DNA of 64,000 bases from Tellurirhabdus rosea. GTDB taxonomy: Bacteria; Bacteroidota; Bacteroidia; Cytophagales; Spirosomataceae. Within the stretch, counting starts at the first letter, position 1; the number at the start of each line of letters is the position of its first letter. The position numbers were made by a program, and so were the translations under genes. Location: the NCBI RefSeq assembly GCF_026278345.1, contig NZ_CP111085.1, positions 186,001-250,000 of the forward strand, written 5' to 3'. This document shows positions 1-64,000 of this stretch, one piece after another. Under the pieces are notes generated by a model, which was not told the origin of the DNA, searched no databases, and saw only the letters and a program-made list of their open reading frames with translations.

Positions 1-289
1 CGTCGGCCCGCAACAATTCGACCTCTTCCACGTGCATCCCATCCCGCTCGATGAGCCGGATGAGTTCCTCCTGCTGTTCGACCGAGAGCGGCCTGCGGCG
101 AATGCTGTTGCCGTAGCGCTCGAAGAACACCTTTTCGGACTCTACCCCGAACAGCCGGACGCCTGCCTCATTTACCCGGACAAACCGCTTGGAATCAGGG
201 GAATAGACCCCCACAAATTCGTCCGATTCTTCAAAGAGCACATGAGCCAGGTCGCAGTAAAACGTATCTGAGAAGGTTGTTTTTTCCAT
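1..289 (-). CDS. PAS-domain sensor protein, N-terminal part (runs off the window)
   Basis: The reverse strand is open from an ATG at 289 to the window edge, giving 96 codons without a stop. The protein starts MEKTTFSDTFYCDLAHVLFE and continues with a PAS-like pattern: an early helix, SDEFVGVYSPDSKRFVRVNE, then AGVRLFGVESEKVFFERYGN. Such a fold senses a ligand or redox state and usually precedes a kinase or output domain, which would lie to the left of the window. The opposite-strand reading frame at 32-271 has no recognisable fold and is a shadow. Identity as PAS is inference from pattern. The output domain cannot be seen. Confidence 0.6.
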   Translation of the reverse strand, partial: MEKTTFSDTFYCDLAHVLFEESDEFVGVYSPDSKRFVRVNEAGVRLFGVESEKVFFERYGNSIRRRPLSVEQQEELIRLIERDGMHVEEVELLRAD

Positions 290-306
290 AAACGCATCAA
301 AAACAC

Positions 307-326
307 AGGCCGCCAAAAGGCGGCCT
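307..326. repeat. Small perfect hairpin between divergent genes
   Basis: AGGCCGCC (307-314) and GGCGGCCT (319-326) form an 8-bp stem with an AAAA loop. It sits just upstream of the leftward PAS gene and 150 bases before the rightward thioredoxin-like gene. No T-run follows on either side, so a terminator role is doubtful. A second small inverted repeat (GTCAGC/GCTGAC) lies at 393-410. The rest of 290-479 shows nothing recognisable. Confidence 0.4.
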
Positions 327-479
327 CCGCCTTACAAACTGAAAAAATAAGTAAAATTTCTGAAATACGAAGGATTTGTATCCCTGACGGAAGTCAGCAC
401 GACCGCTGACGTACCTCATTAAGGATGTTGTTTTATCCTTGCAATTTTACGATTGTAACGGAGTGTCAATAGTTGAATT

Positions 480-806
480 ATGAGAACTACCACGTATCGG
501 CCAATTCTGGTTTCGCCCAAAACGGCAGTGCTGCTGGTCTTCATGCCCGGCAATGCTGCTCAGCGACTCGCCGTCGAGTTGCAACTGGAACGTGTCGGAA
601 CGGTGCTTGGAAATGAGTTGAGAATTACGCTGGTCGATGATGCCACGCATCCGGAGGTAGTCAATAGCTTTAGCATCAATGCACTGCCCGCTTTTGTTTT
701 GCTCAAACAGGGCACCGAAGTCTGGCGCCAGCTCGGCCTGCTGGAAACTCCCGAACTCATTCGCTCCCTTTCCGGACAACTGAACAACCTTCAACCCAAT
801 CTGTAA
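480..806 (+). CDS. Thioredoxin-fold protein lacking the CxxC active site
   Basis: A 108-residue protein with a thioredoxin-like layout. A central strand (TAVLLVFMPG, about residues 15-24) is followed by the place where CxxC would be, here NAAQRL. Later comes the cis-proline region NALPAFVLLKQG with a preceding helix, then a C-terminal helix. There is no cysteine at the active site, so it cannot work as a dithiol oxidoreductase. It may be a structural or chaperone-like member of the fold. It is a single gene with its own terminator at 853-885 and lies beside, but not in, the cbb3 operon. The fold assignment is moderate, the function unknown. Confidence 0.6.
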   Translation: MRTTTYRPILVSPKTAVLLVFMPGNAAQRLAVELQLERVGTVLGNELRITLVDDATHPEVVNSFSINALPAFVLLKQGTEVWRQLGLLETPELIRSLSGQLNNLQPNL

Positions 807-852
807 CTGTAGCCACGTACCCACTTACTCGTTTAGCGTTCTAAACGCAGAG

Positions 853-885
853 AAACGGACCCCATCACAGGTGTCCGTTTTTTAT
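853..885 (+). terminator. Intrinsic terminator of the thioredoxin-like gene
   Basis: AAACGGAC (853-860) pairs with GTCCGTTT (873-880), and the stem runs into a six-T tract. It lies 47 bases after the stop codon at 806. Confidence 0.75.
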
Positions 886-928
886 TGCCGGAAACCATCG
901 CCCCGCGTCAAGGCGCGCCGGGCGACTT

Positions 929-1636
929 TCATTTGGTTCGGTGGCACAGCGGGGCGCTCGGCACTTCGGGGCCTTCCCCGGTCGGATGCCCGGCGGCTAC
1001 GTAGGGCATTACGCCCCGCACGATCAGCAGCAGAGCCACCACCAGCGTCATCACCGGCAGAGCCTTTGAAAACTTCTGACGCAGCTTGACGGGCAGCAAT
1101 TCCGGAACGAAGCGGATTCCCAGCAGGGCCGGCAGGGTTCCCAGCCCAAACAGGGCCATGTAAGCCGCACCTTCGGTCGCCGAACTGTTGGCCAGCGAAC
1201 CCGCCATCGCCACGTAAACAAAGCCGCAGGGCAGCAGGCCGTTCAGAAAACCCATGCCGAGGAAATTGCCAAGACTTGGCGCGTGCAGCAGTTGCATCAT
1301 CGGCCGGGTCACCGTCCGGCCGAGCCAGGTGGAGCGCAGCACTTCGGGATACGCCCGGCTCGTCAGCGTCCAGAAAAGCAGCAGCAGACCGGCTCCGATG
1401 GAGATCGGCTGCTGCAGGCCGGTCAGCACGAGACCGCGGCCCACGGTGCCCATCAGGGTCCCCAGGAGCGCGTACGCCGAAACCCGTCCGGCATGGTACA
1501 GCAAAACCGCACCGGCACGCTGCCAGCGCGGTAACCGCCCGATGGGCAGGGCCATCGCCAGCGGACCACACATGCCCACGCAGTGCAGACTTCCGGCCAG
1601 ACCGGTCAGTAAGGCAGTGTAATACCAGGGATTCAT
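929..1636 (-). CDS. TauE/SafE-type membrane protein of the cbb3 assembly cluster
   Basis: A 235-residue membrane protein with about six hydrophobic segments. The first helix carries GSLHCVGMCGPL (about residues 15-26), and NGLLPCGFVY lies near residue 128. This is the cysteine-pair pattern of the short DsbD-like/UreH-like (sulfite exporter TauE/SafE) family. In Bacteroidota and Proteobacteria a member of this family often ends the ccoNOP-ccoGHIS locus and is thought to help copper or redox delivery to cbb3 oxidase. Here it is the last gene of the leftward cco operon, 37 bases after the ccoH stop. The family is clear. The exact role is inferred from context. Confidence 0.8.
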   Translation of the reverse strand: MNPWYYTALLTGLAGSLHCVGMCGPLAMALPIGRLPRWQRAGAVLLYHAGRVSAYALLGTLMGTVGRGLVLTGLQQPISIGAGLLLLFWTLTSRAYPEVLRSTWLGRTVTRPMMQLLHAPSLGNFLGMGFLNGLLPCGFVYVAMAGSLANSSATEGAAYMALFGLGTLPALLGIRFVPELLPVKLRQKFSKALPVMTLVVALLLIVRGVMPYVAAGHPTGEGPEVPSAPLCHRTK

Positions 1637-1680
1637 GGTTAGTGAAAAATGAACCGCGGCGGCGGTTAATCATTCATTGA
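1632..1680. repeat. Word-repeat hairpin between ccoH and the SafE-type gene
   Basis: GTGAAAAATGAACCGC and GCGGTTAATCATTCATTG form an imperfect stem around a GC core. The TGA stop of ccoH (1674-1676) lies inside the ATGAATGATT word. It is the shortest member of the intergenic hairpin family described in the findings. Its GC core resembles that of the element at 36252-36467. Confidence 0.5.
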
Positions 1681-2105
1681 ATAAACAGCTCTTTTTCGGA
1701 GAAGAATTCCTGGCGGCCGTCGCTCCAGGAGAACTGCACTTTCCAGTATCCTTTGGCCATCCGGGCGGTGGAGATCACTTTCCGGTTGGGATGTTCGGCC
1801 GGGATGCGGACGCGAAAATCCTGCTGGCGATCGGCCGGGCGGTAGAAGGTAATTTCGCCTTTTCGTAGTGCCTGCGGCAACACAAAGGCCACTTCCTGCT
1901 GGTTAGGTTCGTAGGTCATATCGAGCGATGTGGTTAGTTTCGCTGTATTGGACAATCTGTCGATCTGCTGCTGGTACTCCATCTCGTTCTGATAATAATC
2001 TTCGCGCACCAAATCCACGCGCTGGCGGGTCATCCAGAAGACCATGCCGCCAATAAATCCGGCAAACAACACAAAGACCAGCACAATACTTTTTCCCCAG
2101 TTCAT
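1674..2105 (-). CDS. ccoH: FixH/CcoH family cbb3 oxidase assembly protein
   Basis: I place the start at 2105 (MNWGKSIVLVFVLFAGFIGG), because the transmembrane helix then begins at residue 6 as in the family. A longer frame to 2159 adds an unlikely tail. The protein has 143 residues: one N-terminal membrane helix, the conserved DLVREDYYQNEMEYQQQID stretch that marks FixH/CcoH, and a periplasmic beta-rich domain. CcoH is a stabilising partner of cbb3 oxidase during assembly. It sits between ccoG and the SafE-type gene, in the same direction, separated from ccoG by a long inverted repeat. Confidence 0.85.
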   Translation of the reverse strand: MNWGKSIVLVFVLFAGFIGGMVFWMTRQRVDLVREDYYQNEMEYQQQIDRLSNTAKLTTSLDMTYEPNQQEVAFVLPQALRKGEITFYRPADRQQDFRVRIPAEHPNRKVISTARMAKGYWKVQFSWSDGRQEFFSEKELFIQ

Positions 2106-2190
2106 ACGAATGGTGTTTATTTCCTTACAAAAATCAGCAAACCCCTCCGTCCCGAGCATGACCCCGGTCAGGCAAAAGCGAAGCTTTTAT

Positions 2191-2307
2191 CAATTAAGAG
2201 TTGTGAATTAAGAGTTAAAAGTAGGCTCTGCTGATTCAGGCATTATGTCCAAGCAGAGCTTACTTTTAACTCTTAATTCATAACTCTTAACTCATAATTC
2301 TTAACTC
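2191..2307. repeat. Word-repeat inverted repeat between ccoG and ccoH
   Basis: The left arm (2191-2232) is built of TTAAGAGTT/GTGAATT words and ends in AGTAGGCTCTGCT. The right arm (2252-2307) mirrors it, with the core AGAGTTAAAAGTAGGCTCTGCT matched at all but one base. The ccoG stop codon (2306-2308) lies at the edge of the right arm, so the element starts where the gene ends. A transcript would fold into a hairpin of about 40 bp with a loop of about 19 bases. Confidence 0.85.
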
Positions 2308-3736
2308 ATTTTACCGGTCCGAGGAACGTCGTTTTGACCCGATCCACCACTTCGCCACCGGCTACCACCTCGATTTCCAGTTTGGTGCTGGTTTCGGTAA
2401 TGGCTTTGTCGGGCAGCAGGATGAAGAAGGAGCCTTTGGCGATTTCGGCGGATGGCACCGTCTGGATGGGCAGCACCATCCGGATCTGCGCGTCGGGGCG
2501 CGTCACGCGGAACTGGACGGGCAGCGCCTGGTGGGTCTTATTGACAAATTCGATGTTATACAGATTGGACACCAGGCCACCCGTTTCGGTCTGGTACAGC
2601 TGGCCCGGAGCCCGGAGCACGGTCGTTTCCACGTCGGCCCGGCTGGCCATCAGGTACACCCACAGGCCCATGATGGCGACCAGTACGGCGGTATAGGCTT
2701 TAGTGCGCGTGTTAAACGTCAGCGGCTGGCCCTTTTCGATGCCTTCCAGCGAGTCCACCCGGATCAGCCCTTTCGGCCGGTCGATCTTATCCATGACGTT
2801 GTTGCAGGCGTCGATGCAGGCTGTACAGTTGATGCATTCCAGCTGGGTACCGTTGCGAATATCGATTCCGGTCGGGCAGACCTGCACGCAAAGCTTGCAA
2901 TCAATACAATCCCCTTTAGGAGCTACTGCACCCCCGTTTTTCATTCTTACTTCTTCATTCTTGATTTTTTTTCCGCGTGGCTCGCCGCGGACGTAATCGT
3001 AGGCAACCACCATCGAATTTTTATCCAGTAAAACGCCCTGCAACCGCCCGTACGGACAGATGGTGATGCAGACGATTTCGCGCAGCCGGGCAAACACGAG
3101 GTAGAAAACGGCCGTAAAGATCAGCATCGAAGCCAGTCCGCCGATGTGGTTTACCGGATTGTCGGTGACGAGCTTCAGCCAGTCGCCTTTGCCGATGATG
3201 TACATCAGAAACGTATTGCTGATCGCAAAGGCAATGAGGAAGAAAACGGTGTGCTTGGCCGTCTTTTTAAAGGCTTTTTCGCCGGTCCACGGCCCGTTGT
3301 CGAGGCGTTTGCGGGCGTTATGATCGCCTTCGATCCAGGCTTCGATCTTGCGGAAAACCATTTCCATGAAGATCGTCTGCGGACAGGCCCAGCCGCACCA
3401 GACGCGGCCGTAGACCACCGTAAACAGGGAAATAAAGATGATGAAGGCAATCAGGCCAATGGCGACGAGGTGGAAATCCTGCGGCCAGAACGTGACCCCG
3501 AAGAAGATGAACTTCCGGTCGAGCACGTTGAACAGGAACAGCGGGTGTCCGTTGATCTGGAGCCAGGGGCCGACAAAAAGCGCCGCCAGCAGCGCCCAGG
3601 CCACGACCGTCCGCCAGCGAAGCAGGGGGCCGTTTTCCACCCGGGGGTACAACCATTTCCGCTTGCCGTCCTCGTTCTGGTTGGAAAGGTGTTCGCGGAA
3701 ATAATCGTCGGTTCTATGTTCGGTTTCGGTTACCAT
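2306..3736 (-). CDS. ccoG: Cytochrome c oxidase accessory protein CcoG (copper-reducing ferredoxin-like)
   Basis: The 476-residue protein has membrane helices near 41-61, 88-110, 163-182, 200-217 and 347-364. It has a polyferredoxin core with two [4Fe-4S] motifs, C277-C280-C283-C287 and C301-C304-C307-C311, the membrane cysteine motif CGWACPQT (114-121), and CITICPYG (223-230). The C-terminal region (about 370-476) is the Ig-like FixG_C domain. CcoG reduces Cu(II) for transfer into cbb3 oxidase. The stretch 257-272 is encoded by an unusually AT-rich, repeat-like sequence (2936-2975) that resembles the intergenic word repeats. Start ATG at 3736. The next upstream gene is ccoP. Confidence 0.95.
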   Translation of the reverse strand: MVTETEHRTDDYFREHLSNQNEDGKRKWLYPRVENGPLLRWRTVVAWALLAALFVGPWLQINGHPLFLFNVLDRKFIFFGVTFWPQDFHLVAIGLIAFIIFISLFTVVYGRVWCGWACPQTIFMEMVFRKIEAWIEGDHNARKRLDNGPWTGEKAFKKTAKHTVFFLIAFAISNTFLMYIIGKGDWLKLVTDNPVNHIGGLASMLIFTAVFYLVFARLREIVCITICPYGRLQGVLLDKNSMVVAYDYVRGEPRGKKIKNEEVRMKNGGAVAPKGDCIDCKLCVQVCPTGIDIRNGTQLECINCTACIDACNNVMDKIDRPKGLIRVDSLEGIEKGQPLTFNTRTKAYTAVLVAIMGLWVYLMASRADVETTVLRAPGQLYQTETGGLVSNLYNIEFVNKTHQALPVQFRVTRPDAQIRMVLPIQTVPSAEIAKGSFFILLPDKAITETSTKLEIEVVAGGEVVDRVKTTFLGPVK

Positions 3737-3790
3737 AACTATTCAGGGAGCGGTACTACATGTGCCCTAAAATTCCCCCAAAAACAGCAA

Positions 3791-3820
3791 TCCCCGCATG
3801 ACGGATGTCAGATGCGGGGA
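3791..3820. repeat. Hairpin in the ccoP-ccoG leader
   Basis: TCCCCGCAT (3791-3799) and ATGCGGGGA (3812-3820) form a perfect 9-bp stem with a 12-base loop, 55 bases upstream of the ccoG start. It may help stabilise or process the operon mRNA. No T-run follows. Confidence 0.5.
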
Positions 3821-3831
3821 AAGCTTTGGTC

Positions 3832-3920
3832 AGTTATGAATTATGAGTTAAGAATTATGAGTTATAAATCAACGGTGTTAACGGCCACAGCGAAGCGCTT
3901 GTAACTCTTAACTCATAACT
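3832..3920. repeat. Word-repeat inverted repeat after ccoP
   Basis: AGTTATGAATTATGAGTTAA words (3832-3870) are mirrored by GTAACTCTTAACTCATAACT (3901-3920). The TAG stop of ccoP (3919-3921) is part of the last word. The vocabulary is shared with the elements at 2191-2307 and 4950-5032, so all three belong to one sub-type within the cco operon. Confidence 0.8.
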
Positions 3921-4755
3921 ATTTCAGCGCCAGCTGCATATCTACCTTTTCGCCCTGTGGCTCTTTGGCGCCGACGGGCTTGCTGCCCTGGAGGGAAAGG
4001 ATGTAGCTGGTGACCTGCTGGACCTGCAGCGGGTTCAGTTGTTTTTTCCAGGCGACCATCCCTTTTTCGGGAACCCCTTCGGTGATGGTGTGGAAGACCG
4101 CCTTGACGTCGCCGCCGTGCAGCCAGTATTCATCCGTCAGGTTCGGACCGACTTTCCCTTCGGCGTTCTGGCCGTGGCAGGCGGTGCAGTACTGGTTGAA
4201 GAGCGTCTTGCCCGATTCCAGCGCGGCGGTTTCCCGGACAAAGGTCACCGTGTTTTCGTTGATGGAGCCGGCCACTTTCGCCAGGTATTCCTCCCGGGCT
4301 TTTTCGGCCACGGTGACTTCTTCCGTATACTCCTGAATCTGCAGTTTGCCCGTGCCGGTCATGTGGTAGCCGATCAGGTAGACCACCGCAAAGGCGATCG
4401 TGCTGTAGAACAGGTACATGAACCAGGGCGGCGTCGGGTTGTCGAGTTCGGCAATGCCGTCGTACTCGTGGTCCATTTTCAGGTCTTTTTCTTTGGCCAG
4501 CGGAACCAGACCCGTCAGGCTCTGCCAGAACGTTTTGGGTTCTTCCACCGCCTCGACGGCCCCGGCAGGCTGGCTCAGTTTCTTCACGTTCAGGTAAAGA
4601 GACCAGGTAGCCACGGCCACCACGGCGCAGACCGCAACAAGGCAGCACAGGATAACGGCCAGGAACAGGTCTTCAGGTGTTTTTATCTCCAGCAGAGGTT
4701 TCTCTGCGGCTGCTGCGGCCGGAACAGCCTGCAGCAGGATGGTTGATAAGGTCAT
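3919..4755 (-). CDS. ccoP: cbb3 cytochrome c oxidase subunit CcoP (single haem c)
   Basis: The 278-residue protein has a hydrophobic N-terminus (helix about 29-52), a second helix (about 110-130) typical of the CcoP N-terminal domain, and one cytochrome c domain with CTACH at 190-194 and the likely distal Met in GMVAWKKQL (about 233). Classical CcoP carries two haem c groups; only one CxxCH is present here. CcoP takes electrons from soluble carriers to the catalytic subunit in the periplasm. It lies between the small ccoQ-like gene (20 bases upstream) and ccoG. Confidence 0.93.
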   Translation of the reverse strand: MTLSTILLQAVPAAAAAEKPLLEIKTPEDLFLAVILCCLVAVCAVVAVATWSLYLNVKKLSQPAGAVEAVEEPKTFWQSLTGLVPLAKEKDLKMDHEYDGIAELDNPTPPWFMYLFYSTIAFAVVYLIGYHMTGTGKLQIQEYTEEVTVAEKAREEYLAKVAGSINENTVTFVRETAALESGKTLFNQYCTACHGQNAEGKVGPNLTDEYWLHGGDVKAVFHTITEGVPEKGMVAWKKQLNPLQVQQVTSYILSLQGSKPVGAKEPQGEKVDMQLALK

Positions 4756-4775
4756 AGCGGTATCAATCAGAAATA

Positions 4776-4943
4776 TTAGGCGTTTGAATCTTCAAGCGGC
4801 AGGTTTGCCAGATGCTTGAGGTGGTTCTTGTCTACAATGAACAGGTACAGACCGACCAGGACGAAGAACACCATGAACGTCACGAACGAAGTCACCATGA
4901 AGACGTCCGCACCCGGAATTTTATCGATGAATTGCTTAAACAT
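4776..4943 (-). CDS. Small CcoQ-like single-helix subunit
   Basis: A 55-residue reading frame starts with ATG at 4943 (MFKQFIDKIPGADVFMVTSF) and stops at 4776. It has one hydrophobic segment (about residues 15-36) followed by IVDKNHLKHLANLPLEDSNA. Size, single helix and position between ccoNO and ccoP match CcoQ, the small subunit that stabilises cbb3 oxidase. Sequence similarity to proteobacterial CcoQ is weak, so the name rests on context. It is separated from ccoNO by a word-repeat hairpin. Confidence 0.75.
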   Translation of the reverse strand: MFKQFIDKIPGADVFMVTSFVTFMVFFVLVGLYLFIVDKNHLKHLANLPLEDSNA

Positions 4944-4949
4944 ATTCAG

Positions 4950-5032
4950 TTAAGAGTTAGGAGTTATGAGTTATGAGTTAGCTGGTCTGGACCAGACCAA
5001 CTCATAATTCTTAACTCTTAATTCATAATTAC
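4950..5032. repeat. Word-repeat inverted repeat after ccoNO
   Basis: TTAAGAGTTAGGAGTTATGA words (from 4950) meet their mirror (to 5032) around the tip TGGTCTGG-A-CCAGACCA. The TAA stop of ccoNO (5029-5031) is part of the last word. The stem is almost continuous with a minimal loop, so on single-stranded DNA or RNA it would be a rod of about 40 bp. Confidence 0.85.
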
Positions 5033-7227
5033 TTTTGGGCTGTTTCCAGCTTCTTGATGTCCGTTCCCAGGCGCTGCAGGTAGGCAATCAGGGCGACGAT
5101 TTCCTTGTCCGGGGCTACTTTGATGCCTTCCTTGGCCAGGTTCGCCGCAATCTTCTGCGCCTGTGCTTCGGCGTCGGCCTGGGCGTTGGCGATCTGGATG
5201 TTGTCGTACGGCACGCCAACGGCTTTCAGCGCTTCCAGCTTATCGCCGGTCCTGGCGTAGCTCAGGCTCTGTTCGAGCAGCCACGGATACGCAGGCATGA
5301 TCGAGCCCGGTGACATGGAAGCCGGTTCGCGCATGTGGTGGTAGTGCCATGAGTCAGGATACTTGCCGCCTTCGCGGAGCAGGTCCGGACCCGTACGCTT
5401 CGAACCCCACAGGAACGGGTGGTCGTAGACGAACTCGCCGGCTTTGGCGTACTCGCCGTAGCGTTCGGTTTCCGAGCGGAACGGACGAACCAGCTGGCTG
5501 TGGCAGCTTACGCAGCCTTCTTTGATGTACAGGTCGCGGCCTTCAACTTCCAGAGCCGTGTAGGGCTGCACCGTGGAGATGGTCGGTACGTTCGATTCCA
5601 CCATGAAGGTCGGCACGAGTTCGATCAGCGAACCGATCAGGATAACCACCAGGGAACCCACCAGCAGGGGGATAGGCTTGCGCTCAAACCAGCGGTGCCA
5701 GTAGGCATCGTGGCCGGTCGGCGTGTAGGCTTTTTCCAGCGCCGGAGCTTCGGCCGCTTCGTTGGCCGTCAGCGAACCCGCCGCCATGGTCTTGAACAGG
5801 TTGTAGGCCATAATGATGGTACCTGTCAGGTAGAGCACACCGCCCGCGGCCCGCATCATGTGCATCGGCAGAATCTGCAGGGTCGTTTCCAGGAAGCTGG
5901 GGTATTTCAGGACACCTTCATCCGTGAAGTCTTTCCACATCATCCCCTGTGTAAAGCCGGAAATGTACATCGGAACGGCGTAAAACAGGATACCGAGTGT
6001 ACCGATCCAGAAGTGAACGTTGACGAGCTTCTTGGAGAACAGCGGCGTGTGGTACATACGCGGGATCAGCCAGTACAGCATCGCAAAGGTCAGGAAGCCG
6101 TTCCAGGCCAGGGCACCGACGTGAACGTGGGCAACGACCCAGTCCGTGAAGTGCGCGATGGCGTTGACGTTTTTCAGCGACAGCATCGGACCTTCGAAGG
6201 TAGCCATCCCGTAGCCGGTCAGACCCACGACCATGAACTTCAGAATCGCATCTTCGCGCACTTTATCCCAGGCGCCGCGCAGCGTCAGCAGCCCGTTGAT
6301 CATCCCGCCCCAGGACGGAGCGATCAGCATGATCGAGAACACCACGCCCAGCGACTGCGCCCAGTCGGGCAGCGAGCTGTACAGCAGGTGGTGCGGACCC
6401 GCCCAGATGTAGATGAAAATCAGGGCCCAGAAGTGCAGAATCGACAGTTTGTAGGAGTAAACCGGACGGTTGGCCATCTTCGGCAGGAAGTAGTACATCA
6501 TGCCCAGATACGGCGTCGTCAGGAAGAACGCCACGGCATTGTGACCATACCACCATTGAACGAGCGCATCCTGAACCCCAGCGTACAGCGAGTAGCTTTT
6601 CAGGAAGTTGACCGGCATTTCCATTGAGTTCGTCAGGTGCAGCACGGCCACCGTGATGAAGGTCGCGATGTAGAACCAGATGGCCACGTACAGGTGACGC
6701 TCCCGGCGCTTGATGATGGTACCGAACATGTTGATCCCGAAAACCACCCACATCAGCGTGATGGCGATGTCGATCGGCCATTCCAGTTCGGCGTACTCCT
6801 TGGAGGTGGTGATTCCCAGCGGCAGCGTCAGAGCGGCCGAAACGATGATGAGCTGCCAGCCCCAGAAGTGAATCTTGCTCAGCAGGTCCGAGAACATCCG
6901 GGCTTTACAAAGCCGTTGCAGGGAGTAATAAACACCCATGAAAATGGCGTTCCCAACGAAGGCAAAAATAACCGCGTTGGTGTGCAGCGGGCGAATCCGG
7001 CCAAACGTGGTGTACTGGTTACCGAGGTTGGCGGCCGGCGCAAAAAGCTGCGTCGCGGCGATCACCCCGACCAGCATTCCCACGATACCCCAGATGATGG
7101 TGGCGATACCGAAGTTGCGGACAATCAGGTTGTCGTACGCGAAACGCTCCACTACAGGCGCGGCGGCGGTGCCGGGCTGACGCCTTTCCGGGGCCGCGTG
7201 TGCAGAAGGTTCGAGAGATACATTCAT
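5029..7227 (-). CDS. ccoNO: Fused cbb3 oxidase catalytic subunit CcoN and haem c subunit CcoO
   Basis: One 732-residue frame joins both subunits. Residues 30-480 are the 12-helix haem-copper oxidase CcoN: low-spin haem His in RPLHTNAV (82), CuB ligands in YGHN (229) and GPHHLLY (279-280), haem ligands in VAHVHVG (367, 369). A linker near 485-515 leads to a helix (520-540) and the CcoO cytochrome c domain with CVSCH at 572-576 and a distal-Met region SMSPGSIMPAYPWL (637-650). The enzyme reduces oxygen with high affinity and pumps protons. Fused ccoNO is common in Bacteroidota. It lies 3 bases after ccoS, so the two are surely cotranscribed. Confidence 0.97.
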   Translation of the reverse strand: MNVSLEPSAHAAPERRQPGTAAAPVVERFAYDNLIVRNFGIATIIWGIVGMLVGVIAATQLFAPAANLGNQYTTFGRIRPLHTNAVIFAFVGNAIFMGVYYSLQRLCKARMFSDLLSKIHFWGWQLIIVSAALTLPLGITTSKEYAELEWPIDIAITLMWVVFGINMFGTIIKRRERHLYVAIWFYIATFITVAVLHLTNSMEMPVNFLKSYSLYAGVQDALVQWWYGHNAVAFFLTTPYLGMMYYFLPKMANRPVYSYKLSILHFWALIFIYIWAGPHHLLYSSLPDWAQSLGVVFSIMLIAPSWGGMINGLLTLRGAWDKVREDAILKFMVVGLTGYGMATFEGPMLSLKNVNAIAHFTDWVVAHVHVGALAWNGFLTFAMLYWLIPRMYHTPLFSKKLVNVHFWIGTLGILFYAVPMYISGFTQGMMWKDFTDEGVLKYPSFLETTLQILPMHMMRAAGGVLYLTGTIIMAYNLFKTMAAGSLTANEAAEAPALEKAYTPTGHDAYWHRWFERKPIPLLVGSLVVILIGSLIELVPTFMVESNVPTISTVQPYTALEVEGRDLYIKEGCVSCHSQLVRPFRSETERYGEYAKAGEFVYDHPFLWGSKRTGPDLLREGGKYPDSWHYHHMREPASMSPGSIMPAYPWLLEQSLSYARTGDKLEALKAVGVPYDNIQIANAQADAEAQAQKIAANLAKEGIKVAPDKEIVALIAYLQRLGTDIKKLETAQK

Positions 7228-7230
7228 GGT

Positions 7231-7419
7231 TTACTTAGTTACAGAAACAGGTTTATTATGTGACGAGGAAGGTTCAGAACTGGTATCATCAAGCAGCATC
7301 CGCATGGAGGGCGTGTAGAGATCATCGTTCTGGCCGGTTCGCATCGACCAGAAAAAAGCCCCCAGAAACCCGAGTGCCATCAGAAGACTTACGCCAATCA
7401 TGAAGAAGATGACTTGCAT
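7231..7419 (-). CDS. ccoS: cbb3 oxidase assembly protein CcoS
   Basis: A 62-residue protein with one N-terminal helix (VIFFMIGVSLLMALGFLGAF) followed by FWSMRTGQNDDLYTPSMRML. This is the CcoS signature: a membrane helix, an aromatic stretch, then the DDL/TPxxRML motif. CcoS is needed to insert haem and copper cofactors into CcoN. It is the first gene of the operon, and its stop lies 3 bases before the ccoNO start. A weak FNR-like motif (GTGAT-TTGG-GTCAG, 7498-7511) lies about 80 bases upstream. Confidence 0.92.
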   Translation of the reverse strand: MQVIFFMIGVSLLMALGFLGAFFWSMRTGQNDDLYTPSMRMLLDDTSSEPSSSHNKPVSVTK

Positions 7420-7590
7420 GGCCGTAGTGGTTACTTTTGGTTGTTCAAAATTGCCACTAATGGCACCGGCGACCCATGAGGATTGTCAGAGAGGGGAGTG
7501 ATTTGGGTCAGTGGGGACGTCCGGGACCTGACATTTATCCGGCGTTCGGTTCGATTTTCGTATCTTCAGCCCTGATTTAACGAATTCCCC

Positions 7591-8118
7591 ATGCCCTGTT
7601 CCCCGCCAGCGATGCTGACCCGAGTAGTTGTGCTTCTGTTTTTCTGGTGCGGTATTTCCCTCGCCGCTCCGGCCCAGACCCCTTTCCCCGACCGCTGCCT
7701 CGGCGTCTGGAAAGGCACCCTGCATCTCTATTATCAGGGAGTCGTCAAAGACAGCGTCCCCGTCCGGATGACCGTCGCCCGGACCGCCGACCCCGCCGTC
7801 TGGGCCTGGAAAACCGAATACCTTTCGGTCAAAAACCCCGTGGTGAAGGATTATGCCCTCAAATTGACGGACAAAGCCGCGAACCGCTACGTCACCGACG
7901 AAGGTAACGGCATTCTGCTCGACACTTATCTGGTCGGAGACAAGCTCTACAACGTGTTCGAGGTCAGTGGCAACCTGCTGACGGCCACCTACGAACGGGT
8001 CGGCGAAAACCTCATTTTTGAAGTGACTTCGGGGAAGAAAGGCGAAACAACCGGAGAAGGCGTCGTGAATTATACCGTCCGGAACGTGCAGCGGGTGGTT
8101 TTTCGGAAAGAAAAATAA
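7591..8118 (+). CDS. Secreted protein of unknown function
   Basis: A 175-residue protein with a signal peptide (hydrophobic VVVLLFFWCGISLAA, likely cleaved after PAQT). An internal Met at codon 8 (7612) is an equally good start. The mature part reads like a single beta-rich domain: GVWKGTLHLYYQGVVKDSVP, paired strands with regular alternation, ending in NVQRVVFRKEK. The pattern, a solvent-exposed beta sheet opening with GxWxGxL, is seen in lipocalin-like secreted proteins of this phylum. I do not recognise a named family. It is alone, divergent from ccoS and convergent with cheB. Confidence 0.65.
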   Translation: MPCSPPAMLTRVVVLLFFWCGISLAAPAQTPFPDRCLGVWKGTLHLYYQGVVKDSVPVRMTVARTADPAVWAWKTEYLSVKNPVVKDYALKLTDKAANRYVTDEGNGILLDTYLVGDKLYNVFEVSGNLLTATYERVGENLIFEVTSGKKGETTGEGVVNYTVRNVQRVVFRKEK

Positions 8119-8129
8119 GCGCGGCGGAG

Positions 8130-8705
8130 TTACTCCTGCCGGTTGAGGCCGTTGAGGAGGGCGGCCATGTCGTCCGTATTCAGGACCCGATCCACCGCCG
8201 CCACCGCCAGCGCCTGCATGGGCATAAAATCCACCCGGGCCGTTTCGGGCTGCTGCACGACCGTCAGTCCGCCCGCCCGGGCAATGGCGTTCAGCCCTTC
8301 CGCCCCGTCGGCGTTGGCTCCCGACAGCAGAATCCCGACGGCCCCGGCCCCGTACACATCCGCCGCCGTCTCGAACGTCACGTCAATGGACGGGCGGCTG
8401 AAGTTGATTTTTTCGGAATCATCCAGTGAAAAAAAGCCTTCCCGCTCCAAAAGCAGGTGGTAGTCGGCCGGAGCCAGGTAGATGGTGTTCGGCAGGATCG
8501 GGTCTTTATCCTCCACCTCTTTGAGCGGGATTTCGGTTTTAAAGGCCAGCAGCGTCGCCAGGACCGAGTCAGCGGCGTTTTTGCGGTGAATCACCACGAC
8601 GATTGCGAAACGGAGCGGCCCCCGCAGGGCGGGCAGTAGCCGGAGCAGCACGTCGATGCTCCCCGCCGACCCGCCGATGACCACCACTTTCCGTTCTGTC
8701 TTCAT
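8130..8705 (-). CDS. cheB: Stand-alone CheB-type protein-glutamate methylesterase
   Basis: I choose the ATG at 8705 because it overlaps the cheR stop in an ATGA junction, the usual sign of translational coupling. A longer frame to 8720 is possible. The protein has 191 residues and no receiver domain. The catalytic triad is visible: Ser13 in GGSAGS, His40 in VVVIHRK, and the Asp of LSGANADGAEGL (about 134). The family removes methyl groups from glutamates of chemoreceptors. No chemoreceptor or CheA/CheW lies nearby; the partners are CheR and two kinases, so the target is probably a kinase-linked protein. Confidence 0.88.
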   Translation of the reverse strand: MKTERKVVVIGGSAGSIDVLLRLLPALRGPLRFAIVVVIHRKNAADSVLATLLAFKTEIPLKEVEDKDPILPNTIYLAPADYHLLLEREGFFSLDDSEKINFSRPSIDVTFETAADVYGAGAVGILLSGANADGAEGLNAIARAGGLTVVQQPETARVDFMPMQALAVAAVDRVLNTDDMAALLNGLNRQE

Positions 8706-9511
8706 CGAAGCTTTCGCCATATTTTGTCCGTTCCTACCTGCTGGTACCCTGTCTGCAACTGCGAAAACCGGATGGTTTCCTTTGACCCCAGCGCCAGATA
8801 GCCAAGCGTGCCGAGGCTTTCGTCAAACAGCGCCAGTACCCGGCTCTGCAGTTCCCTGTTAAAATAGATCAGCACATTGCGGCAGAGAATAAGGTCGAAT
8901 TCATTGAAGGAACGGTCCGAAACGAGGTTGTGTACGGCGAAAACCATGCGCTGGCTCAGTTCTTCCCGGAATTTGACGTGGCCGTAATGCGCGGTATAGT
9001 AGTCCGAAAAATTCGCTTTCCCGCCCGCAAGCTCATAATTCTGCGTATATTCCTTCAGCGCCGCCTGGTTGTAGATGCCGCTCCGGGCCTTTTCCAGCAC
9101 GTCGGGGTTCAGATCGGTGGCGTAGAGCAGCGTCTTCTGGAGCAGCGCCTCTTCTTTCAGCAAAATAGCCATCGAAAAAACCTCCTCCCCCGTCGAGCAG
9201 CCCGCGTGCCAGATGCGGATAAACGGCTTGGCCGCCAGCGTCGGCAGCACCGTGTTCCGCAGAGTTTTGTAAAACCACGGGTCCCGGAACATCTCCGTGA
9301 CGTTGACCGTCAGCTCCTCGACAAACCGCTGCATGTACGCCGCATCGGACCGGATGCGGCGGCGGAGTTCCAGCAGGTCGCCGAACCCGTCGAGCAGCCG
9401 AATCCGGGCGATGCGCCGCCGGAGCGACGTCCGGGCGTACTGCGTGAAGTCGTAGCCGTAGCATTCCATTAAGTCATTCAGCAGCCAATCGAGCTCTTCC
9501 TCCTCCAGCAT
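8702..9511 (-). CDS. cheR: CheR-type protein-glutamate methyltransferase
   Basis: The 269-residue protein has the all-alpha CheR N-terminal domain (about 5-70, with TSLRRRIARIRLLDGFGDL) and a SAM-binding methyltransferase domain. The latter shows AGCSTGEEVFSMAI (about 105-118), DLNPDVLEKAR and LILCRNVLIYFN (about 206-217). It adds methyl groups to receptor glutamates and opposes CheB. Its stop overlaps the cheB start by ATGA, and it lies 38 bases downstream of the large hybrid kinase. This arrangement (hybrid kinase, CheR, CheB) is frequent in Spirosoma-like bacteria that lack chemotaxis. Confidence 0.92.
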   Translation of the reverse strand: MLEEEELDWLLNDLMECYGYDFTQYARTSLRRRIARIRLLDGFGDLLELRRRIRSDAAYMQRFVEELTVNVTEMFRDPWFYKTLRNTVLPTLAAKPFIRIWHAGCSTGEEVFSMAILLKEEALLQKTLLYATDLNPDVLEKARSGIYNQAALKEYTQNYELAGGKANFSDYYTAHYGHVKFREELSQRMVFAVHNLVSDRSFNEFDLILCRNVLIYFNRELQSRVLALFDESLGTLGYLALGSKETIRFSQLQTGYQQVGTDKIWRKLR

Positions 9512-9549
9512 AAAGTATCTCTGGTAACCCCTACCGCCCTGTTTCTTTT

Positions 9550-12500
9550 TTATTTATCATACAACCATACGCGCAGCAGCGACAGCAACTGGTCTACGTC
9601 CACCGGCTTGGTGATGTAGTCCGAGGCTCCGGCGTCAATGCACTTTTCCCGGTCGCCGGTCATCGCTTTGGCCGTGACAGCAATCACGGGCAGGGATTTC
9701 CAGCGCGGGTTTTCGCGGATTTTTCGGGCAGCCTCGTAGCCGTCCATCTGCGGCATCATCATGTCCAGCAGCACCACATCGACGGACGGGTTTTCTTCCA
9801 GTTTCTCCAGCGCCTCCTTGCCGTCGAGGGCCGGGATGATGGTCATGTTGTACTGCTCCAGCGCCTTGGAAAGGGAGAAAATGTTCCGCACATCGTCGTC
9901 CGCCACCAGCACGGTCTTGTTGGCCAGCACCTGTTTCAGCCCGGTCTGCCGTTTGACGGGCCCCTGCGGACCGCCCGGCTGCGACTCTTCGACCAGATGC
10001 AGGAACAGCGACACCTCATCCAGCATGCGCTGGTACGAATGGGCCGTTTTGACGATGATCGAATCGGCGTATTTTTTGATTTTCAGCTCCTCGGACATCG
10101 ACAGACTTTTGCCCGTAAAGATGATGATGGGCAGATTTTCCAGACCCGGCGTTTTGCGGGCTTCGTCCAGCGTTTCGTACGCCTTGCTGTCGGGGATGCC
10201 CATGTCCAGAATCACGCAGTCCACCTCGTTCTGTTTCAGAGCACCGACGCCCTCCCGGATGTCGCTTTTCAGTTCGGAGTTGATGTTGAACGTTTCCAGG
10301 AAGTACGCCAGCGCCCTGGCGTGCTTCGGATTGTCTTCCACGATCAGAACCTTTTTCGGATTGCGGTTCAGGACGTATTCGAGCTTTTTGAAAATATCCT
10401 GCAACTGGTCGTAGGCGACCGGCTTGTCCACAAAATCGATGGCTCCTTTCAGCAGACTTTCGTTCTTCATCCGGTGCGAAGACATGATGTGCACGGGGAT
10501 GGGCCGGGTCTGCGGGTTGGCCTTCAGCGCGTCCATGATTTCCCAGCCGCTCATCACGGGCAGTTCGATATCCAGCAGAATGCCCTGCGGCCGGTACTGC
10601 GTCGCCAGCTCCAGCCCTTCGTCGCCCCGGACCGCCACCAGCCCCCGGTAGCCTTTTTTCCGGGCAAAATCGAGCAGGGTCTTCGCAAAATTCGGGTCGT
10701 CCTCCACGATCAGAATGACTTTGTCCTGCTCCCGGATGAGTTGCCGGTCGTCGGGAATCGGTTCGGGAATGTGCGGACTGATAAACCGGGCGTGCCCCGT
10801 CGGCCGGGGCGTGAGGGCCACCGGCGCCTGGACCGCCACCGGCGCCGGAGCCGACGGCTGCTCCGGCTGGAACGGTATCCGGACCGTGAACTCGCTGCCC
10901 CGGTTCACCTCGCTTTTGAGCTGGATGTCGCCGCCGAGCAGCTTGGTCAGTTCGCGGCTGATGGACAAGCCGAGGCCCGTGCCGCCGTACTTGCGCTTTG
11001 TCGAACCGTCGGCCTGCTGAAACGCCTCGAAAATGATGGGCTGCTTCTCGGGCGGAATGCCGATGCCGGTATCGGCCACCCGGAAACTGAGCTGGCCGTC
11101 CTGCCGTTCGATGGTCAGCGTGACGCTGCCTTTAGCCGTAAATTTCAGCGCGTTCGAAATCAGGTTTTTCAGGACCTGTCCGAGCCGCTGTTTGTCCGTC
11201 TCGACGGTGGCCGGCACATCCGCCGCGACGGTAATGCTGAACTCCAGCCCTTTTTCGCGGGCCATGACGGCAAAAAGCGACCGCAGTTCGTCCGTGATTT
11301 CGGCCACCGCCACCTGGTGCACGTCGAGCTTCATCTGCCCGGCTTCGATCTTCGACAGGTCCAGAATTTCGTCGATCAGCCCCAGCAGACCGTTGCCCGA
11401 CGACTGGATGACCCGGGCGTATTCGATCTGTTCGGCGTTCAGGTTCTGTTCGGCATTTTCGGCCAGCAGGCGGCTCAGGAGCAGAATCGAGTTCAGCGGC
11501 GTCCGCAGTTCGTGCGACATGTTGGCCAGAAACTCCGACTTGTAGCGGGTCGTGAGTTCGAGTTCCCGGACTTTCGTCTGAATCTCGTCGTTGCGTTCCT
11601 CCAGCAATTTGCCCCGTTCTTCCAGTTCCTGGTTGGTCTGTTGCAGTTCTTCCTGCTGCACGCGCAGTTCCTCTTCCGACGCCTGAAGCTTCTGCGCCTG
11701 CATTTCCAGCTCCACATTCAGATTCTGAAGTTCATCCTGCTGGCTTTGCAGTTCTTCCGACTGGGCCTGCGTTTCTTCCAGCAGATCCTGAAGCCGCCGG
11801 TAGTCCAGCGCGGCGTTGACGCTGATGGCCATCGCATCCCGGTTCTGGTCCAGCAGCGTTATTTCGAGCGGGTCCGGCTTCCGGAGCAGGCCCAGTTCAA
11901 CGGCCCCCACGCACAAATCCGCGTACCATAACGGCACGACCATCAGCGAAGTCGGCCGGGCTTCTCCCAGCGACGAACGGACGCGGGCGTAATTTTCGGG
12001 AACCTCGTCGACGACCACCGGATGCCGGGATTTGACGGCCTGCCCAACCAGCCCTTCCCCGCTCCGGATGAGGGCGGGGGCACCCGCCGCGGCGTAGCTT
12101 CCGGCCAGTTGGTACGTGCCCTCGCTTTCCAGCAGGTACACCGTTCCCAGCGGGGCCTTCAGGTAACCGGCCAGCGTTTCGATCATGTTTCCGGCCAGTT
12201 TCCGCAGGTTCCGTTCCCCGCGCATGGCGTCGCTCAGGCGGGCGTTGCCCGTTTGGAGCCAGTTCTGGTTCTGCAACGTCGTAAACGTCTGCTGCAGGGC
12301 TCCGGTCATCGTATTCAGGGCTTTGCCAATGCGGCCGAGGTCGTCGTCTTCCAGGTCTTCACTCCGTACGGTGTAGTCGCCTTCGGCAATTTTGTGGGTA
12401 ATGTCTTCCATGACCGCGATCCGGCGGGAGGTCTGGAGGTATTTTTCCCGTTCCTCGCGCTGCCGGGCGATGCGGTGGTCGAGGTCGGTTTTGATCCGGA

Positions 12501-13116
12501 CGTAGGCAAAGGCCGTAATCAGCATGGAGATAATGGCCGCCACCACCAGCAGAAAAGGCGTGTAGGTGATGTAGAGCTGCTGCCGCTGAACCCGCTCGGC
12601 CAGCAGTCCGGTTTCCGCTGCTTTGACCCGATCCACCTGCGCCCGCAGGTTCTGCATGATCACCAGTCCCCGCTTCAGTTCCGCGGTTCGCTGGCTGGCG
12701 GTCGAGTTGCGCTGAAAAAGCGCGATTACCCTGCGCATCTGCACAAACCGGATTTCGTACAGCCTCCGGACTTCCGCCAGATTGCGCTGCTGGACCGGAT
12801 TATCGCTGGTGAGGGCGAGCAGTTTGTTATGGCTGTTGGTCACCCGGCCGTAGGCCCCGTTATAGGGCGCGAGAAAGTCCGGGCTAAAGGTCAGCAGGTA
12901 GCCCCGCTGGCCCGTTTCGGCGTCCTTGATGGCGGAAATGATGCTTTCCACCTCCAGCAGCACTTCGTTGGTATGATTCACCATCTTCGAGTTGGCGATC
13001 AGCCGCTGGATGCTCCAGAAAGAAGCCACCAGACTGAACAGCAGCAGCACCGTCGAGAAGGTAAACACAAACCGGAGTTGCCTGACCACCGAATGGGAAT
13101 TGATTGATTCTGGCAT
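9550..13116 (-). CDS. Hybrid histidine kinase: CHASE3-HAMP-GAF-HisKA-HATPase with three receivers
   Basis: The 1188-residue membrane kinase has, in order: a helix (about 15-35); CHASE3 sensor (about 40-175, with DAETGQRGYLLTF); a second helix (about 182-207); HAMP (about 235-285); GAF (about 300-435); a long coiled coil of Gln/Glu heptads; HisKA with phospho-acceptor His in ANMSHELRTPLNS; HATPase_c (DTGIGIPPEKQ, GGTGLGLSI); then three receiver domains starting at LIVEDDPNF, LIVEDNPKH and LVADDDVRN. Each receiver shows its Asp (LLDIELP, ILDMGIP, LLDMMMP). It probably passes phosphate through the receivers to an unseen regulator. It leads into cheR 38 bases later. Confidence 0.93.
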   Translation of the reverse strand: MPESINSHSVVRQLRFVFTFSTVLLLFSLVASFWSIQRLIANSKMVNHTNEVLLEVESIISAIKDAETGQRGYLLTFSPDFLAPYNGAYGRVTNSHNKLLALTSDNPVQQRNLAEVRRLYEIRFVQMRRVIALFQRNSTASQRTAELKRGLVIMQNLRAQVDRVKAAETGLLAERVQRQQLYITYTPFLLVVAAIISMLITAFAYVRIKTDLDHRIARQREEREKYLQTSRRIAVMEDITHKIAEGDYTVRSEDLEDDDLGRIGKALNTMTGALQQTFTTLQNQNWLQTGNARLSDAMRGERNLRKLAGNMIETLAGYLKAPLGTVYLLESEGTYQLAGSYAAAGAPALIRSGEGLVGQAVKSRHPVVVDEVPENYARVRSSLGEARPTSLMVVPLWYADLCVGAVELGLLRKPDPLEITLLDQNRDAMAISVNAALDYRRLQDLLEETQAQSEELQSQQDELQNLNVELEMQAQKLQASEEELRVQQEELQQTNQELEERGKLLEERNDEIQTKVRELELTTRYKSEFLANMSHELRTPLNSILLLSRLLAENAEQNLNAEQIEYARVIQSSGNGLLGLIDEILDLSKIEAGQMKLDVHQVAVAEITDELRSLFAVMAREKGLEFSITVAADVPATVETDKQRLGQVLKNLISNALKFTAKGSVTLTIERQDGQLSFRVADTGIGIPPEKQPIIFEAFQQADGSTKRKYGGTGLGLSISRELTKLLGGDIQLKSEVNRGSEFTVRIPFQPEQPSAPAPVAVQAPVALTPRPTGHARFISPHIPEPIPDDRQLIREQDKVILIVEDDPNFAKTLLDFARKKGYRGLVAVRGDEGLELATQYRPQGILLDIELPVMSGWEIMDALKANPQTRPIPVHIMSSHRMKNESLLKGAIDFVDKPVAYDQLQDIFKKLEYVLNRNPKKVLIVEDNPKHARALAYFLETFNINSELKSDIREGVGALKQNEVDCVILDMGIPDSKAYETLDEARKTPGLENLPIIIFTGKSLSMSEELKIKKYADSIIVKTAHSYQRMLDEVSLFLHLVEESQPGGPQGPVKRQTGLKQVLANKTVLVADDDVRNIFSLSKALEQYNMTIIPALDGKEALEKLEENPSVDVVLLDMMMPQMDGYEAARKIRENPRWKSLPVIAVTAKAMTGDREKCIDAGASDYITKPVDVDQLLSLLRVWLYDK

Positions 13117-13153
13117 GGAATGACGATTGATAAAGCGCAGACAGAGTTTTTAA

Positions 13154-14362
13154 CTAAACGTGGGACTGGCGCAGGGGCAGCACCAGGACAAAAACAGCCC
13201 CCTGCCCTTCCGAAGACTGTGCCGTAATGAGGCCCCCGTGTTTTTCAACATTTTTTTTGGCGATGGCCAGCCCAATGCCGGTGCCTTCGTAGCTCGCCCG
13301 GTCGTGCAGCCGCTGAAACATGACAAAAATCCGTTCCAGATATTTTTCATGAAAGCCGATCCCGTTGTCCTGCACCCGGATGCGGCAAAAGGCACCGTTC
13401 GGGTCGGCGGGCGCGTCGAGTCTTCGCTCCCCAATCCGTTCTCCTTCGATGGAAATGCGGGGCGGCACGTCGGGTCGGGCGAATTTCAGCGAATTGCTGA
13501 TCAGATTCTGGAAAATCTGCCGGATGCGGACCGGAATGGCGTCGATGACCGGGAGCGGCCCGACCGTCACCTGGCCTTTTTTGCGTTCGATGATGTCTTC
13601 AAAATCGGGCAGCAGGTCGTTCAGCAGCGCATTGAGCTGGGTCGGCTGAAAAGGCTCCGGAATGGCCAGTTGCGAGAAGGTCAGCAGGTCCGTGATGAGG
13701 TGGGACATGCGGGCCGAGGACCGGATGGAGCGGTCGAGGTAACTGACGGCCTCTTCGTTGCCCTTCAGGTATTTCTCCCGAATGGTGTCCTGGAGAATCT
13801 GCATTTTCCGCAGCGGCTCTTTGAGGTCGTGCGACACCACCCAGGTAAACTGCTGGAGTTCGTGGTTGGCCCGTTCGAGTTCGGCATTCTTCGCCAGCAG
13901 CTCCTGCGTCCGGTGCTGCACCTGGATTTCCAGCTGCTCGGCAGCCTTTTTCAGGGATTCCTGCGCCGCCCGGAGTTCCTGCTGCTGCCGGTACAGTTTG
14001 TCCAGCGTTTTCACTTTCAGCACCAGAATATCCGGATCGACGGGCTTGGTCAGGTAGTCGGTGCCGCCCGAAGTATAGCCCTGGGTGATGAATTTTTTCT
14101 CGGTATTGACGGCCGACAGAAAAATAATCGACGTATCGCGGGCTTTGCTGAAACCGGAAATGGCATTGGCTACCTCAAAACCGTCCATGCCGGGCATCTG
14201 TACATCCAGAATGATGACCGAATAAGCGGTTTTCAGAATCCGTTTCAGCGCCTCTTCGCCGGATTCGGCCGTATCGACCGCAAAACCGTTCAATTCCAGG
14301 ATTTTCTTCAGAGGTAAAATATTTTCCGGCCTGTCGTCAACAACAAGAATCATTCTGGGCAA
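13154..14362 (-). CDS. Receiver-histidine kinase (REC-coiled coil-HisKA-HATPase)
   Basis: The 402-residue soluble protein starts with a receiver (residues 1-120; acidic pair DD 9-10, phospho-Asp in LDVQMPG at 53, Lys in LTKPVD). A coiled coil (about 125-170) follows, then HisKA with His in WVVSHDLKEPLRK (about 180), and HATPase_c with NSLKFARP and GTGIGLAIAKKN. The input is another kinase's phosphate rather than a ligand. It ends 38 bases before the large hybrid kinase and is the first gene of the four-gene leftward operon, with a promoter near 14465-14496. Confidence 0.92.
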   Translation of the reverse strand: MPRMILVVDDRPENILPLKKILELNGFAVDTAESGEEALKRILKTAYSVIILDVQMPGMDGFEVANAISGFSKARDTSIIFLSAVNTEKKFITQGYTSGGTDYLTKPVDPDILVLKVKTLDKLYRQQQELRAAQESLKKAAEQLEIQVQHRTQELLAKNAELERANHELQQFTWVVSHDLKEPLRKMQILQDTIREKYLKGNEEAVSYLDRSIRSSARMSHLITDLLTFSQLAIPEPFQPTQLNALLNDLLPDFEDIIERKKGQVTVGPLPVIDAIPVRIRQIFQNLISNSLKFARPDVPPRISIEGERIGERRLDAPADPNGAFCRIRVQDNGIGFHEKYLERIFVMFQRLHDRASYEGTGIGLAIAKKNVEKHGGLITAQSSEGQGAVFVLVLPLRQSHV

Positions 14363-14464
14363 CCGCTTAAACCTGGGAATATCAACACACCACCAGTCGG
14401 GCCGACCGGCAGGATTTCAGGAAGATTTTCAAAACGCTGGGGAATCAAAAGCCTGAATAAAGGG

Positions 14465-14496
14465 CAAAATTAGGCAGATTCCTTCTCACTTTTCAA
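14465..14496 (-). promoter_or_regulatory. Bacteroidota-type promoter for the kinase-cheR-cheB operon
   Basis: On the reverse strand TAATTTTG (14472-14465) matches the TAnnTTTG -7 element, with TTG at 14496-14494 about 21 bases upstream. The predicted transcript has a leader of about 95 bases. The rest of the 359-base stretch 14363-14721 between these divergent genes shows nothing else that I recognise. Confidence 0.45.
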
Positions 14497-14721
14497 GCCG
14501 TTGAATAGAGAACTGACTTCCCTGGCCCCCGGCTTACTCCCAGCCCCTTGCGGAAATCGCCGCCGACGCCGAAGCGGGTCCGAACCTGAATTACCGCAGA
14601 TTTTATTGATTTCCTCTCCAAAAAGCGGTGGAATTCATGAAGTTCGCGTCTTTTATCTCCGAAGTCTTCGTCAGATCGTCGGAAGAATCCTTAAAATCAC
14701 TGCCCATTCCAGTTCAGACAG

Positions 14722-17619
14722 ATGCGCATACCTCTTCTTCTTATCCCGTTACTGGCGGTTTCGCTGGTAGCGGGCATCAAACCCCAGCCGAAAAAGCCCG
14801 CGCCGGTAGCCTTTTCGGAAGAAAGTTTTAAAGCACCGCCCCGCTCCTCCGGCATTCGCTGCTGGTGGTGGTGGCTCAACGGCAACGTCACGAAAGAAGC
14901 GATCACCCGCGATTTGGAGGAAATGAAAGCGAAAGGCTTCAGCGGCGCCTGCCTCTTCGACGCGGGCGGGGCCGAGCAGCGCGGCAATGCCCAGGTGCCG
15001 GAAGGTCCCCTGTTCGGCTCTCCGGCCTGGCGCGAACTGTACCGCCACGCCGTCCGCGAAGCCGAGCGCCTTGGGCTGGTGCTCAGCCTGAGCATCCAGA
15101 GCGGCTGGAACCTCGGCGGTCCGGACATCACACCCGCCGAAGCCGCCAAACACCTGACCTGGTCGGAGGTGACCGTCAAAGGGCCCATGACGTTCCGGCA
15201 GGCGCTGCCATTGCCCAAAAGCAAGGACGACTATTACCGCGACATCACCGTGCTGGCGTTTGGGAAAAAAGCCGGTGCCAACCGCCCGCCCATCCGCGAT
15301 CTGGCCGAAAAAGCGATGTTCAAAGAACTGGGCATGTCGGCTCCGGACACGCGCTACCTGCTGACGGACGTTCCGGGCACCGCGGGCGAAGAAGACGCCG
15401 CGGCGAACACGGTTCAGAACCTGTCTGCAAAGATGAACCGGGAGGGCATTCTGGAATGGCAGGTGCCGCCGGGCGAATGGACCATCATGCGCTTCGGCTA
15501 CACGCCCACCGACGCCGAAGTATCGACCTCCAGCGGCAAATGGCAGGGCCGGGTGCTGGACCCGCTCAACGACCGGATTTTCAACCGCTACTGGGACACG
15601 CATGTCGAACCGCTGCTGAAAATGATCGGGCCGATGGCCGGAAAAACGCTGAAATACCTGCAAACCGACAGTTGGGAAGCGGGCGGCTGTAACTGGACGG
15701 AAGGGTTTGCGGAAGAATTTAAAAAGCGCCGGGGCTACGATATGCTGGCGTATCTGCCGGTCGTGTCGGGGCGCATCATCGAAAACCGGGAGGCCAGCAA
15801 CCGCTTTCTGGCGGATTTACGCAAAACGATCAGCGATCTGGTGGCCGAGAAACACTACGGCACGTTCGCCGCCCGGGCCGCCCGGTACGGCATCGGCCTG
15901 CAACCCGAGTCTGCCGGACCGCATGCCGGACCGTTCGACGGGCTAAAAAACTACGGCTACAGCGACATCATGATGAGCGAGTTCTGGTCGCCTTCGCCTC
16001 ACCGCCCCACGCCCGAACGCCGCTTTTTTGTCAAGCAGGCGGCGAGTGCGGCGCATATCTACAACAAGCAGTTCGTGGGAGCCGAGTCGTTCACGACCAT
16101 CGGGCCGCACTGGAACGACGTCATCTGGTCGGACATGAAATCCAGCGCCGACCACGAATTCTGCGCCGGCCTGAATCTGGTTTACCTGCACACCTTCACC
16201 TGTTCGCCGAAAGAAATGGGCCTGCCCGGTCAGGAGTATTTCGCCGGGACGCACTTCAACCCGAACGTGACGTGGTGGGACCTGTCGACGGGCTTCATCC
16301 AGTACCTCACCCGCTGCCAGTACCTGCTGCAACAGGGCCAGTCGGTTTCCGACGTACTGTATTACTACGGCGACCATATTCCGAACATCGCCCGGCAAAA
16401 GGCGGACGACCCGGGCAAAGCGTTACCGGAGTTTGATTATGACGTGATCAACGAAGACCGGCTGCAGGTGCTTTCGATCCGAAATAACCGGATTACGCTC
16501 CCGCACGGCCTCTCCTACCGCGTGCTGGTGCTGCCCGACCACCGGGTCCTCTCACTGGCGGCGCTCGAAAAAGTGGCTCAGCTGGTCAAAGGCGGGGCCA
16601 CGGTGATTGGCCCGAAACCCGCGACCTCGGCCAGTCTGGTCGGTTATCCGGCCAGTGCCGGTCGTTTACAGGCGCTCGCCGATGAACTCTGGGGAAAAGG
16701 CGAAAGCCCGGCCGGTCAGCGGGCGGTGGGTGCCGGGCGCGTGATCTGGGGCAAAACGGCCCGCGAGGTACTGCTGGCCGACGGAGTGAAACCCGACGCG
16801 GCCTTTGCCGGAACGCGGCCCAATCAGGTCTTTGATTTCATGCACAAGGTGCAGGGCGACACGGATTATTATTTCGTCAGCAGTCAGAATCGCGAGGCGG
16901 CCCGCGTCACGGCTTCGTTCCGCCTCACCGGCCGCCAGCCCGAACTCTGGAATCCGGTAACGGGCGAAACCCAACCGGCAACCGCTTTCCGGCAGGAGAA
17001 CGGGCAGACAACGGTTACGCTGGACTTCGACCCGTACGGCTCCGTTTTCGTGGTCTTCCGGAAACCCATCCCGGCCACGCAGCAGGGAACCGCCGCTTTG
17101 CCCGTCGCGACGTACGAAACCGTGACGACGCTGAGCGGGCCGTGGCAGGTGCAGTTCAATTCCAACTGGACGGCCGGGGCCCCGGCCAGTCAGACCTTCG
17201 ACAGGCTCATCAGCTGGACGGAGCATCCGCAGGAGGGCATACGGTTTTATTCCGGAAAAGCCGTTTACCGCAAAACCTTTGACGCCGCCGGCCTCCCGGC
17301 TACCGGCCCGATGTATCTGGACCTGGGCGACATCCGGGACGTGGGTGTAGCGCGGGTGAAACTGAACGGCCGCGACCTCGGCATCGTCTGGACCCCTCCG
17401 TTCCGCGTGCCGGTCAGCGGAATTCTGAAACCGACGGGCAACCAGCTGGAGGTGGAAGTAATCAATTCGTGGCGCAACCGGCTCGTGGGCGACCGGGGCA
17501 AGCCGCAGAACGAACGCCTCACGCAAACCAACGTTACAATCCGGAAAGAATGGGAACTGCTGCCATCCGGCCTTCTCGGTCCGGTGCAGATTCTGACAGC
17601 CCGACCCAAGGGGAATTAA
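14722..17619 (+). CDS. Glycoside hydrolase, GH106-type (alpha-L-rhamnosidase family)
   Basis: The 965-residue secreted enzyme has an N-terminal signal segment (LLLIPLLAVSLVAG). The catalytic region opens with SSGIRCWWWWLNGNVTKEAI and continues GFSGACLFDAGG, LSIQSGWNLGGPDITPAEA and DSWEAGGCNW, matching the GH106 (beta/alpha)8-barrel. Residues from about 830 form a beta-galactosidase-like jelly roll (LDLGDIRDVGVARVKLNGRD, IVWTPPFRVPVSGIL), the accessory domain seen at the end of GH106 proteins. It likely removes rhamnose from plant or bacterial polysaccharide in the periplasm. It is a lone gene with no SusC/D next to it, ended by the hairpin at 17628. Confidence 0.82.
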   Translation: MRIPLLLIPLLAVSLVAGIKPQPKKPAPVAFSEESFKAPPRSSGIRCWWWWLNGNVTKEAITRDLEEMKAKGFSGACLFDAGGAEQRGNAQVPEGPLFGSPAWRELYRHAVREAERLGLVLSLSIQSGWNLGGPDITPAEAAKHLTWSEVTVKGPMTFRQALPLPKSKDDYYRDITVLAFGKKAGANRPPIRDLAEKAMFKELGMSAPDTRYLLTDVPGTAGEEDAAANTVQNLSAKMNREGILEWQVPPGEWTIMRFGYTPTDAEVSTSSGKWQGRVLDPLNDRIFNRYWDTHVEPLLKMIGPMAGKTLKYLQTDSWEAGGCNWTEGFAEEFKKRRGYDMLAYLPVVSGRIIENREASNRFLADLRKTISDLVAEKHYGTFAARAARYGIGLQPESAGPHAGPFDGLKNYGYSDIMMSEFWSPSPHRPTPERRFFVKQAASAAHIYNKQFVGAESFTTIGPHWNDVIWSDMKSSADHEFCAGLNLVYLHTFTCSPKEMGLPGQEYFAGTHFNPNVTWWDLSTGFIQYLTRCQYLLQQGQSVSDVLYYYGDHIPNIARQKADDPGKALPEFDYDVINEDRLQVLSIRNNRITLPHGLSYRVLVLPDHRVLSLAALEKVAQLVKGGATVIGPKPATSASLVGYPASAGRLQALADELWGKGESPAGQRAVGAGRVIWGKTAREVLLADGVKPDAAFAGTRPNQVFDFMHKVQGDTDYYFVSSQNREAARVTASFRLTGRQPELWNPVTGETQPATAFRQENGQTTVTLDFDPYGSVFVVFRKPIPATQQGTAALPVATYETVTTLSGPWQVQFNSNWTAGAPASQTFDRLISWTEHPQEGIRFYSGKAVYRKTFDAAGLPATGPMYLDLGDIRDVGVARVKLNGRDLGIVWTPPFRVPVSGILKPTGNQLEVEVINSWRNRLVGDRGKPQNERLTQTNVTIRKEWELLPSGLLGPVQILTARPKGN

Positions 17620-17627
17620 ATCGGTTC

Positions 17628-17688
17628 GTTGAAAAGAGCCACGCCTGACAGTGTCTTGGGACCGCTGTCAGGCGTGGCTCTTTTCAAC
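17628..17688. terminator. 24-bp perfect hairpin between convergent genes
   Basis: Bases 17628-17651 and 17665-17688 are exact inverted copies of 24 bases (GTTGAAAAGAGCCACGCCTG at the left end) around a 13-base loop. The outer ends are AAAAG/CTTTT, so either strand gives a stem followed by T-rich sequence. It lies between the GH106 gene and ccoI, which converge, and would serve both. Confidence 0.75.
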
Positions 17689-17723
17689 AGATGTAATCAG
17701 GTCAGGAAGCCATCCAACCCCTG

Positions 17724-20153
17724 TCAGGGTCTTTCGACCGAACGTCGGCCCGGTGCTGACAGGGCTTTGGCGAACATCTGGCCGGCTTTCCAGCGCATGC
17801 CGATGGTGGCGATGAGAACCATCGTGGCCGAACTTACCGGCATCAGAATGGCCGCCACGATGGGCGACAGGTTGCCCGTGACGCCGTACGACAACCCAAT
17901 GCAGTTGTACATCAGCGAGATGACAAAGCTGAAATGAATCAGCCGCATGGCGAATTTGCTGTATTTCAAAAAGTCAGGCAGTCGGTTCAGGGCGCCGGCT
18001 TCCAGAATGGCGTCGCTCGACGGCGTGAACTGGATCGTGTCGTCCGTCACGGCGATGCCGACGTCGGCCTGCTTGAGGGCACCGGCGTCGTTGAGGCCGT
18101 CGCCGATCATCAGGATGCGGTGCCCCTGCGCCTGCAACTGCCGGATAAAGTCCAGTTTCTGCTGCGGGTGGCACTCGAACACCATCTGACCGTTCTGCGG
18201 AAACCAGCGTTGCAGGTCGGCCCGGGCCGCATCGTTGTCGCCGGAAAGCAGGTAAAGTTTGCGGTCGTTCTGAAGAGCGTTCAGCATGTCTTCGATGCCT
18301 TCCCGGAACTGGTTGCGGAACCGGAACGCGCCCCGGTACACATGGTCGATGCTCACGTGCACGGCCGAGCCTTCTGCATCCGACTCGCCCGAAATAGACG
18401 GGTGGACAAAAGCCCGCGAACCGATTTTGACCGACTGCCCGTACACCAGCCCCTTGACGCCCTGTCCGGCTATTTCCGTGAAGTTTTCCACCGGCAGGGT
18501 CATCGTCTCCGACAGGTATTTCGACAGCTTCCGGCTCAGCGGGTGGGCCGACTGCGCGGCCAGCGATGCCACCAGGGCGTACTCCATTTCATCGAGCGGC
18601 AGGCGAAACTCTTCCACCGGCCGGGCGGCTTCCGTGGACGTCAGCGTGCCGGTTTTGTCGAAGACGATCGTGTCGCAGGCCGCCATCTGCTCAATCACAT
18701 CAGCGTTTTTGAGGTAGAATTTCAGCTTCCCGAATATCCGCATGCCGTGGCCGAGCGCGAACGGATACGACAGCGACAGGACGCAGGGACAGGCCACAAT
18801 TAGAATGGCCGTAAACGCGTTGACCGCTTTGGAAGGCTCGTTAACGTACCAGTACGTCCCGACGAGGAACGCCATCGACAGCACCACGTAGGTGAACCAC
18901 TGACCCACCTGATCGGCAAACGAACGGATGCGGCTCACCTGCCCTTTGCGGAAAGCGTCGTTGTTCCAGAGCTGCGTCAGGTAACTCTGCGAAACTTCCC
19001 GCACCACTTCGAGTTCGATGGATTCGCCGATCTGCTTGCCGCCCGCATAGAGCAGCATTCCGGCTTTTTTCGCTTCCGGTTCCGATTCTCCGGTCACGAA
19101 GCTGTAATCGATCGTTGCGCTGCCTTTGTACAGAATGCCGTCCGCCGGAATCAGTTCGGCGTTCCGGACCCGGATGCGGTCGCCTTTTTTGAGCGACGCC
19201 ACCGGCACCGGCGTTTCCTTGGCTCCGGTCAGTTTCATCACCGCGAGCGGGAAATACGATTTGTAATCCCGTTCGAAGGAAAGGAAATCGTAGGTTTTCT
19301 GCTGGAACCATTTGCCCGTTAACAGAAAGAAAATCAGGCCCGAAACGGAATCCGAATACCCGGCTCCGGTCTGGGTGAAGACTTCGTAGATGGTCCGGGC
19401 GTAAGCCGTGCCGAATCCCAGCAGGATAGGCAGGTCGATGTTGATCATGCCCCGCCGCAGGGCTTTCCAGACCGACGTAAAGTAACCGGACCCCGAATAG
19501 AACACCACCGGAGTCGCCAGCAGCAGATTCAGGTAACCAAACAGCTGTTTGAAGGCCGGATCGTCGAGGCCGAGGTATTCCGGGAAGCTGAACAGCATGA
19601 TATTGCCCGAACAGAAACCCGCCACGGCCAGCCGGTACAGCAGCGGACGGTACGACGGCTTTTCGCTTTCCTGCACCACGTCGTTGAGGCTGATGAGCGG
19701 CTCGTAGCCCACCGAAGTCAGCAGTTCGGCCACCTGCCGCAGCGACACATCCGCAATCCGGAACGTCAGGTGTACGTGTTTTTTGAGGAAATCCACCCGC
19801 GACGAACGGATCGCCGGGGCTAGTTTGTATAAATTTTCCAGCAGCCAGAGGCAGGAGCTACAGTGAATTGACGGTACGTAGAACGTGGCCGTGGCCATCG
19901 TGCCGTCCGTAAATTCAAGCAGTTGGGCCGCAATATCGGGGTTATCGAGAAATTCGAGGCGGGACAGGCGCGGCGACTGGCCGGGCGCCTGGGTCAGGTC
20001 GTAGTACTGGCAGAGTTGGTTTGCATTCAGCACTTCATACACCGATTTGCAGCCTTCGCAGCAGAACGGTTTTTCGTCGAACAGAATGGGCGACTCCGCA
20101 CAGTCATTGCCGCAGTGAAAACAGGTCGTTTGGGTAAGTGTGGCGGTGCTCAT
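17724..20153 (-). CDS. ccoI: CcoI-type copper-transporting P1B ATPase for cbb3 oxidase assembly
   Basis: I start at the ATG at 20153 (MSTATLTQTTCFHCGNDC); a longer frame to 20207 lacks support. The 809-residue protein has an N-terminal cysteine-rich domain (CFHCGNDC, FCCEGCKSVYEVL), a heavy-metal-associated domain with HCSSC (about 108), and eight membrane helices. It carries the channel motif ACPCVLS, phosphorylation motif FDKTGTLTS, and MIGDGLNDAGALKQADVGIA. The ferredoxin-like N-terminal extension is typical of CcoI/FixI, which loads copper for cbb3 oxidase. It stands 10 kb from the main cco operon and is divergent from hemN, sharing a candidate FNR box. Confidence 0.9.
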   Translation of the reverse strand: MSTATLTQTTCFHCGNDCAESPILFDEKPFCCEGCKSVYEVLNANQLCQYYDLTQAPGQSPRLSRLEFLDNPDIAAQLLEFTDGTMATATFYVPSIHCSSCLWLLENLYKLAPAIRSSRVDFLKKHVHLTFRIADVSLRQVAELLTSVGYEPLISLNDVVQESEKPSYRPLLYRLAVAGFCSGNIMLFSFPEYLGLDDPAFKQLFGYLNLLLATPVVFYSGSGYFTSVWKALRRGMINIDLPILLGFGTAYARTIYEVFTQTGAGYSDSVSGLIFFLLTGKWFQQKTYDFLSFERDYKSYFPLAVMKLTGAKETPVPVASLKKGDRIRVRNAELIPADGILYKGSATIDYSFVTGESEPEAKKAGMLLYAGGKQIGESIELEVVREVSQSYLTQLWNNDAFRKGQVSRIRSFADQVGQWFTYVVLSMAFLVGTYWYVNEPSKAVNAFTAILIVACPCVLSLSYPFALGHGMRIFGKLKFYLKNADVIEQMAACDTIVFDKTGTLTSTEAARPVEEFRLPLDEMEYALVASLAAQSAHPLSRKLSKYLSETMTLPVENFTEIAGQGVKGLVYGQSVKIGSRAFVHPSISGESDAEGSAVHVSIDHVYRGAFRFRNQFREGIEDMLNALQNDRKLYLLSGDNDAARADLQRWFPQNGQMVFECHPQQKLDFIRQLQAQGHRILMIGDGLNDAGALKQADVGIAVTDDTIQFTPSSDAILEAGALNRLPDFLKYSKFAMRLIHFSFVISLMYNCIGLSYGVTGNLSPIVAAILMPVSSATMVLIATIGMRWKAGQMFAKALSAPGRRSVERP

Positions 20154-20221
20154 AGACGGTAAATTTTCTGCAAGTTGGCGCCGAACGGCTTCCTGCCGGA
20201 TGAGCAAAGTCAGCAGGGCGG

Positions 20222-20235
20222 TTGATTGTGATTAG
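20222..20235. promoter_or_regulatory. Candidate FNR/FixK-type box between ccoI and hemN
   Basis: TTGAT-TGTG-ATTAG matches 8 of 10 defined positions of the TTGAT-N4-ATCAA box. It lies 69 bases before ccoI and 51 before hemN, two genes that are FNR-type targets in many bacteria. A Crp/FNR regulator is not in this window. Confidence 0.4.
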
Positions 20236-20285
20236 GTTGTCCAAACGGCTTATCCATCAATTTTGTGGAGAACGATTGCAATGCC

Positions 20286-21659
20286 ATGACCAACACCGCC
20301 CTCATCCAGAAATACAACGTTCCCGGCCCGCGCTACACCTCCTACCCGACCGTTCCGTTCTGGGACGCGGATACTTTCAGCGAAGCCACCTGGGTCGACC
20401 GTTTGCAGGATGCCTTCCGGACCTCCAACCGCGAGCAGGGCATCAGCCTGTACATTCACCTGCCCTACTGCGAAAGTCTCTGCACGTTTTGCGGCTGCAA
20501 CAAGCGCATTACAAAAAATCATTCGGTGGAAGAACCGTACATCGAGGCGGTGCTGAAAGAGTGGGCGCTTTACTGCAACCTGCTGCCCGAACGGCCGAAG
20601 CTCGCCGAACTGCACCTCGGCGGCGGCACTCCCAGCTTTTTCAAACCCGAGAACCTGCGGCGGCTGATGGAAGGCCTTTTTGCCCGGGCGGATCGGGCGG
20701 ACGAATACGAATACGGCTGGGAAGGTCATCCCAACAACACCACGCGCGAACACCTGCAAACGCTGCATGACTTCGGGTTCACCCGCGTCAGCTTCGGCGT
20801 GCAGGACTACGACCCCGTCGTGCAGAAAGCCATTCACCGCTTCCAGCCGTTTGAAAACGTGCAGAAAGCCACCGAACTGGCGCGGGAAGTCGGGTACACG
20901 TCCATCTCGCACGACCTGGTGTTCGGCCTGCCGTTCCAGCAGCCGGAATCCATCGAAAACACGGTTGAAAAAACGCTGCTGCTGAAGCCCGACCGGATTT
21001 CGTTTTACTCCTACGCCCACGTGCCCTGGATCAAAGGCAACGGCCAGCGTGGCTTCCGCGATGAGGACCTGCCGTCGGGTGAAGAAAAACGACACCTCTA
21101 CGAGATTGGCCGGGCGCTTTTTGAGAAAGCGGGCTACGCCGAAATCGGAATGGACCACTTCGCCCTGCCGCACGACGCCCTGTACAAAGCCATGCAGCAA
21201 GGTACACTCCACCGCAATTTTATGGGCTATACCACCACCCGGACGAAGGTGATGCTGGGCCTGGGCGTTTCGTCCATCGGTGATGTGTGGACGGCTTTTG
21301 CCCAGAACGAGAAAGACCTGGATGTGTACCTCGAACGCGTGAACGCCGGTCGGTTGCCCCTGCTGCGCGGCCACGGCCTCAACCGCGAAGACCTATATTT
21401 CCGCAAACACATCCTGAACATCATGTGCCGGTTCGAAACGCACTGGCACCGCGACGACTGGAAGCACCACGAAACGGACTTTGGGGCGCTGGCCGAAAAA
21501 CTGGCCGGTTTCGAAGCCGACGGCCTGATTGAATGGGACCTGAGAGGCTTGACCGTAAAGCCGGAAGGCCGCCCCTTCATCCGCAACATCTGCATGGCCT
21601 TCGACCAGCGGATGCTTCAGGCGGAGACGAAGGAACGGCTGTTTTCACAGACGATTTAA
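20286..21659 (+). CDS. hemN: Oxygen-independent coproporphyrinogen III oxidase
   Basis: The 457-residue radical-SAM enzyme converts coproporphyrinogen III to protoporphyrinogen IX without oxygen in haem synthesis. I use ATG at 20286 (MTNTALIQKYNVPGPRYTSY), which aligns with known HemN N-termini; a GTG frame at 20265 would add seven residues. The [4Fe-4S] motif is CESLCTFCGC, in a YIHLPYCESLC context, followed by LHLGGGTPSFF and SFGVQDYD. HemN is needed when oxygen is low, the condition in which cbb3 oxidase is made. That fits the head-to-head layout with ccoI. Confidence 0.95.
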   Translation: MTNTALIQKYNVPGPRYTSYPTVPFWDADTFSEATWVDRLQDAFRTSNREQGISLYIHLPYCESLCTFCGCNKRITKNHSVEEPYIEAVLKEWALYCNLLPERPKLAELHLGGGTPSFFKPENLRRLMEGLFARADRADEYEYGWEGHPNNTTREHLQTLHDFGFTRVSFGVQDYDPVVQKAIHRFQPFENVQKATELAREVGYTSISHDLVFGLPFQQPESIENTVEKTLLLKPDRISFYSYAHVPWIKGNGQRGFRDEDLPSGEEKRHLYEIGRALFEKAGYAEIGMDHFALPHDALYKAMQQGTLHRNFMGYTTTRTKVMLGLGVSSIGDVWTAFAQNEKDLDVYLERVNAGRLPLLRGHGLNREDLYFRKHILNIMCRFETHWHRDDWKHHETDFGALAEKLAGFEADGLIEWDLRGLTVKPEGRPFIRNICMAFDQRMLQAETKERLFSQTI

Positions 21660-21663
21660 ACGG

Positions 21664-21754
21664 AATGACTGAATGATTGAATGACTGAATAGCTCCGCAA
21701 ATCCTAACACCGCAGAGCTGTTCAGTCATTCAGTCATTCAATCATTCAGTCATT
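21664..21754. repeat. Word-repeat inverted repeat after hemN
   Basis: AATGACTGAATGATTGAATG words (21664-21698) are mirrored by CAGTCATTCAGTCATTCAAT (21712-21754), with AGCTCCGC/GCAGAGCT near the tip. It begins 5 bases after the hemN stop, and it also supplies the stop codon of the converging small gene (21746-21748). It may act as a two-way terminator. Confidence 0.85.
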
Positions 21755-21931
21755 TTTCTCCTCGCTCCTCCGCTTATGCGATTTGCCCATGAAGTCTTCG
21801 CCGTAGGACTGTTCGCCCATCGAATTGTCGTCGGCGCCTTCCGGGGTTACGTTATCTTCGTTGATGCTGACCAGGTGCGGCTCGTTGCTGGAATGCCGCT
21901 CATTTTCGGACTGTTTGTTGGTATTGGACAT
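21746..21931 (-). CDS. Small acidic hydrophilic protein of unknown function
   Basis: A 61-residue protein of low complexity rich in Asn, Ser, Glu, Asp and Gly, with no hydrophobic core (MSNTNKQSENERHSSNEPHL, then DDNSMGEQSYGEDFMGKSHK). It is probably disordered. The final Asn-Asp-stop comes from the word-repeat element, so its C-terminus is set by that hairpin. No family recognised. Coding status is moderately likely from codon position bias and a clean ATG at 21931. Confidence 0.5.
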   Translation of the reverse strand: MSNTNKQSENERHSSNEPHLVSINEDNVTPEGADDNSMGEQSYGEDFMGKSHKRRSEEKND

Positions 21932-21985
21932 AACGTTGCGTGGTGTTTTCTAAACAACCCGGCGTAGCGGCCCAATGTTCGGACT

Positions 21986-22996
21986 TCAAAGGTCTTTCAG
22001 CCAGTGCACCCCACCCAGCAGATCCAGCCCGACCACCTGACCCACGGACAATTCGGTAGGGTACGTCGCCAGCGCCGTCAGGGTCGTCTGCCGGTTTACT
22101 TCGATGTCCACTTCCGAGAATAGACCTTTGAAAAGCACCCGCTGCACAATGCCTCCGAACGCGCCGCGGTCGTTGAGGCGCAGCTGTTCGGGCCGGATGC
22201 AGACGGCGGCATTGGGGTGAAAAATGTGCTGGACGCCCAGCGCCGGCAGTTGTTTCGCCCGGACGATATTGGCCGGTCCCGTCATGCGGGCGGCGTAGGA
22301 GTTGTACGGATAGCGGTACACCCGGGCGGGCGGCGCGAGCTGAATCAGGCGGCCATTCTGCAGGATACCCAGCCGGTCCGAAATCGACAGGGCATCCGAG
22401 GCGTCGTGCGTCACAAAAAGGCAGCCCATCCGCTCATGGCGAACGACATCCAGCAGCAGGTCCCGAACCAGAATCCGGTTTGGCAGGTCCAAATGGCTGA
22501 ACGGCTCATCGAGCAGCAGAATCATGGGAAGACCGTCCGCCGGTTTTTCGGCCAGCGCGCGGGCAATGGCGGTCCGTTGTTTTTCGCCTCCGGAAACGTG
22601 TTTGGGAATCCGGTCGGCCACGTGCTCCAGTCGGCAGGTTTTCAGCAGTTCGGCCACCCGGTAGTCCTGAAAAGTCCGCTCGTAGTAGCGCAGGGCGTAG
22701 GCGATATTTTCCCGAATTGACACATTCGGCATGAGCTGGTACTCCTGGTGCACCAGTTTGATGAGCGGATGCCCGGCAACCAGTTGCTCCGATGGCCCTT
22801 TGATTCGTTCGCCGTTGAACCGGACGGTGCCCTCGTCGGCGTCGGCCAGTCCCGCCAGCAGGTTCAGGAACGTACTTTTCCCGGAGCCGCTTTCGCCCAC
22901 CAGCCCAATGACTTCGCCCGGGCGCACCTCCAGCGTGACGCTGCGGACGGCGGCGGTATTTTCAAAAAACTTACTGATCTGATCGGCCTGGAGCAC
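21986..22996 (-). CDS. ABC transporter ATP-binding protein with C-terminal TOBE domain
   Basis: The 336-residue protein starts at a GTG (22996). It has Walker A GESGSGKST (about 35-43), Q-loop in KLVHQEYQLMPN, signature VSGGEKQRTAIARAL, Walker B MILLLDEPFSHLD and H-loop FVTHDASD. Residues from about 240 form a TOBE-like beta domain (VCIRPEQLRL). This is the PotA/FbpC-like importer ATPase class, for polyamines, iron or sulfate-type substrates. No permease or binding protein lies next to it, so the substrate is unknown. It is separated from the zinc-ribbon gene by a word-repeat hairpin. Confidence 0.85.
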   Translation of the reverse strand: MLQADQISKFFENTAAVRSVTLEVRPGEVIGLVGESGSGKSTFLNLLAGLADADEGTVRFNGERIKGPSEQLVAGHPLIKLVHQEYQLMPNVSIRENIAYALRYYERTFQDYRVAELLKTCRLEHVADRIPKHVSGGEKQRTAIARALAEKPADGLPMILLLDEPFSHLDLPNRILVRDLLLDVVRHERMGCLFVTHDASDALSISDRLGILQNGRLIQLAPPARVYRYPYNSYAARMTGPANIVRAKQLPALGVQHIFHPNAAVCIRPEQLRLNDRGAFGGIVQRVLFKGLFSEVDIEVNRQTTLTALATYPTELSVGQVVGLDLLGGVHWLKDL

Positions 22997-23016
22997 TCGT
23001 TAGGATGAGGTTATTT

Positions 23017-23095
23017 CACAAAGTTTATCAAAGAGCGCCAAAGAACCGCAAAGAATGCTTTGATAAACTTTGGTTTTCTTTGATAAACGCCGCGA
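23017..23095. repeat. Word-repeat inverted repeat between the zinc-ribbon and ABC genes
   Basis: CAAAGTTTATCAAAGAGCGC and the CCAAAGAACCGCAAAGAATG words (23017-23058) are mirrored by TTTGATAAACTTTGG and TTTTCTTTGATAAACGC (23060-23095). The unit is CTTTGnn(n), repeated. The reverse-strand element begins about 10 bases after the zinc-ribbon gene's stop (23105). Confidence 0.75.
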
Positions 23096-23104
23096 AACCG
23101 CATT

Positions 23105-24202
23105 TTACCTTTTCCCGAGATACCAGAAGAAAAACACCAGCAGCAGGAACGCCAGCACCAGCAGGGCGATTTTGAGGGCGGATTTGGGTCGCTGCCCGGC
23201 CACCTGACCCGTCTGCCCGTTGACCAGAAAGCGGTAAAGCTTGCCGTTGTACATGTAGGAACAGATCCAGAGCGGCAGCAGAAGGTGCTTGAAACTCTGG
23301 TCCGAAAGCTGCGTCCGGACGTGCAGGTTCCGCTGGGCATCCCCGCCGACGAGGTTGGCGCAGGCCGTTTCCTCGCGCTGCTGAATCTGTTCCTCGGCCT
23401 TGCGGGCACTCTCGACCAGGTCGATGCTGTAGACTTCGGCTTCCCAGCCCAGCAGAATTCGGGGGTCGTAGTCGACCACTTCCTGCAATTCGTACCGGCT
23501 CACTTCCTGCACATGACTTTCCTGCTGGGTGAGGTTCCGCGACGCCATTTCGAGCAGATCGTCGTAAAACGCTTCGTGGTGCCCGCTCCGGTATTCCCAC
23601 CGGACCCGCTGCTGCTGCTGGGTGACCATCCGGCCGTTGCTGTCGCGCACCTGAACCGGCACATAGTAGTAGTGCCCGGCCTCGCCTTCCCATTCGGATT
23701 GCGCCTGGGCGTCGAAGGTCCAGAACGGAATGTACATACCGTGCAGATTGTCGAGCATGGCCCCGGCTTTCAGGTCCGAGGGGGCCAGCCAGTCGCTGCC
23801 GACCCAGTTGCTGAACCGTTCCATCGCGCCCTGCCGGGAAATGCGGAACGGCAGAACGCCCGCCGGTTCGATCAGGCGCGTTTTGACCGCATCCGGGTTG
23901 ACATTCTTCGAGCCGCAGAACGCGCAGGTAATGGTCGGATTGTCAAAATTAACGGTCGTTCTGGCCCCGCAGCGGGCGCAGCCGAACACCCGCTTTTCCT
24001 CCGTCGGGGCGGACGGAAGCGCGTTGTTTTCGAGTCGGAACTGGAGCGGATTTTCGTTCAGGCGGGTCCGGGTAAAAACGAGCGGTTCCGTATTGCCGCA
24101 GTGGTCGCAGGCGAGCGTCTGCTTATCGGCAGAAAAACGCATCTGGGAACCGCAGGCAGAACACGGCGCCCGGAGAATATCGGTAAGTTCGGTATGTTCC
24201 AT
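23105..24202 (-). CDS. Membrane protein with TFIIB-type zinc ribbons
   Basis: I start at ATG 24202 (MEHTELTDILRAPCSACGSQ), 17 bases after the SPFH stop. The 365-residue protein has two zinc ribbons: CSACGSQ...CDHCGN (about 14-34) and CARCGAR...CAFCGS (about 68-94). A central domain has many aromatic residues (GMYIPFWTFDAQAQ, YYYVPVQVRDSNG), and a C-terminal helix (LKIALLVLAFLLLVFFFWYL) acts as a membrane anchor. Proteins of this layout are usually found next to an SPFH protein, as here. The function is not known; a membrane-scaffold role is inferred. Confidence 0.7.
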   Translation of the reverse strand: MEHTELTDILRAPCSACGSQMRFSADKQTLACDHCGNTEPLVFTRTRLNENPLQFRLENNALPSAPTEEKRVFGCARCGARTTVNFDNPTITCAFCGSKNVNPDAVKTRLIEPAGVLPFRISRQGAMERFSNWVGSDWLAPSDLKAGAMLDNLHGMYIPFWTFDAQAQSEWEGEAGHYYYVPVQVRDSNGRMVTQQQQRVRWEYRSGHHEAFYDDLLEMASRNLTQQESHVQEVSRYELQEVVDYDPRILLGWEAEVYSIDLVESARKAEEQIQQREETACANLVGGDAQRNLHVRTQLSDQSFKHLLLPLWICSYMYNGKLYRFLVNGQTGQVAGQRPKSALKIALLVLAFLLLVFFFWYLGKR

Positions 24203-24219
24203 GAAAGGCAGCTTCCGGA

Positions 24220-25224
24220 TCAAAGTCTGGCCAGTAATTCAGCTTTTTTGGCGGTGAATTCTTCTTCGGTCAGGATGCCCGCCGCCTTCAGTTCGCCCAG
24301 TTGTTTCAGCATGTCCATGATTTTGCCTTTATCCTCAGACCCCGCCGCCGGAGTCGTCGGATTGGTGGGCGCGCTGGCGTTCTGCATGAAATTTCCCAGG
24401 CCGCCCATCAGGATGGCCTGTCCGGCGGCTCCGCCGTTTTCGGCGGCATCTTCGAGCGCCACTCCGGCCTGAAACTGCTGGAACCGGGCCATATCGCCGA
24501 CCATGTTCATCTGCGTGGTTTTGTCCAGAAACGCCTCCACTTCCGGCGGTAGGCTGGTATTTTCGATGTAGAACCGGGCCAGTTCCAATCCGTAGGCCGT
24601 AAAATGTTCCTGCAGGAGCGGCAGGAGCTTGTCGCCCATTTCGCGGTAATTACGGGCCATGTCGAACACGGATACCCCGGCTTCGGCTACCGTATCGGAG
24701 AAGTTGGTCACGATGGCCGAGCGCAGTTGGGCCTCCACATCCCCGATGCGGACCACGGGCGTCGTTCCGGCAAATTCTTTAATCAGTTTTCCGGCGTCCG
24801 TCACCCGCAGCGCAAACACCCCGAAGGCCCGCACCCGCACCTGCTTCAGCTCGGGATCGCGCATGATGACCGGGTTCTGCGTGCCCCATTTGAGGTTGGT
24901 GAACTGCTTTGTCGAGACAAAATAAACGTCCACTTTGAACGGCGACTCGAAGCCGTACTTCCACGACCGGAGCGTGGTCAGAATCGGCATGTTCTGGGTC
25001 GTCAGTTCGTAGCGTCCCGGCTGGTAGACGTCGGCAATGCGGCCTTCGTTCATGAACACGGCCACCTGCGACTCCCGCACGGTCAGTTGAGCGCCGTACT
25101 TGATGTTGTTGCCGTTGTCCGGAAATTTCCAGATGACCGTGTCAGTCGAGCCGTGCGACGGACCGTTATCGACCCATTCGATGACCTCGATGAATTCGTT
25201 TCGGATAAAATCAAAAAGACCCAT
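24220..25224 (-). CDS. SPFH-domain protein with C-terminal SHOCT motif
   Basis: The 334-residue protein starts MGLFDFIRNEFIEVIEWVDN and carries an SPFH (stomatin/prohibitin-like) domain over roughly residues 20-220, then a Gly/Ala/Asn-rich linker. It ends in a SHOCT helix pair (LKQLGELKAAGILTEEEFTA). It has no transmembrane helix, which suits the YdjI-like group (once called virion core protein). It is followed after 17 bases by the zinc-ribbon membrane protein, and the pair probably forms a membrane-associated complex of unknown function. Confidence 0.82.
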   Translation of the reverse strand: MGLFDFIRNEFIEVIEWVDNGPSHGSTDTVIWKFPDNGNNIKYGAQLTVRESQVAVFMNEGRIADVYQPGRYELTTQNMPILTTLRSWKYGFESPFKVDVYFVSTKQFTNLKWGTQNPVIMRDPELKQVRVRAFGVFALRVTDAGKLIKEFAGTTPVVRIGDVEAQLRSAIVTNFSDTVAEAGVSVFDMARNYREMGDKLLPLLQEHFTAYGLELARFYIENTSLPPEVEAFLDKTTQMNMVGDMARFQQFQAGVALEDAAENGGAAGQAILMGGLGNFMQNASAPTNPTTPAAGSEDKGKIMDMLKQLGELKAAGILTEEEFTAKKAELLARL

Positions 25225-25353
25225 GGTTTAGGTTGCTGGTTTGTGGTTGGGGCAAGCCAAAAGGGAATTGCCCTCGGATGGTGTAAAACTACAGCATGGA
25301 CGGCAATCTATACTGCATACTTCACAAACGGTTTTTTAGGACCGTAAAAAAAA

Positions 25354-25380
25354 GAAAAAACCCGGCTGGAAGGTCCGGGT
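25354..25380 (-). terminator. Terminator of the gapN-like gene
   Basis: On the reverse strand ACCCGG (25380-25375) and CCGGGT (25365-25360) form a stem followed by a long T-rich run (25360-25345). It is 60 bases downstream of the stop at 25441. Confidence 0.65.
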
Positions 25381-25440
25381 CCTGGGCTTGACGGGTTCGT
25401 GCGGAGAGGAACGGAGCTTTTCCGCCCCTCCGCGAAAACC

Positions 25441-27069
25441 CTAGAAGATGAACTTGGTCGACAGGAACTCCGACCGGTGTTCTTCGACGATGTCGTTCAG
25501 GATGGCTTTGTTGTCGGCCGTGTCCTTGGTGGCGACGACCGTCCGGATGGAGAAGGAGCGCAGGGCGTCCTCGACCGACAGCGTACCTTCGGCGGAATCT
25601 TTCCGGCCCGTGAACGGGAAGGTGTCGGGTCCGCGCTGGCACTGGGCGTTGATGTTGACCCGGCTCACCTGATTGACGAGCGGGTCCACCAGGCTGGCGA
25701 TCTCGGCCGGGTCCGTCCCGAAAATGCTGACCTGCTGGCCGTGGTCGGAGTCGATGATGTACTGAATCGGCTCCTCGATGTCGTCGAAGGGCACCACCGG
25801 CACGACGGGACCGAACTGTTCCTCGCGGTAAAGCTTCATGGCCGGACTGACCGGGTAAACGACCGCCGGGAAGAAGAACGACTCCTGCACCGTGCCGCCG
25901 CCCTCGTTGACCACCTGAGCGCCGTGGGCCTCGGCATCGCGCAGGCATTCGGTCAGGTAAGCGGGTTTCTGCGGCTCCGGCAGCGGCGTGATCTGGGTGC
26001 CTTTCTCCCAGGGCAGGCCCGGTTTCAGTTTGTTGACCTCTTCGGTAAAGCGTTCGAGGAAGCGGTCGGCGATGGACCGATGCACCCAGACGATCTTGAT
26101 GGCCGTGCAGCGCTGCCCGTTGAACGAAAGCGTGCCCAGCAGGCATTCCTTCACGGCCAGGTCGAGGTCCGCATTGCCGAGGATGATGCCCGCGTTTTTG
26201 GCGTCGAGGCCGAGCACCGCGCGGAGGCGGTTCACTTTCGGATGTAATTTCTTGAGTTGATCGGCTACCCGGCTCGACCCGATGAGCGTCAGGACGTTGA
26301 TTCTCCCCGACCGCATCAGCGCCGGAACAACCGTATTGCCCCGTCCGTAGATCGTGTTGACGACCCCTTTCGGGAAACATTCCTTAAACGCTTCGAGCAT
26401 CGGGAAGTGCAGCAGAGTGCCGTGCTTGGGGGGCTTAAAGAGGATGGTGTTGCCCATCAGAATGGCCGGAATCAGGGTGGTGTAGGTTTCGTTCAGCGGG
26501 TAGTTGAACGGTCCCATGCACAGCACGACGCCAAGCGGCGAGCGGCGGATCTGGCCAATAATTCCCTGTTCGATCCGGAACCGTGAAGAGGCCCGGTCCA
26601 CGTCTTTCAGCGCATCAATGGTGTCGTAGATGTACTCCACCGTCCGGTCGAACTCCTTGGTCGAGTCGCCGAGGGTTTTGCCGATTTCCCACATGAGCAG
26701 GGACACGATCTGGCTTTTGCGCTCCATCATTTTGCCGACGAAACGCTCCATACAGGCGATCCGGTCGGCTACCGACATGGTTGGCCACTCGCCGCGGCCA
26801 TTGTCGTAGGCCCGGACGGCCGCGTCCAGGGCCTGCATGGCTTCGATATCCGAAGCGGGCAGCGGATAGCTGCCGATGACCTTGCGCCGGGCACCCCGGT
26901 CGGTCTGGATGTAGACCGGCGACAGCACTTCCTGAACGGGTCCGTCCCAGGTCCGCAGTTCGCCGTCGATGAGGTACTCGCGCTGGTGAAGTTCCTGAAT
27001 CCGGAACTCTTCCGGGATGCTGCTTTCCGCCGGAATCAAGTGTTCGAGAGCAAGAGAGAGGGTTGACAT
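25441..27069 (-). CDS. gapN: GapN-like aldehyde dehydrogenase without the general-base glutamate
   Basis: The 542-residue protein belongs to the aldehyde dehydrogenase superfamily and most resembles non-phosphorylating NADP-dependent glyceraldehyde-3-phosphate dehydrogenase. Visible: catalytic Asn189 in GPFNYPLN, cofactor site FKPPKHG, GSSRVAD, catalytic Cys321 in SFNGQRCTA, and KLYREEQFGPV. The usual LELGGK motif reads LGLDAK, so the Glu that sits 34 residues before the Cys is Gly287. GapN makes 3-phosphoglycerate and NADPH from glyceraldehyde-3-phosphate in one step. With Gly at that site deacylation may differ. Single gene, own terminator. Confidence 0.8.
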   Translation of the reverse strand: MSTLSLALEHLIPAESSIPEEFRIQELHQREYLIDGELRTWDGPVQEVLSPVYIQTDRGARRKVIGSYPLPASDIEAMQALDAAVRAYDNGRGEWPTMSVADRIACMERFVGKMMERKSQIVSLLMWEIGKTLGDSTKEFDRTVEYIYDTIDALKDVDRASSRFRIEQGIIGQIRRSPLGVVLCMGPFNYPLNETYTTLIPAILMGNTILFKPPKHGTLLHFPMLEAFKECFPKGVVNTIYGRGNTVVPALMRSGRINVLTLIGSSRVADQLKKLHPKVNRLRAVLGLDAKNAGIILGNADLDLAVKECLLGTLSFNGQRCTAIKIVWVHRSIADRFLERFTEEVNKLKPGLPWEKGTQITPLPEPQKPAYLTECLRDAEAHGAQVVNEGGGTVQESFFFPAVVYPVSPAMKLYREEQFGPVVPVVPFDDIEEPIQYIIDSDHGQQVSIFGTDPAEIASLVDPLVNQVSRVNINAQCQRGPDTFPFTGRKDSAEGTLSVEDALRSFSIRTVVATKDTADNKAILNDIVEEHRSEFLSTKFIF

Positions 27070-27153
27070 AAATAAACAGGTTGCAGGTACTAGATTAATA
27101 AAAAAGGACTGTGGTCTTGTTGTTCAGGTTCCGCAAACGTTGCCGGAAGGAAT

Positions 27154-27190
27154 AAAAAAACCGCTTCGAACAGAAAGTAACGAAGCGGTT
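27154..27190 (-). terminator. Terminator downstream of the first tRNA-Leu
   Basis: AACCGCTTCG (27159-27168) and CGAAGCGGTT (27181-27190) form a 10-bp stem. On the reverse strand the stem is followed by a seven-T run. It differs in sequence from the terminator of the second tRNA copy. Confidence 0.75.
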
Positions 27191-27212
27191 GATGAAATGT
27201 AGTCAAAAAACT

Positions 27213-27309
27213 GAGTACCGGGAGCCGGACTCGAACCGGCATGTCCTTGCAGACAATGGTGTTTGAGACCATCGCGTCTACCGATTCCGCCATCCCGGCC
27301 TGAAATCGA
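27213..27309. repeat. 97-bp direct repeat, copy 1 (tRNA-Leu boundary of the island)
   Basis: The stretch from GAGTACCGGG to CCTGAAATCGA, including the whole tRNA gene, recurs base for base at 36146-36242 in the same orientation. The unit from repeat to repeat is 8,933 bases. Homologous exchange between the copies could delete or circularise the segment. Confidence 0.9.
27216..27299 (-). tRNA. tRNA-Leu (anticodon CAA)
   Basis: The 84-base sequence on the reverse strand starts GCCGGGATGGCGGAATCGGT and ends CGGCTCCCGGTA. The acceptor stem pairs GCCGGGA with TCCCGGT, the anticodon stem ATGGT/ACCAT holds loop CTCAAAC (anticodon CAA), there is a long variable arm as in leucine tRNAs, and the T-loop is GTTCGAGTC. 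CCA is not encoded. A second identical copy lies at 36149-36232. Confidence 0.95.
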
Positions 27310-27571
27310 AGGAAAAACCGTTTCTGGGCGCAAATTACGAAGGATTTTTCATTCGCCTAGTACTTTGTTTTTCTTTTTCCCCGATTGGCCAAACGCTGGC
27401 GGGGAACCTGTCCGGGCGCTGCGCCGGCAATCTTTCCGGCAATGGAAGCGGACTCTGAAGCGTTCGCCGTCAGCATTCAGGTCCAAAACTGCCTCTTTCA
27501 GGGAATGGACCGGGACCAAGGCCGCCCCTGCGAAAGAGGCCCTTCCCGGTGAATTTCCGTTCCCGATGCCC

Positions 27572-27992
27572 TTACTCGTACGTGAATGTACTGCCGTAAG
27601 TCTGGGGACTATACTTACCGGTAGGATCGGTGTAGGTAGTTGTTCGAGAGGTTACATAGCCCTTGGCATCAAACTGGTACAGTAACTCGTAAACGGCCGT
27701 CATTTCTCCTGCCTCATCAAAGGTTTTGTGCTTGATGGGTAGGCTCTTGGTCGGTTTTCCCAAGTAATCATTTGTCCAGAATGTGAACGATCCGTATTAC
27801 TTGGCCGGAATCATTCAGCGTATACGTATATTTTGCCTTTTGTTTCCACTGCTGAGTAGCAGGCAGGTAGTCGAAACTGGTAATCTGAATCTGCTTTGGT
27901 TGGTAGGTATATTGATGGTAGAAGTCCGGGCTCCACTCAGATTCTTCGCTCTGGTCGGTATTGATTCTTTCAATCCTGCCATAGCGTTGTGA
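27572..27992 (-). pseudogene. Remnant of a secreted YD-repeat-like protein, frameshifted and 5'-truncated
   Basis: Reading leftward from 27992, one frame gives RYGRIERINTDQSEESEW..., then YTYQPKQIQITSFDYLPA and YTYTLNDSGQVIRIVHILDK and stops. The sequence carries on in the next frame as DYLGKPTKSLPIKHKTFDEA, then YQFDAKGYVTSRTTTYTD to the stop at 27572. A one-base change near 27766-27771 joins both. A stop lies directly upstream and no start codon is present, so the 5' end is missing. The Y-x-Y/Dx-GxV pattern resembles cell-surface repeat proteins of this phylum. The neighbouring 27310-27571 holds no feature I can support. Confidence 0.65.
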
Positions 27993-28041
27993 TTAAGTTA
28001 AGTTCGAATGATTTCCCCGAAGAGGGGCTGCCCTCAGGTGC

Positions 28042-28611
28042 TCATCGGTCGTAAGCGTATTCGGCCAGTTCGGCCAGCATGGTCTGAATTCTGGCTTCCC
28101 ACTGCCGCTGCTTTGCCTCCAGACGGCCGCTGTCGGTATCGTCCGAATATTCCACAATCAGCCGGTTGCACTCGGCCATGAGCTGCTCGTGGCGGGCATC
28201 GAAGGTCTGCCCACCCCTGAGGATGATGGTGCGGCGGTTATCCTTCAACTCTTTCCGCAATTTGCGGGCGTACACTTCCAGAATATCGAAGCGGGTTTGT
28301 TCGTACGTCAGCAGCAGGTCGGGCTCATAATTGGTCGTATCCATCCACGAACCCGAGCGCTGCAGGTAGTTGACCACCTTTTTGTTGAGGTGTTTGGAGT
28401 AGAGGTCGTAGCCACGCAGATCGTATCCGACCAGAATCATGCCCACCACCGGGGTATTTCCCTGAGGGTGCGGACGGGCCATCCGATAATCACTGGCTTG
28501 CAGCTTCCGGGTAGCCGACCAGAGCACGTAGTCGGGGTTGTTTTCGTACTTGGACTGGGCCTGCGCCGCAAAGAACGGCAGGAAGGAAAGAATAAAAACC
28601 AGTTGCTTCAT
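28042..28611 (-). CDS. Secreted DUF922-like protein with degenerate metal site
   Basis: I start at ATG 28611 (MKQLVFILSFLPFFAAQAQS), which gives a clear signal peptide. The 189-residue protein has the layout of the DUF922 putative zinc-protease family: SATRKLQASDYRM near the start, then a central helix LLTYEQTRFDILEVYARKLRKEL, then a long C-terminal helix. Family members usually read HEQxHFDI in that helix. Here both histidines are replaced (Y and R), so zinc binding is probably lost. It lies inside the tRNA-bounded island. Family assignment is from memory of the motif and is moderate. Confidence 0.6.
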   Translation of the reverse strand: MKQLVFILSFLPFFAAQAQSKYENNPDYVLWSATRKLQASDYRMARPHPQGNTPVVGMILVGYDLRGYDLYSKHLNKKVVNYLQRSGSWMDTTNYEPDLLLTYEQTRFDILEVYARKLRKELKDNRRTIILRGGQTFDARHEQLMAECNRLIVEYSDDTDSGRLEAKQRQWEARIQTMLAELAEYAYDR

Positions 28612-28879
28612 ATGTTTGTAGAACAGCCAGTACAACGCAAGATTCATACCAACCGGTTTCGGGAGGGTGATTTTGGAGATGAGATTTTACTACCCAGAAA
28701 CCCGCCCGGTTCACGCGACACTTCATTACCCTAAAATCACCAAAAGCCGAGGGTATTATGAGGGTGGTAACATTGCCAAGTTAGACTAATAGCTATCTTA
28801 GCAAAGCTTACGCAGCAGCACTCATACAACAGGAAAACACCTTCCAATTGTGGTATTCTTTTAAATAACTAAACTATTT

Positions 28880-29605
28880 ATGAAAAAAAATTATACAACT
28901 TGGCTGTGCTTACTGATCGGATTAGTAACAGCCTGCCATCAAGCGGATGTAGTAGCTGACCAACCCCTCCAAATTCAACAGGCGCGCGTAATTGACGATC
29001 CGAGTACTCGTGTTGATATAGATCAGCAAACCCATACTATTACCGTTTCACCTTCCACTTTTAAGGCAGGTCGCATTCGAGATAGAATCATGAATCTACT
29101 GGTAAAGACCTCCATCAATGCAGTCTTAGGCCCCGTTAACCCAAACCTGACTCCATCACTGGAACAACCATTTTCGTTCGATGTAACCACTTATGATAAC
29201 AGCAAGCCCACCTATTTACGAGTACGGCCCATCAACACGGCACTAACCACTTATCAAGACTATCAACTTCTATTAAAAGCAGCTGGTCCTGTCCGGTTCG
29301 AATTAATGCAAGCGGGAATGGATAGCCTGATTATAAACCTAAAAAACTATCAAAGGTACTTAGTCAACTTACCCGTTAGTAATCTCTATGATGGTCGCTT
29401 ACAAGACTATCAAATTTATGCAATCCCCGCAGATGGGACATCACCGATTGAATTGACAGTTGGCAATGATGGCTACAGTCCAGATTATGTCCAGTTTTAC
29501 TTTGACCGGCAAAAAACTAAGCCCGGCGTATACCAGATTGAATTACGCAAGTCAGACGGTCAGCGTAGCCAGTCTTCCACTCAGGTTATTGTTAAAAACT
29601 CTTAG
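28880..29605 (+). CDS. Lipoprotein of unknown function (AT-richer than its surroundings)
   Basis: The 241-residue protein has a lipoprotein signal (LCLLIGLVTAC, cysteine about 19). The mature part holds two beta-rich stretches: HTITVSPSTFKAGRI... and DGTSPIELTVGNDGYSPDYV, ending YQIELRKSDGQRSQSSTQV, like an IPT/TIG-type immunoglobulin fold at the C-terminus. No family recognised. The gene and its flanks use many A/T-ending codons, unlike neighbours, which suggests recent transfer. It lies alone, pointing right, in the island. The flanks 28612-28879 and 29606-29784 show no gene I can support. Confidence 0.65.
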   Translation: MKKNYTTWLCLLIGLVTACHQADVVADQPLQIQQARVIDDPSTRVDIDQQTHTITVSPSTFKAGRIRDRIMNLLVKTSINAVLGPVNPNLTPSLEQPFSFDVTTYDNSKPTYLRVRPINTALTTYQDYQLLLKAAGPVRFELMQAGMDSLIINLKNYQRYLVNLPVSNLYDGRLQDYQIYAIPADGTSPIELTVGNDGYSPDYVQFYFDRQKTKPGVYQIELRKSDGQRSQSSTQVIVKNS

Positions 29606-29978
29606 AATCAAAGGATAATTGCTACCGTTTCTGGATGGAAGTAATTCGGATGAAGCGACAAGTGGCGGGACGAATACTCGTATCGGCTTTGAAGCGCACT
29701 CAAACATCAAAGTTCCGCTGTTGATAAGCCGAAGGGAGGCCCGGGCTTGTCATCCTATTTAAGTGTTTAAACTTTCACTCTGTTTTACTTCTTCTTTTTT
29801 AGATGGTAATATTCACCGACAGGTGAGATGGGCATTAAATTCAAAGAAGCCTTAGACAGTTCATCAACAAGAAAGCAAACTTTAGGATTATTGGTCATAA
29901 AGCAACCCACCATATTAGGTGATGGCGGGACTTCGGTAAAATCGCAGACGCATGGGGTGGTCCGGTTTAGCCGGACAG

Positions 29979-30869
29979 TCAACTATGCAAGTTTTGATTT
30001 AACGTTAAATAATACTGGTTTTCATATTGTTCGGGGCTGAGGTAGCCCAGCGACGAGTGCCGCCGTTTGCGATTGTAATAGCATTCAATGTAATCAAATA
30101 ATTCAGTTCGGGCATCTTCCAGTGAGCGGAAGGCTCCGTTTTCTAACAGTTCAGCTTTCAGCCTGGACCAGCAGGATTCCATAAACGCATTGTCGTACGG
30201 ATCGTTGGGTCGGCTCATACTCTGTTGAATTTGATTAGTAAGTAGGGTATTGCGGAATGACTTGCCAATATACTGGCCACCCCGATCGGAATGTACGATC
30301 GCATTCGGATTCAGGTTGCGACGCAATAAGGCTTTTTTCAAGGCCTCATGGACCAGCGATTCTTCCATGTGTAATTCAATCTGCCAGCCTGCGATCAGGC
30401 GAGAATACAGATCCATCCAGGCAGCCAGATAGGCCCATTCTCCAGTAACCAAAGGAATATATGTAATATCCCCAACCAGTACACACCCTGGCGCGGCAGG
30501 AAATGGGCTATCTGCTAACAAATTAGGACTAAAAGGTCCACTATGGCGGCTGTCCGTCGTTCGGGGAATAAAGCTTCGGGGCTGAATTGCCCTTAATCCT
30601 TCACGGCGCATCAGCCGTCGGAGTTGATGCCGTCCCACCGAATAACCTTGCTCTTGTAATTCCGGCGTTAACCGACGACTGCCGTATCGACGACGATGAT
30701 CGGCAAAACTTTTCTGCATAGCACCAATGAGCTTTCGTTTCTCTTCAGATACTTGATAGCTCAAACCCCGTCGATATTCATAGTAGGCACTTCGGCTGAT
30801 CTCCAAGGCATGACAGATTACTTGAATCGGGTGGTGATTACTCAGTTCAGTGACCAGTTTATAGACCAC
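29979..30869 (-). CDS. IS3-family transposase OrfB (DDE catalytic part)
   Basis: The 296-residue catalytic part has an N-terminal helix-turn-helix region (HPIQVICHALEISRSAYYEY) and an rve integrase core. The DDE acids are in VLVGDITYIPL, AIVHSDRGGQYIG and DNAFMESCWSRLKAE. The listed start is a GTG at 30869, but in this family the protein is usually made as an OrfAB fusion through -1 frameshifting. The frame upstream of the GTG stays open through SVGHFQPDDLTVV, which supports fusion at 30901-30908. Confidence 0.93.
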   Translation of the reverse strand: MVYKLVTELSNHHPIQVICHALEISRSAYYEYRRGLSYQVSEEKRKLIGAMQKSFADHRRRYGSRRLTPELQEQGYSVGRHQLRRLMRREGLRAIQPRSFIPRTTDSRHSGPFSPNLLADSPFPAAPGCVLVGDITYIPLVTGEWAYLAAWMDLYSRLIAGWQIELHMEESLVHEALKKALLRRNLNPNAIVHSDRGGQYIGKSFRNTLLTNQIQQSMSRPNDPYDNAFMESCWSRLKAELLENGAFRSLEDARTELFDYIECYYNRKRRHSSLGYLSPEQYENQYYLTLNQNLHS

Positions 30870-30871
30870 CG

Positions 30872-31165
30872 TCAGGTCATCCGGCTGAAAATGGCCAACG
30901 CTTTTTTTAACACTTCGCGTTCCTGCTCGACACGACGAAGTTGTTCCCGGACCCGCTCATATTCCTCGATAGATACGGTGCTACCATCCGGGTGGCCTGC
31001 TTTTTTATTCCCTTTCCAACGATAGAGCAGATTCTCCGAGATGCCCAGTGAACGGGCCACATCAGCAACGGTCCGGTCACCAGTAGTAGCTAGGCGAACA
31101 GCTTCTTTTTTGAAATCCTCATCGTACTTTCGACGAGGCATCAGCACGGATTTGTTTTGGCTCAT
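30872..31165 (-). CDS. IS3-family transposase OrfA (DNA-binding part)
   Basis: The 97-residue protein is a helix-turn-helix plus leucine-zipper OrfA. It shows RRKYDEDFKKEAVRLATTG, ADVARSLGISENLLYRWKGN and a C-terminal coiled coil (EYERVREQLRRVEQEREVLK). It binds the element ends and dimerises. It ends 2 bases before the OrfB start and contains the slippery run. Confidence 0.92.
   Translation of the reverse strand: MSQNKSVLMPRRKYDEDFKKEAVRLATTGDRTVADVARSLGISENLLYRWKGNKKAGHPDGSTVSIEEYERVREQLRRVEQEREVLKKALAIFSRMT
30901..30908 (-). other. Programmed -1 frameshift site of the IS3 element
   Basis: On the reverse strand the codons TTA AAA AAA GCG contain A7G. Slipping back one base turns ...LKKALAIF... 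into ...LKKSVGHFQPDD and joins OrfA to OrfB. The A-AAA-AAG pattern is the standard IS3-family signal. Confidence 0.8.
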
Positions 31166-31566
31166 GGTACAGCTAAGTTAAGCACTTAGACTGTCCGGCA
31201 AAACTGGACCATCTCAGCATTCGTCCTCCATTTTGTACGTGGATGGCTTTTGAGACAATCCTTTCACCCTGAAGGTGACGGTGGTAGCTGTGAATGTAAC
31301 GGTCTGTTTTGGATCATCATTCAACACCCATGTACCAATCAACAGCTTTTTTATCTCTGCTGCCGTTTTTATATTCTCCCCACCCAAAGTCCCTAATCCC
31401 TCTGAACTCCAGGTTTCGGTACTAGTCTGGGCAAAGGCTGACGATGACAAGAAAATTAATGATGAGAAGCAAAAACCAAGTAATGTTTTTTTCATTCAAT
31501 GTGCTTAATTATAAGACACAAATGTAGAAAGCTTAATGTGTATATTTTCTACCAAGCATTCGCTTT

Positions 31567-32616
31567 TTATCGACCGTACTCTTTCACCTCTTCGGCCGTC
31601 CTGCGGGCGGACCGGTTAACGCCAATCAGGGTAGCCGACGCAAACCCTGTCCAGTTGCCGTAACCGACCAGCCAAAGGCCCGGCTGGCGCGTAGACCGGG
31701 TTTCGGCGACCTCCACCCGGCCCTCCGGAGTCAGTACGTTCAGGGGAGCCAGAAAGTCGAGGGCAGGACGAAAACCCGTACACCAGAGGATGGCGTCAAA
31801 GCGTTCCTGCGTGCCATCCGGCCACTCCACCCCTTCCGGTATGATCCGGGCAAACGGTCGTCGGGCCTTCAGCACCCCACGGCTTCGCGCCTCCCTGACG
31901 CTATCGAGCATGATAATGTCGCCAAGGCTGGCGGGCGGCAAGGTCACTCCCTGCTGGGCGGCGTGGAATCGCTGGGTAGCCACTTCGAACACGTACCGGC
32001 CGTCTACCTCGTCGGGCAGAAAGGTCGGCTCGTGCAGCGTAACCCACTGCGTATGTGCCACCCGGGAAACCTCCGCCAGAATCTGAGCGGCGGAGTTGCC
32101 TCCCCCCACAACCAATACGCGCTGGCCCCGAAAAGCTTCCGGGGAACGGTAATGGGCCGAGTGAATTTGTCTGCCTCCAAAGGAATCCCGTCCGGGATAG
32201 TCAGGAATAAAGGGCTTACTCCACGTACCGGTAGCGGCAATCACCGTCCGACTGTGAAAAACACCCGCCGAAGTGTGCAGCCTAAAGCCTTCGGTTTCCT
32301 TTTCAACCGACTCCACCTGTACCGGCCGTTTGACCGGGAAGCTGTAGCGCTGTTCGTAGCGGGTCAGGTAATCGATGGCTTCATTCCGGTCGGGGTACGC
32401 CTCTGCCGTGGCGGGCATGAGCCATCCGGGCAGGGAGCTGGCCGCCGCCGGAGAAAACAGCCGCAGCGAATCCCACGCATGCGGCCATGCCCCACCCGGC
32501 TGAACGCCAGCATCCAGCACCAGATAGTTCGACGTGACTTTCCGCAGATGGTAGGCCGTCGCCAGTCCGGACTGACCGCCCCCGATGATAACCGCGTCGA
32601 GGTAGTTAACTTCCAT
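31567..32616 (-). CDS. arsO: ArsO-type flavin monooxygenase of the arsenic operon
   Basis: The 349-residue protein has two Rossmann motifs: FAD site IIGGGQSGLATAYHLR (about 10-25) and NAD(P) site VLVVGGGNSAAQILAEV (about 165-181). GTWSKP and CTGFRPALDFL complete the class B flavin-monooxygenase-like pattern. In ars operons this subfamily is called ArsO. Its reaction is not firmly established; oxidation of an organic arsenical or redox support of resistance is proposed. It is the last gene of the leftward ars operon, 54 bases after acr3. The left neighbour is the IS-split gene. Confidence 0.85.
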   Translation of the reverse strand: MEVNYLDAVIIGGGQSGLATAYHLRKVTSNYLVLDAGVQPGGAWPHAWDSLRLFSPAAASSLPGWLMPATAEAYPDRNEAIDYLTRYEQRYSFPVKRPVQVESVEKETEGFRLHTSAGVFHSRTVIAATGTWSKPFIPDYPGRDSFGGRQIHSAHYRSPEAFRGQRVLVVGGGNSAAQILAEVSRVAHTQWVTLHEPTFLPDEVDGRYVFEVATQRFHAAQQGVTLPPASLGDIIMLDSVREARSRGVLKARRPFARIIPEGVEWPDGTQERFDAILWCTGFRPALDFLAPLNVLTPEGRVEVAETRSTRQPGLWLVGYGNWTGFASATLIGVNRSARRTAEEVKEYGR

Positions 32617-32670
32617 TTTGGTTGCGATTTTAACGAATCGCGGGAACGCTGTCTGGACTGGGAAAGTGGG

Positions 32671-33729
32671 TCATGAACGGGCTGATACTCTAAAATCGGC
32701 CTGTTTTTTAAGCGCCACGTTCACCAGCAGAATCAGCACCGGCACTTCGATGAGTGGTCCGATCACGGCGGCGAACGCCACCCCCGAATGAATGCCGAAC
32801 ACGGCGATGGCCACGGCAATTCCCAACTCGAAGTTGTTGCCTGCCGCCGTGAAAGCCAGTGAGGTGCTCTTTGGGTAATCCGCCCCGGCCCGTTTGGCCA
32901 GATAGAACGCCGAGAAGAACATGAGGACAAAGTAGATCACCAGCGGAATCGCGATGCGAACCACATCCAGCGGAATCTCCACGATCATCCGGCCTTTGAG
33001 GCTGAACATCACCACAATGGTAAATAGCAGCGCTACCAGCGTCAGGGGACTGATGGCGGGCAGAAAACGGGATTCGTACCACTGCCGCCCTTTCAGGCGC
33101 ACCAGTAGGTAACGGGACAGCATGCCTGCTCCAAACGGGACGCCCAGATAGATCAGGACGCTTTCGGCAATCTGGCCGATGCTCACCTCGACGGCCACGC
33201 CCTGAAGCCCCACCAGAGGCGGCAGAACGGTGATAAAGAGGTAAGCGTAGACCGGGTAGAACAACACCTGAAACACCGAGTTAAAGGCCACCAGACCCGC
33301 TACGTACTCGCGGTCTCCCCCGGCCAGATCGTTCCAGACAATGACCATCGCAATGCAGCGGGCAATACCGATCATGATTAATCCCACCATGTAGTCCGGC
33401 TTGTCGGGCAGCAGCAGCACGGCCAGTCCAAACATGAGCAGAGGGCCGATCAGCCAGTTCTGCACCAAGGACAACAGCAGAATACGGGTGTTGCGGAAGA
33501 CGTCCGGCAGCTTCTCGTAGCGCACCTTGGCCAGCGGCGGATACATCATCACAATCAGACCGATTGCGATGGGGATATTGGTTGTCCCGCTCTGGTACTG
33601 GTTCAGAATGCCATCAACACCCGGGAAGAAATAGCCGATAGCCACTCCCAGCGCCATCGCTCCGAAAATCCAGACCGTCAGAAAGCGGTCCAGGAAAGAC
33701 AATCTGCCTTTAGTTAGGGTGGCTTCCAT
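32671..33729 (-). CDS. acr3: ACR3-type arsenite efflux transporter
   Basis: The 352-residue membrane protein has about ten helices. [20 protein letters not shown] carries the conserved cysteine of the fourth helix, and [18 protein letters not shown] is the conserved stretch near the C-terminus. It exports As(III) from the cytoplasm using the proton gradient. I start at ATG 33729; a TTG one codon earlier is possible. The start overlaps the end of arsC by 20 bases, so translation is coupled to the reductase that makes its substrate. Confidence 0.95.
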
Positions 33730-34138
33730 CAATCTGCTGCTGGATAAACGTCTGGCTATAGGCTTTGATCTGGTCCCTCACGGCCCGGAACTGTTCCATA
33801 ATTTCGTCGGGGCTACCGGTCGCTTTGGCCGGGTCCGGGAAGTTGTAGTGAAATTTCCGGGCGGTGGTGGGAAAGTAAGGGCAACGCTCGCGGGCATTGT
33901 CGCAGACGGTGATGACGTAATCAAACGGAACGTCCGCGTACTCATCAACGTGGTTGGAGGTGTGACCGGACAGGTCGATGCCCTCTTCGGCCATCACGGC
34001 GATGGCTTTGGGATTCACCCCGTGGGTTTCTACCCCCGCGCTGTAGACCTTGGCTCGGTCGCCAGCCATGGACTGGAGGTAGCCGTGGGCGATCTGACTC
34101 CGGCAGGAGTTGCCCGTACAAAGAACCAGTATGTTCAT
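33710..34138 (-). CDS. arsC: Arsenate reductase, low-molecular-weight phosphatase type
   Basis: The 142-residue protein has the phosphatase P-loop LCTGNSCRS with catalytic Cys7, and the relay pair Cys79 and Cys86 in [13 protein letters not shown]. That is the thioredoxin-coupled ArsC layout. It turns As(V) into As(III), which Acr3 exports. It overlaps acr3 and follows arsM after a 100-base gap that holds a hairpin. Confidence 0.94.
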
Positions 34139-34160
34139 CTTAAAAAAGAATGGGTTAATT

Positions 34161-34231
34161 CCGGCAACACCGCCCCTGCCCGGTCAGCGCCAGCCTTACG
34201 GACGATTACGTTTCGGGGCGGATGTTGCCGG
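34161..34231. repeat. Hairpin between arsM and arsC
   Basis: CCGGCAACACCGCCCC (34161-34176) pairs with GGGGCGGATGTTGCCGG (34215-34231), with a one-base bulge and a 38-base loop. On the reverse strand a short A/T run follows. It may reduce transcription into arsC-acr3 or stabilise the arsM mRNA. Confidence 0.55.
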
Positions 34232-34238
34232 AGTAAGC

Positions 34239-35066
34239 TTATTTTTCGGCGTAAACGGTGACGCTGAAGATGCCCGGAACTGCTTCACCTTCGCCCGCCG
34301 CGGGCAGTTCATCCCGGTAGGCGGCGAGGACTTCTTCGGGCAGGACGATCTGCCGTTTCTTCTGCAATTGGATGTTGCGGAACCCGGCCTCCTTCACCGC
34401 CGCCAGATAATCCCGGAGCTGAATAGCCCCCGAGACGCAACCGGCATACAGTTCGGCGTCCTGTTTCAGCCGGGGTGGCAGTTCTCCTTCCAGCACGATG
34501 TCCGAGATGCTGAAATGCCCTCCGGTCTTCAGAACCCGGTACGTCTGGGCGAAAGCCCGCTTTTTGTCGGGCACCAGATTCATCACGCAGTTGCTGACCA
34601 CCACATCCGCCAGATCATCCGGCAGGGGCATGTCTTCAATGTCACCCTGCACAAACTCAACGTTGGTGTAGCCCCGGGCGTCGGCATTCCGACGAGCCCG
34701 CTGGACCATGCTTTCGGTAAAATCCAGCCCGATCACCCGGCCCGTCTCGCCGGTTTCGGCCCGGGCCACAAAGCAGTCGTTGCCCGCCCCGGAGCCGAGG
34801 TCTACCACGACATCGCCGGGTTTGATGAGGGCAAACTGGGTGGGCAGTCCGCAGCCCAGCCCCAAGTCCGCTTCGGCCACATAGCCATTCAGGCCCGAAT
34901 AAGCTTCGGCCATGTTGATGGCTTCCGCCCCGGCGGTAGAAGGAGTGCAGCAGGACGTGGGGCCGCAGCCGCAGTCCACGGGGACTCCCGCCGGATTTTC
35001 GGTCTGGGCAATTTCGCCGTACTTCTGACGGACTACGGCTTTCAGTTCATCAGCATTGTTTACCAT
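34239..35066 (-). CDS. arsM: Arsenite methyltransferase ArsM
   Basis: I start at ATG 35066 (MVNNADELKAVVRQKYGEIA). The 275-residue protein has a SAM site VVDLGSGAGNDCFVA, GDIEDMPLPDDLADVVVSNC and arsenic-binding cysteines in VDCGCGPTSCCTP, in SNCVMNLVPDKK and in YAGCVSGAIQL. It methylates As(III) to methylated arsenicals, some volatile. It lies between arsN2 and arsC in the same direction. Confidence 0.93.
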   Translation of the reverse strand: MVNNADELKAVVRQKYGEIAQTENPAGVPVDCGCGPTSCCTPSTAGAEAINMAEAYSGLNGYVAEADLGLGCGLPTQFALIKPGDVVVDLGSGAGNDCFVARAETGETGRVIGLDFTESMVQRARRNADARGYTNVEFVQGDIEDMPLPDDLADVVVSNCVMNLVPDKKRAFAQTYRVLKTGGHFSISDIVLEGELPPRLKQDAELYAGCVSGAIQLRDYLAAVKEAGFRNIQLQKKRQIVLPEEVLAAYRDELPAAGEGEAVPGIFSVTVYAEK

Positions 35067-35104
35067 GTTCGGATAGAGGTTTATAAAGTGGATTGAATGA
35101 ATTG

Positions 35105-35548
35105 CTACAGGGTCATCTTCATGACGGTGGCCGTCGAAGGGCAAAGGCCGTTGAACTGGCTTGTCTTCCCGATGGCTTCGGGCACATCGGTTCGGGCCAC
35201 GGTCGCAAATCCGTACCGGCGGAAATATGCCTCGGCGGTGGTCGTAATCAGGTAGGCTTCCCGGACACCCGCCTCCCGGGCGGCATCCAGTACCGCGCCC
35301 ACCAGCTTTTCTCCTAACCTTTGGGAGCGGTATTCGGGCGACACGGCGACCGACCGAAGGAGGCCCACCGGACCGTGGTACTCCATCCCCGCCAGCCCGA
35401 CAAGCCGGGTCTGGTCGTAGAGGACCACAAAATGGGGAAGGTCAGCGGGCAGGTCGTCGGTGGGCAGACTCGCTGCGCGGAGCAGGCCGTGAGCGGCGGG
35501 GACATCGCTCGACTCGGCAGGTCGGATAGCTGGGTTCATGGCGTCCAT
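35105..35548 (-). CDS. arsN2: Arsenic-resistance GNAT acetyltransferase ArsN2
   Basis: The 147-residue GNAT protein begins MDAMNPAIRPAESSDVPAAH and has the acetyl-CoA loop RSVAVSPEYRSQRLGEKLV, then AYFRRYGFATV. ArsN proteins acetylate arsenic-containing amino-acid analogues such as arsinothricin. ArsN2 is the related group found in ars operons with unproven substrate. A Met at codon 4 is another possible start. An ArsR-type operator ends 5 bases upstream of the ATG. Confidence 0.85.
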   Translation of the reverse strand: MDAMNPAIRPAESSDVPAAHGLLRAASLPTDDLPADLPHFVVLYDQTRLVGLAGMEYHGPVGLLRSVAVSPEYRSQRLGEKLVGAVLDAAREAGVREAYLITTTAEAYFRRYGFATVARTDVPEAIGKTSQFNGLCPSTATVMKMTL

Positions 35549-35553
35549 AGTTT

Positions 35554-35569
35554 ATCGCAATAATACGAT
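35554..35569. promoter_or_regulatory. Second ArsR operator, upstream of arsN2
   Basis: ATCGCAATAATACGAT is an imperfect palindrome differing by one base from the operator before arsR. It lies between the arsR terminator-like hairpin and the arsN2 start, so the downstream five genes may have their own ArsR control. Confidence 0.6.
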
Positions 35570-35579
35570 TGATTCGGTC

Positions 35580-35605
35580 AAAAAAAAGCGGCGACCCAAG
35601 GGGTC
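35580..35605 (-). terminator. Weak terminator after arsR
   Basis: On the reverse strand GACCC-CTT-GGGTC (35605-35593) is followed by GCCGC and eight T. The stem is short, so read-through is likely; the arsR stop codon lies in the first stem base. Confidence 0.45.
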
Positions 35606-35930
35606 AGCAGCAGGATTGGGGCTGATAGGCCGCCAGCAGGGCACCGAACGCCTGCTGGACCTCGGCCCAGACGGCTTCGTTGATGCAGTAGCACACCCGG
35701 GGCGGATCGATGTCGCCCTTGATGATGCCCACCCGCTTCAGCTCTTTGAGGTGCTGGGAAACGGTGGCCTGTGCCAGCGGCAGTTCCTCCACCAGATCAC
35801 CGCACACGCAGGACTTGCGGGTGGCCAGCAGTTGCAGGATGGCTACCCGGGCGGGATGAGCCAGTGCTTTGGCCAGATCAGCAATGCGGTTCTGCTCGGC
35901 GGTGAATACTTCGGTCTTTGTTACTCCCAT
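35604..35930 (-). CDS. arsR: ArsR-family arsenic-responsive repressor
   Basis: The 108-residue winged-helix repressor has [20 protein letters not shown], the As(III) site CVCGDL (Cys41, Cys43) and recognition helix [21 protein letters not shown] second Cys pair ends the protein (QSCC). It should leave its operator when As(III) binds. It is the first gene of the leftward ars operon, and its -7 element lies only 5 bases upstream of the ATG, so the mRNA may be leaderless or nearly so. Confidence 0.94.
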
Positions 35931-35934
35931 GCCA

Positions 35935-35973
35935 CAAAAGTAATGGCTAAATTGAATATCGCAATATTACGAT
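35935..35973 (-). promoter_or_regulatory. arsR promoter with overlapping ArsR operator
   Basis: On the reverse strand the -7 element TACTTTTG (35942-35935) has TTG 19 bases upstream (35964-35962). The TTG lies inside the palindrome ATCGCAATATTACGAT (35958-35973). A repressor there would block the -33 region. Confidence 0.7.
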
Positions 35974-36100
35974 GGAATATTTTTTTCAACGGTACTTCTG
36001 CTGATCGTTAAAGGGGATAAAGCAATTCTTTCAGATTCAGCGGCGGGCAGAGAAAGCCCGGTTGGAGCGCTGCTGCACATCGTTTCCGGTAAAATCCGGT

Positions 36101-36143
36101 AAAAAATAAAGAAGCCGTAACACGGATCAACGTGTTACGGCTT
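36101..36143 (-). terminator. Terminator downstream of the second tRNA-Leu
   Basis: AAGCCGTAACACG (36112-36124) and CGTGTTACGGCTT (36131-36143) form a perfect 13-bp stem with a 6-base loop. On the reverse strand it runs into a T-rich tract. Confidence 0.8.
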
Positions 36144-36145
36144 AA

Positions 36146-36242
36146 GAGTACCGGGAGCCGGACTCGAACCGGCATGTCCTTGCAGACAATGGTGTTTGAG
36201 ACCATCGCGTCTACCGATTCCGCCATCCCGGCCTGAAATCGA
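36146..36242. repeat. 97-bp direct repeat, copy 2 (tRNA-Leu boundary of the island)
   Basis: Identical to 27213-27309 and in the same orientation. Outside the repeat the flanks differ on both sides at once. Confidence 0.9.
36149..36232 (-). tRNA. tRNA-Leu (anticodon CAA), second identical copy
   Basis: Base-for-base the same 84 bases as the copy at 27216-27299, with its own terminator and an AT-rich upstream region that shares ATnTTGCGC with the first copy. Both genes look intact and functional. Confidence 0.95.
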
Positions 36243-36251
36243 TGCGCAATA

Positions 36252-36467
36252 TTAATGAATAATGAACAACGAAGAATGAATCAGAAAGGGAAATTCAGCG
36301 ATTATTTCACAAGTGACTGACTCTCCGCCTCATAAAATCAAGCCTTCCGCCCCACCGCAAACCCCGCCCTCAAGCCTCCCCACTCCTCCTTCATTGCAAT
36401 CCGCCACCCCGTTCATTCCGGTCCGCCGCCGCGGTTCATTATTCATCATTCATCATTCATTACTCGT
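36252..36467. repeat. Word-repeat inverted repeat with a long C-rich centre
   Basis: TTAATGAATAATGAACAACG words (36252-36282) are mirrored by TTCATTATTCATCATTCATC (36434-36467). The about 150 bases between are strongly C-rich on this strand. The TAA stop of the permease (36460-36462) is the first word of the right arm. Confidence 0.65.
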
Positions 36468-37698
36468 ACCGCAGCGCCTCGATCGGGTCAAGCCGGGAGG
36501 CTTTGAAAGCGGGATAAATGCCGGAGAACAGCCCTACGGCCACGCAGACGATGATTCCCATCATCATCCAGAACCAGGGAACGACAAATCCGCCCTTGCC
36601 CTGGCTGACAACCATGGAAATCAGGTTCCCGATTCCCAGACCGAGCAGGATACCGCCCAGACCGCCGAGTACGCAGATTACGATGGCTTCGATCAGAAAC
36701 TGCTCCCGGATGCGCTGGGGCGTGGCGCCGAGCGATTTCCGGATTCCGATCTCGCGGGTACGTTCGGTGACCGAAACCAGCATGATGTTCATCAGGGCAA
36801 TGGCGGCCCCCAGCAGGGTGATAAAGCCGATGCCGAAGCCGCCGATGCGGAGGACGTTGGTATTTTCTTCGAGTTCCTTAGCCAGTTCGTCAGCCCGGAT
36901 GATGCGGAACGAATCCGGGCGGCCCAGCGGGTCCTGCCGAATCTGGCGCATGAGGCCGCGGGCTTCTCCAATGACCACATCCGGGTCTTTGCTGCCCTCG
37001 ACGGTAGACGTAATGTCGAAGGTCAGCGCCCGGCCGCCTGCCAGCGCGCGGCCTACGTTCAGCGGAATCAGCACCAGCCGGTCGTCGCCGGCGCCGTTCA
37101 GACTGCCTTTCTTTTCCAGCACCCCGATTACCTTGAAGCGCGTTCCCAGCACCGAAATTTCCTTGCCTTCCGGTGACACATTCCGTTCAAAAAGCGTATT
37201 GACGAGTTCCGACCCAATGATGGCCACGTTCAGGGAATTGACCAGGTCGTTCTCGGTGAAGTTCCGGCCCTGCGCCAGTTTCGAGCCTTTGACGGCCAGA
37301 TAGGTGTCATCCACGCCCACCAACTGCGTGTTCGGATTCGTTTTTTTGGAGGCATATTTCACCTGCGCGGCCCCGGTAATCATTGCCGAGACGGAAATGG
37401 ATGCTTTGTAGGGAAAGCGCCGCTTGAAGATCATTGCCTGCCGGAAGTCAATCGGCGGTACCTGCTTTTCGGCGCGGCCGCCAAACCGGCGAAACATGTT
37501 CGGCCCTTCAATGTCAAACGTATTGGCCCCCAGCGAACCTAGGCCGCTTTCGAGAGACGCCTGGATGCCGTCGATGGCCGTCAGGATGCCCACCAGGGAG
37601 GTGATCCCGATGGCGATGATGGCCGAAGTCAGGATCGTTCGTAGCCGGTTGGATGCAATGGAGCGAAGTCCTTCGCTGATGTTTTCGGTTAGATTCAT
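36460..37698 (-). CDS. MacB/FtsX-type ABC transporter permease
   Basis: I start at ATG 37698 (MNLTENISEGLRSIASNRLR). The 412-residue protein has a first helix (ILTSAIIAIGITSLVGILTA), a periplasmic MacB-like domain (about 50-270) and three C-terminal helices (GGFGIGFITLLGAAIALMNI, IVICVLGGLGGILLGLGIGN, and one near 380), ending in the YPAFKASRLDPIEALRYE motif of the FtsX family. Such permeases work with a LolD/MacB-type ATPase in lipoprotein transport, export or cell-envelope signalling. No ATPase lies next to it. Confidence 0.88.
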   Translation of the reverse strand: MNLTENISEGLRSIASNRLRTILTSAIIAIGITSLVGILTAIDGIQASLESGLGSLGANTFDIEGPNMFRRFGGRAEKQVPPIDFRQAMIFKRRFPYKASISVSAMITGAAQVKYASKKTNPNTQLVGVDDTYLAVKGSKLAQGRNFTENDLVNSLNVAIIGSELVNTLFERNVSPEGKEISVLGTRFKVIGVLEKKGSLNGAGDDRLVLIPLNVGRALAGGRALTFDITSTVEGSKDPDVVIGEARGLMRQIRQDPLGRPDSFRIIRADELAKELEENTNVLRIGGFGIGFITLLGAAIALMNIMLVSVTERTREIGIRKSLGATPQRIREQFLIEAIVICVLGGLGGILLGLGIGNLISMVVSQGKGGFVVPWFWMMMGIIVCVAVGLFSGIYPAFKASRLDPIEALRYE

Positions 37699-37701
37699 CT
37701 T

Positions 37702-37816
37702 CTTAATGAGTGATTGCGTGAATGAGCGGTCCGCCGCTGCGGTGACAGAATAAGCAGCAAAGCAATGCACCCAGAAGGCAGATCACTTAATCGCTCAATC
37801 GCTCTTTCACTCAATG
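37702..37816. repeat. Word-repeat inverted repeat upstream of the permease
   Basis: CTTAATGAGTGATTGCGTGA (from 37702 to 37730) is mirrored by GATCACTTAATCGCTCAATC and CTCTTTCACTCAATG (37781-37816). Unlike most members it lies in the 5' region, 4 bases from the permease start, between divergent genes. Confidence 0.65.
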
Positions 37817-37887
37817 TTAGTTCTCCTGCACAATTTTTGCTATTTTTCGTTACAAAGCTATATGCAACCTGAAAATCCTGCACACCA

Positions 37888-39150
37888 ATGAACCGGCTGC
37901 TGCTACCGTTTATCCTTTTCTTCGCCTTGGTAAGCCCGGCGATGGCTTCCAAAATCCTGATTCCGATGGATGAGGGCCAGAAGAATCATCTGAAAGCCTA
38001 CGGCATTGCCTACTGGGTGCTGAAGCAGTACGATACCGAAATCGACTGGCTGCTGAATTACCGCGGCGGCAGTTTCATGATGCCGGTCAACCAGAAATTC
38101 ATCAACGAACTGGTGGTGCGCGGCGTGAGCTACGACGTTATTTCCGACGCGCAGGGCGCCCAGATCCTAGCGGAAGTATCTTCCCCGGATGCCAACATGG
38201 ACGCGGTCAAGCTCCAGAAAGCCCCGAAAGTAGCCGTTTATTCGCCCAAGACCAAACAACCCTGGGACGACGCCGTCACGCTGGTGATGACCTACGCGGA
38301 GATTCCGTACGAGGTGGTCTACGACGACGATATCATGGAAGGCAAGCTGACCCAGTACGACTGGCTGCACCTTCATCATGAGGATTTTACGGGACAATAT
38401 GGGAAATTTTATCAATTCCGCTCCGAACCCTGGTACGTGGCCCAGCGCCGCGAAGCCGAGCTGATCGCTAAAAAATACGGCCTTACGAAAGTTTCTCAGT
38501 TGAAGCTGTCCGTCGTTCGCAAAATCCGGGAATACTGCCTCGGCGGGGGGTATATGTTTGCCATGTGCAACGCCACCGATACCTACGACATCGCCCTGGC
38601 CGCCCAGAACACAGACGTGGCCGAGTCCATCTACGACGGCGACGGCGCGGACCCCGCCGCCAACAACAAACTGGATTTCAGCCAGACCATGGCCTTCCGC
38701 AACTTTCAGGTGTATACGAACCCCTACCTGATCGAGTTTTCCAACATCGACAACCAGCCCGACGAGCGGGGCCTGAGCGAACAGAACGACTACTTCACGC
38801 TGTTCCAGTTTTCCGCCAAATGGGACCCCGTCCCGACCATGCTGACCCAGAACCACATGAACATCATCAAAGGGTTTATGGGACAGACCACGGCCTTCAA
38901 GAAAAATCTGATCAAACCCGAAGTGGTCGTTCTGGCCGAGAGCAAGGCCGCCAACGAGGCCCGGTACATTCACGCGCCCTACGGCAAAGGCTTTTTCACC
39001 TTCTACGGCGGGCACGATCCGGAGGATTACCGCCACGAAATCAACGAAGAACCGACCGACCTCGCCCTCCATCCCAATTCGGCAGGCTACCGGCTCATCC
39101 TGAACAACATCCTCTTCCCGGCCGCCAAGAAGAAAAAACAGAAAACCTGA
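37888..39150 (+). CDS. Conserved secreted protein often labelled asparagine synthetase B
   Basis: The 420-residue protein has a signal peptide (LLLPFILFFALVSPAMASK). It begins ILIPMDEGQKNHLKAYGIAY and contains DWLHLHHEDFTGQYGKFY, GGGYMFAMCNATDTYDIALA and KGFFTFYGGHDPEDYRHEIN. Databases often call such Bacteroidota proteins asparagine synthetase B, but neither the glutaminase nor the synthetase motifs of AsnB are visible, and a signal peptide is at odds with that role. The HLHHEDF and GGHDPEDYRH stretches look like a glutamine-amidotransferase-like or hydrolase fold. Function unknown. Confidence 0.75.
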   Translation: MNRLLLPFILFFALVSPAMASKILIPMDEGQKNHLKAYGIAYWVLKQYDTEIDWLLNYRGGSFMMPVNQKFINELVVRGVSYDVISDAQGAQILAEVSSPDANMDAVKLQKAPKVAVYSPKTKQPWDDAVTLVMTYAEIPYEVVYDDDIMEGKLTQYDWLHLHHEDFTGQYGKFYQFRSEPWYVAQRREAELIAKKYGLTKVSQLKLSVVRKIREYCLGGGYMFAMCNATDTYDIALAAQNTDVAESIYDGDGADPAANNKLDFSQTMAFRNFQVYTNPYLIEFSNIDNQPDERGLSEQNDYFTLFQFSAKWDPVPTMLTQNHMNIIKGFMGQTTAFKKNLIKPEVVVLAESKAANEARYIHAPYGKGFFTFYGGHDPEDYRHEINEEPTDLALHPNSAGYRLILNNILFPAAKKKKQKT

Positions 39151-39154
39151 GAAG

Positions 39155-39267
39155 GGTTTGGAGTTTATAGTTTAAAGTTTAGGGTTGCTCCGCTTGTTCT
39201 GAACACGGCAGAGCAACCCTAAACTTTGAACCCTCAACCATAAACTATAAACCATAAACTTCAAACC
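39155..39267. repeat. Word-repeat inverted repeat between two rightward genes
   Basis: GGTTTGGAGTTTATAGTTTA words (39155-39190) are mirrored by 39211-39267, with the inner 17 bases AAAGTTTAGGGTTGCTC/GAGCAACCCTAAACTTT exact. It begins 5 bases after one stop and ends 7 bases before the next start, filling the whole gap. The vocabulary is shared with 56581-56665. Confidence 0.85.
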
Positions 39268-39274
39268 AGTTCTT

Positions 39275-39883
39275 ATGCTGAAGCGCTTCCTGCTGCTTTT
39301 TTTCCTGCTGGGCTTTTGGCAGGTGCTGATGCCCGGCTGCAATTCCCTGATTGGCCCGACCTGTCGGTGCCCGGATGTGCCGAAGCTGTTCCGGCCGGAT
39401 CGGGTTCAGACCTGGTATTTTCAGAAGTCAGGAGTCATCCACTCGGCGGACGCTACGCTGAGCCGGGAGAGGTTCGGCGGCATTATGCTGAGTTGGGAGG
39501 GTACCGGCTACTCGCGTCGCTCCTCGGCCCCCGGCGGATTTTTCCCGAGCGCCTACGCCTGCGACTGCGTACAGCCCGGTCATCAGGGGTCCGTGGAAAC
39601 CATCCGCCGGATAGAAGTGAAAGCCCTGACCGATTATAACGACCGCTTCAAAGCCGGGAGTCTGCTGAATGCGGAGCTCACCGTGACGGGCCAACCGGAC
39701 GGCAAAGACTTGCCGCTGGCGACGTTCCTTCAGCAGAAAAGCCCCAAAACCGGACCTTATGAATACCTGCGCCTGAGCTTCAATCAGGCCCCGTCCGTGT
39801 CGTCTTTCCGGGCGGAAATTACGGTTGAGCTGAGCGACGGCAAGACGTTCGTCAGCCAGACGCCGACCGTTCAACTGCAATAA
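39275..39883 (+). CDS. Lipoprotein of unknown function
   Basis: The 202-residue protein has a lipoprotein signal (LLLFFLLGFWQVLMPGC, lipobox cysteine at about 22), then a Cys-rich start (CRCPDVPK). Later come YACDCVQPGHQGS and a C-terminal beta-rich region with SDGKTFVSQTPTVQL. It seems specific to this group of bacteria. No family recognised. It follows the preceding secreted protein through a word-repeat hairpin and may be cotranscribed with it. Confidence 0.65.
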   Translation: MLKRFLLLFFLLGFWQVLMPGCNSLIGPTCRCPDVPKLFRPDRVQTWYFQKSGVIHSADATLSRERFGGIMLSWEGTGYSRRSSAPGGFFPSAYACDCVQPGHQGSVETIRRIEVKALTDYNDRFKAGSLLNAELTVTGQPDGKDLPLATFLQQKSPKTGPYEYLRLSFNQAPSVSSFRAEITVELSDGKTFVSQTPTVQLQ

Positions 39884-40033
39884 TTCCGGCGCCTGTTCAT
39901 CCCGAAAAAAGCCCAGTTCAGTTGCCTTTCCTGCCGTTTAGGGCCGGAAGCCGTTTCGGTTCCTGTGGTCGTTGCGCATCTTTGCCTGCAGAACAGTAAA
40001 CAACAAATAGCTGGTCAGACGACCGCTTTCACC

Positions 40034-40702
40034 ATGAAAATCTGCCAACTGGAGCTGCTTTGTCACGACCTGGAAGCCACCCGGACCTTTTATGTCGACA
40101 CGCTGCAGCTTCCCGTCGTGTGCGAACTTCCGGGCAGCCTGACCGTTCGGGCCGGCTGGACCGATCTGATTTTTGTGCGTACGGATACGCCGGTCGCGCC
40201 CTACCATTTTGCGTTCAACGTCGCGACCAATTCCCTGGAAACCCTCATTAAGTCGTTCCCCCTGCCCTATCTGAACACCGCTTTTGGGCAGCGAATTGCC
40301 ACGTTCACGGACTGGAGAGCCCGGGCCTGTTACTTTCGGGATGCCGCCGGTAACCTCGTGGAGTTTATCGAACGCCGGGACGCGCTGTTTGGCGGCGCTC
40401 CCAGTCAGCTTTTTCAGGGCGTCAGCGAAATCGGACTGGCGGTAGACGATGTTACGGCCCTTACGCGGTATCTGGTCGAGGAGTTTGCACTGCCGCAGTT
40501 CAGTAAAATGAATCCGCTGCCGGATTTCAACGCGGTGGGGGATGATTTTGGCCTGTTTATTCTGGCCAGAACGGGCCGGAAATGGCTTTTCACCGATATT
40601 CCAGCGGAGGCGCAGCCCTGCAAGGTGCTGTTTACCGATTGCTACAACCTCCCCCATCTGCTGACGTTCCGGGAGCGGAAAGCCGCCATCGCGGCCTGTT
40701 AA
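40034..40702 (+). CDS. VOC-superfamily (glyoxalase-like) protein with two modules
   Basis: I start at ATG 40034 (MKICQLELLCHDLEATRTFY), where the first VOC beta-alpha-beta module begins. The 222-residue protein has a first pair of modules (residues 1-115: LELLCHDLEATRTFYVDTL, FRDAAGNLVEFIERRD) and a second, shorter part (residues 130-215: VSEIGLAVDDVTALTRYLVE). VOC proteins include glyoxalases, dioxygenases and antibiotic-binding proteins. The substrate cannot be told. Single gene. Confidence 0.8.
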   Translation: MKICQLELLCHDLEATRTFYVDTLQLPVVCELPGSLTVRAGWTDLIFVRTDTPVAPYHFAFNVATNSLETLIKSFPLPYLNTAFGQRIATFTDWRARACYFRDAAGNLVEFIERRDALFGGAPSQLFQGVSEIGLAVDDVTALTRYLVEEFALPQFSKMNPLPDFNAVGDDFGLFILARTGRKWLFTDIPAEAQPCKVLFTDCYNLPHLLTFRERKAAIAAC

Positions 40703-40767
40703 CAGACACGCGGGGGGCCGTTGGATAAACACCTCGCCCCATAAGGCCGTTTTTGTAACGAACTGGT

Positions 40768-40775
40768 TAATTTTG
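40768..40775 (+). promoter_or_regulatory. -7 element of candidate small RNA 1
   Basis: TAATTTTG is an exact TAnnTTTG match, 5-6 bases before the proposed RNA start at about 40781. A TTTG at 40752-40755 is closer than the usual 18-20 bases, so the -33 part is uncertain. Confidence 0.5.
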
Positions 40776-40780
40776 CCTGA

Positions 40781-40838
40781 TAATAGTACAAGTTACGGTG
40801 GGTACAAAAAACCCGGCTGCGCTGCGGCCGGGTTTTTT
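40781..40838 (+). ncRNA. Candidate small RNA 1 (about 58 nt)
   Basis: After a TAATTTTG promoter element, a short unpaired stretch GTACAAGTTACGGTGGGTAC (40786-40805) is followed directly by a symmetric terminator: AAAAAACCCGGC, loop TGCGCTGCG, GCCGGGTTTTTT (40806-40838). There is no reading frame. Both halves of the unpaired stretch are complementary to candidate RNA 2. Transcription is inferred only. Confidence 0.5.
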
Positions 40839-40899
40839 CTTTGCTTTCGCTAATATGAATTAAACTTCAATTAATAATTGTCAGACAAAGCAAAACTCA

Positions 40900-40930
40900 T
40901 TTGCAAGGCAATAACTTTCCTTTAGCTTTG
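40900..40930 (+). promoter_or_regulatory. Consensus promoter of candidate small RNA 2
   Basis: TTTG (40900-40903), 19-base spacer, TAGCTTTG (40923-40930): a full match to the Bacteroidota housekeeping promoter. The start would be near 40936. Confidence 0.7.
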
Positions 40931-40935
40931 TTCAT

Positions 40936-41038
40936 GTAACTTGTACTCGCCGGCCAAACCGGCACATTGATGAAGCAGTCTCTCCAAACCGAGGGATTTC
41001 GTACCCACCCCAGCCTCGGCCCAGCCGGGGCTTTTTTT
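40936..41038 (+). ncRNA. Candidate small RNA 2 (about 103 nt)
   Basis: From the promoter to a terminator: AGCCTCGGC-CCA-GCCGGGGCT (41012-41032) followed by seven T. Inside there is a hairpin GCCGG-CCAAA-CCGGC (40949-40963). The 5' end GTAACTTGTAC (40936-40946) and the internal GTACCCACC (41001-41009) are complementary to candidate RNA 1. A short frame beginning ATGAAGCAG at 40970 could encode a peptide but runs through the terminator, so I favour a non-coding RNA. Not recognised as a known riboswitch, 4.5S RNA or 6S RNA. The rest of 40703-41128 is a word-repeat hairpin. Confidence 0.55.
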
Positions 41039-41124
41039 GTTTTGTGCTTTCCGTTTTGTGTCTCCAGTGCCTCCTCATCGCGGAGCAATACATAACTGAA
41101 AACACAAAACGGAAAACACAAAAC
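41039..41124. repeat. Word-repeat inverted repeat after susD
   Basis: GTTTTGTGCTTTCCGTTTTG (41039-41061) and ACACAAAACGGAAAACACAA (41102-41124) match over 23 bases with one mismatch. It begins 4 bases beyond the susD stop on the reverse strand. Confidence 0.85.
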
Positions 41125-41128
41125 ATGT

Positions 41129-42832
41129 TTACCACCCCTGGTTCTGCGTCAGGCTGCGGTTGATGTCGCGTTCGCGCTGGGGGATTGGGAAAAGGTTGTG
41201 CTTGTCGTCGAAGGTCCGCTGTTCCCGCTTGAACCGGACGGCGTCGCCCGCCGTATAGTTGGGGATGTCGTTCAGGTCCTGGGGCGAACCCGGCGTCCCG
41301 AACGACGGTATCGGGGCGACGGCCGTGCGGGTCCGGGGAGCGCCGTAAACGATGGTGTTCATCACCAGCCGACCCGTACCCCACCGACGCATGTCGAACA
41401 GGTGGATGCCCTCGTTAGCCAGTTCGACGGTCCGTTCGCGGCGCACCAGTTGCCGCATCTTGGTCTGGTTGCTCTGGATGGCCGGGTCCACATTCGGCAT
41501 GCCCGCCCGGCGGCGCACCAGATTCATGGCGTTGATGACCGTCTGGTCAATCTGGTTCAGTTCGATTTTGGCCTCGGCATACGTCAGCAGGATTTCGGCG
41601 TAGCGCATGTAGGCAAAGCCGGTTTTCGACGCAAACATATCCTGCGCCTCGTCGTAGGTCCACTTGGCCCAGAGCAGCCCCAGCCCGTTCAGCACCGGCC
41701 CGAAAGGGTTCGTTACGTCGGCATTGGCGGCGTTGGCCCAGGTGTTGGTGTTGAAATTAAAGAAGCTCGTCTGCGCGTCGTAGATATTGAACACCGCCCG
41801 GCGGCGCGTGCCGGAAGTATTGCCCGTAATCGTATCGCCGTGCATCGTGACGGTCCATTTCAGACGCGGGTCGCGGTTGCGGGACGGCTGGGCGGGACTG
41901 TACACGGCCGATTCATCAATCCGCTTGCCATCAATCGCCTCGAACTTATCGACCAATGCCTGCAACGGAAAACGTCCCGACTGCGCGGCAATTGCCCGAG
42001 ACCCCTGCCCCAGCGCCATGAACGATACCGGGAAGGCGGCGTCGGTCGGATACAGCATTTCGAACATGATCTCCCGACCGGCATTGGCCTGCTGACCAGC
42101 CAGCGTGAACAGGTCCTGGAAGCGCGGATTGAGGCCGTAGAAGTTTCCGTCGATTACCCGCTTGGCGGCGTCGGCGGCGACCTGGTGGCGATTCAGCATC
42201 AGCGCCACCTTGGCGATCAGCCCCAGCGCCACGCCCCGGTTGACCCGACCCCGTTCACGGGACGCCCACTCCAGTTTCGGCGCGGCGTCTTCCAGATCGG
42301 TAATCAGGAAGTCGGCGATTTTGGCCCGTTCCGTCCGCGTCAGCGTATAAAACTGTTCCGGCAGCAGCGGCTCGGTGTAAAACGGCACATCGCCGTACAA
42401 CCCCATCAGGTGATAGTAGGCCCAGGCCCGCAGCACTTTCGCTTCCGCCTGAATCCGGTTGAAGTTGGCCGCCGGGACGTTCGCTTTGCCCCGTTCCATG
42501 CCCGCCAGCAGCGCGTTGGCCCGGGCCACCGTCGTGTACATGAATCCCCAGAAGCTGCTGACCGTCCCGTTGGTCGCGTCATAGTTTCCCTGGGCGATAC
42601 CCGGCGCGCGTTCGAGGCCGATGTCCGTATAAAGGTCATACAGCACCTGAACGGGCAGGTTGCCCGTGGTCCAGTAGTTCGAACTGTACACCCCGGTCAG
42701 GGCCAGATTCATTTCGGCCTCGTTATTATAATAAGAGGCCGAAGCCGGCGTGTCCAGCGGCTGCCGGTCGAGGTAGTCCTCACAACTGGTCAGCGTCAGT
42801 GCGGATAGAATAAAGAGAAGTATCTTTTTCAT
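41129..42832 (-). CDS. SusD/RagB-family nutrient-binding lipoprotein
   Basis: The 567-residue protein has a lipoprotein signal (LLFILSALTLTSC, cysteine 17) followed by EDYLDRQPLDTPASASYYNN, the SusD N-terminal pattern. TPR-like helices follow (RIQAEAKVLRAWAYYHLMGL is the family signature), ending with RERDINRSLTQNQGW. SusD forms the lid over the SusC barrel and binds the ligand outside the outer membrane. It follows susC by 6 bases. The ligand is not evident because no glycosidase or peptidase accompanies the pair. Confidence 0.95.
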   Translation of the reverse strand: MKKILLFILSALTLTSCEDYLDRQPLDTPASASYYNNEAEMNLALTGVYSSNYWTTGNLPVQVLYDLYTDIGLERAPGIAQGNYDATNGTVSSFWGFMYTTVARANALLAGMERGKANVPAANFNRIQAEAKVLRAWAYYHLMGLYGDVPFYTEPLLPEQFYTLTRTERAKIADFLITDLEDAAPKLEWASRERGRVNRGVALGLIAKVALMLNRHQVAADAAKRVIDGNFYGLNPRFQDLFTLAGQQANAGREIMFEMLYPTDAAFPVSFMALGQGSRAIAAQSGRFPLQALVDKFEAIDGKRIDESAVYSPAQPSRNRDPRLKWTVTMHGDTITGNTSGTRRRAVFNIYDAQTSFFNFNTNTWANAANADVTNPFGPVLNGLGLLWAKWTYDEAQDMFASKTGFAYMRYAEILLTYAEAKIELNQIDQTVINAMNLVRRRAGMPNVDPAIQSNQTKMRQLVRRERTVELANEGIHLFDMRRWGTGRLVMNTIVYGAPRTRTAVAPIPSFGTPGSPQDLNDIPNYTAGDAVRFKREQRTFDDKHNLFPIPQRERDINRSLTQNQGW

Positions 42833-42838
42833 AATTGG

Positions 42839-45800
42839 TTAAAATCTCAGGTTCAGTCCAGCGGTAAAGGTTTTCATCACGGGATAGAAGTTTCCATCCT
42901 GATCTTCCTGCTCGGGGTCGAAGCCTTCCACGAACTGATCGAAGGTCAGCAGATTCTGGCCGCTCACGTACACGCGAACCGAATTGAGGCCCGCTTTCCG
43001 GCTGATGACCGCCGGGATGGTGTAACCCAACTGGACGTTTTTCAGACGGAGATACGACCCGTTGCGCATCCAGAAACCCGAATCCCGCTGGTTGTTGTCG
43101 ATGTTGTTGGTCAGGCGCGGGTAGCTGGCTCCGGTATTGTCGGGCCGCCAGTTGTCCTTCTGCCAGGTGTAGGCCGTGGCGATGAAGTCCGAGGCGAAGA
43201 ACGCCCAGGCTCCGGTTCCGCTGATGTAGTTGTCGCGCTTGCCGACGCCCTGGAAGAACAGGTTCATGTCGAAGCCTTTCCAGCCGAGGTTGGCGTTGAA
43301 GCTGTACTCGTAGCGCGGCTGGCGGTTGCCCAGCACGACCCGGTCGAACTGGTTGATCACCCCGTCAGGCTTGCCTTCCGGACCGCTTACGTCCCGGTAT
43401 TTGATGTCGCCGGGCGACGTATTGGCCAGGAAGTAAGGCGTGGACGCATTGCCGTCAATGGCGTTCAGCGCGTCGATTTCCTCCTTGGTCTGGAACAGCC
43501 CGTCGGCAATGAAGCCGTAGTACGAACGCAGCGGCTGGCCGGGCGTCGAAATAAGGCGGCCTTCGATGATGTCCTGACCACCGAGGTCCAGCACTTCGTT
43601 GCGCACGTCCGACAGCACGCCCGTCAGGTCGTAGCGGAAGCCGCCGATGCGGTTTTTGTAGTTCAGCGACAGTTCAAAGCCCCGGTTGCGCATCGATCCG
43701 GCGTTGACAAACGGCGCGCTCACCCCCGTATACGCCGGAACGGGACGCACCAGCAGCATATCGCGGATTTTCCGCTCAAACACATCCACCGTCAGCGACA
43801 GGTTCTGGAACAAGGTCAGGTCCAGACCGAGGTTGGCCTGCGTCGATGTTTCCCAGGAAATGTTCGGGTTGGCGGCGGTGGTCTGCGCGACGCCCTGCGT
43901 GAGGCGGTTGTTGAAGAAGAAGGTAGCGCCCCCGGCCAGATTGGCGGCAAACGGATAAAAGCCGCCGATATTCTGGTTGCCCAGGGCCCCGTACGAAGCC
44001 CGGATTTTGGCAAACGTCACGGCATTGCTCAGCCCCGCCATGAAGTTCTCCCGGCTGATGACCCAGCCCACCGAAGCCGAGGGGAAAAAGCCCCACTGCC
44101 GGTCCAGCGGCTGGAAGAACCGCGACGAACCGTCGTAGCGGCCGTTCACTTCCAGCAGGTATTTGTCGTTGAAATTGTAGTTGAACCGCCCGAAAAACGA
44201 CGCCAGAGCGTATTCGCTGATGCCGCCGGTGTTGTTGAGGTTGTTTGTCCCGACGTTGATATACGGCTGGTCCGAGGGCAGGTCCGTCCGCGAGGCCGTC
44301 AGCGATTCGTTCACGTAGTCTTCTGACTGTAAGCCCAGCAGCAGGCGGAAGTCGCTTTTACCGATAGTGTGGTAAAAATTCGTTTGCAGCAGGTAGTTGT
44401 TCAGACGCTCGCGGGTGATGGCGTCGGCGATGGAGTTTTGACCGGGATACAGCTGGAGGAAGTTCAGCGTATTGGTGGTCAGGTCCGGCCGGAATACCTG
44501 ATAGTTTTGCAGGAAACGCTTCTGAATCACCTGCCGGACGTTGTTGGAGAACATCGCCTCCACGTCCATGAACTTGAAAGGCTTGTAAATCAGGTTTCCG
44601 CGGAATATAGTGTTCGGGCGCTGAAAGCGGTTAAAACCGCTGGCCTCGGCCTGGGCAATCGGGTTCCGGAAGTTACTCTGCCCCGCATCGCCGTACTGAT
44701 TCGGCCCGAACTTGCCCGCCCCGATGGCCGGAACGCCCAGCATCTGCCGGATGATGAATTCGGCCGTGGTTCCGCCCGGCTGAATCTCCCGCGAGTTGGT
44801 GTAAATCAGGTCGCCCTGAAACGACAGTTTATCCGTCAGCTTGATGTCGGAGTTGAAACGCAGGTCGTAGCGGCGGAAACTGGTGTTCTGCGTCAGGCCC
44901 TGCTGCTCCAGGAAAGTCCCCGCGCCGAAGAGCTTCACCCGTTCGGTGCCCACCGTCAGATTGACGTTGTGGTTGTGCATGAGGCCGCTGTTGGTCAGCA
45001 CATCGGCGACCCAGTCGGTGTTATAATACCGGAAATTATCCGCCGGATTGGTGCGGTACTGCTCGATCAGCGCCGGGTCGAAGACAAAGGCGGCCGGGTT
45101 GCCCGTCTGGTTACGCTGCGCCAGATTGACCATTTCCATATGCTCCACGGCGCTCACCTTCTCGGGCAGGTTGGTGGCCTGCTGCTGCGACACAAACCCG
45201 TTGTAGGACACCTGCACGCCGTCTTTCCCGCGCTTCGTTTTGACTATAATCACCCCGTTGGCGGCCCGCGCCCCGTAGATGGCCGTCGAGGCGGCGTCTT
45301 TCAGGACGGTGATGCTCTCGATGTTGTTCGGGTCGATGTTGTTCAGGGTTTCCAGCGAGCCGGGAGCCTGCGGCACGTTGTCGATGACCACCAGCGGCGT
45401 GGTGTTGCTGAAAATCGAACCCGCGCCCCGGATGTTGATCCGCGCACCGTCGGCACCGGGGCGGCCCGATTGCTGCGTCACGGAAATCCCCGGCGCGAGA
45501 CCCTGAAGCAGGTTGGACGAAGTCGCCACCTGACGGGCCAGCAGGTCTTCGTTGCGGATGGCCGCGACCGCCCCGGTCAGGTTGGCACGCCGCTGGGTTC
45601 CGTATCCCACGACCACCACTTCGTCCAGATTGTTGCTGGAGGCGCTTAGAACCACGTCAATGACCGAGCGGTTGTTGGCCGGTTCTTCCACGGTCTGGTA
45701 ACCGATGAAGCTAAAGACCAGGGTCGGATTGCCGTCCACGGTCAGCGAGTACGACCCATCGGCACCGGTCACTGTACCGCGGGTGGTGGACTTGATGCTT

Positions 45801-45931
45801 ACGGAAACGCCGGGGAGCGCGCCGCCATTGGCCCGGTCGGTGACCCGGCCCGTCAGCGTTCGCTGCTGTGCGAATGCGTCCGGACCCATGAATCCAAGCC
45901 AGAGCAAAGTAAACAGTATGAGTCTGTTCAT
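42839..45931 (-). CDS. SusC/RagA-family TonB-linked outer-membrane transporter
   Basis: The 1030-residue protein has a signal peptide (LILFTLLWLGFMGPDAFAQ), a CarboxypepD_reg domain (about 25-95; GVSVSIKSTTRGTVTGADGS, FSFIGYQTVE), the TonB-box-like DEVVVVGYGTQRR, and a plug with SITVLKDAASTAIYGARAAN and GVIIVKTKRGK. A 22-strand barrel follows, ending with an aromatic C-terminus (FTAGLNLRF). It imports a large substrate with SusD. There is no N-terminal STN domain, so it does not signal through an anti-sigma factor of that type. The upstream neighbour is a DeoR-type regulator. Confidence 0.96.
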   Translation of the reverse strand: MNRLILFTLLWLGFMGPDAFAQQRTLTGRVTDRANGGALPGVSVSIKSTTRGTVTGADGSYSLTVDGNPTLVFSFIGYQTVEEPANNRSVIDVVLSASSNNLDEVVVVGYGTQRRANLTGAVAAIRNEDLLARQVATSSNLLQGLAPGISVTQQSGRPGADGARINIRGAGSIFSNTTPLVVIDNVPQAPGSLETLNNIDPNNIESITVLKDAASTAIYGARAANGVIIVKTKRGKDGVQVSYNGFVSQQQATNLPEKVSAVEHMEMVNLAQRNQTGNPAAFVFDPALIEQYRTNPADNFRYYNTDWVADVLTNSGLMHNHNVNLTVGTERVKLFGAGTFLEQQGLTQNTSFRRYDLRFNSDIKLTDKLSFQGDLIYTNSREIQPGGTTAEFIIRQMLGVPAIGAGKFGPNQYGDAGQSNFRNPIAQAEASGFNRFQRPNTIFRGNLIYKPFKFMDVEAMFSNNVRQVIQKRFLQNYQVFRPDLTTNTLNFLQLYPGQNSIADAITRERLNNYLLQTNFYHTIGKSDFRLLLGLQSEDYVNESLTASRTDLPSDQPYINVGTNNLNNTGGISEYALASFFGRFNYNFNDKYLLEVNGRYDGSSRFFQPLDRQWGFFPSASVGWVISRENFMAGLSNAVTFAKIRASYGALGNQNIGGFYPFAANLAGGATFFFNNRLTQGVAQTTAANPNISWETSTQANLGLDLTLFQNLSLTVDVFERKIRDMLLVRPVPAYTGVSAPFVNAGSMRNRGFELSLNYKNRIGGFRYDLTGVLSDVRNEVLDLGGQDIIEGRLISTPGQPLRSYYGFIADGLFQTKEEIDALNAIDGNASTPYFLANTSPGDIKYRDVSGPEGKPDGVINQFDRVVLGNRQPRYEYSFNANLGWKGFDMNLFFQGVGKRDNYISGTGAWAFFASDFIATAYTWQKDNWRPDNTGASYPRLTNNIDNNQRDSGFWMRNGSYLRLKNVQLGYTIPAVISRKAGLNSVRVYVSGQNLLTFDQFVEGFDPEQEDQDGNFYPVMKTFTAGLNLRF

Positions 45932-46104
45932 GAGGATAGGTTATTGATTAAAGTTGGTAAATCTACACCTCGCAACCGGCAAGTACTAACCCATTTACGG
46001 GGATTTTTACCAGAACAATTACTTAGAAAGCAGAATTGCCGGTTTAATCAACTCATTATCAAGACTCACGCAACGACTCGTTTCTTAAATATTTTAAAAT
46101 AGAA

Positions 46105-46857
46105 TTATCGCCTGATGTTTACGCCCGCCTGCCGGTATTTTTCCGCCAGTTCGTCGGGCGCATCCGCATCGGTCAGTAAGGTGTGAATCAGGGTCAGGGG
46201 CGCAAACTGGTAGTAACTTTCCCGTTCAAGTTTGGTGGAATCGCAGAGCAGAAATGTCTTTTGGGCATGGGCCGCCATCGCCAGCGTAATTTCCGCCTCT
46301 TTCTCGCTATGCGCCGTCAGTCCACTTTTGAGGGAAATGCCGTCCACGCCGACAAACGCCTTTGTGGCGCGGTAACGGGCCAGATGTTCGCCCGCCATCC
46401 GCCCGTGCACGGCCCGGCGCTGCTTATCCACCTCTCCCCCCACCAGATTAACCGCCACCTCGGAGGCCATGAGTTCCTCCACAACGGGTAGCGAGTTGGT
46501 CACCACCGTGATTTTTTTGTTTCGGATAAACGGACACAGGCGAAAGACGGTACTGCCGCAATCCAGAAACAGAATATCGCCTTCCTCCACCTCCGCGGCG
46601 GCCAGCCGGGCGATGTGGTCCTTTCGCTCCGCGTTCGCGGCCGCCTTGTTTTCAAATTTCACCGGACGCGGAGCCAACCCTACCTTCATCGCCCCGCCAT
46701 GCGTGCGGTAAACCAGCCCGTCAGCCGCCAGCTGGGTCAAATCCCGCCGGATTGTCATCTCCGACGATTGCAGCAGTTCTGCCAGTTCCCGGACCTCCGC
46801 CGCGCCCTTTTGCTCAATAATCGCTAAAATTTTATGATGCCTACTTTGAAATGCCAT
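46105..46857 (-). CDS. DeoR-family transcriptional regulator
   Basis: I start at ATG 46857 (MAFQSRHHKILAIIEQKGAA). The 250-residue protein has the DeoR winged helix (VRELAELLQSSEMTIRRDLT, about 18-37; GLVYRTHGGAMKV) and the C-terminal sugar-phosphate sensor domain (DILFLDCGSTVFRLCPFI, TVVTNSLPVVEEL, KAFVGVDGISLKSGLTAHSE). Such regulators respond to phosphorylated sugars. It is divergent from the NUDIX gene with a shared, AAACA-rich 52-base region, and upstream of the SusC/SusD pair in the same direction, which it might regulate. Confidence 0.88.
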   Translation of the reverse strand: MAFQSRHHKILAIIEQKGAAEVRELAELLQSSEMTIRRDLTQLAADGLVYRTHGGAMKVGLAPRPVKFENKAAANAERKDHIARLAAAEVEEGDILFLDCGSTVFRLCPFIRNKKITVVTNSLPVVEELMASEVAVNLVGGEVDKQRRAVHGRMAGEHLARYRATKAFVGVDGISLKSGLTAHSEKEAEITLAMAAHAQKTFLLCDSTKLERESYYQFAPLTLIHTLLTDADAPDELAEKYRQAGVNIRR

Positions 46858-46877
46858 TTCCGGTTCGTTGATTTGAA

Positions 46878-46907
46878 CAAATTTAAACAAAAACAAACAT
46901 TTTCAAA
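46878..46907 (-). promoter_or_regulatory. Promoter of the DeoR-type regulator
   Basis: On the reverse strand TTTG (46907-46904), 18-base spacer, TAAATTTG (46885-46878). The spacer is full of TGTTT/AAACA repeats, a likely operator for autoregulation. The start codon is 20 bases downstream of the -7 element. Confidence 0.65.
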
Positions 46908-46909
46908 CA

Positions 46910-47479
46910 ATGACTGCCGCGATTGAAATTCTGGATGAAAAACTGCTTTCAGACAACTGGTACATTCTCAAGAAAATAACCTACCGCTACCAGCGCCGGA
47001 ACGGCTCCTGGGAAATCCAGTCCCGCGAGGCGTATGACCGGGGCAACGGGGCCGTCATCCTGCTCCACAATCCGAAAAAGAATACGGTGATTCTGACGCG
47101 CCAGTTCCGCCTGCCGACCTACGTCAATGGCAATACCGACGGGCTGCTGATCGAAGCCTGCGCGGGTCTGCTCGACAACGACCAGCCCGAGGACGCCATC
47201 CGCCGCGAAACCGAAGAAGAAACGGGCTTCCGCGTCGGGCCGGTCCAGAAAGTGTTTGAGGCGTACATGAGTCCCGGTTCGGTGACCGAAAAACTGTTTT
47301 TCTTCCTGGCCGAATACGACGACGCCACCGAACGGACAGCGGGCGGCGGCGTTGAAGAAGAGGAAATCGAAGTGCTGGAATTGCCGCTGGGCGAAGCCCT
47401 GACGATGGTCCGTACCGGCGAAATCCGCGACGGCAAGACGATCATGCTGCTGCAACACCTGGCCCTTTCTAAAAACTGA
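46910..47479 (+). CDS. nudK: NUDIX hydrolase, GDP-mannose pyrophosphatase (NudK)-like
   Basis: The 189-residue protein has the NUDIX box G-x5-E-x7-REUxEExGU in [20 protein letters not shown] followed by GF, and an N-terminal beta domain ([20 protein letters not shown]) typical of ADP-sugar/GDP-mannose pyrophosphatases such as NudK. It hydrolyses nucleoside-diphosphate sugars to NMP and sugar phosphate. The 3' end overlaps the converging nuclease gene by 11 bases. Confidence 0.85.
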
Positions 47480-48515
47480 ACCACTGGCGAACCGCTTCCT
47501 TGGAAGAAGTCCGTTCCAGCTTCCGCTCCAGCGTGTCCGGAATTTTGGGGAAGAAATTGATGCCCGTCAGCTTTTCGATCTGGTCCACGGGCACCACAAA
47601 GTTCTTCAGCGAAAGGTCGGAGCCCTCATTGTTGAGCAGAAAGCCGATCATGCGGATTTCCGGGTTCCGGCAATACAGGATCACTTTGTAGTACTGCTCG
47701 GGCACAGCAACTTTGTTTTTCCGGCCAATCGTCGGCAGACCGGGTTTCAGCACGGGGCCGGTCACCACGTACAGTCCTTTGTCCCGCACGGCCCAGGCCC
47801 GGACCTGCTCTTCCAGTTCTTTCCAGATGCCCCGGTTGAAATCGGGTTTCTGCGGACTCATGTTGCTCATGTAAAACGACTCCTGGGTCAGGCGCTGCGA
47901 GAACTTGAAATCTCCGGCCGGAGCCAGGTGGCCACGGTCGTAGCCCGAACGACTGTAATCGGAAGGCAGGGCGGTGCGGGTTTTGACAAGCGGGTCGGGC
48001 TTGAACTGTTCCTTGTCGCGATCGGCCTCGCCGAAAACGTCCGTTGCCAGCAGCGGATATGCCACCCAGTCGGCCTGCTCGAACGCCTCGCGGTAGCGCA
48101 GCGTGTAGCCGTCGTGCCGGATGATGTCGTCGGACGTCTTCATGGCGGGCAGGATGAAATCCACCTCTTTCTCGAAGTCGAACCGGGCTCCCGGCTGCGT
48201 TTCCATCCGGTTGCCGTCGCTGCCCGAAGCGGTGGCCTCCTCGTCACTGCCCTCGGGTTCGGGGGTTCGGTACGGACTTTCCAGCCGGCCGGCGCTCCGC
48301 TCCGACCGCAGGCCGACGAGGCCTTTCAGATCGTTCCAGAAAGCCACTACGGGCTTGGTTTCCCCGCCATAGTGCAGAAACAGCCCGATCAGGAAAAAGA
48401 CGAGCAACAGCACCAGGGTATTGCCGCGCAGCCGGAAGCCACTGCGGTAGTAGCCCGGGAGGAACGGCAGGCCGGAATTTCTTTTCCGGGAACGGTAGGT
48501 AGGACGAAAAAACAT
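47469..48515 (-). CDS. Membrane-anchored DNA/RNA non-specific endonuclease
   Basis: The 348-residue protein has an N-terminal membrane anchor ([18 protein letters not shown], about 34-51), a disordered acidic linker (about 75-110), and a beta-beta-alpha-Me endonuclease domain. The domain shows the catalytic motif [11 protein letters not shown] (His about 196) and the metal-binding Asn in [16 protein letters not shown]. It would cut DNA and RNA in the periplasm or at the surface, perhaps for nutrient use. Single gene, convergent with the NUDIX gene. Confidence 0.9.
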
Positions 48516-48633
48516 AGTTTGGCTGAATTGGGCTGCAATATTACGAACTTAGCGGTGGAATTCTGACGTTCTACTGTACCCACGGCCGTTGAACCGTGGC
48601 AATCCAAAATGGGCCACGCCCGAGAGTACCCAT

Positions 48634-49857
48634 ATGTCCTTACAATTAGTCGTGATCGGTGGCGGGGCCGCCGGTTTTTTTGGGGCCATTACTGCCGCCG
48701 AGCAATATCCTGATGCTCAGGTTACGATTCTGGAGAAGAGCCGGAATGTGTTGAGTAAGGTCCGGGTTTCGGGCGGGGGACGCTGCAATGTCACCCACGC
48801 CTGCTTCGACCATCGTAAATTAGTAAAAAATTACCCACGCGGGGAAGCGTTCCTGCGCGCCCTGCTCAAACGGTTCGATACGCAATCGACCATCGACTGG
48901 TTTGAGCGGCGAAACGTGCGGCTGAAGACCGAAGCAGACGGACGGATGTTTCCGGTTACGGATTCGTCCGAAACCATCATCGACTGCCTCCTGCGGGAAG
49001 CCCGGCGGCTGAACATCCGCATCCAGACCAGCTGCGGCGTTCAGGCCCTGCAACGGGATGGCGACGGCTGGCTCCTGCACCTTCAGGACGGGGCCACCCT
49101 CCGTGCCGACCGCGTGCTGATGGCTGTCGGCGGTTATCCGCAGGCGCCCTCCTACCACTGGATGCCGGGCCTCGACAACGGCTCGCTGGTGGCGCCGGTG
49201 CCTTCGCTTTTTACGTTCAATACGCCGCAGAATCCGCTGCTGGCGCTGGCGGGGGTGTCGGTGCCCGATGCGCTGCTCAGGATTGCGGGCACGAAACACG
49301 AATACCGGGGACCGATCCTGATTACCCACTGGGGCTTCAGCGGTCCGGCCGTGCTGAAGCTGTCGGCCTGGGGTGCGCGGGATCTGGCCGAGCGGCAGTA
49401 CCAGTTTACGTTCCGGGTGAACTGGCTTCCCGCGCTGAACGAAAATGAGCTCCGCGGGCAGATTCAGGCGTTCCGGCAGGCCCATCAGAAAAAAGGCGTG
49501 ACGACCCAGGCGCTTTTCGGGCTGCCGTCGAGACTCTGGACGGCGCTTGTTCAGGAGGCGGGCGGCACGGAAGGCATTCGCTGGGGCGAGTTTCCGGCCA
49601 AGGCGCAGAACCGGCTTATCAACCTGCTCAGCAACAGCGAATTTCCGGTTTCGGGAAAGAGCACTTTCAAGGAAGAATTCGTCACCTGCGGCGGCGTGTC
49701 TCTGGCGTCCCTCAATCCCGACACGCTGGAAAGCAAGACGCATCCCGGCCTGTTCTTCGCCGGCGAAGTCCTCGACGTAGACGGCATTACGGGCGGATTC
49801 AACTTTCAGAATGCCTGGACAACGGGTTATGTGGCCGGGCAGCAACTGGGTCGCTGA
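48634..49857 (+). CDS. HI0933/BaiN-type FAD-dependent oxidoreductase
   Basis: I start at ATG 48634 (MSLQLVVIGGGAAGFFGAIT), which places the dinucleotide-binding GGGAAG near the N-terminus. The 407-residue protein has KVRVSGGGRCNVTHA, LMAVGGYPQAPS, and C-terminal GLFFAGEVLDVDGITGGFNF, all hallmarks of the HI0933-like flavoprotein family. Substrates are mostly unknown; related BaiN reduces bile-acid intermediates. Single gene. Confidence 0.9.
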   Translation: MSLQLVVIGGGAAGFFGAITAAEQYPDAQVTILEKSRNVLSKVRVSGGGRCNVTHACFDHRKLVKNYPRGEAFLRALLKRFDTQSTIDWFERRNVRLKTEADGRMFPVTDSSETIIDCLLREARRLNIRIQTSCGVQALQRDGDGWLLHLQDGATLRADRVLMAVGGYPQAPSYHWMPGLDNGSLVAPVPSLFTFNTPQNPLLALAGVSVPDALLRIAGTKHEYRGPILITHWGFSGPAVLKLSAWGARDLAERQYQFTFRVNWLPALNENELRGQIQAFRQAHQKKGVTTQALFGLPSRLWTALVQEAGGTEGIRWGEFPAKAQNRLINLLSNSEFPVSGKSTFKEEFVTCGGVSLASLNPDTLESKTHPGLFFAGEVLDVDGITGGFNFQNAWTTGYVAGQQLGR

Positions 49858-50041
49858 GCGGGTCCGCACCCGACCGAACCACTCACATAACCAACTAATA
49901 ATCAAACGCATGCACCTATTAGGCATCGTCAATTTGCTTGACAATGCCGGTGGGGTCTTATAGCTTTGAGGAATTGCACACCTGAAACGGGGCTTTCTTA
50001 ACCCGGTGAGTTTTAGACAACTCATGCTAAAGAGACCGCTT

Positions 50042-50767
50042 ATGGATCAGAGTCTGAAAAAAAATGTCGGTGAGTTTAACCGAAATGCAACCGAGAACGG
50101 CGGCTTTCTTTACACGACAAACGCCCAGTTTTCTTCCTTTGTAGCCAACAAACGGATTTCGGAGGAAATCTTCAAATTCATTCAGTCCGACTACCGGTCG
50201 CTGGTCGATATTGGCTGCGGAGATGGGGTTTACACGGACGAAATCAAACGCAATTTTCCGCATCTGGAAGTACACGGGTTCGACGCCGCCGATCAGGCGG
50301 TCAAAACGGCCGGGCGGCGCTTCCCGAATGTGCTCTTTACCACCTGCAGCATTTTGGACGAATCGCTGGCCGCCCCGCTGCGTAAATACGATGTTGCCGT
50401 TATCCGGGGCGTCCTCCACCACCTGTCCGACCAGCAGAAGGCCATTCGGAACGCTTTCAAACTGGCGGACAACCTCATCATCATGGAACCCAACGGCAAC
50501 AATCCCATCCTGAAAGTAATCGAAAAGACCTCTAAATATCATATCGAACACGAGGAGCAGTCGTTTTTTGAATGGCAGCTGAAAAGCTGGATCCGCAAAG
50601 CCGGAGGCATCGTGAACCGCTGGTCGTATGTGGGCTACGTGCCGTTTTTCTTTCCTACCGCCCCGGCCAGACTGATTTATTCCCTTCAGCCTTTTCTGGA
50701 AAAAGTACCCGTGCTGAAGCATGTCTTTTCGGGCCAGTTCATCATCAGCTGCTCGCTGAAAAAATAA
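50042..50767 (+). CDS. Class I SAM-dependent methyltransferase
   Basis: I start at ATG 50042 (MDQSLKKNVGEFNRNATENG). The 241-residue protein has SAM motif SLVDIGCGDGVYTDEI (about 51-66), VHGFDAADQAVKTA, and VIRGVLHHLSDQQKAI. The target is unknown; a small-molecule or lipid target is usual. The upstream TAGCTTTG at 49966-49973 with TTGACA before it is a plausible promoter. The next gene is a membrane glycosyltransferase 83 bases away in the same direction. Confidence 0.82.
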   Translation: MDQSLKKNVGEFNRNATENGGFLYTTNAQFSSFVANKRISEEIFKFIQSDYRSLVDIGCGDGVYTDEIKRNFPHLEVHGFDAADQAVKTAGRRFPNVLFTTCSILDESLAAPLRKYDVAVIRGVLHHLSDQQKAIRNAFKLADNLIIMEPNGNNPILKVIEKTSKYHIEHEEQSFFEWQLKSWIRKAGGIVNRWSYVGYVPFFFPTAPARLIYSLQPFLEKVPVLKHVFSGQFIISCSLKK

Positions 50768-50850
50768 GGTAGCCTGGCTGCGTTTCAGACCGGGACCGCC
50801 TTACGGGCGTTCTGTATTCCATTGTGCGCTAAAAACATCCGCCAATCCCG

Positions 50851-52623
50851 ATGAGCTTCCGGACCACCCCTTCCCGCCTTGCTTTCCTGCTTGTCCTTGT
50901 CCTGGCCTTCCTGCTGCGTGTTTTCCGGTCGGACACATACGGACTCTACCTGGACGAGAAATACACGATGGTGGTCTCGCAGGGAATCGTCATGGAGGGG
51001 GCCAACCAGCGGGACGTTTTCTTTACGCCCGGCAAGACCTACTTTACGCCGCAGGAATTCTGGGCGCCCAAAACGTTTGCGGACTTTATCGAGGCGAATA
51101 TCCGCAACGACATCGGCAACAGTCCGGTGTATTACGGCGCGCTCTGGCTCTGGATCAAGGTGTTCGGGATGAGCGATTTTTCGGTCCGGCTCCTGTCCGT
51201 CCTTTTCAGCACGCTGGTCGTTGGGCTGATCTACCTGTTTGTCCGGCGGCATTTCCGGTCCGAAACGCTGGCCCTACTGAGTGCGCTGCTGGCGGCGGTA
51301 GAGCCGTTTTTCATTGCCTACAGCCACATGGCCCGCAACTATTCGATGAGCTTCTTCCTCACGCTGCTGGCGACGCACCTGTTTCTGCTTATCCTGGAAC
51401 GGGAAAAAGTCCGCCGGAGCAGCCGGGCGCTGTACGCGGCCTACGGACTCACGTTCGTGCTGTCGGTGCTGTCTCACTACCTGACCGTGACCGTCTTTCT
51501 CTGCCACGGGCTTTACTTTCTGTTTTTTGTCCGGCAGGCAAAGCTGTGGCTGCGGTTCGCGGCGGTCGCGCTGGTTGGGATCGGGCTGGTGTCGCTCTGG
51601 TTTGTGTTCGGCGGCGGAAAATATACGTTCCAGACGTTGCAATACCAGGCGGACCTTTACCGGAACGTGGCCCGGACCAACCCCTACAACAACGGTTTCG
51701 GCCTGATTCTGCCCGCCACGCCCGCCAACCTGGCCGAACGGTCGGCGCCGCTCTGGGCGGATTTGTTCATCGTCTCCAACGGGCTGGGTCAGGTCCGGGC
51801 GCTGGGGTTCCGCAACCTCCTGCTGGCGACGGCGCTCGGCCTGGCGGCTGCCGTGCTGCTGCATCTGGCTTTACGCCGGAATGAGAAGGCGTCCCGGCTT
51901 GCCTGGGCCTTTCCGCTCCTGCTGCTGGCGGGTCTGCCGTTCTACACGCTGGCCCAGACCTCGTTGCTGGTCGTGTCGGCCCTGCCTTCGTTCGCCTACC
52001 TGACTGCCCGGTACATCCGCGCGCATTTCGGTCGGGCGGACCGACCGCTGCTGGTTTTTATGCTGATGCTGGCGTTCATTCCGACGCTTTTCCTGATTCT
52101 GATGTCGCTGCGGAACGGGCACACCTACGGCATTACCCAGCGGTATTCCGGCTTTTCTTTTCCGTACACGGTGTTGCTGGTGGCGATGCTGCTGCGGGAA
52201 ATTGTCCGAACGCCGGTGGTGCTGCGGGCCGCGCTGCTGGCGGTGCTGGCGGTGCAGGGCTATCGGGTCGCCGGGCGGTTGTGGGCGGTGTATGAGGACC
52301 GGGAGCCCAAATACACGTACTTTGTCAACCCGCGCGGGACCAATCCGCACGCCCTGTCGGCCCGCCGGATTCTGAAAGCGTATGCGCCCGGCGACACGAT
52401 TATTTATCCTGCCATCCGGCTGGCGCCCACCGACGAAATCGAAAAAACGTACTGGCCGTATTCCATTCAGGACGCCCAGCTGACAAATCTGTACTTACCC
52501 AAAGACGCTACTTTTTATCAGCGCATGGACACCACGCAGTCCGACCGGATCTATCTGGTCAAGGGCAGAACGGGCCAAAAGATTACGATTTTTGATTTCA
52601 AAGGCCGGAAATACCGGTATTGA
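50851..52623 (+). CDS. Membrane glycosyltransferase of the GT39/ArnT-like class
   Basis: The 590-residue protein has about eleven to thirteen membrane helices. The first periplasmic loop carries TYGLYLDEKYTMV, the Asp/Glu motif of GT-C enzymes, and YYGALWLWIKVFGMSDFSVR is the family's conserved stretch. The C-terminal 120 residues are a soluble periplasmic part. Such enzymes move a sugar from a polyprenyl-phosphate donor to lipid A, protein or glycan. The acceptor is unknown. It converges with the phosphorylase-like gene, with a two-way terminator between them. Confidence 0.85.
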   Translation: MSFRTTPSRLAFLLVLVLAFLLRVFRSDTYGLYLDEKYTMVVSQGIVMEGANQRDVFFTPGKTYFTPQEFWAPKTFADFIEANIRNDIGNSPVYYGALWLWIKVFGMSDFSVRLLSVLFSTLVVGLIYLFVRRHFRSETLALLSALLAAVEPFFIAYSHMARNYSMSFFLTLLATHLFLLILEREKVRRSSRALYAAYGLTFVLSVLSHYLTVTVFLCHGLYFLFFVRQAKLWLRFAAVALVGIGLVSLWFVFGGGKYTFQTLQYQADLYRNVARTNPYNNGFGLILPATPANLAERSAPLWADLFIVSNGLGQVRALGFRNLLLATALGLAAAVLLHLALRRNEKASRLAWAFPLLLLAGLPFYTLAQTSLLVVSALPSFAYLTARYIRAHFGRADRPLLVFMLMLAFIPTLFLILMSLRNGHTYGITQRYSGFSFPYTVLLVAMLLREIVRTPVVLRAALLAVLAVQGYRVAGRLWAVYEDREPKYTYFVNPRGTNPHALSARRILKAYAPGDTIIYPAIRLAPTDEIEKTYWPYSIQDAQLTNLYLPKDATFYQRMDTTQSDRIYLVKGRTGQKITIFDFKGRKYRY

Positions 52624-52631
52624 GGGTTAAA

Positions 52632-52663
52632 AAAAGCGGCTATCCGTGTCGATGGCCGCTTTT
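52632..52663. terminator. Two-way terminator between convergent genes
   Basis: AAAAGCGGC (52632-52640) pairs with GCCGCTTTT (52655-52663). A- and T-runs flank both ends, so it can serve the glycosyltransferase and the phosphorylase-like gene. Confidence 0.75.
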
Positions 52664-52672
52664 CACAAGCAT

Positions 52673-54334
52673 TTACTGGTACACTTTCTCGTAATATTCC
52701 GTCGCCATCCGGCCCGAGTCGAAGAAGGCGTTGACATCGTTCATGCTCTGCAAAACGAGCTTCTTCCATTTGTCGGGCTGCTGGTAATACATCGGAATGA
52801 TCTCCTTTTCCAGAATCCGGTACAGCTGCGTCCGGTCCTGCGTATCCCGCTCCACCGGGGACAGATCCGCCCCGGCCACCGGGACCAGGAAGCTGTTTTC
52901 GCCATGCCGTGCAAATTCGCAGATCCAGCCGTCGAAGGTCGAGAAGTTCAGGGCGGCGTTCATGGCCGCCGTCATGCCGCTGGTGCCGGAGGCTTCGCGG
53001 GTCACGACGGGCGTGTTCAGCCAGATATCGGCCCCGTCCTTCAGAGCTTTGGACAGGCCCAGTTCGTAACCCGTCAGCACCGCGATGTTGGGGTACAGAT
53101 ACGTCAGGTAGTGGAGGTGGTTAAACGTCCGGACGGCCGCTTCGTCCAGCGGGTAGGGCTTTCCGGCCCAGATGATCTGCACCGGCCGGTTCAGGTTGCG
53201 CACAAGGTGGTTGAACTGCTCCACGTCCTGCACCAGCAGGTCGGGCCGCTTGTAGCCCGCAAACCGACGCGCCCAGACGATGGTCAGGACGCTGGGGTCG
53301 AAAATGCGGCCCGTCTGGTCGGCGACAATCTTGAACAGGGCGGCTTTCAGGCTTTTTTTCCGGGCGGCAATCCGGCCCGTGTCGCCCGACAGCCGGGCGG
53401 CTTCCAGCTCCGGGTCGGCCCAGTACGTGCGGTTCTGCGCATTGGTGACGTGGGTGATTTCCGGAACGCCGCCAAACGAAGCCCACATAGTCCGCGACAC
53501 GGAGCCGTGCAGCCGGGATACGGCGTTGGCGCGTCGGCTCATCCGCAGTGCCGTCAGCGAGTGATTGAACACCTGGTCGGTCTGCCCGATGAGTTCCATG
53601 ACCGTATTCAGCGGAATTCCGGCGAAGAAGCCCATGCTGAACAGGTAGTAAATGTCGTGCTTTTCGTTGCCGGCCTCTTCGGGCGTATGGGTCGTGAAGA
53701 CCACCCGGTCCCGGATTTTCTGGAGATTCTGCAGCCGGTTGTAGAGGTGAAAAACGGCCGAAACGGCATGCGCTTCGTTGAAATGGTACACCTCCGGCTC
53801 GTAGTTCATCGCTTCCAGAAACCGGGCACCGCCCAGCCCCAGCACCATGCACTGCGCCACTTTCAGGTTCACATCGGCATCGTAAAGCCGGTAAGAAATG
53901 GAACGGGCCCAGGGGTCGTTGCCTTCAACATCGGTCGTCAGGAAGAAAATCGGCGCGGTATTGAACCGGTCCGGCCGCAGAAAATAGCCCCGCACCCGAA
54001 CCGGCCTGCCCTGCACCTCGACCGTCACCTCCACGCCCGTGTCTTCCAGAAACTGGTAGATTTTCTCCCGAAACCGGACAGCCATCGTGTTGTCGGTATT
54101 CCGGTCCTGGTCGTAATAACCGTATTTCCAGAGAATACTGATGCCGATGACGTTCTGTTTCAGCTCGAAGGCGCTGCGCATGTGCGAACCGGCCAGAAAG
54201 CCCAGTCCGCCGGAATACGTTTTCAGCGCCTGGTCGATGGCAAACTCCATCGAAAAATAAGCTACGGATTTTCGGAAGGCCGGGTCGGCCTCGTAGGGGT
54301 GCCGGTAAGGCGTCGGCAGAGCGGTATGGTTCAT
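52673..54334 (-). CDS. Alpha-glucan phosphorylase-like protein lacking the PLP lysine
   Basis: The 553-residue protein matches the short alpha-glucan phosphorylase (GT35) family: VAYFSMEFAIDQALKTYSGG, GLGFLAGSHMRSA, VYHFNEAHAVSAV, TTHTPEEAGNEKH, WARRFAGYKRPDLL and GADIWLNTPVVTREASGTSG. In active phosphorylases the next residues are M-K, with the lysine holding pyridoxal phosphate; here they are Met454-Thr455, then AAMNAALNFSTFDGW. So the PLP lysine appears to be absent. It may bind glucan without phosphorolysis or use another chemistry. It is separated by 8 bases from the sugar-isomerase-like gene upstream and may be cotranscribed with it. Confidence 0.85.
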   Translation of the reverse strand: MNHTALPTPYRHPYEADPAFRKSVAYFSMEFAIDQALKTYSGGLGFLAGSHMRSAFELKQNVIGISILWKYGYYDQDRNTDNTMAVRFREKIYQFLEDTGVEVTVEVQGRPVRVRGYFLRPDRFNTAPIFFLTTDVEGNDPWARSISYRLYDADVNLKVAQCMVLGLGGARFLEAMNYEPEVYHFNEAHAVSAVFHLYNRLQNLQKIRDRVVFTTHTPEEAGNEKHDIYYLFSMGFFAGIPLNTVMELIGQTDQVFNHSLTALRMSRRANAVSRLHGSVSRTMWASFGGVPEITHVTNAQNRTYWADPELEAARLSGDTGRIAARKKSLKAALFKIVADQTGRIFDPSVLTIVWARRFAGYKRPDLLVQDVEQFNHLVRNLNRPVQIIWAGKPYPLDEAAVRTFNHLHYLTYLYPNIAVLTGYELGLSKALKDGADIWLNTPVVTREASGTSGMTAAMNAALNFSTFDGWICEFARHGENSFLVPVAGADLSPVERDTQDRTQLYRILEKEIIPMYYQQPDKWKKLVLQSMNDVNAFFDSGRMATEYYEKVYQ

Positions 54335-54342
54335 TCGAAGGG

Positions 54343-55188
54343 TTACAGTGATTTCAGGTACGCCAGACTCTGCGGTACCTGCTGCTCGGAATTCAGGTTT
54401 TCGTCTTCGACGTAAAAGTATTCAATTTTCGTTTTCCGGGCGGCTTTCAGCAGGGAAGGAAAATCAACTTTTCCGGTGCCCAGCACCACGCATTTGTCGT
54501 TCGGGGCCGATCCTTTCATGTTGGGCTCCACGCTTTTGTCGAGGTCTTTCAGGTGCATCAGGCGGAAGCGCGTCGGGTATTTCTCCAGCAGCGCTACCGG
54601 ATTCTGTCCCGGATTCACGACCCAGACCACGTCCATCTCAAAGCTCACGTCCTGCGGATTGGTGTTCTGCACGACATAGTCAAACAGGGTTCCGTTCTGG
54701 TAAGGCTCGAATTCAAACCCGTGGTTATGGTACACAAACGTCAGGTCGGCCTCCCGGAGCTGCTTCCCGATGGCGTTGAACTCTTCCACCGTTTTTTTGG
54801 CCATATCGAGCGTAAACGGCCCGTTATGCGGGATGGAACCGAGCCGGACGTACTTGGCCCCCAGCGTTTTGGCGTTCTGAACCACCGTCGGCATGGCCTT
54901 CATGAGATCGTTGTATCCCACCCCGAAGCTGGTGCAGCGCATGCCGCGGGCGTCGAGTTCCTTCCGGATATCGGCCGCGGTCTTCCCGAAAAGGCTCGAA
55001 AATTCGATATGGGTGATTCCCATGCCTTTGATCTTGTCCAACGTACCGGGAACGTCCTTGGCAAACTGGTTCCGCATGGTGTAGGAGACCATTCCGGGCG
55101 TTTCTTTCAGCAATTTTCCAAAGCGTTGGGCAAAGGCGGACGTGTTCAGCAGACCGGCGGCAATGAAGAGCAGAGCAACTTTTTTCAT
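54343..55188 (-). CDS. Secreted sugar phosphate isomerase/epimerase-like (xylose isomerase-like TIM barrel) protein
   Basis: I start at ATG 55188 (MKKVALLFIAAGLLNTSAFA), giving a signal peptide. The 281-residue protein is an AP_endonuc_2-type TIM barrel: IKGMGITHIEFSSLFGKTAA, LTFVYHNHGFEFEPYQNGTL, SFEMDVVWVVNPGQNPVALL, FRLMHLKDLDK, VDFPSLLKAARKTKIEYFYV. Metal ligands are Glu, Asp and His in these segments. Export to the periplasm is common for this subfamily in Bacteroidota. Substrate unknown. Confidence 0.82.
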   Translation of the reverse strand: MKKVALLFIAAGLLNTSAFAQRFGKLLKETPGMVSYTMRNQFAKDVPGTLDKIKGMGITHIEFSSLFGKTAADIRKELDARGMRCTSFGVGYNDLMKAMPTVVQNAKTLGAKYVRLGSIPHNGPFTLDMAKKTVEEFNAIGKQLREADLTFVYHNHGFEFEPYQNGTLFDYVVQNTNPQDVSFEMDVVWVVNPGQNPVALLEKYPTRFRLMHLKDLDKSVEPNMKGSAPNDKCVVLGTGKVDFPSLLKAARKTKIEYFYVEDENLNSEQQVPQSLAYLKSL

Positions 55189-55290
55189 AAATAAAAAGGG
55201 TAAACGTTTCTCCAAATAAGCAGGAAAAAGGGGAACTATACCCTGCCCCCTTCCCCAGAATTTTCCGGAAACCGCCCGCGCCGCCCCAAA

Positions 55291-55614
55291 TCACCAGTCA
55301 TCTTCCTGAAAAGTCCGGAACGCCCGGCTGAGTTCGTCGATGGCCTTCTGGTTTTGCTGCGACCGGGCAAGGGCGATTCCCTGCTCGTACAGCAGCGCCG
55401 CGCGGGGCCGGTTCTCCAGTTCGGCGTAGAGCGCCGCCGCGTGGTAATACGTCGGCAGGTAGTGCGGAAAACGCTCCAGCAGCATTTCAAAATAGTGCTG
55501 GGCCTGGGCGGGCTGGCTGTCCAGATATTCCATTGCCAGCGCATAAACATTAAACGGCTCATCCGGTTCTTCCTGGATATAGCTTAACAAAAGCTGGATT
55601 CGCTGATTATTCAT
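55291..55614 (-). CDS. Small tetratricopeptide-repeat protein
   Basis: The 107-residue protein has about three TPR units: EEPDEPFNVYALAMEYLDSQ, PAQAQHYFEMLLERFPHYLP, TYYHAAALYAELENRPRAAL. It is cytoplasmic and likely a protein-protein adaptor. Nothing in the context shows its partner. Confidence 0.75.
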   Translation of the reverse strand: MNNQRIQLLLSYIQEEPDEPFNVYALAMEYLDSQPAQAQHYFEMLLERFPHYLPTYYHAAALYAELENRPRAALLYEQGIALARSQQNQKAIDELSRAFRTFQEDDW

Positions 55615-55688
55615 TGAAAATAAAATTAGTATGCTTGCATACGGTTATTTTAAAACTACTTTGTATTTTAGCCGCGAATAATTGTCTT

Positions 55689-55814
55689 GAACCCGGATTA
55701 ACGCTGATTTTTGGGATTTCGCTGATTCTGGCTTCACCAGCTAGTAAGAAGCGCGGCATAAGCCCATCATTCAAAAATCATGTCTATCCTTAAAATCAGC
55801 GTTAATCCCGGTCC
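55689..55814. repeat. Inverted repeat upstream of etfB
   Basis: GAACCCGGATTAACGCTGAT (55689-55711) pairs with AAAATCAGCGTTAATCCCGG (55792-55814) over 23 bases with two mismatches. The centre repeats CGCTGATT once more. It lies in the etfBA leader, 18 bases before the etfB start, and belongs with the word-repeat family although its words are longer. Confidence 0.7.
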
Positions 55815-55831
55815 AGAAACCAACTATCCTC

Positions 55832-56569
55832 ATGAAAATTCTAGTCTGTGTAACGAGCGTGCCCGACACGACGACCAAAATTACCTTCACTGACAACAAC
55901 ACCAAACTGAACAAAGCCGGTGTTCAGTTCATCACGGGGCCGTACGACGACTACGCACTTTCGCGGGCCGTTGAACTTAAGGAACAACTCGGCGGCACGG
56001 TAACCGTCCTCAACGTCGGCGAGGCCGATACCGAACCCGTCATCCGGAAGTGCCTCGCCATCGGGGCCGACGACGCCATCCGCGTCAATGCCGACCCGAC
56101 GGACGCCTATTTTGTTGCCGAACAGATTGCGGCCATTGCCAAACAGAACAGCTACGACCTGATTCTGATGGGCCGGGAATCCATCGATTACAACGGCGGT
56201 CAGGTGCACGGCATCGTCGGCGAAATGCTCGGCATGCCTTCCATCTCGCCGGTGATGAAGCTGGACGTTTCGGGCAATACGGCCCAGATCGTCCGCGAAA
56301 TCGAAGGCGGCAAGGAAGAACTCCAGGCCACCCTCCCGCTGGTGCTGGGCTGCCAGGAGCCGATTGCCGAGTGGAAAATTCCGAACATGCGCGGCATCAT
56401 GACCGCCCGGACCAAGCCGCTCAAAGTGGTCGAGCCAACGGGCAACGACACCCTCACGCAGGTCGCCGCCTATGAACTGCCCGCCCCGCGGGGTGCCTGC
56501 AAAATGATCCCCGCCGACCAGGCCGAAGCGCTGATCTCCCTCCTGCGGACAGAAGCGAAAGTCCTGTAA
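55832..56569 (+). CDS. etfB: Electron transfer flavoprotein, beta subunit
   Basis: The 245-residue protein starts MKILVCVTSVPDTTTKITFT and has the AMP-binding signature region DLILMGRESIDYNGGQVHGI and VLGCQEPIAEWKIPNMRGIM. ETF takes electrons from acyl-CoA and other dehydrogenases to ETF:quinone oxidoreductase. It is followed by etfA after a word-repeat hairpin, and the two form the heterodimer. Confidence 0.95.
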   Translation: MKILVCVTSVPDTTTKITFTDNNTKLNKAGVQFITGPYDDYALSRAVELKEQLGGTVTVLNVGEADTEPVIRKCLAIGADDAIRVNADPTDAYFVAEQIAAIAKQNSYDLILMGRESIDYNGGQVHGIVGEMLGMPSISPVMKLDVSGNTAQIVREIEGGKEELQATLPLVLGCQEPIAEWKIPNMRGIMTARTKPLKVVEPTGNDTLTQVAAYELPAPRGACKMIPADQAEALISLLRTEAKVL

Positions 56570-56580
56570 TAAGGTAGTGT

Positions 56581-56665
56581 GGAGTTTGGGGTTTAGAGTT
56601 TATAGTTAATGGACAAACAACCATTAACCCTGAAACCCTAAACTATAAACCATAAACTATAAACC
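56581..56665. repeat. Word-repeat inverted repeat between etfB and etfA
   Basis: GGAGTTTGGGGTTTAGAGTT words (56581-56612) are mirrored by CCATTAACCCTGAAACCCTA and further words to 56665. It starts 11 bases after the etfB stop and ends 10 bases before the etfA start. Confidence 0.85.
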
Positions 56666-56675
56666 TGAAAACAAC

Positions 56676-57641
56676 ATGTCAGTCCTCATATTCATTGAAC
56701 TGGATGAGAAAGCGGTGCGGAAGTCATCGCTGGAAGCGGTGTATTACGGCTCGAAAGTAGCCGAAATGATGGGTACCTCGGCCACGGCCATTGCCCTGGG
56801 TGAAGCGGATGCGGTCGAACTGGCGACGACGGGCCGCTTCGGAGCCACCAAAGTCCTCCACGCCGCCGACGCACGCCTGAACGAAGGCAACACGATGGCC
56901 TACGCCTCGGCCGTGGCCGCCGCCGCCGAAAAAGAAGGGGCCAGCGTCATTGTTCTGGCCAAATCGGCCCTCGGCGACGCGATGGCCGCTCGTCTGGCCG
57001 GCAAGCTGAAAGCGGGTCTGGCCGCCAACGTCATCGACCTGCCCAACGTGTCGAACGGCTTCCGGGTCAAGCGGAGCATTTACACGGGCAAGGCGTTTGC
57101 CGAAACGAGCCTGACGGCCGACCGCAAGATTCTGGCTATCAAGAAAAACACCATTACGCCGGAAGAAAAAGAAGCCACGGCCCAGGTAGAAGCCTTCCAG
57201 CCGACCCTGAATGACGCCGATTTCGGCGCCGTTCAGGTGACCAAAACCGAAAAAGCGACGGGGGACGTTCTGCTGCCGGAGGCCGACCTCGTGGTGTCGG
57301 CGGGCCGCGGGCTGAAAGGGCCCGAGAACTGGGGCATCGTGGAAGACCTCGCCAAGGCGCTCGGAGCCGCCACGGCCTGCTCGAAGCCCGTATCCGACCT
57401 CGACTGGCGTCCGCACCACGAGCACGTCGGCCAGACCGGCATCAAGGTAAGCCCGAATCTGTACATCGCGGCGGGAATTTCGGGGGCCATTCAGCACCTG
57501 GCCGGTGTAAACTCTTCGAAGGTGATCGTGGTTATCAACAAGGACCCCGAAGCGCCTTTCTTCAAATCGGCGGACTATGGAATCGTCGGCGACGTTTTTG
57601 ACGTTCTGCCGCGCCTCACAAAGGCCGTGAAGGGAAGCTGA
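56676..57641 (+). CDS. etfA: Electron transfer flavoprotein, alpha subunit
   Basis: The 321-residue protein has the N-terminal ETF domain (VLIFIELDEKAVRKSSLEAV) and the FAD-binding C-terminal domain with VVSAGRGLKGPENWG, GQTGIKVSPNLYIAAGISGA and VIVVINKDPEAPFF. It forms the heterodimer with EtfB. The stop is followed within 6 bases by another hairpin element. Confidence 0.95.
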   Translation: MSVLIFIELDEKAVRKSSLEAVYYGSKVAEMMGTSATAIALGEADAVELATTGRFGATKVLHAADARLNEGNTMAYASAVAAAAEKEGASVIVLAKSALGDAMAARLAGKLKAGLAANVIDLPNVSNGFRVKRSIYTGKAFAETSLTADRKILAIKKNTITPEEKEATAQVEAFQPTLNDADFGAVQVTKTEKATGDVLLPEADLVVSAGRGLKGPENWGIVEDLAKALGAATACSKPVSDLDWRPHHEHVGQTGIKVSPNLYIAAGISGAIQHLAGVNSSKVIVVINKDPEAPFFKSADYGIVGDVFDVLPRLTKAVKGS

Positions 57642-57646
57642 AAAAC

Positions 57647-57735
57647 AGTCGTAAGTCGTAAGTCAGCCGGTCGTAAGGGACTCCTCAAAATAAACTGCGG
57701 GGACCTGACGACTTGTTGACTTACGACTTACGACT
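57647..57735. repeat. Word-repeat inverted repeat after etfA
   Basis: AGTCGTAAGTCGTAAGTCAG (57647-57673) is mirrored by CCTGACGACTTGTTGACTTA and CGACTTACGACT (57704-57735). The word is GTAAGTC. It begins 6 bases after the etfA stop. Confidence 0.85.
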
Positions 57736-57765
57736 ATTTCCCGACTTTTTTTATAATTTCGCGCC

Positions 57766-58362
57766 GTGGAGAAGATTAAACTTGAAATATTAGGCCTTTC
57801 GCCCAGCCAGTCGCAGTCAGGCTCATTTGCATTGGTGTTGGGAGAGGAATATGGTAACCGGCGGTTGCCCATTATCATCGGTATGTTTGAAGCCCAGGCA
57901 ATCGCCATCGAAATCGAGAAGATTGTCCCCAACCGGCCGATGACGCACGACTTGTTCAAGTCCTTTGCGGAGAAGTTTAATTATACCGTCCGGGAAATCG
58001 TGATTTCGGATTTGCGGGAGGGTATTTTCTTTGCGCGCATTGTCTGCACGGACGGCACCCGCGATTCGGTTTACGTCGATGCCCGTCCTTCCGACGCTAT
58101 CGCCATCGGCATCCGGTTCAACGTTCCCATTTATACGTACGAAAATATCCTTTCGGAAGCGGGCATCACGGCCAGCGTCGCGGAAGAAAGCGATAATCCG
58201 GAAGAACTCGTTCCGCAGTCGGTCCGGCAGACGCGCTCGCTGTCGGAGCAACTAAAAGACATGTCGTACGACGAACTGTCCAAAATGCTCGACGAAGCCC
58301 TGGCGAAAGAAGAATACGAAAAAGCCGCCAAGATTCGGGACGAAATGAGTCGCCGGAATTAA
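57766..58362 (+). CDS. Bifunctional nuclease family protein (DUF151) with UVR motif
   Basis: The start is GTG at 57766; no ATG suits. The 198-residue protein has a DUF151 domain (residues 1-135: LEILGLSPSQSQSGSFALVL, RPMTHDLFKSFAEKFNYTVR, VDARPSDAIAIGIRFNVPIY) and a C-terminal UvrB/C-type UVR helix pair (LSKMLDEALAKEEYEKAAKI). Plant members have DNase/RNase activity. The bacterial function is not established. Strong terminator at 58384-58419. Confidence 0.9.
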   Translation: MEKIKLEILGLSPSQSQSGSFALVLGEEYGNRRLPIIIGMFEAQAIAIEIEKIVPNRPMTHDLFKSFAEKFNYTVREIVISDLREGIFFARIVCTDGTRDSVYVDARPSDAIAIGIRFNVPIYTYENILSEAGITASVAEESDNPEELVPQSVRQTRSLSEQLKDMSYDELSKMLDEALAKEEYEKAAKIRDEMSRRN

Positions 58363-58382
58363 GGCATCCCTTTCTGAACTCC

Positions 58383-58419
58383 AAAGCCCCAGCCCGACCG
58401 GCCGGGGCTTTTTATTTTT
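58383..58419 (+). terminator. Terminator after the DUF151 gene
   Basis: AAGCCCC (58384-58390) and GGGGCTT (58404-58410), followed by TTTATTTTT. It lies 21 bases after the stop. Confidence 0.8.
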
Positions 58420-58539
58420 CGAAACATTTTAATTACCGAAATAGACTTTTTTGGGTAAATATCTACAAATCAATGCTTAAGAGGATGACAATATCGCTAA
58501 ACGCCGATATTTCCTTAACCCCTAAACTCCTCTGCCGCC

Positions 58540-59478
58540 ATGCTCACCGAAAAGCAATCCTCTACCTTCTCGGACGATCCCGAACGCAAGTCCCAGCGTT
58601 TCGCCGCCCTGGCTACCCTGCTCCTGTTTCTCGCGCTCGGTTTCGGAATCTACCAGTGGAACCGGGGCAATACCCTTACCCGGTCGAACGAAACGCTCAC
58701 CGATCAGGTCGATTCCCTCAAAATTCTGCGCGACGGCCTCACCCGCGAAATTCAGGCCGTATCCACCCAGCTCGAAACGGCCCGCACCCAGAACAGCAGC
58801 CTGTCGGCCAGCCTCACCGGCTTAAACGAGAAGCTGGCGGAACGGGACCGGGTACTGGCCCGGCTCCGGGCCGAAAACAACAGCATTCCTTCGCTCCGGC
58901 GGCAGGTGCTCCAGCTGAGCCAGGTCAAGGCCTCCCTGACGGAGGAACTCGACAAGCTGCGGCAGGATAACACCCGACTGGCGGAAGAAAACACCCGGCT
59001 GCGCGAGGAAAACCGCCAGCTCACGTCCCAGAACGACGACCTCCGCAACCGGCCCGAAGAGCCCGAAAAGGAAGCCCCGACCGGCCCGCTGCTGAAAGCC
59101 AATGCCCTGCGGGTGGAGGTCGTGCAGCGCCGCGACCGGCTGACGGTCAGGGCCCGCCGCGCCCGGGAGATTGCGGTGATGGTCGAGCTGCCGAAAGAAC
59201 TGCAGTCGGAAGAGCCGAACCAGATGCTTTATCTGAGCATGAAGGATGTGCAGCAGCGACCGCTGGAAGATAAAGAAGCCCGGAAAATGACCATCGATGT
59301 GCCGGGCGTAATGAATCCGGTCACCGTTCACCTGGCCCAGAAAGTAGATTTCCAGAAAAATCCGCAGCGCATTACCCTCAAGTATAAGCCCGACGAAAAA
59401 CTCAAAGCGGGCATTTACGCCGCCGAGCTTTTCACAGAACAGGCTTTCCTGGGCCGGGTCGAATTCCGGTTGCGGTAG
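58540..59478 (+). CDS. Single-helix membrane protein with long coiled coil
   Basis: The 312-residue protein has one membrane helix (about 22-40; ALATLLLFLALGFGIYQWNR). A coiled coil of about 140 residues follows with clear leucine/asparagine heptads (LTEELDKLRQDNTRLAEENT) and an acidic PEEPEKEAP hinge. The C-terminal beta-rich domain (about 190-312) contains LRVEVVQRRDRLTVRARRAR and GIYAAELFTEQAFLGRVEFR. The layout suggests an envelope spacer or anchor. No named family recognised. It stands alone. Confidence 0.7.
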   Translation: MLTEKQSSTFSDDPERKSQRFAALATLLLFLALGFGIYQWNRGNTLTRSNETLTDQVDSLKILRDGLTREIQAVSTQLETARTQNSSLSASLTGLNEKLAERDRVLARLRAENNSIPSLRRQVLQLSQVKASLTEELDKLRQDNTRLAEENTRLREENRQLTSQNDDLRNRPEEPEKEAPTGPLLKANALRVEVVQRRDRLTVRARRAREIAVMVELPKELQSEEPNQMLYLSMKDVQQRPLEDKEARKMTIDVPGVMNPVTVHLAQKVDFQKNPQRITLKYKPDEKLKAGIYAAELFTEQAFLGRVEFRLR

Positions 59479-59484
59479 CATAAA

Positions 59485-59517
59485 GGAGGCACACGTCCGG
59501 CCCGGACGTGTGCCTCC
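59485..59517. terminator. 16-bp perfect hairpin between convergent genes
   Basis: GGAGGCACACGTCCGG (59485-59500) and CCGGACGTGTGCCTCC (59502-59517) are exact inverted copies. No T-run follows on either strand, so it may be a Rho-independent barrier of low efficiency or an mRNA 3' stabiliser. Confidence 0.55.
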
Positions 59518-59525
59518 CGAACGAA

Positions 59526-60005
59526 TCACCCGATGACCGGCTCGCCGACCAGCGGAAAAACCCGGCGCACCACCCGGCCTTCCAGCCGACGTTTCAGGCC
59601 GGTTAGCGAGTCTTTAAGATGCTGGGTAAACAACTCCTCCGTCAGCGCCGGCAGTAACTGGTAGATTCCGGTTGGCTGCAGTGTCAGTTCGTAAGTAAGG
59701 CGGGTGCCCTCGCCCTGCGGCTCAAACAGGCGCTGGCCCGAAAAAGGCATTCCGGAATCAAGGGTCCGGAATGCCAGTCGGCGGTTGGGCTCGACGGCTT
59801 CCAGTTCCATTTTAGTGATCAGCGAGGTTCCCATAAACGAAAGCGCTTCCTGCACCTGCATGCCCGGAAAGGGCAACCCTCCCCCCTGCGCCTGAATCGC
59901 GACGACGCCCGCGCGCCAGAGTGCATCGTATTGAAAATTCCCGGCAAGCTGAAAAACCTCGGCTACCGGCCGGTTGATAAATTGGGAAACCCGAATTCTG
60001 ATCAT
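59526..60005 (-). CDS. SRPBCC-family ligand-binding protein
   Basis: The 159-residue protein begins MIRIRVSQFINRPVAEVFQL, the opening strand-helix of the START/polyketide-cyclase fold. EAVEPNRRLAFRTLDSGMPF, GEGTRLTYELTLQPTGIYQL and a long C-terminal helix (LTEELFTQHLKDSLTGLKRR) follow. The ligand is unknown. It is divergent from the TonB receptor and convergent with the coiled-coil gene. Confidence 0.8.
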   Translation of the reverse strand: MIRIRVSQFINRPVAEVFQLAGNFQYDALWRAGVVAIQAQGGGLPFPGMQVQEALSFMGTSLITKMELEAVEPNRRLAFRTLDSGMPFSGQRLFEPQGEGTRLTYELTLQPTGIYQLLPALTEELFTQHLKDSLTGLKRRLEGRVVRRVFPLVGEPVIG

Positions 60006-60303
60006 GGTCGTGTTGTTTCTGTTCGCTCAAAATTGGTTTTTTGCGAAACAACGCCCAACCGCCTCCCCCGCGAAACGGAAATTCCGGCCGACGAAACGGC
60101 ACACCAACCTCCTGATTGTGAATACCTAAGCACCTCCTCCGCTCCTTTACCTCGCCGCCCCGTCAAACCGGTCTGATGCCCCTTTTTTGTCGGTTTCAGG
60201 AAAGATTTTTTCCGTTTGGCCGCCTCCCGAACTGGCGTCCGGCGACGGTTCTCCCACCTTTGGGCCTGTAAACAACAACCCGCAGCCGCTCCAGGCTCCG
60301 CAT

Positions 60304-62670
60304 ATGAAAACCACGATTTGCCTATCCATCTTACTGATCAGGGCAGCTTTTACGCTTCAGGCTCAGTCCGTTACCCACCGGGGCGTGGTCCTCGACGGGC
60401 AGAGCGGCGAACCCATTCCGGCGGCCACCGTCCGACTGAAAGCCCAGTCGGTAGGCACGGTGACGGACGCGCAGGGCAGGTTTGTGCTGCCGGGCCGCCA
60501 AAGCACCGACAGCCTGGAAGTCAGCAGCGTGGGCTACGAAAGTCGCCTCGTTGTATCCGCCGAAAAACTGGTGGTTTCGCTACCGCCAAGAATTGAAGAC
60601 CTGCAGCCGGTGGTGGTAACGGCCAGCCGCGAGGCGCAGGCTCGTTCGGAAGCGCCGATGGCCATCAGTCGCCTGTCGGCCCTGTTGTTGCAGGAAACCA
60701 AACCGGTCAACCTCTACGAAGTCATCAACAAAACGCCCGGCGTGGTCATGCCAAACCTCGGCAACGAACAGCATTCGATGGGCATCCGCCAGCCGTTTGG
60801 CACCCAGGCGTATTATCTGTACCTGGAAGACGGGCTGCCCGTGCGGCCGATGGGCGTTTTTAACCACAACGCCCTGATCGAAATGAATCCGTTTGCGGTG
60901 AGTTCGGTCGAAGTGGTCAAAGGGCCGGTTTCCTCGCTGTATGGTCCCGAGGCGGTCGGCGGCGCGGTGAATTTTATGACGCACCGGCCGACCGCCGTGC
61001 CGGTCGTTCGGGCGGGCGTTCTGGGCGATGGCTGGGGCTACCGCCGGGCGCAGGTGGCTGGCGGGGGCATGCTTTCTTCCAAACTGGGCGTTTTCGTCGC
61101 CGGGGCGCTCACCCGGCAGCGGGACGGCTGGCAGGCCCAGAGCGATTTTGACAGAGCTTCCCTGACCACCCGCCTCGAATACGCCTTCACCGACCGGACC
61201 CGGCTGACGGGCACGGTGGCCTACAACCAGTATCACACCCAGACAAGCGGCAGCGTCGATAGTCTGGGGTACTACAGCCGGAATTACGCCAGCACGACCG
61301 ATTTCACCTACCGGGATGTCCGTTCGCTGCGCTCCCGTCTGACGCTCGAACACCGCTGGACGGCCCGGAGCGAGAGCTTCGTCACGACGTTTTACCGCGA
61401 TAACAGCCTGAAACAAAACCCGAACTATAGCATTCGCTGGAAATCGGGTGCCAGCACGGCGACGGGCGAAATCAACGAGAACCGCTTTCACAGCCTCGGG
61501 CTGATGGCGCAGCACAGCCAGCGGTTTGCGTGGCTCGACAGCCGCCTGCTCGCGGGGGCGCTGCTCGACAATTCGCCCAACACGTATTACGCTTACCAAA
61601 CCGAGCTGGAAGCCCTTCTGCGCCCCGACAAACGCTCCGTCGAGCGGTACAGACAGTTGCGCGAACGTCCCGACCAGTACCTGAGCCGTTACGAAGCGGT
61701 GATTCACAACCGGGCCGTTTATGCCCAGCTTGATTTTGCACCGCTGGCCCGGCTGCGGATTTCGGCGGGTGCCCGCTTCGACCGGATGGCGTTTGATTAC
61801 GAGAATTTTCTGGACAAGGCCACGGGCACCAAAGCCTACAATCAGTTGACGCCCAAACTGGGGCTGACCTACGATTGGGGGCAGGGCCGCGGGTTGTACG
61901 CCAATCTGAGCCGCGGTTTCTCGCCGCCGGGTCTGACGGCCATTTTCCGGAAAAACGCCAACGCCACGGCCGGTCAGCCGCCGTTCTACTACCATCTGCA
62001 GGCGGCACAGTTCGATAATATGGAAATCGGCGGCTGGGCGACGTTCCTCCACCGGAAAGTATACTTCGACTGGGCGGTTTACCAGATGAAAGGCCGGAAC
62101 GAACTGCTGAGCATCCGCCAACCGGACAATTCCACGGACTATCAGAGCGCGGGCCGGACCCTGCACCGGGGCTTTGAATACAGCCTCACGTTCAAGCCCT
62201 CCGCGCAGTGGTTTTTCCGCTTCGGCGGCACCAATGCGGTCCACCGGTTCGAAGATTTTGCCCTGAGCAACCGGCAGACCGACGCCGTCCGGAATCTGAA
62301 AGGCTATGACATGCCGCAGGCCCCCCGCTGGATTGCCAACACCGAACTGACGTACAAGCCCCGCTGGGCCAAAGGGTTGCGCATGGCCGTGGAGTGGCAG
62401 CGGTTGAGTCCCTGGTACCAGAACCAGCTGAACACCGTCCGGTACGAAGACCGGGGCGCCTTTGGCGCGCGCGGGGTCAGCGTCCTCAACCTGCGCACCG
62501 GCTACGTCTGGAAAGCTTTTGAATTTTACGCCAATGTACTGAACCTGACGGACGAGCTGTACGCCAACAACGCGACCCGGGGCAATGCCGCTACCGACCG
62601 GACGACGTTTACCCCGGCCGCTCCGCGTACCGTTGTGCTCGGCCTGCAATACCAGTTTTCCCGTCATTAA
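60304..62670 (+). CDS. TonB-dependent outer-membrane receptor
   Basis: I start at ATG 60304 (MKTTICLSILLIRAAFTLQA), which gives a signal peptide; a longer frame to 60187 has no support. The 788-residue protein has CarboxypepD_reg (about 22-95), TonB-box-like DLQPVVVTASREAQARSEAP, and a plug (VVMPNLGNEQHSMGIRQPFG, SSVEVVKGPVSSLYGPEAVG). A barrel ends with AAPRTVVLGLQYQFSRH. It lacks a SusD partner, which points to a small substrate such as a metal chelate or cofactor. Followed 12 bases later by a BNR-type protein with Cys motifs. Confidence 0.92.
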   Translation: MKTTICLSILLIRAAFTLQAQSVTHRGVVLDGQSGEPIPAATVRLKAQSVGTVTDAQGRFVLPGRQSTDSLEVSSVGYESRLVVSAEKLVVSLPPRIEDLQPVVVTASREAQARSEAPMAISRLSALLLQETKPVNLYEVINKTPGVVMPNLGNEQHSMGIRQPFGTQAYYLYLEDGLPVRPMGVFNHNALIEMNPFAVSSVEVVKGPVSSLYGPEAVGGAVNFMTHRPTAVPVVRAGVLGDGWGYRRAQVAGGGMLSSKLGVFVAGALTRQRDGWQAQSDFDRASLTTRLEYAFTDRTRLTGTVAYNQYHTQTSGSVDSLGYYSRNYASTTDFTYRDVRSLRSRLTLEHRWTARSESFVTTFYRDNSLKQNPNYSIRWKSGASTATGEINENRFHSLGLMAQHSQRFAWLDSRLLAGALLDNSPNTYYAYQTELEALLRPDKRSVERYRQLRERPDQYLSRYEAVIHNRAVYAQLDFAPLARLRISAGARFDRMAFDYENFLDKATGTKAYNQLTPKLGLTYDWGQGRGLYANLSRGFSPPGLTAIFRKNANATAGQPPFYYHLQAAQFDNMEIGGWATFLHRKVYFDWAVYQMKGRNELLSIRQPDNSTDYQSAGRTLHRGFEYSLTFKPSAQWFFRFGGTNAVHRFEDFALSNRQTDAVRNLKGYDMPQAPRWIANTELTYKPRWAKGLRMAVEWQRLSPWYQNQLNTVRYEDRGAFGARGVSVLNLRTGYVWKAFEFYANVLNLTDELYANNATRGNAATDRTTFTPAAPRTVVLGLQYQFSRH

Positions 62671-62682
62671 TCCACATCCACC

Positions 62683-63849
62683 ATGAAATCGCTATTTTTT
62701 CTTGCGGCTCTCCTCCTTCAGAGCTTCTATTCCTTCGGGACAGACCCAATCAGGGTCAACAATGCCCAGTTTCCCCGCCTGTTTGCCAACGAACGGGGCC
62801 AGCCGGTGATGAGCTGGGTGGAACGGACATCCCAGGCCGTCGCTCTTGTTTACCGCATTTCGCCGGACGGCGGCCTGACGTTTCGGGAACCCGTTCGTAT
62901 CCTGCTGCCGGGCACAACGGCGGCTCATGGCGAAGATGTTCCGAAGCTGATCTTCAAAGGCGACGGCACCCGGATGGTGGTTTATAGTCTGCCCAAACCC
63001 ATGCCGGATGCCACTCGGGCCGGGAATCTGCTGTACCAGCTTTCGCGCGATGGCAAAACCTGGTCCGCAGCCAGGCCCGTTCACCGGGATACCACCGCCG
63101 GAAAAAGTCACTCGTACGCCGAGATGACGCGCCTGCCCAACGGCGAAATCGGCCTTATCTGGCTCGACGACAAACTGCCCGGTCGGGAAGGCCGGACGGT
63201 CCGGTTCACGCAGACACTGCCCACGGGCGGCTTCGGTGCGGAAGTCATCATCGATTCGAGCGCCTGTCCCTGCTGCCGCCCCGGTATTGCCGTCGATGGC
63301 CGGGGCCGGATTTACCTGACGTACCGTGATTTGCTGCCCGGAGGCACGCGCGACATCAGCTTCGTGGTCTCGGCGGACGGTGGTCAGTCGTTCAGCCAGC
63401 CCAAAACCCTGGGTGACGATCGGTGGAACGTGAACGCCTGCCCGCATTCGGGACCGCAGCTGGTTGCCCAGGGCGAGTTGGTCTACGCCACCTGGTACTC
63501 CGGCGCAGCCGGTCGGGAAGGCGTGCGCATGGCCCGGCTCGACCAACCCGACCAGCCTGCCCTGCTGCCCGGAGCGCACCGGACCCCTCCGCAGCTTGGC
63601 AGCGGAGGGGCTAACCGAATGGCGCTGGCCTGGGAAGAAATGGTGGGTGAGGCCCCGGACGGCTACCGGCAGGTCATGGTGCGGATGACTTCCGAAACCG
63701 GCGGGCGGCAGACGGTCCCCGTATCGACTCCGGGGGAACTGACTTCCCTGCCTGTACTACTGTCTGCCGATACCGGGCTGCTGGTCGCCTATCAGGTCTG
63801 GATGGGGCAGGAAAGTCAGGTTGTGCTGAAGCGTATTCCTTTTTTTTAA
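62683..63849 (+). CDS. Secreted BNR/sialidase-fold protein with CPCC and CPHSGP motifs
   Basis: The 388-residue protein has a signal peptide (LFFLAALLLQSFYSFGTD). It shows BNR/Asp-box-like propeller repeats (SPDGGLTFREPVRI, SRDGKTWSAARPV, SADGGQSFSQPKTL). Two cysteine motifs interrupt the propeller: SACPCCRPGIAVDGRGR (about 198-214) and NACPHSGPQL (about 251-260). The usual sialidase arginine triad is not evident, so the label sialidase, often given to such proteins, may mislead. Three cysteines plus a CPH motif suggest disulfide or metal binding. It follows the TonB receptor by 12 bases and probably works with it. Confidence 0.75.
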   Translation: MKSLFFLAALLLQSFYSFGTDPIRVNNAQFPRLFANERGQPVMSWVERTSQAVALVYRISPDGGLTFREPVRILLPGTTAAHGEDVPKLIFKGDGTRMVVYSLPKPMPDATRAGNLLYQLSRDGKTWSAARPVHRDTTAGKSHSYAEMTRLPNGEIGLIWLDDKLPGREGRTVRFTQTLPTGGFGAEVIIDSSACPCCRPGIAVDGRGRIYLTYRDLLPGGTRDISFVVSADGGQSFSQPKTLGDDRWNVNACPHSGPQLVAQGELVYATWYSGAAGREGVRMARLDQPDQPALLPGAHRTPPQLGSGGANRMALAWEEMVGEAPDGYRQVMVRMTSETGGRQTVPVSTPGELTSLPVLLSADTGLLVAYQVWMGQESQVVLKRIPFF

Positions 63850-63867
63850 CCATAAACAATTTAAGTT

Positions 63868-64000
63868 ATGATGAATCTGTTTGCTGCGGCCCTCGTAGCG
63901 GCCAGCGCTTTCTTTGGGGCGGAAGAGACGCCCGGAAGCGTAAAGAAGCCCGCTCCGTCGGTTCGCTATGGTGAAACGGTGGCGCTCGGCAAGGGCACCC
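63868..64000 (+). CDS. Secreted protein, N-terminal part (runs off the window)
   Basis: ATG at 63868 (a second ATG follows) opens a frame to the window end. It encodes a signal peptide (NLFAAALVAASAFFGAEETP) and then SVRYGETVALGKGT. The last stretch resembles the start of the DUF5602/TTHB210-like secreted proteins, but 44 residues are too few to be sure. It is 18 bases after the BNR gene and belongs to the TonB-receptor operon. Confidence 0.6.
   Translation, partial: MMNLFAAALVAASAFFGAEETPGSVKKPAPSVRYGETVALGKGT

Follow-up and report, generated by a model that had tools for sequence, protein, structure and literature searches.

An arsenic-resistance segment between two complete tRNA-Leu(CAA) genes of Tellurirhabdus rosea as a probable remnant of a tRNA-anchored integrative element

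The arsenic-resistance genes of T. rosea lie in a segment (27310-36145 of the 64,000-nucleotide stretch analysed here, hereafter the window) that is enclosed by two complete tRNA-Leu(CAA) genes and is probably a derelict, integrase-less, CIME-like remnant of a tyrosine-recombinase element. An earlier note on this DNA had proposed, among other options, a tRNA-targeted integrative element that lost its integrase. This option is the best supported because the same tRNA site is used in three other genomes, a repeat pair is present at one end of the segment, and an integrase-bearing sister element sharing a 1.2-kb block resides in the same genome; such an element, however, normally leaves one tRNA and a 3' fragment and not two complete tRNAs. 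What sets this case apart is that the distal tRNA is complete, as seen at two loci of the source genome.

The two 97-bp direct repeats reported in the earlier note are confirmed by sequence comparison and ARAGORN: the copies (27213-27309 and 36146-36242) match at 100%, point in the same direction and lie 8,933 bp apart, and each contains a complete tRNA-Leu(CAA) gene. They consist of the 85-nt tRNA with 10 bp before and 2 bp after it; the identity stops 2 bp beyond the tRNA, and the repeat is thus anchored at the tRNA 3' terminus. No other full copy was found in the genome, the next matches being two tRNA-Leu(UAA) genes (74%). Because at least 24 other genomes of the family harbor the same 85 nt (100% identity), the identity of the repeats says little about age for the tRNA part, and it was rejected there as a mark of a recent event. 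A duplication of the cargo was also rejected as the source of the repeat, since a search of 24000-40000 (seed 14) for direct repeats of more than 32 bp yielded the tRNA copy alone. Both tRNA genes are probably functional, as the distal copy is a complete tRNA preceded by a promoter-like leader and followed by a terminator-like hairpin of its own (Table 1). These same features are those of an independent tRNA paralog and count against a remnant, as does the whole distal tRNA, which the usual model, where a 3' fragment is expected, does not predict. No second pair of complete tRNA-Leu(CAA) copies placeable around a segment was found among the matches listed for 222 genomes of the family. Two apparent cases were discarded: the two matches of G028 are one tRNA on two contigs overlapping by 126 nt, and the second match of G154 is an imperfectly matching 3' fragment of 73 nt that lies 0.8 kb away from the intact tRNA and lacks a repeat pair.

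Table 1. Features of the island and its borders (window coordinates)
Feature	Position	Strand	Basis or remark
Left neighbour, aldehyde dehydrogenase (ALDH) family protein (gapN-like gene), conserved core-type	25441..27069	-	NCBIfam ALDH-family models, all below cut-offs
Terminator-like hairpin then T run, 24 nt past left tRNA	27159..27190	-	Sequence reading
Left (distal) 97-bp repeat copy, complete tRNA-Leu(CAA) 27215-27299	27213..27309	-	10-bp leader; promoter-like TAATTTGCGCCCA further upstream
Lipoprotein pseudogene, internal segments missing, frames broken	27570..27986	-	~87% DNA identity (blastn) to intact 265-aa ORF in tRNA-Leu(UAA) element
h201, secreted-type protein, 201 aa, without Pfam or NCBIfam match	28042..28647	-	88% aa paralog in tRNA-Leu(UAA) element
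Lipoprotein-like AT-rich ORF, 241 aa, without Pfam match	28880..29605	+	
Small secreted-protein gene, C-terminal part, split by IS3	29785..29952	-	Reading frame
IS3-family insertion sequence, ORFs 29979-30869 and 30872-31165	29953..31216	-	
Small secreted-protein gene, N-terminal part, split by IS3	31220..31495	-	Reading frame
arsO flavin monooxygenase	31567..32616	-	NF040505, 532.6 bits (cut-off 425)
acr3 arsenite efflux permease	32671..33732	-	TIGR00832, 450.3 bits (cut-off 282.8)
arsC, thioredoxin-type arsenate reductase-like	33710..34138	-	TIGR02691, 156.0 bits, below cut-off 174.3; PF01451
arsM arsenite methyltransferase	34239..35144	-	NF008823, 329.1 bits (cut-off 263)
arsN2 N-acetyltransferase	35105..35548	-	NF040501, 159.8 bits (cut-off 125)
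arsR repressor	35604..35930	-	NF033788, 64.8 bits (cut-off 55)
Tandem pair TTTTACCGGA x2, 43 and 53 nt past right tRNA	36085..36104	-	Candidate integrase arm-type site, proximal element end
Terminator-like hairpin past right tRNA	36112..36144	-	Sequence reading
Right (proximal, ancestral) 97-bp repeat copy, complete tRNA-Leu(CAA) 36148-36232	36146..36242	-	
Right neighbour, MacB-type permease, conserved core-type	36460..37770	-	Best model MacB, below its cut-off

The content of the segment is as previously described, with a pseudogene, AT-rich secreted proteins, an IS3 element and an ars operon ordered arsR-arsN2-arsM-arsC-acr3-arsO. The Cys residues of the ArsR repressor (41, 43, 80, 82, 107 and 108) correspond to those that were mutated in ArArsR of Arsenicibacter rosenii (PMC11868830). 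Base composition is uneven across the island, with 59.9% G+C in the ars genes versus 42.8% in the lipoprotein stretch. The IS3-family element is flanked by GCA on both sides (29950-29952 and 31217-31219) and has no further match in the genome. The distribution of acr3 is patchy: with a threshold of E<=1e-3 it has matches in 27 of 59 genomes, and with E<=1e-80 in 126 of 222, the source genome being included in both. The island copy is the only match of the source genome, and none was obtained in the one congener genome checked. Conservation of the cargo across the genus, which the earlier note would have held against its proposal, was thus not borne out by this check. Neither phage genes (Pfam and NCBIfam scans) nor a mobilization gene were recognised among the island ORFs scanned. 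No tyrosine or serine recombinase was found in the island either: the five PF00589 matches of the genome all lie outside the window, tblastn with five and then seven integrases gave no hit in it, and a Pfam scan of ten island ORFs revealed no serine recombinase, integration or transfer gene.

As had been stated, core-type genes lie on both sides of the island. Orthologs of the left-hand ALDH gene are present at 60-86% identity in at least 29 other genomes (two of them partial). The right tRNA is syntenic, a tRNA being found in 23 of 30 MacB loci, source genome included; the left one is extra, with a tRNA beside the ALDH ortholog in only two of 30 loci, one being the source window itself. Judging from this gene order, the ancestral tRNA-Leu(CAA) is the right copy, next to the MacB permease. 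The terminators are too variable between genomes to be a decisive pointer to the original flank. MacB and the tRNA are far apart in the congener G001, and in G214 the 3 kb upstream of the tRNA yielded no MacB match. Four relatives harbor ALDH and MacB on one contig with a single tRNA-Leu(CAA) in between, and not the two tRNA-Leu copies that the earlier note had named as contrary to its proposal. A clean empty site of the kind that it anticipated (gapN, tRNA, MacB) is not seen in them, as other genes occupy the gap in all four.

The 3' end of tRNA-Leu(CAA) is, on sequence evidence, a real integration site for several different elements in the family. Integrase-bearing elements lie at this tRNA in G214 (5.3 kb, 22-bp repeat), G028 (6.9 kb, 13-bp repeat) and G003 (15.3 kb, 17-bp repeat). 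The repeats of all three extend as far as the tRNA 3' terminus, with one further base in G214 and none in G028. The integrase gene adjoins the distal end in each case, and all three products match PF00589, that of G003 being 35% identical to that of G028. Among 20 stretches of about 12.5 kb from Spirosoma-like genomes, only that of G214 gave an integrase match past the tRNA (the G237 stretch covers the wrong tRNA side). The distal repeat of these elements is a 13-22 bp tRNA fragment, whereas that of the island is a full tRNA-Leu.

Paired short repeats are present at both ends of the G214, G028 and G003 elements. In the island a pair was seen at the right end and none at the left; the missing left pair counts against a remnant, as does the finding of no trace of an integrase in the segment. 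The TTTTACCGGA pair is similar to those, TTTACTGAAAC and TTTACCGAAAC, of the tRNA-Leu(UAA) element described below and of the G214 element. The motif TTACYG-N3-7-TTACYG, which was fixed after the island site had been seen, occurs once in the 64-kb window, at this site, whereas 2.26 Mb of sequence, redundant in part, gave 11 hits outside elements, and for TTTACCG-N2-5-TTTACCG 0 were expected in 100 shuffles. A generic repeat-pair score is weak as proof of an element end: values of at least 8 were obtained in 9 of 59 contexts (two genomes counted twice and both source-genome copies included) versus 46 of 1,180 shuffled ones. Because 41 of 3,000 random 170-nt stretches reach 10, a score as high as that of the island right end, support for this end is strong only for the motif-specific match. 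The pair is also present in G222, where the 19.8 kb read from the tRNA hold neither a second one nor an integrase match, and in G237, whose contig stops 4.6 kb beyond the tRNA.

A related integrase-bearing element of 26 kb (G000:C1:3501105-3527529) lies at tRNA-Leu(UAA) of the source genome. Like the island, it has a complete tRNA at both ends (within a 195-bp flanking repeat), paired repeats, here at both ends, and the block of h201 and lipoprotein genes; unlike it, it has kept its integrase, occupies the other leucine tRNA and lacks acr3. The two have about 1.2 kb in common (window 27570-28760, 85-87% identity), a block that faces the distal tRNA the same way in both. At its distal end the element has about 3.6 kb, including the integrase, where the island has about 260 bp. 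Its integrase is 39.7% identical to that of G214, which is located at tRNA-Leu(CAA). Distant homologs of h201 (29-35% aa identity) occur in five other genomes, and since neither an integrase match nor a tRNA lies near them in the stretches examined, h201 is not established as an element gene and its use as an element-specific marker is unsupported.

What can be read directly from the sequence are the repeats, synteny, sister element, common block and single-end repeat pair, and the following scenario is proposed to account for them. An element, which would once have carried integration and transfer genes, probably entered at the 3' end of tRNA-Leu(CAA), then a single ancestral gene, presumably through its own integrase, the promoter side remaining next to the MacB gene. 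The proximal (right) end would have been kept, with its tRNA, terminator, tandem repeat pair of about 10 bp, putatively an integrase-binding feature, and the adjoining ars operon. At the distal (left) end the integrase and its repeat pair would have been lost, with the result that about 260 bp now separate the decayed lipoprotein gene from the tRNA copy on that side. An IS3 insertion and gene decay would have followed.

A history without any element, in which tRNA-Leu was duplicated alone (in tandem or by acquisition from a relative) and unrelated genes including ars gathered later, appears unlikely, even though several observations agree with it: a leader and a terminator-like hairpin accompany each copy, a tRNA identical across many species needs no recent event, the ALDH-MacB space holds other genes in four relatives, and the island parts differ in base composition. 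It leaves unexplained, however, the right-end repeat pair and the block shared in the same orientation with the tRNA-Leu(UAA) integrase element, and no other segment between two complete copies was seen among the placeable two-match genomes in the matches listed.

We regard as very unlikely that the island is still mobile, with an integrase acting in trans, for example from the tRNA-Leu(UAA) element, recombining the 97-bp copies. The resident integrase is related to one found at tRNA-Leu(CAA), and the repeat pairs of both elements are similar to that of the island, but it lies at a different tRNA that is just 74% identical, the left end lacks the pair, and the IS and the pseudogene point to decay. 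Even less credit is given to gain and loss solely via RecA-dependent recombination between the tRNA copies: a perfect direct repeat of 97 bp would permit an occasional deletion leaving one intact tRNA, but this accounts for loss and not for arrival, and no observation requires it. A broader proposal, that a class of elements uses a complete expressed tRNA-Leu as att site and leaves two working tRNAs, with the tRNA-Leu(UAA) integrase acting on both leucine tRNA loci and still mobilizing the island, is decidedly speculative and improbable. The remnant of an integrase-driven element stays our preferred reading.

This probable remnant can be compared with known systems. CIMEs have lost their integration and transfer genes, keep attL and attR, and are mobilized in cis or trans by a related element (PMC5704250). 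The island resembles them in that no integration or transfer genes were found, repeats lie at the tRNA 3' end and a related integrase-bearing element is present in the genome; it differs by the complete tRNA gene in its distal repeat, and its mobilization is putative. As possible counterparts of attL and attR, it has 97-bp repeats at both ends, with paired repeats at only one. Islander identifies islands that carry an integrase and lie between an intact tDNA and a displaced, identically oriented tDNA fragment (PMC4383910). Our segment, too, has on either side a direct copy anchored at the tRNA 3' terminus, a feature shared with the G214, G028 and G003 elements, but it has two complete tDNAs in the same orientation and neither a PF00589 match nor a tblastn hit. 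NBU1 and MTnPi4 are mobilizable elements of the same phylum, Bacteroidota, at the 3' end of tRNA-Leu (PMC5704250; NBU1 also PMC10865867). The likeness, by description, concerns the target site and, for the elements comparable to the island, the tyrosine recombinase; the island matches the site and not the integrase. Phages with tRNA-dependent lysogeny such as Gaia carry their own tRNA-Leu(CAA) and disrupt that of the host (PMC10865867), whereas both tRNA copies are intact here and no phage gene was recognised among the island ORFs scanned.

On this reading, the arsenic-resistance operon would belong to a decayed element anchored at a tRNA. Whole-tRNA repeats are documented at two leucine tRNAs of one genome. 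Islander-type finders filter out the shape with two complete tRNAs, and such islands may therefore be under-counted. A second complete tRNA may benefit the host or allow elements to stack, and both possibilities become directly testable.

The segment between the two 97-bp repeats is best read as a putative remnant of a CIME-like (cis-mobilizable) element, as suggested by its right end, by related loci in the family and by a second element in the same genome. As the earlier note had stated, the repeat copies are identical, lie in the same orientation and each carry a complete tRNA-Leu(CAA). Both tRNA genes are on the minus strand, and each repeat is made up of the 85-nt tRNA with a 10-bp leader and a 2-bp trailer. 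No other full copy was found in the one-contig genome of 5,582,807 bases. Outside the 97 bp the copies diverge, each having a separate promoter-like leader, a label based on the Bacteroidota consensus, and a separate terminator-like hairpin.

Features of the island, its neighbours and the second element (window positions unless a contig is given)
Feature	Position	Strand
ALDH (gapN-like) gene, left neighbour	25441-27069	-
Left (distal) 97-bp repeat	27213-27309	
Island	27310-36145	
Lipoprotein pseudogene	27570-27986	-
Block matching the tRNA-Leu(UAA) element	27570-28760	
h201, 201-aa secreted-type protein	28042-28647	-
arsR	35604-35930	
Right (proximal) 97-bp repeat	36146-36242	
MacB permease gene, right neighbour	36460-37770	-
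Short AT-rich tandem and inverted repeats (tandem units 7, 14 and 21 bp)	2262-2309; 3832-3864; 4948-4980; 39156-39245; 56619-56665	
tRNA-Leu(UAA) element	G000:C1:3501105-3527529	

A tRNA-Leu(CAA) was found in 23 of 30 MacB loci with flanks, this genome counted (of the seven others, three run out at a contig end at most 350 bp behind MacB), versus 2 of 30 ALDH loci, namely the left copy of this genome and G008, so that we regard the copy on the right as probably ancestral. In four relatives (G017, G005, G019 and G009) ALDH and MacB lie on the same contig with exactly one tRNA-Leu(CAA) in between. The empty site proposed in the earlier note was thus recovered in these four genomes as to the single tRNA but not as to clean adjacency, the gap holding a secreted protein, oxidoreductases, a catalase-peroxidase, a sensor kinase and a TonB receptor (names read off translations). 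Those of the four that have the arsenite transporter gene acr3 carry it elsewhere. Among the matches listed for the 97-bp query in 222 family genomes (E<=1e-12), at least one was found in 211 genomes and two in nine: this genome, G028, G154, G002, G165, G166, G167, G086 and G168. The G028 pair is a contig overlap, which rules it out as a second two-copy genome, and the second match of G154 is a 73-nt fragment beside one intact copy. The copies lie 1.5 Mb apart in G002 and on different contigs in G165, G166, G167 and G086. Among the matches listed, G002, G165, G166 and G167, all of genus g2, have two each and most of the family one.

The cargo includes arsR, arsN2, arsM, acr3 and arsO above curated cut-offs (arsR for the ArsR/SmtB subfamily only), and an arsC below cut-off with an LMWPc domain. 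This cargo is patchy in the family, since acr3 has no match in the congener G001, at odds with the conservation across the genus that the earlier note had named as contrary to its reading, and is found in 126 of 222 family genomes among the matches listed (E<=1e-80, this genome counted). Outside this genome, the closest acr3 to a tRNA-Leu(CAA) on one contig, judged by eye among the matches listed, is about 171 kb away (G019). The IS3 element, the sole match in the genome, lies inside a small secreted-protein gene with GCA on both sides. ArsR has cysteines at 41, 43, 80, 82, 107 and 108. These are the positions at which ArArsR of Arsenicibacter rosenii, a type described only recently, was mutated (PMC11868830).

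The 3' end of tRNA-Leu(CAA) is an integration hotspot. In G214, a 5.3-kb element lies past it, closed by 22 bp repeated from the tRNA end, next to which a 411-aa integrase is encoded; ALDH is found <2 kb beyond, and MacB was not found in the 3 kb on the tRNA's other side. Elements of 6.9 kb (G028; 13-bp repeat, 421-aa integrase) and 15.3 kb (G003; 17-bp repeat, integrase 35% identical to that of G028) occur likewise. The G214 and G028 integrases have Phage_integrase and SAM-like domains, with an arm-binding domain clear in the former and below cut-off in the latter. Just inside both ends, all three elements carry a short direct-repeat pair with a motif particular to each (TTACCGAAAC-like in G214, GGTTACG in G028, TGTACGG in G003), which we infer to be integrase arm sites.

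The island's right end has a pair placed in the same way: two copies of TTTTACCGGA lie 43 and 53 nt beyond the tRNA and directly follow the terminator-like hairpin. The pattern TTACYG-N3-7-TTACYG is found once in the window, at this pair, and 19 times in the other fetched loci (2,257,767 bases, partly redundant), at 8 element ends, some being one site present in two loci, and 11 times as background. By arithmetic from this background, a chance match on the right strand <=100 nt from the tRNA would arise in about 2 in 10,000 cases, for a motif chosen after the site was seen. A generic repeat-pair score, equally high in 41 of 3,000 random stretches, is much weaker evidence. No pair of this kind is seen at the left end, where 27000-29000 gave one single match at 2 mismatches.

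The 26-kb element at tRNA-Leu(UAA) in this genome lies between 195-bp direct repeats that start inside a tRNA-Gly and end exactly at the 3' end of a complete tRNA-Leu(UAA); no second tRNA-Gly/tRNA-Leu(UAA) unit was found in 11 other genomes examined. It has a 439-aa integrase beside the distal copy and a TTTACTGAAAC pair at both ends, one distal unit with one mismatch. The tRNA-Leu(UAA) genes of G009, G005, G029 and G189 are split at the anticodon by an insert scoring as a group I intron (Rfam), those of G001 and G033 are interrupted at that position too, with no intron match above threshold, and the copies of this genome are without intron. The island matches this element in three pieces at 85-87% identity, covering h201 and the next lipoprotein gene, which at both loci are arranged and oriented alike relative to the distal tRNA; the island's lipoprotein gene is a pseudogene with two stretches missing. 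From this gene to the distal tRNA there are about 3.6 kb including the integrase in the element versus about 260 bp in the island, a difference to be expected if the integrase end had been lost. The next best relatives of h201 in the genomes searched are <=35% identical, and the surroundings of five (5.8 to 19 kb) gave neither a tRNA nor a match to any of seven integrases, so the block links the two loci of this genome and by itself does not prove an element gene.

Alternatively, the tRNA may have been duplicated first and genes accreted later between the copies, which would account for the separate leaders and terminators. This main alternative is less likely, and it leaves unexplained both the right-end repeat pair and the block in common with the tRNA-Leu(UAA) element. 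The complete distal tRNA is unusual, because the three comparable elements repeat only 13-22 bp, Islander, a finder of tRNA-targeted islands, discards matches inside a full-length tRNA (PMC4383910), and the nearest precedent found is that of phages carrying a complete tRNA of the same isotype as the one they disrupt (PMC10865867). Among the open-licence papers listed by literature searches, none has a title or abstract opening on this locus or on an arsenic island between tRNA genes in the family. A complete distal tRNA at two leucine tRNA loci of one genome makes accident less likely, and in the CIME-like reading the island would have lost its recombination genes and kept its ends in part.
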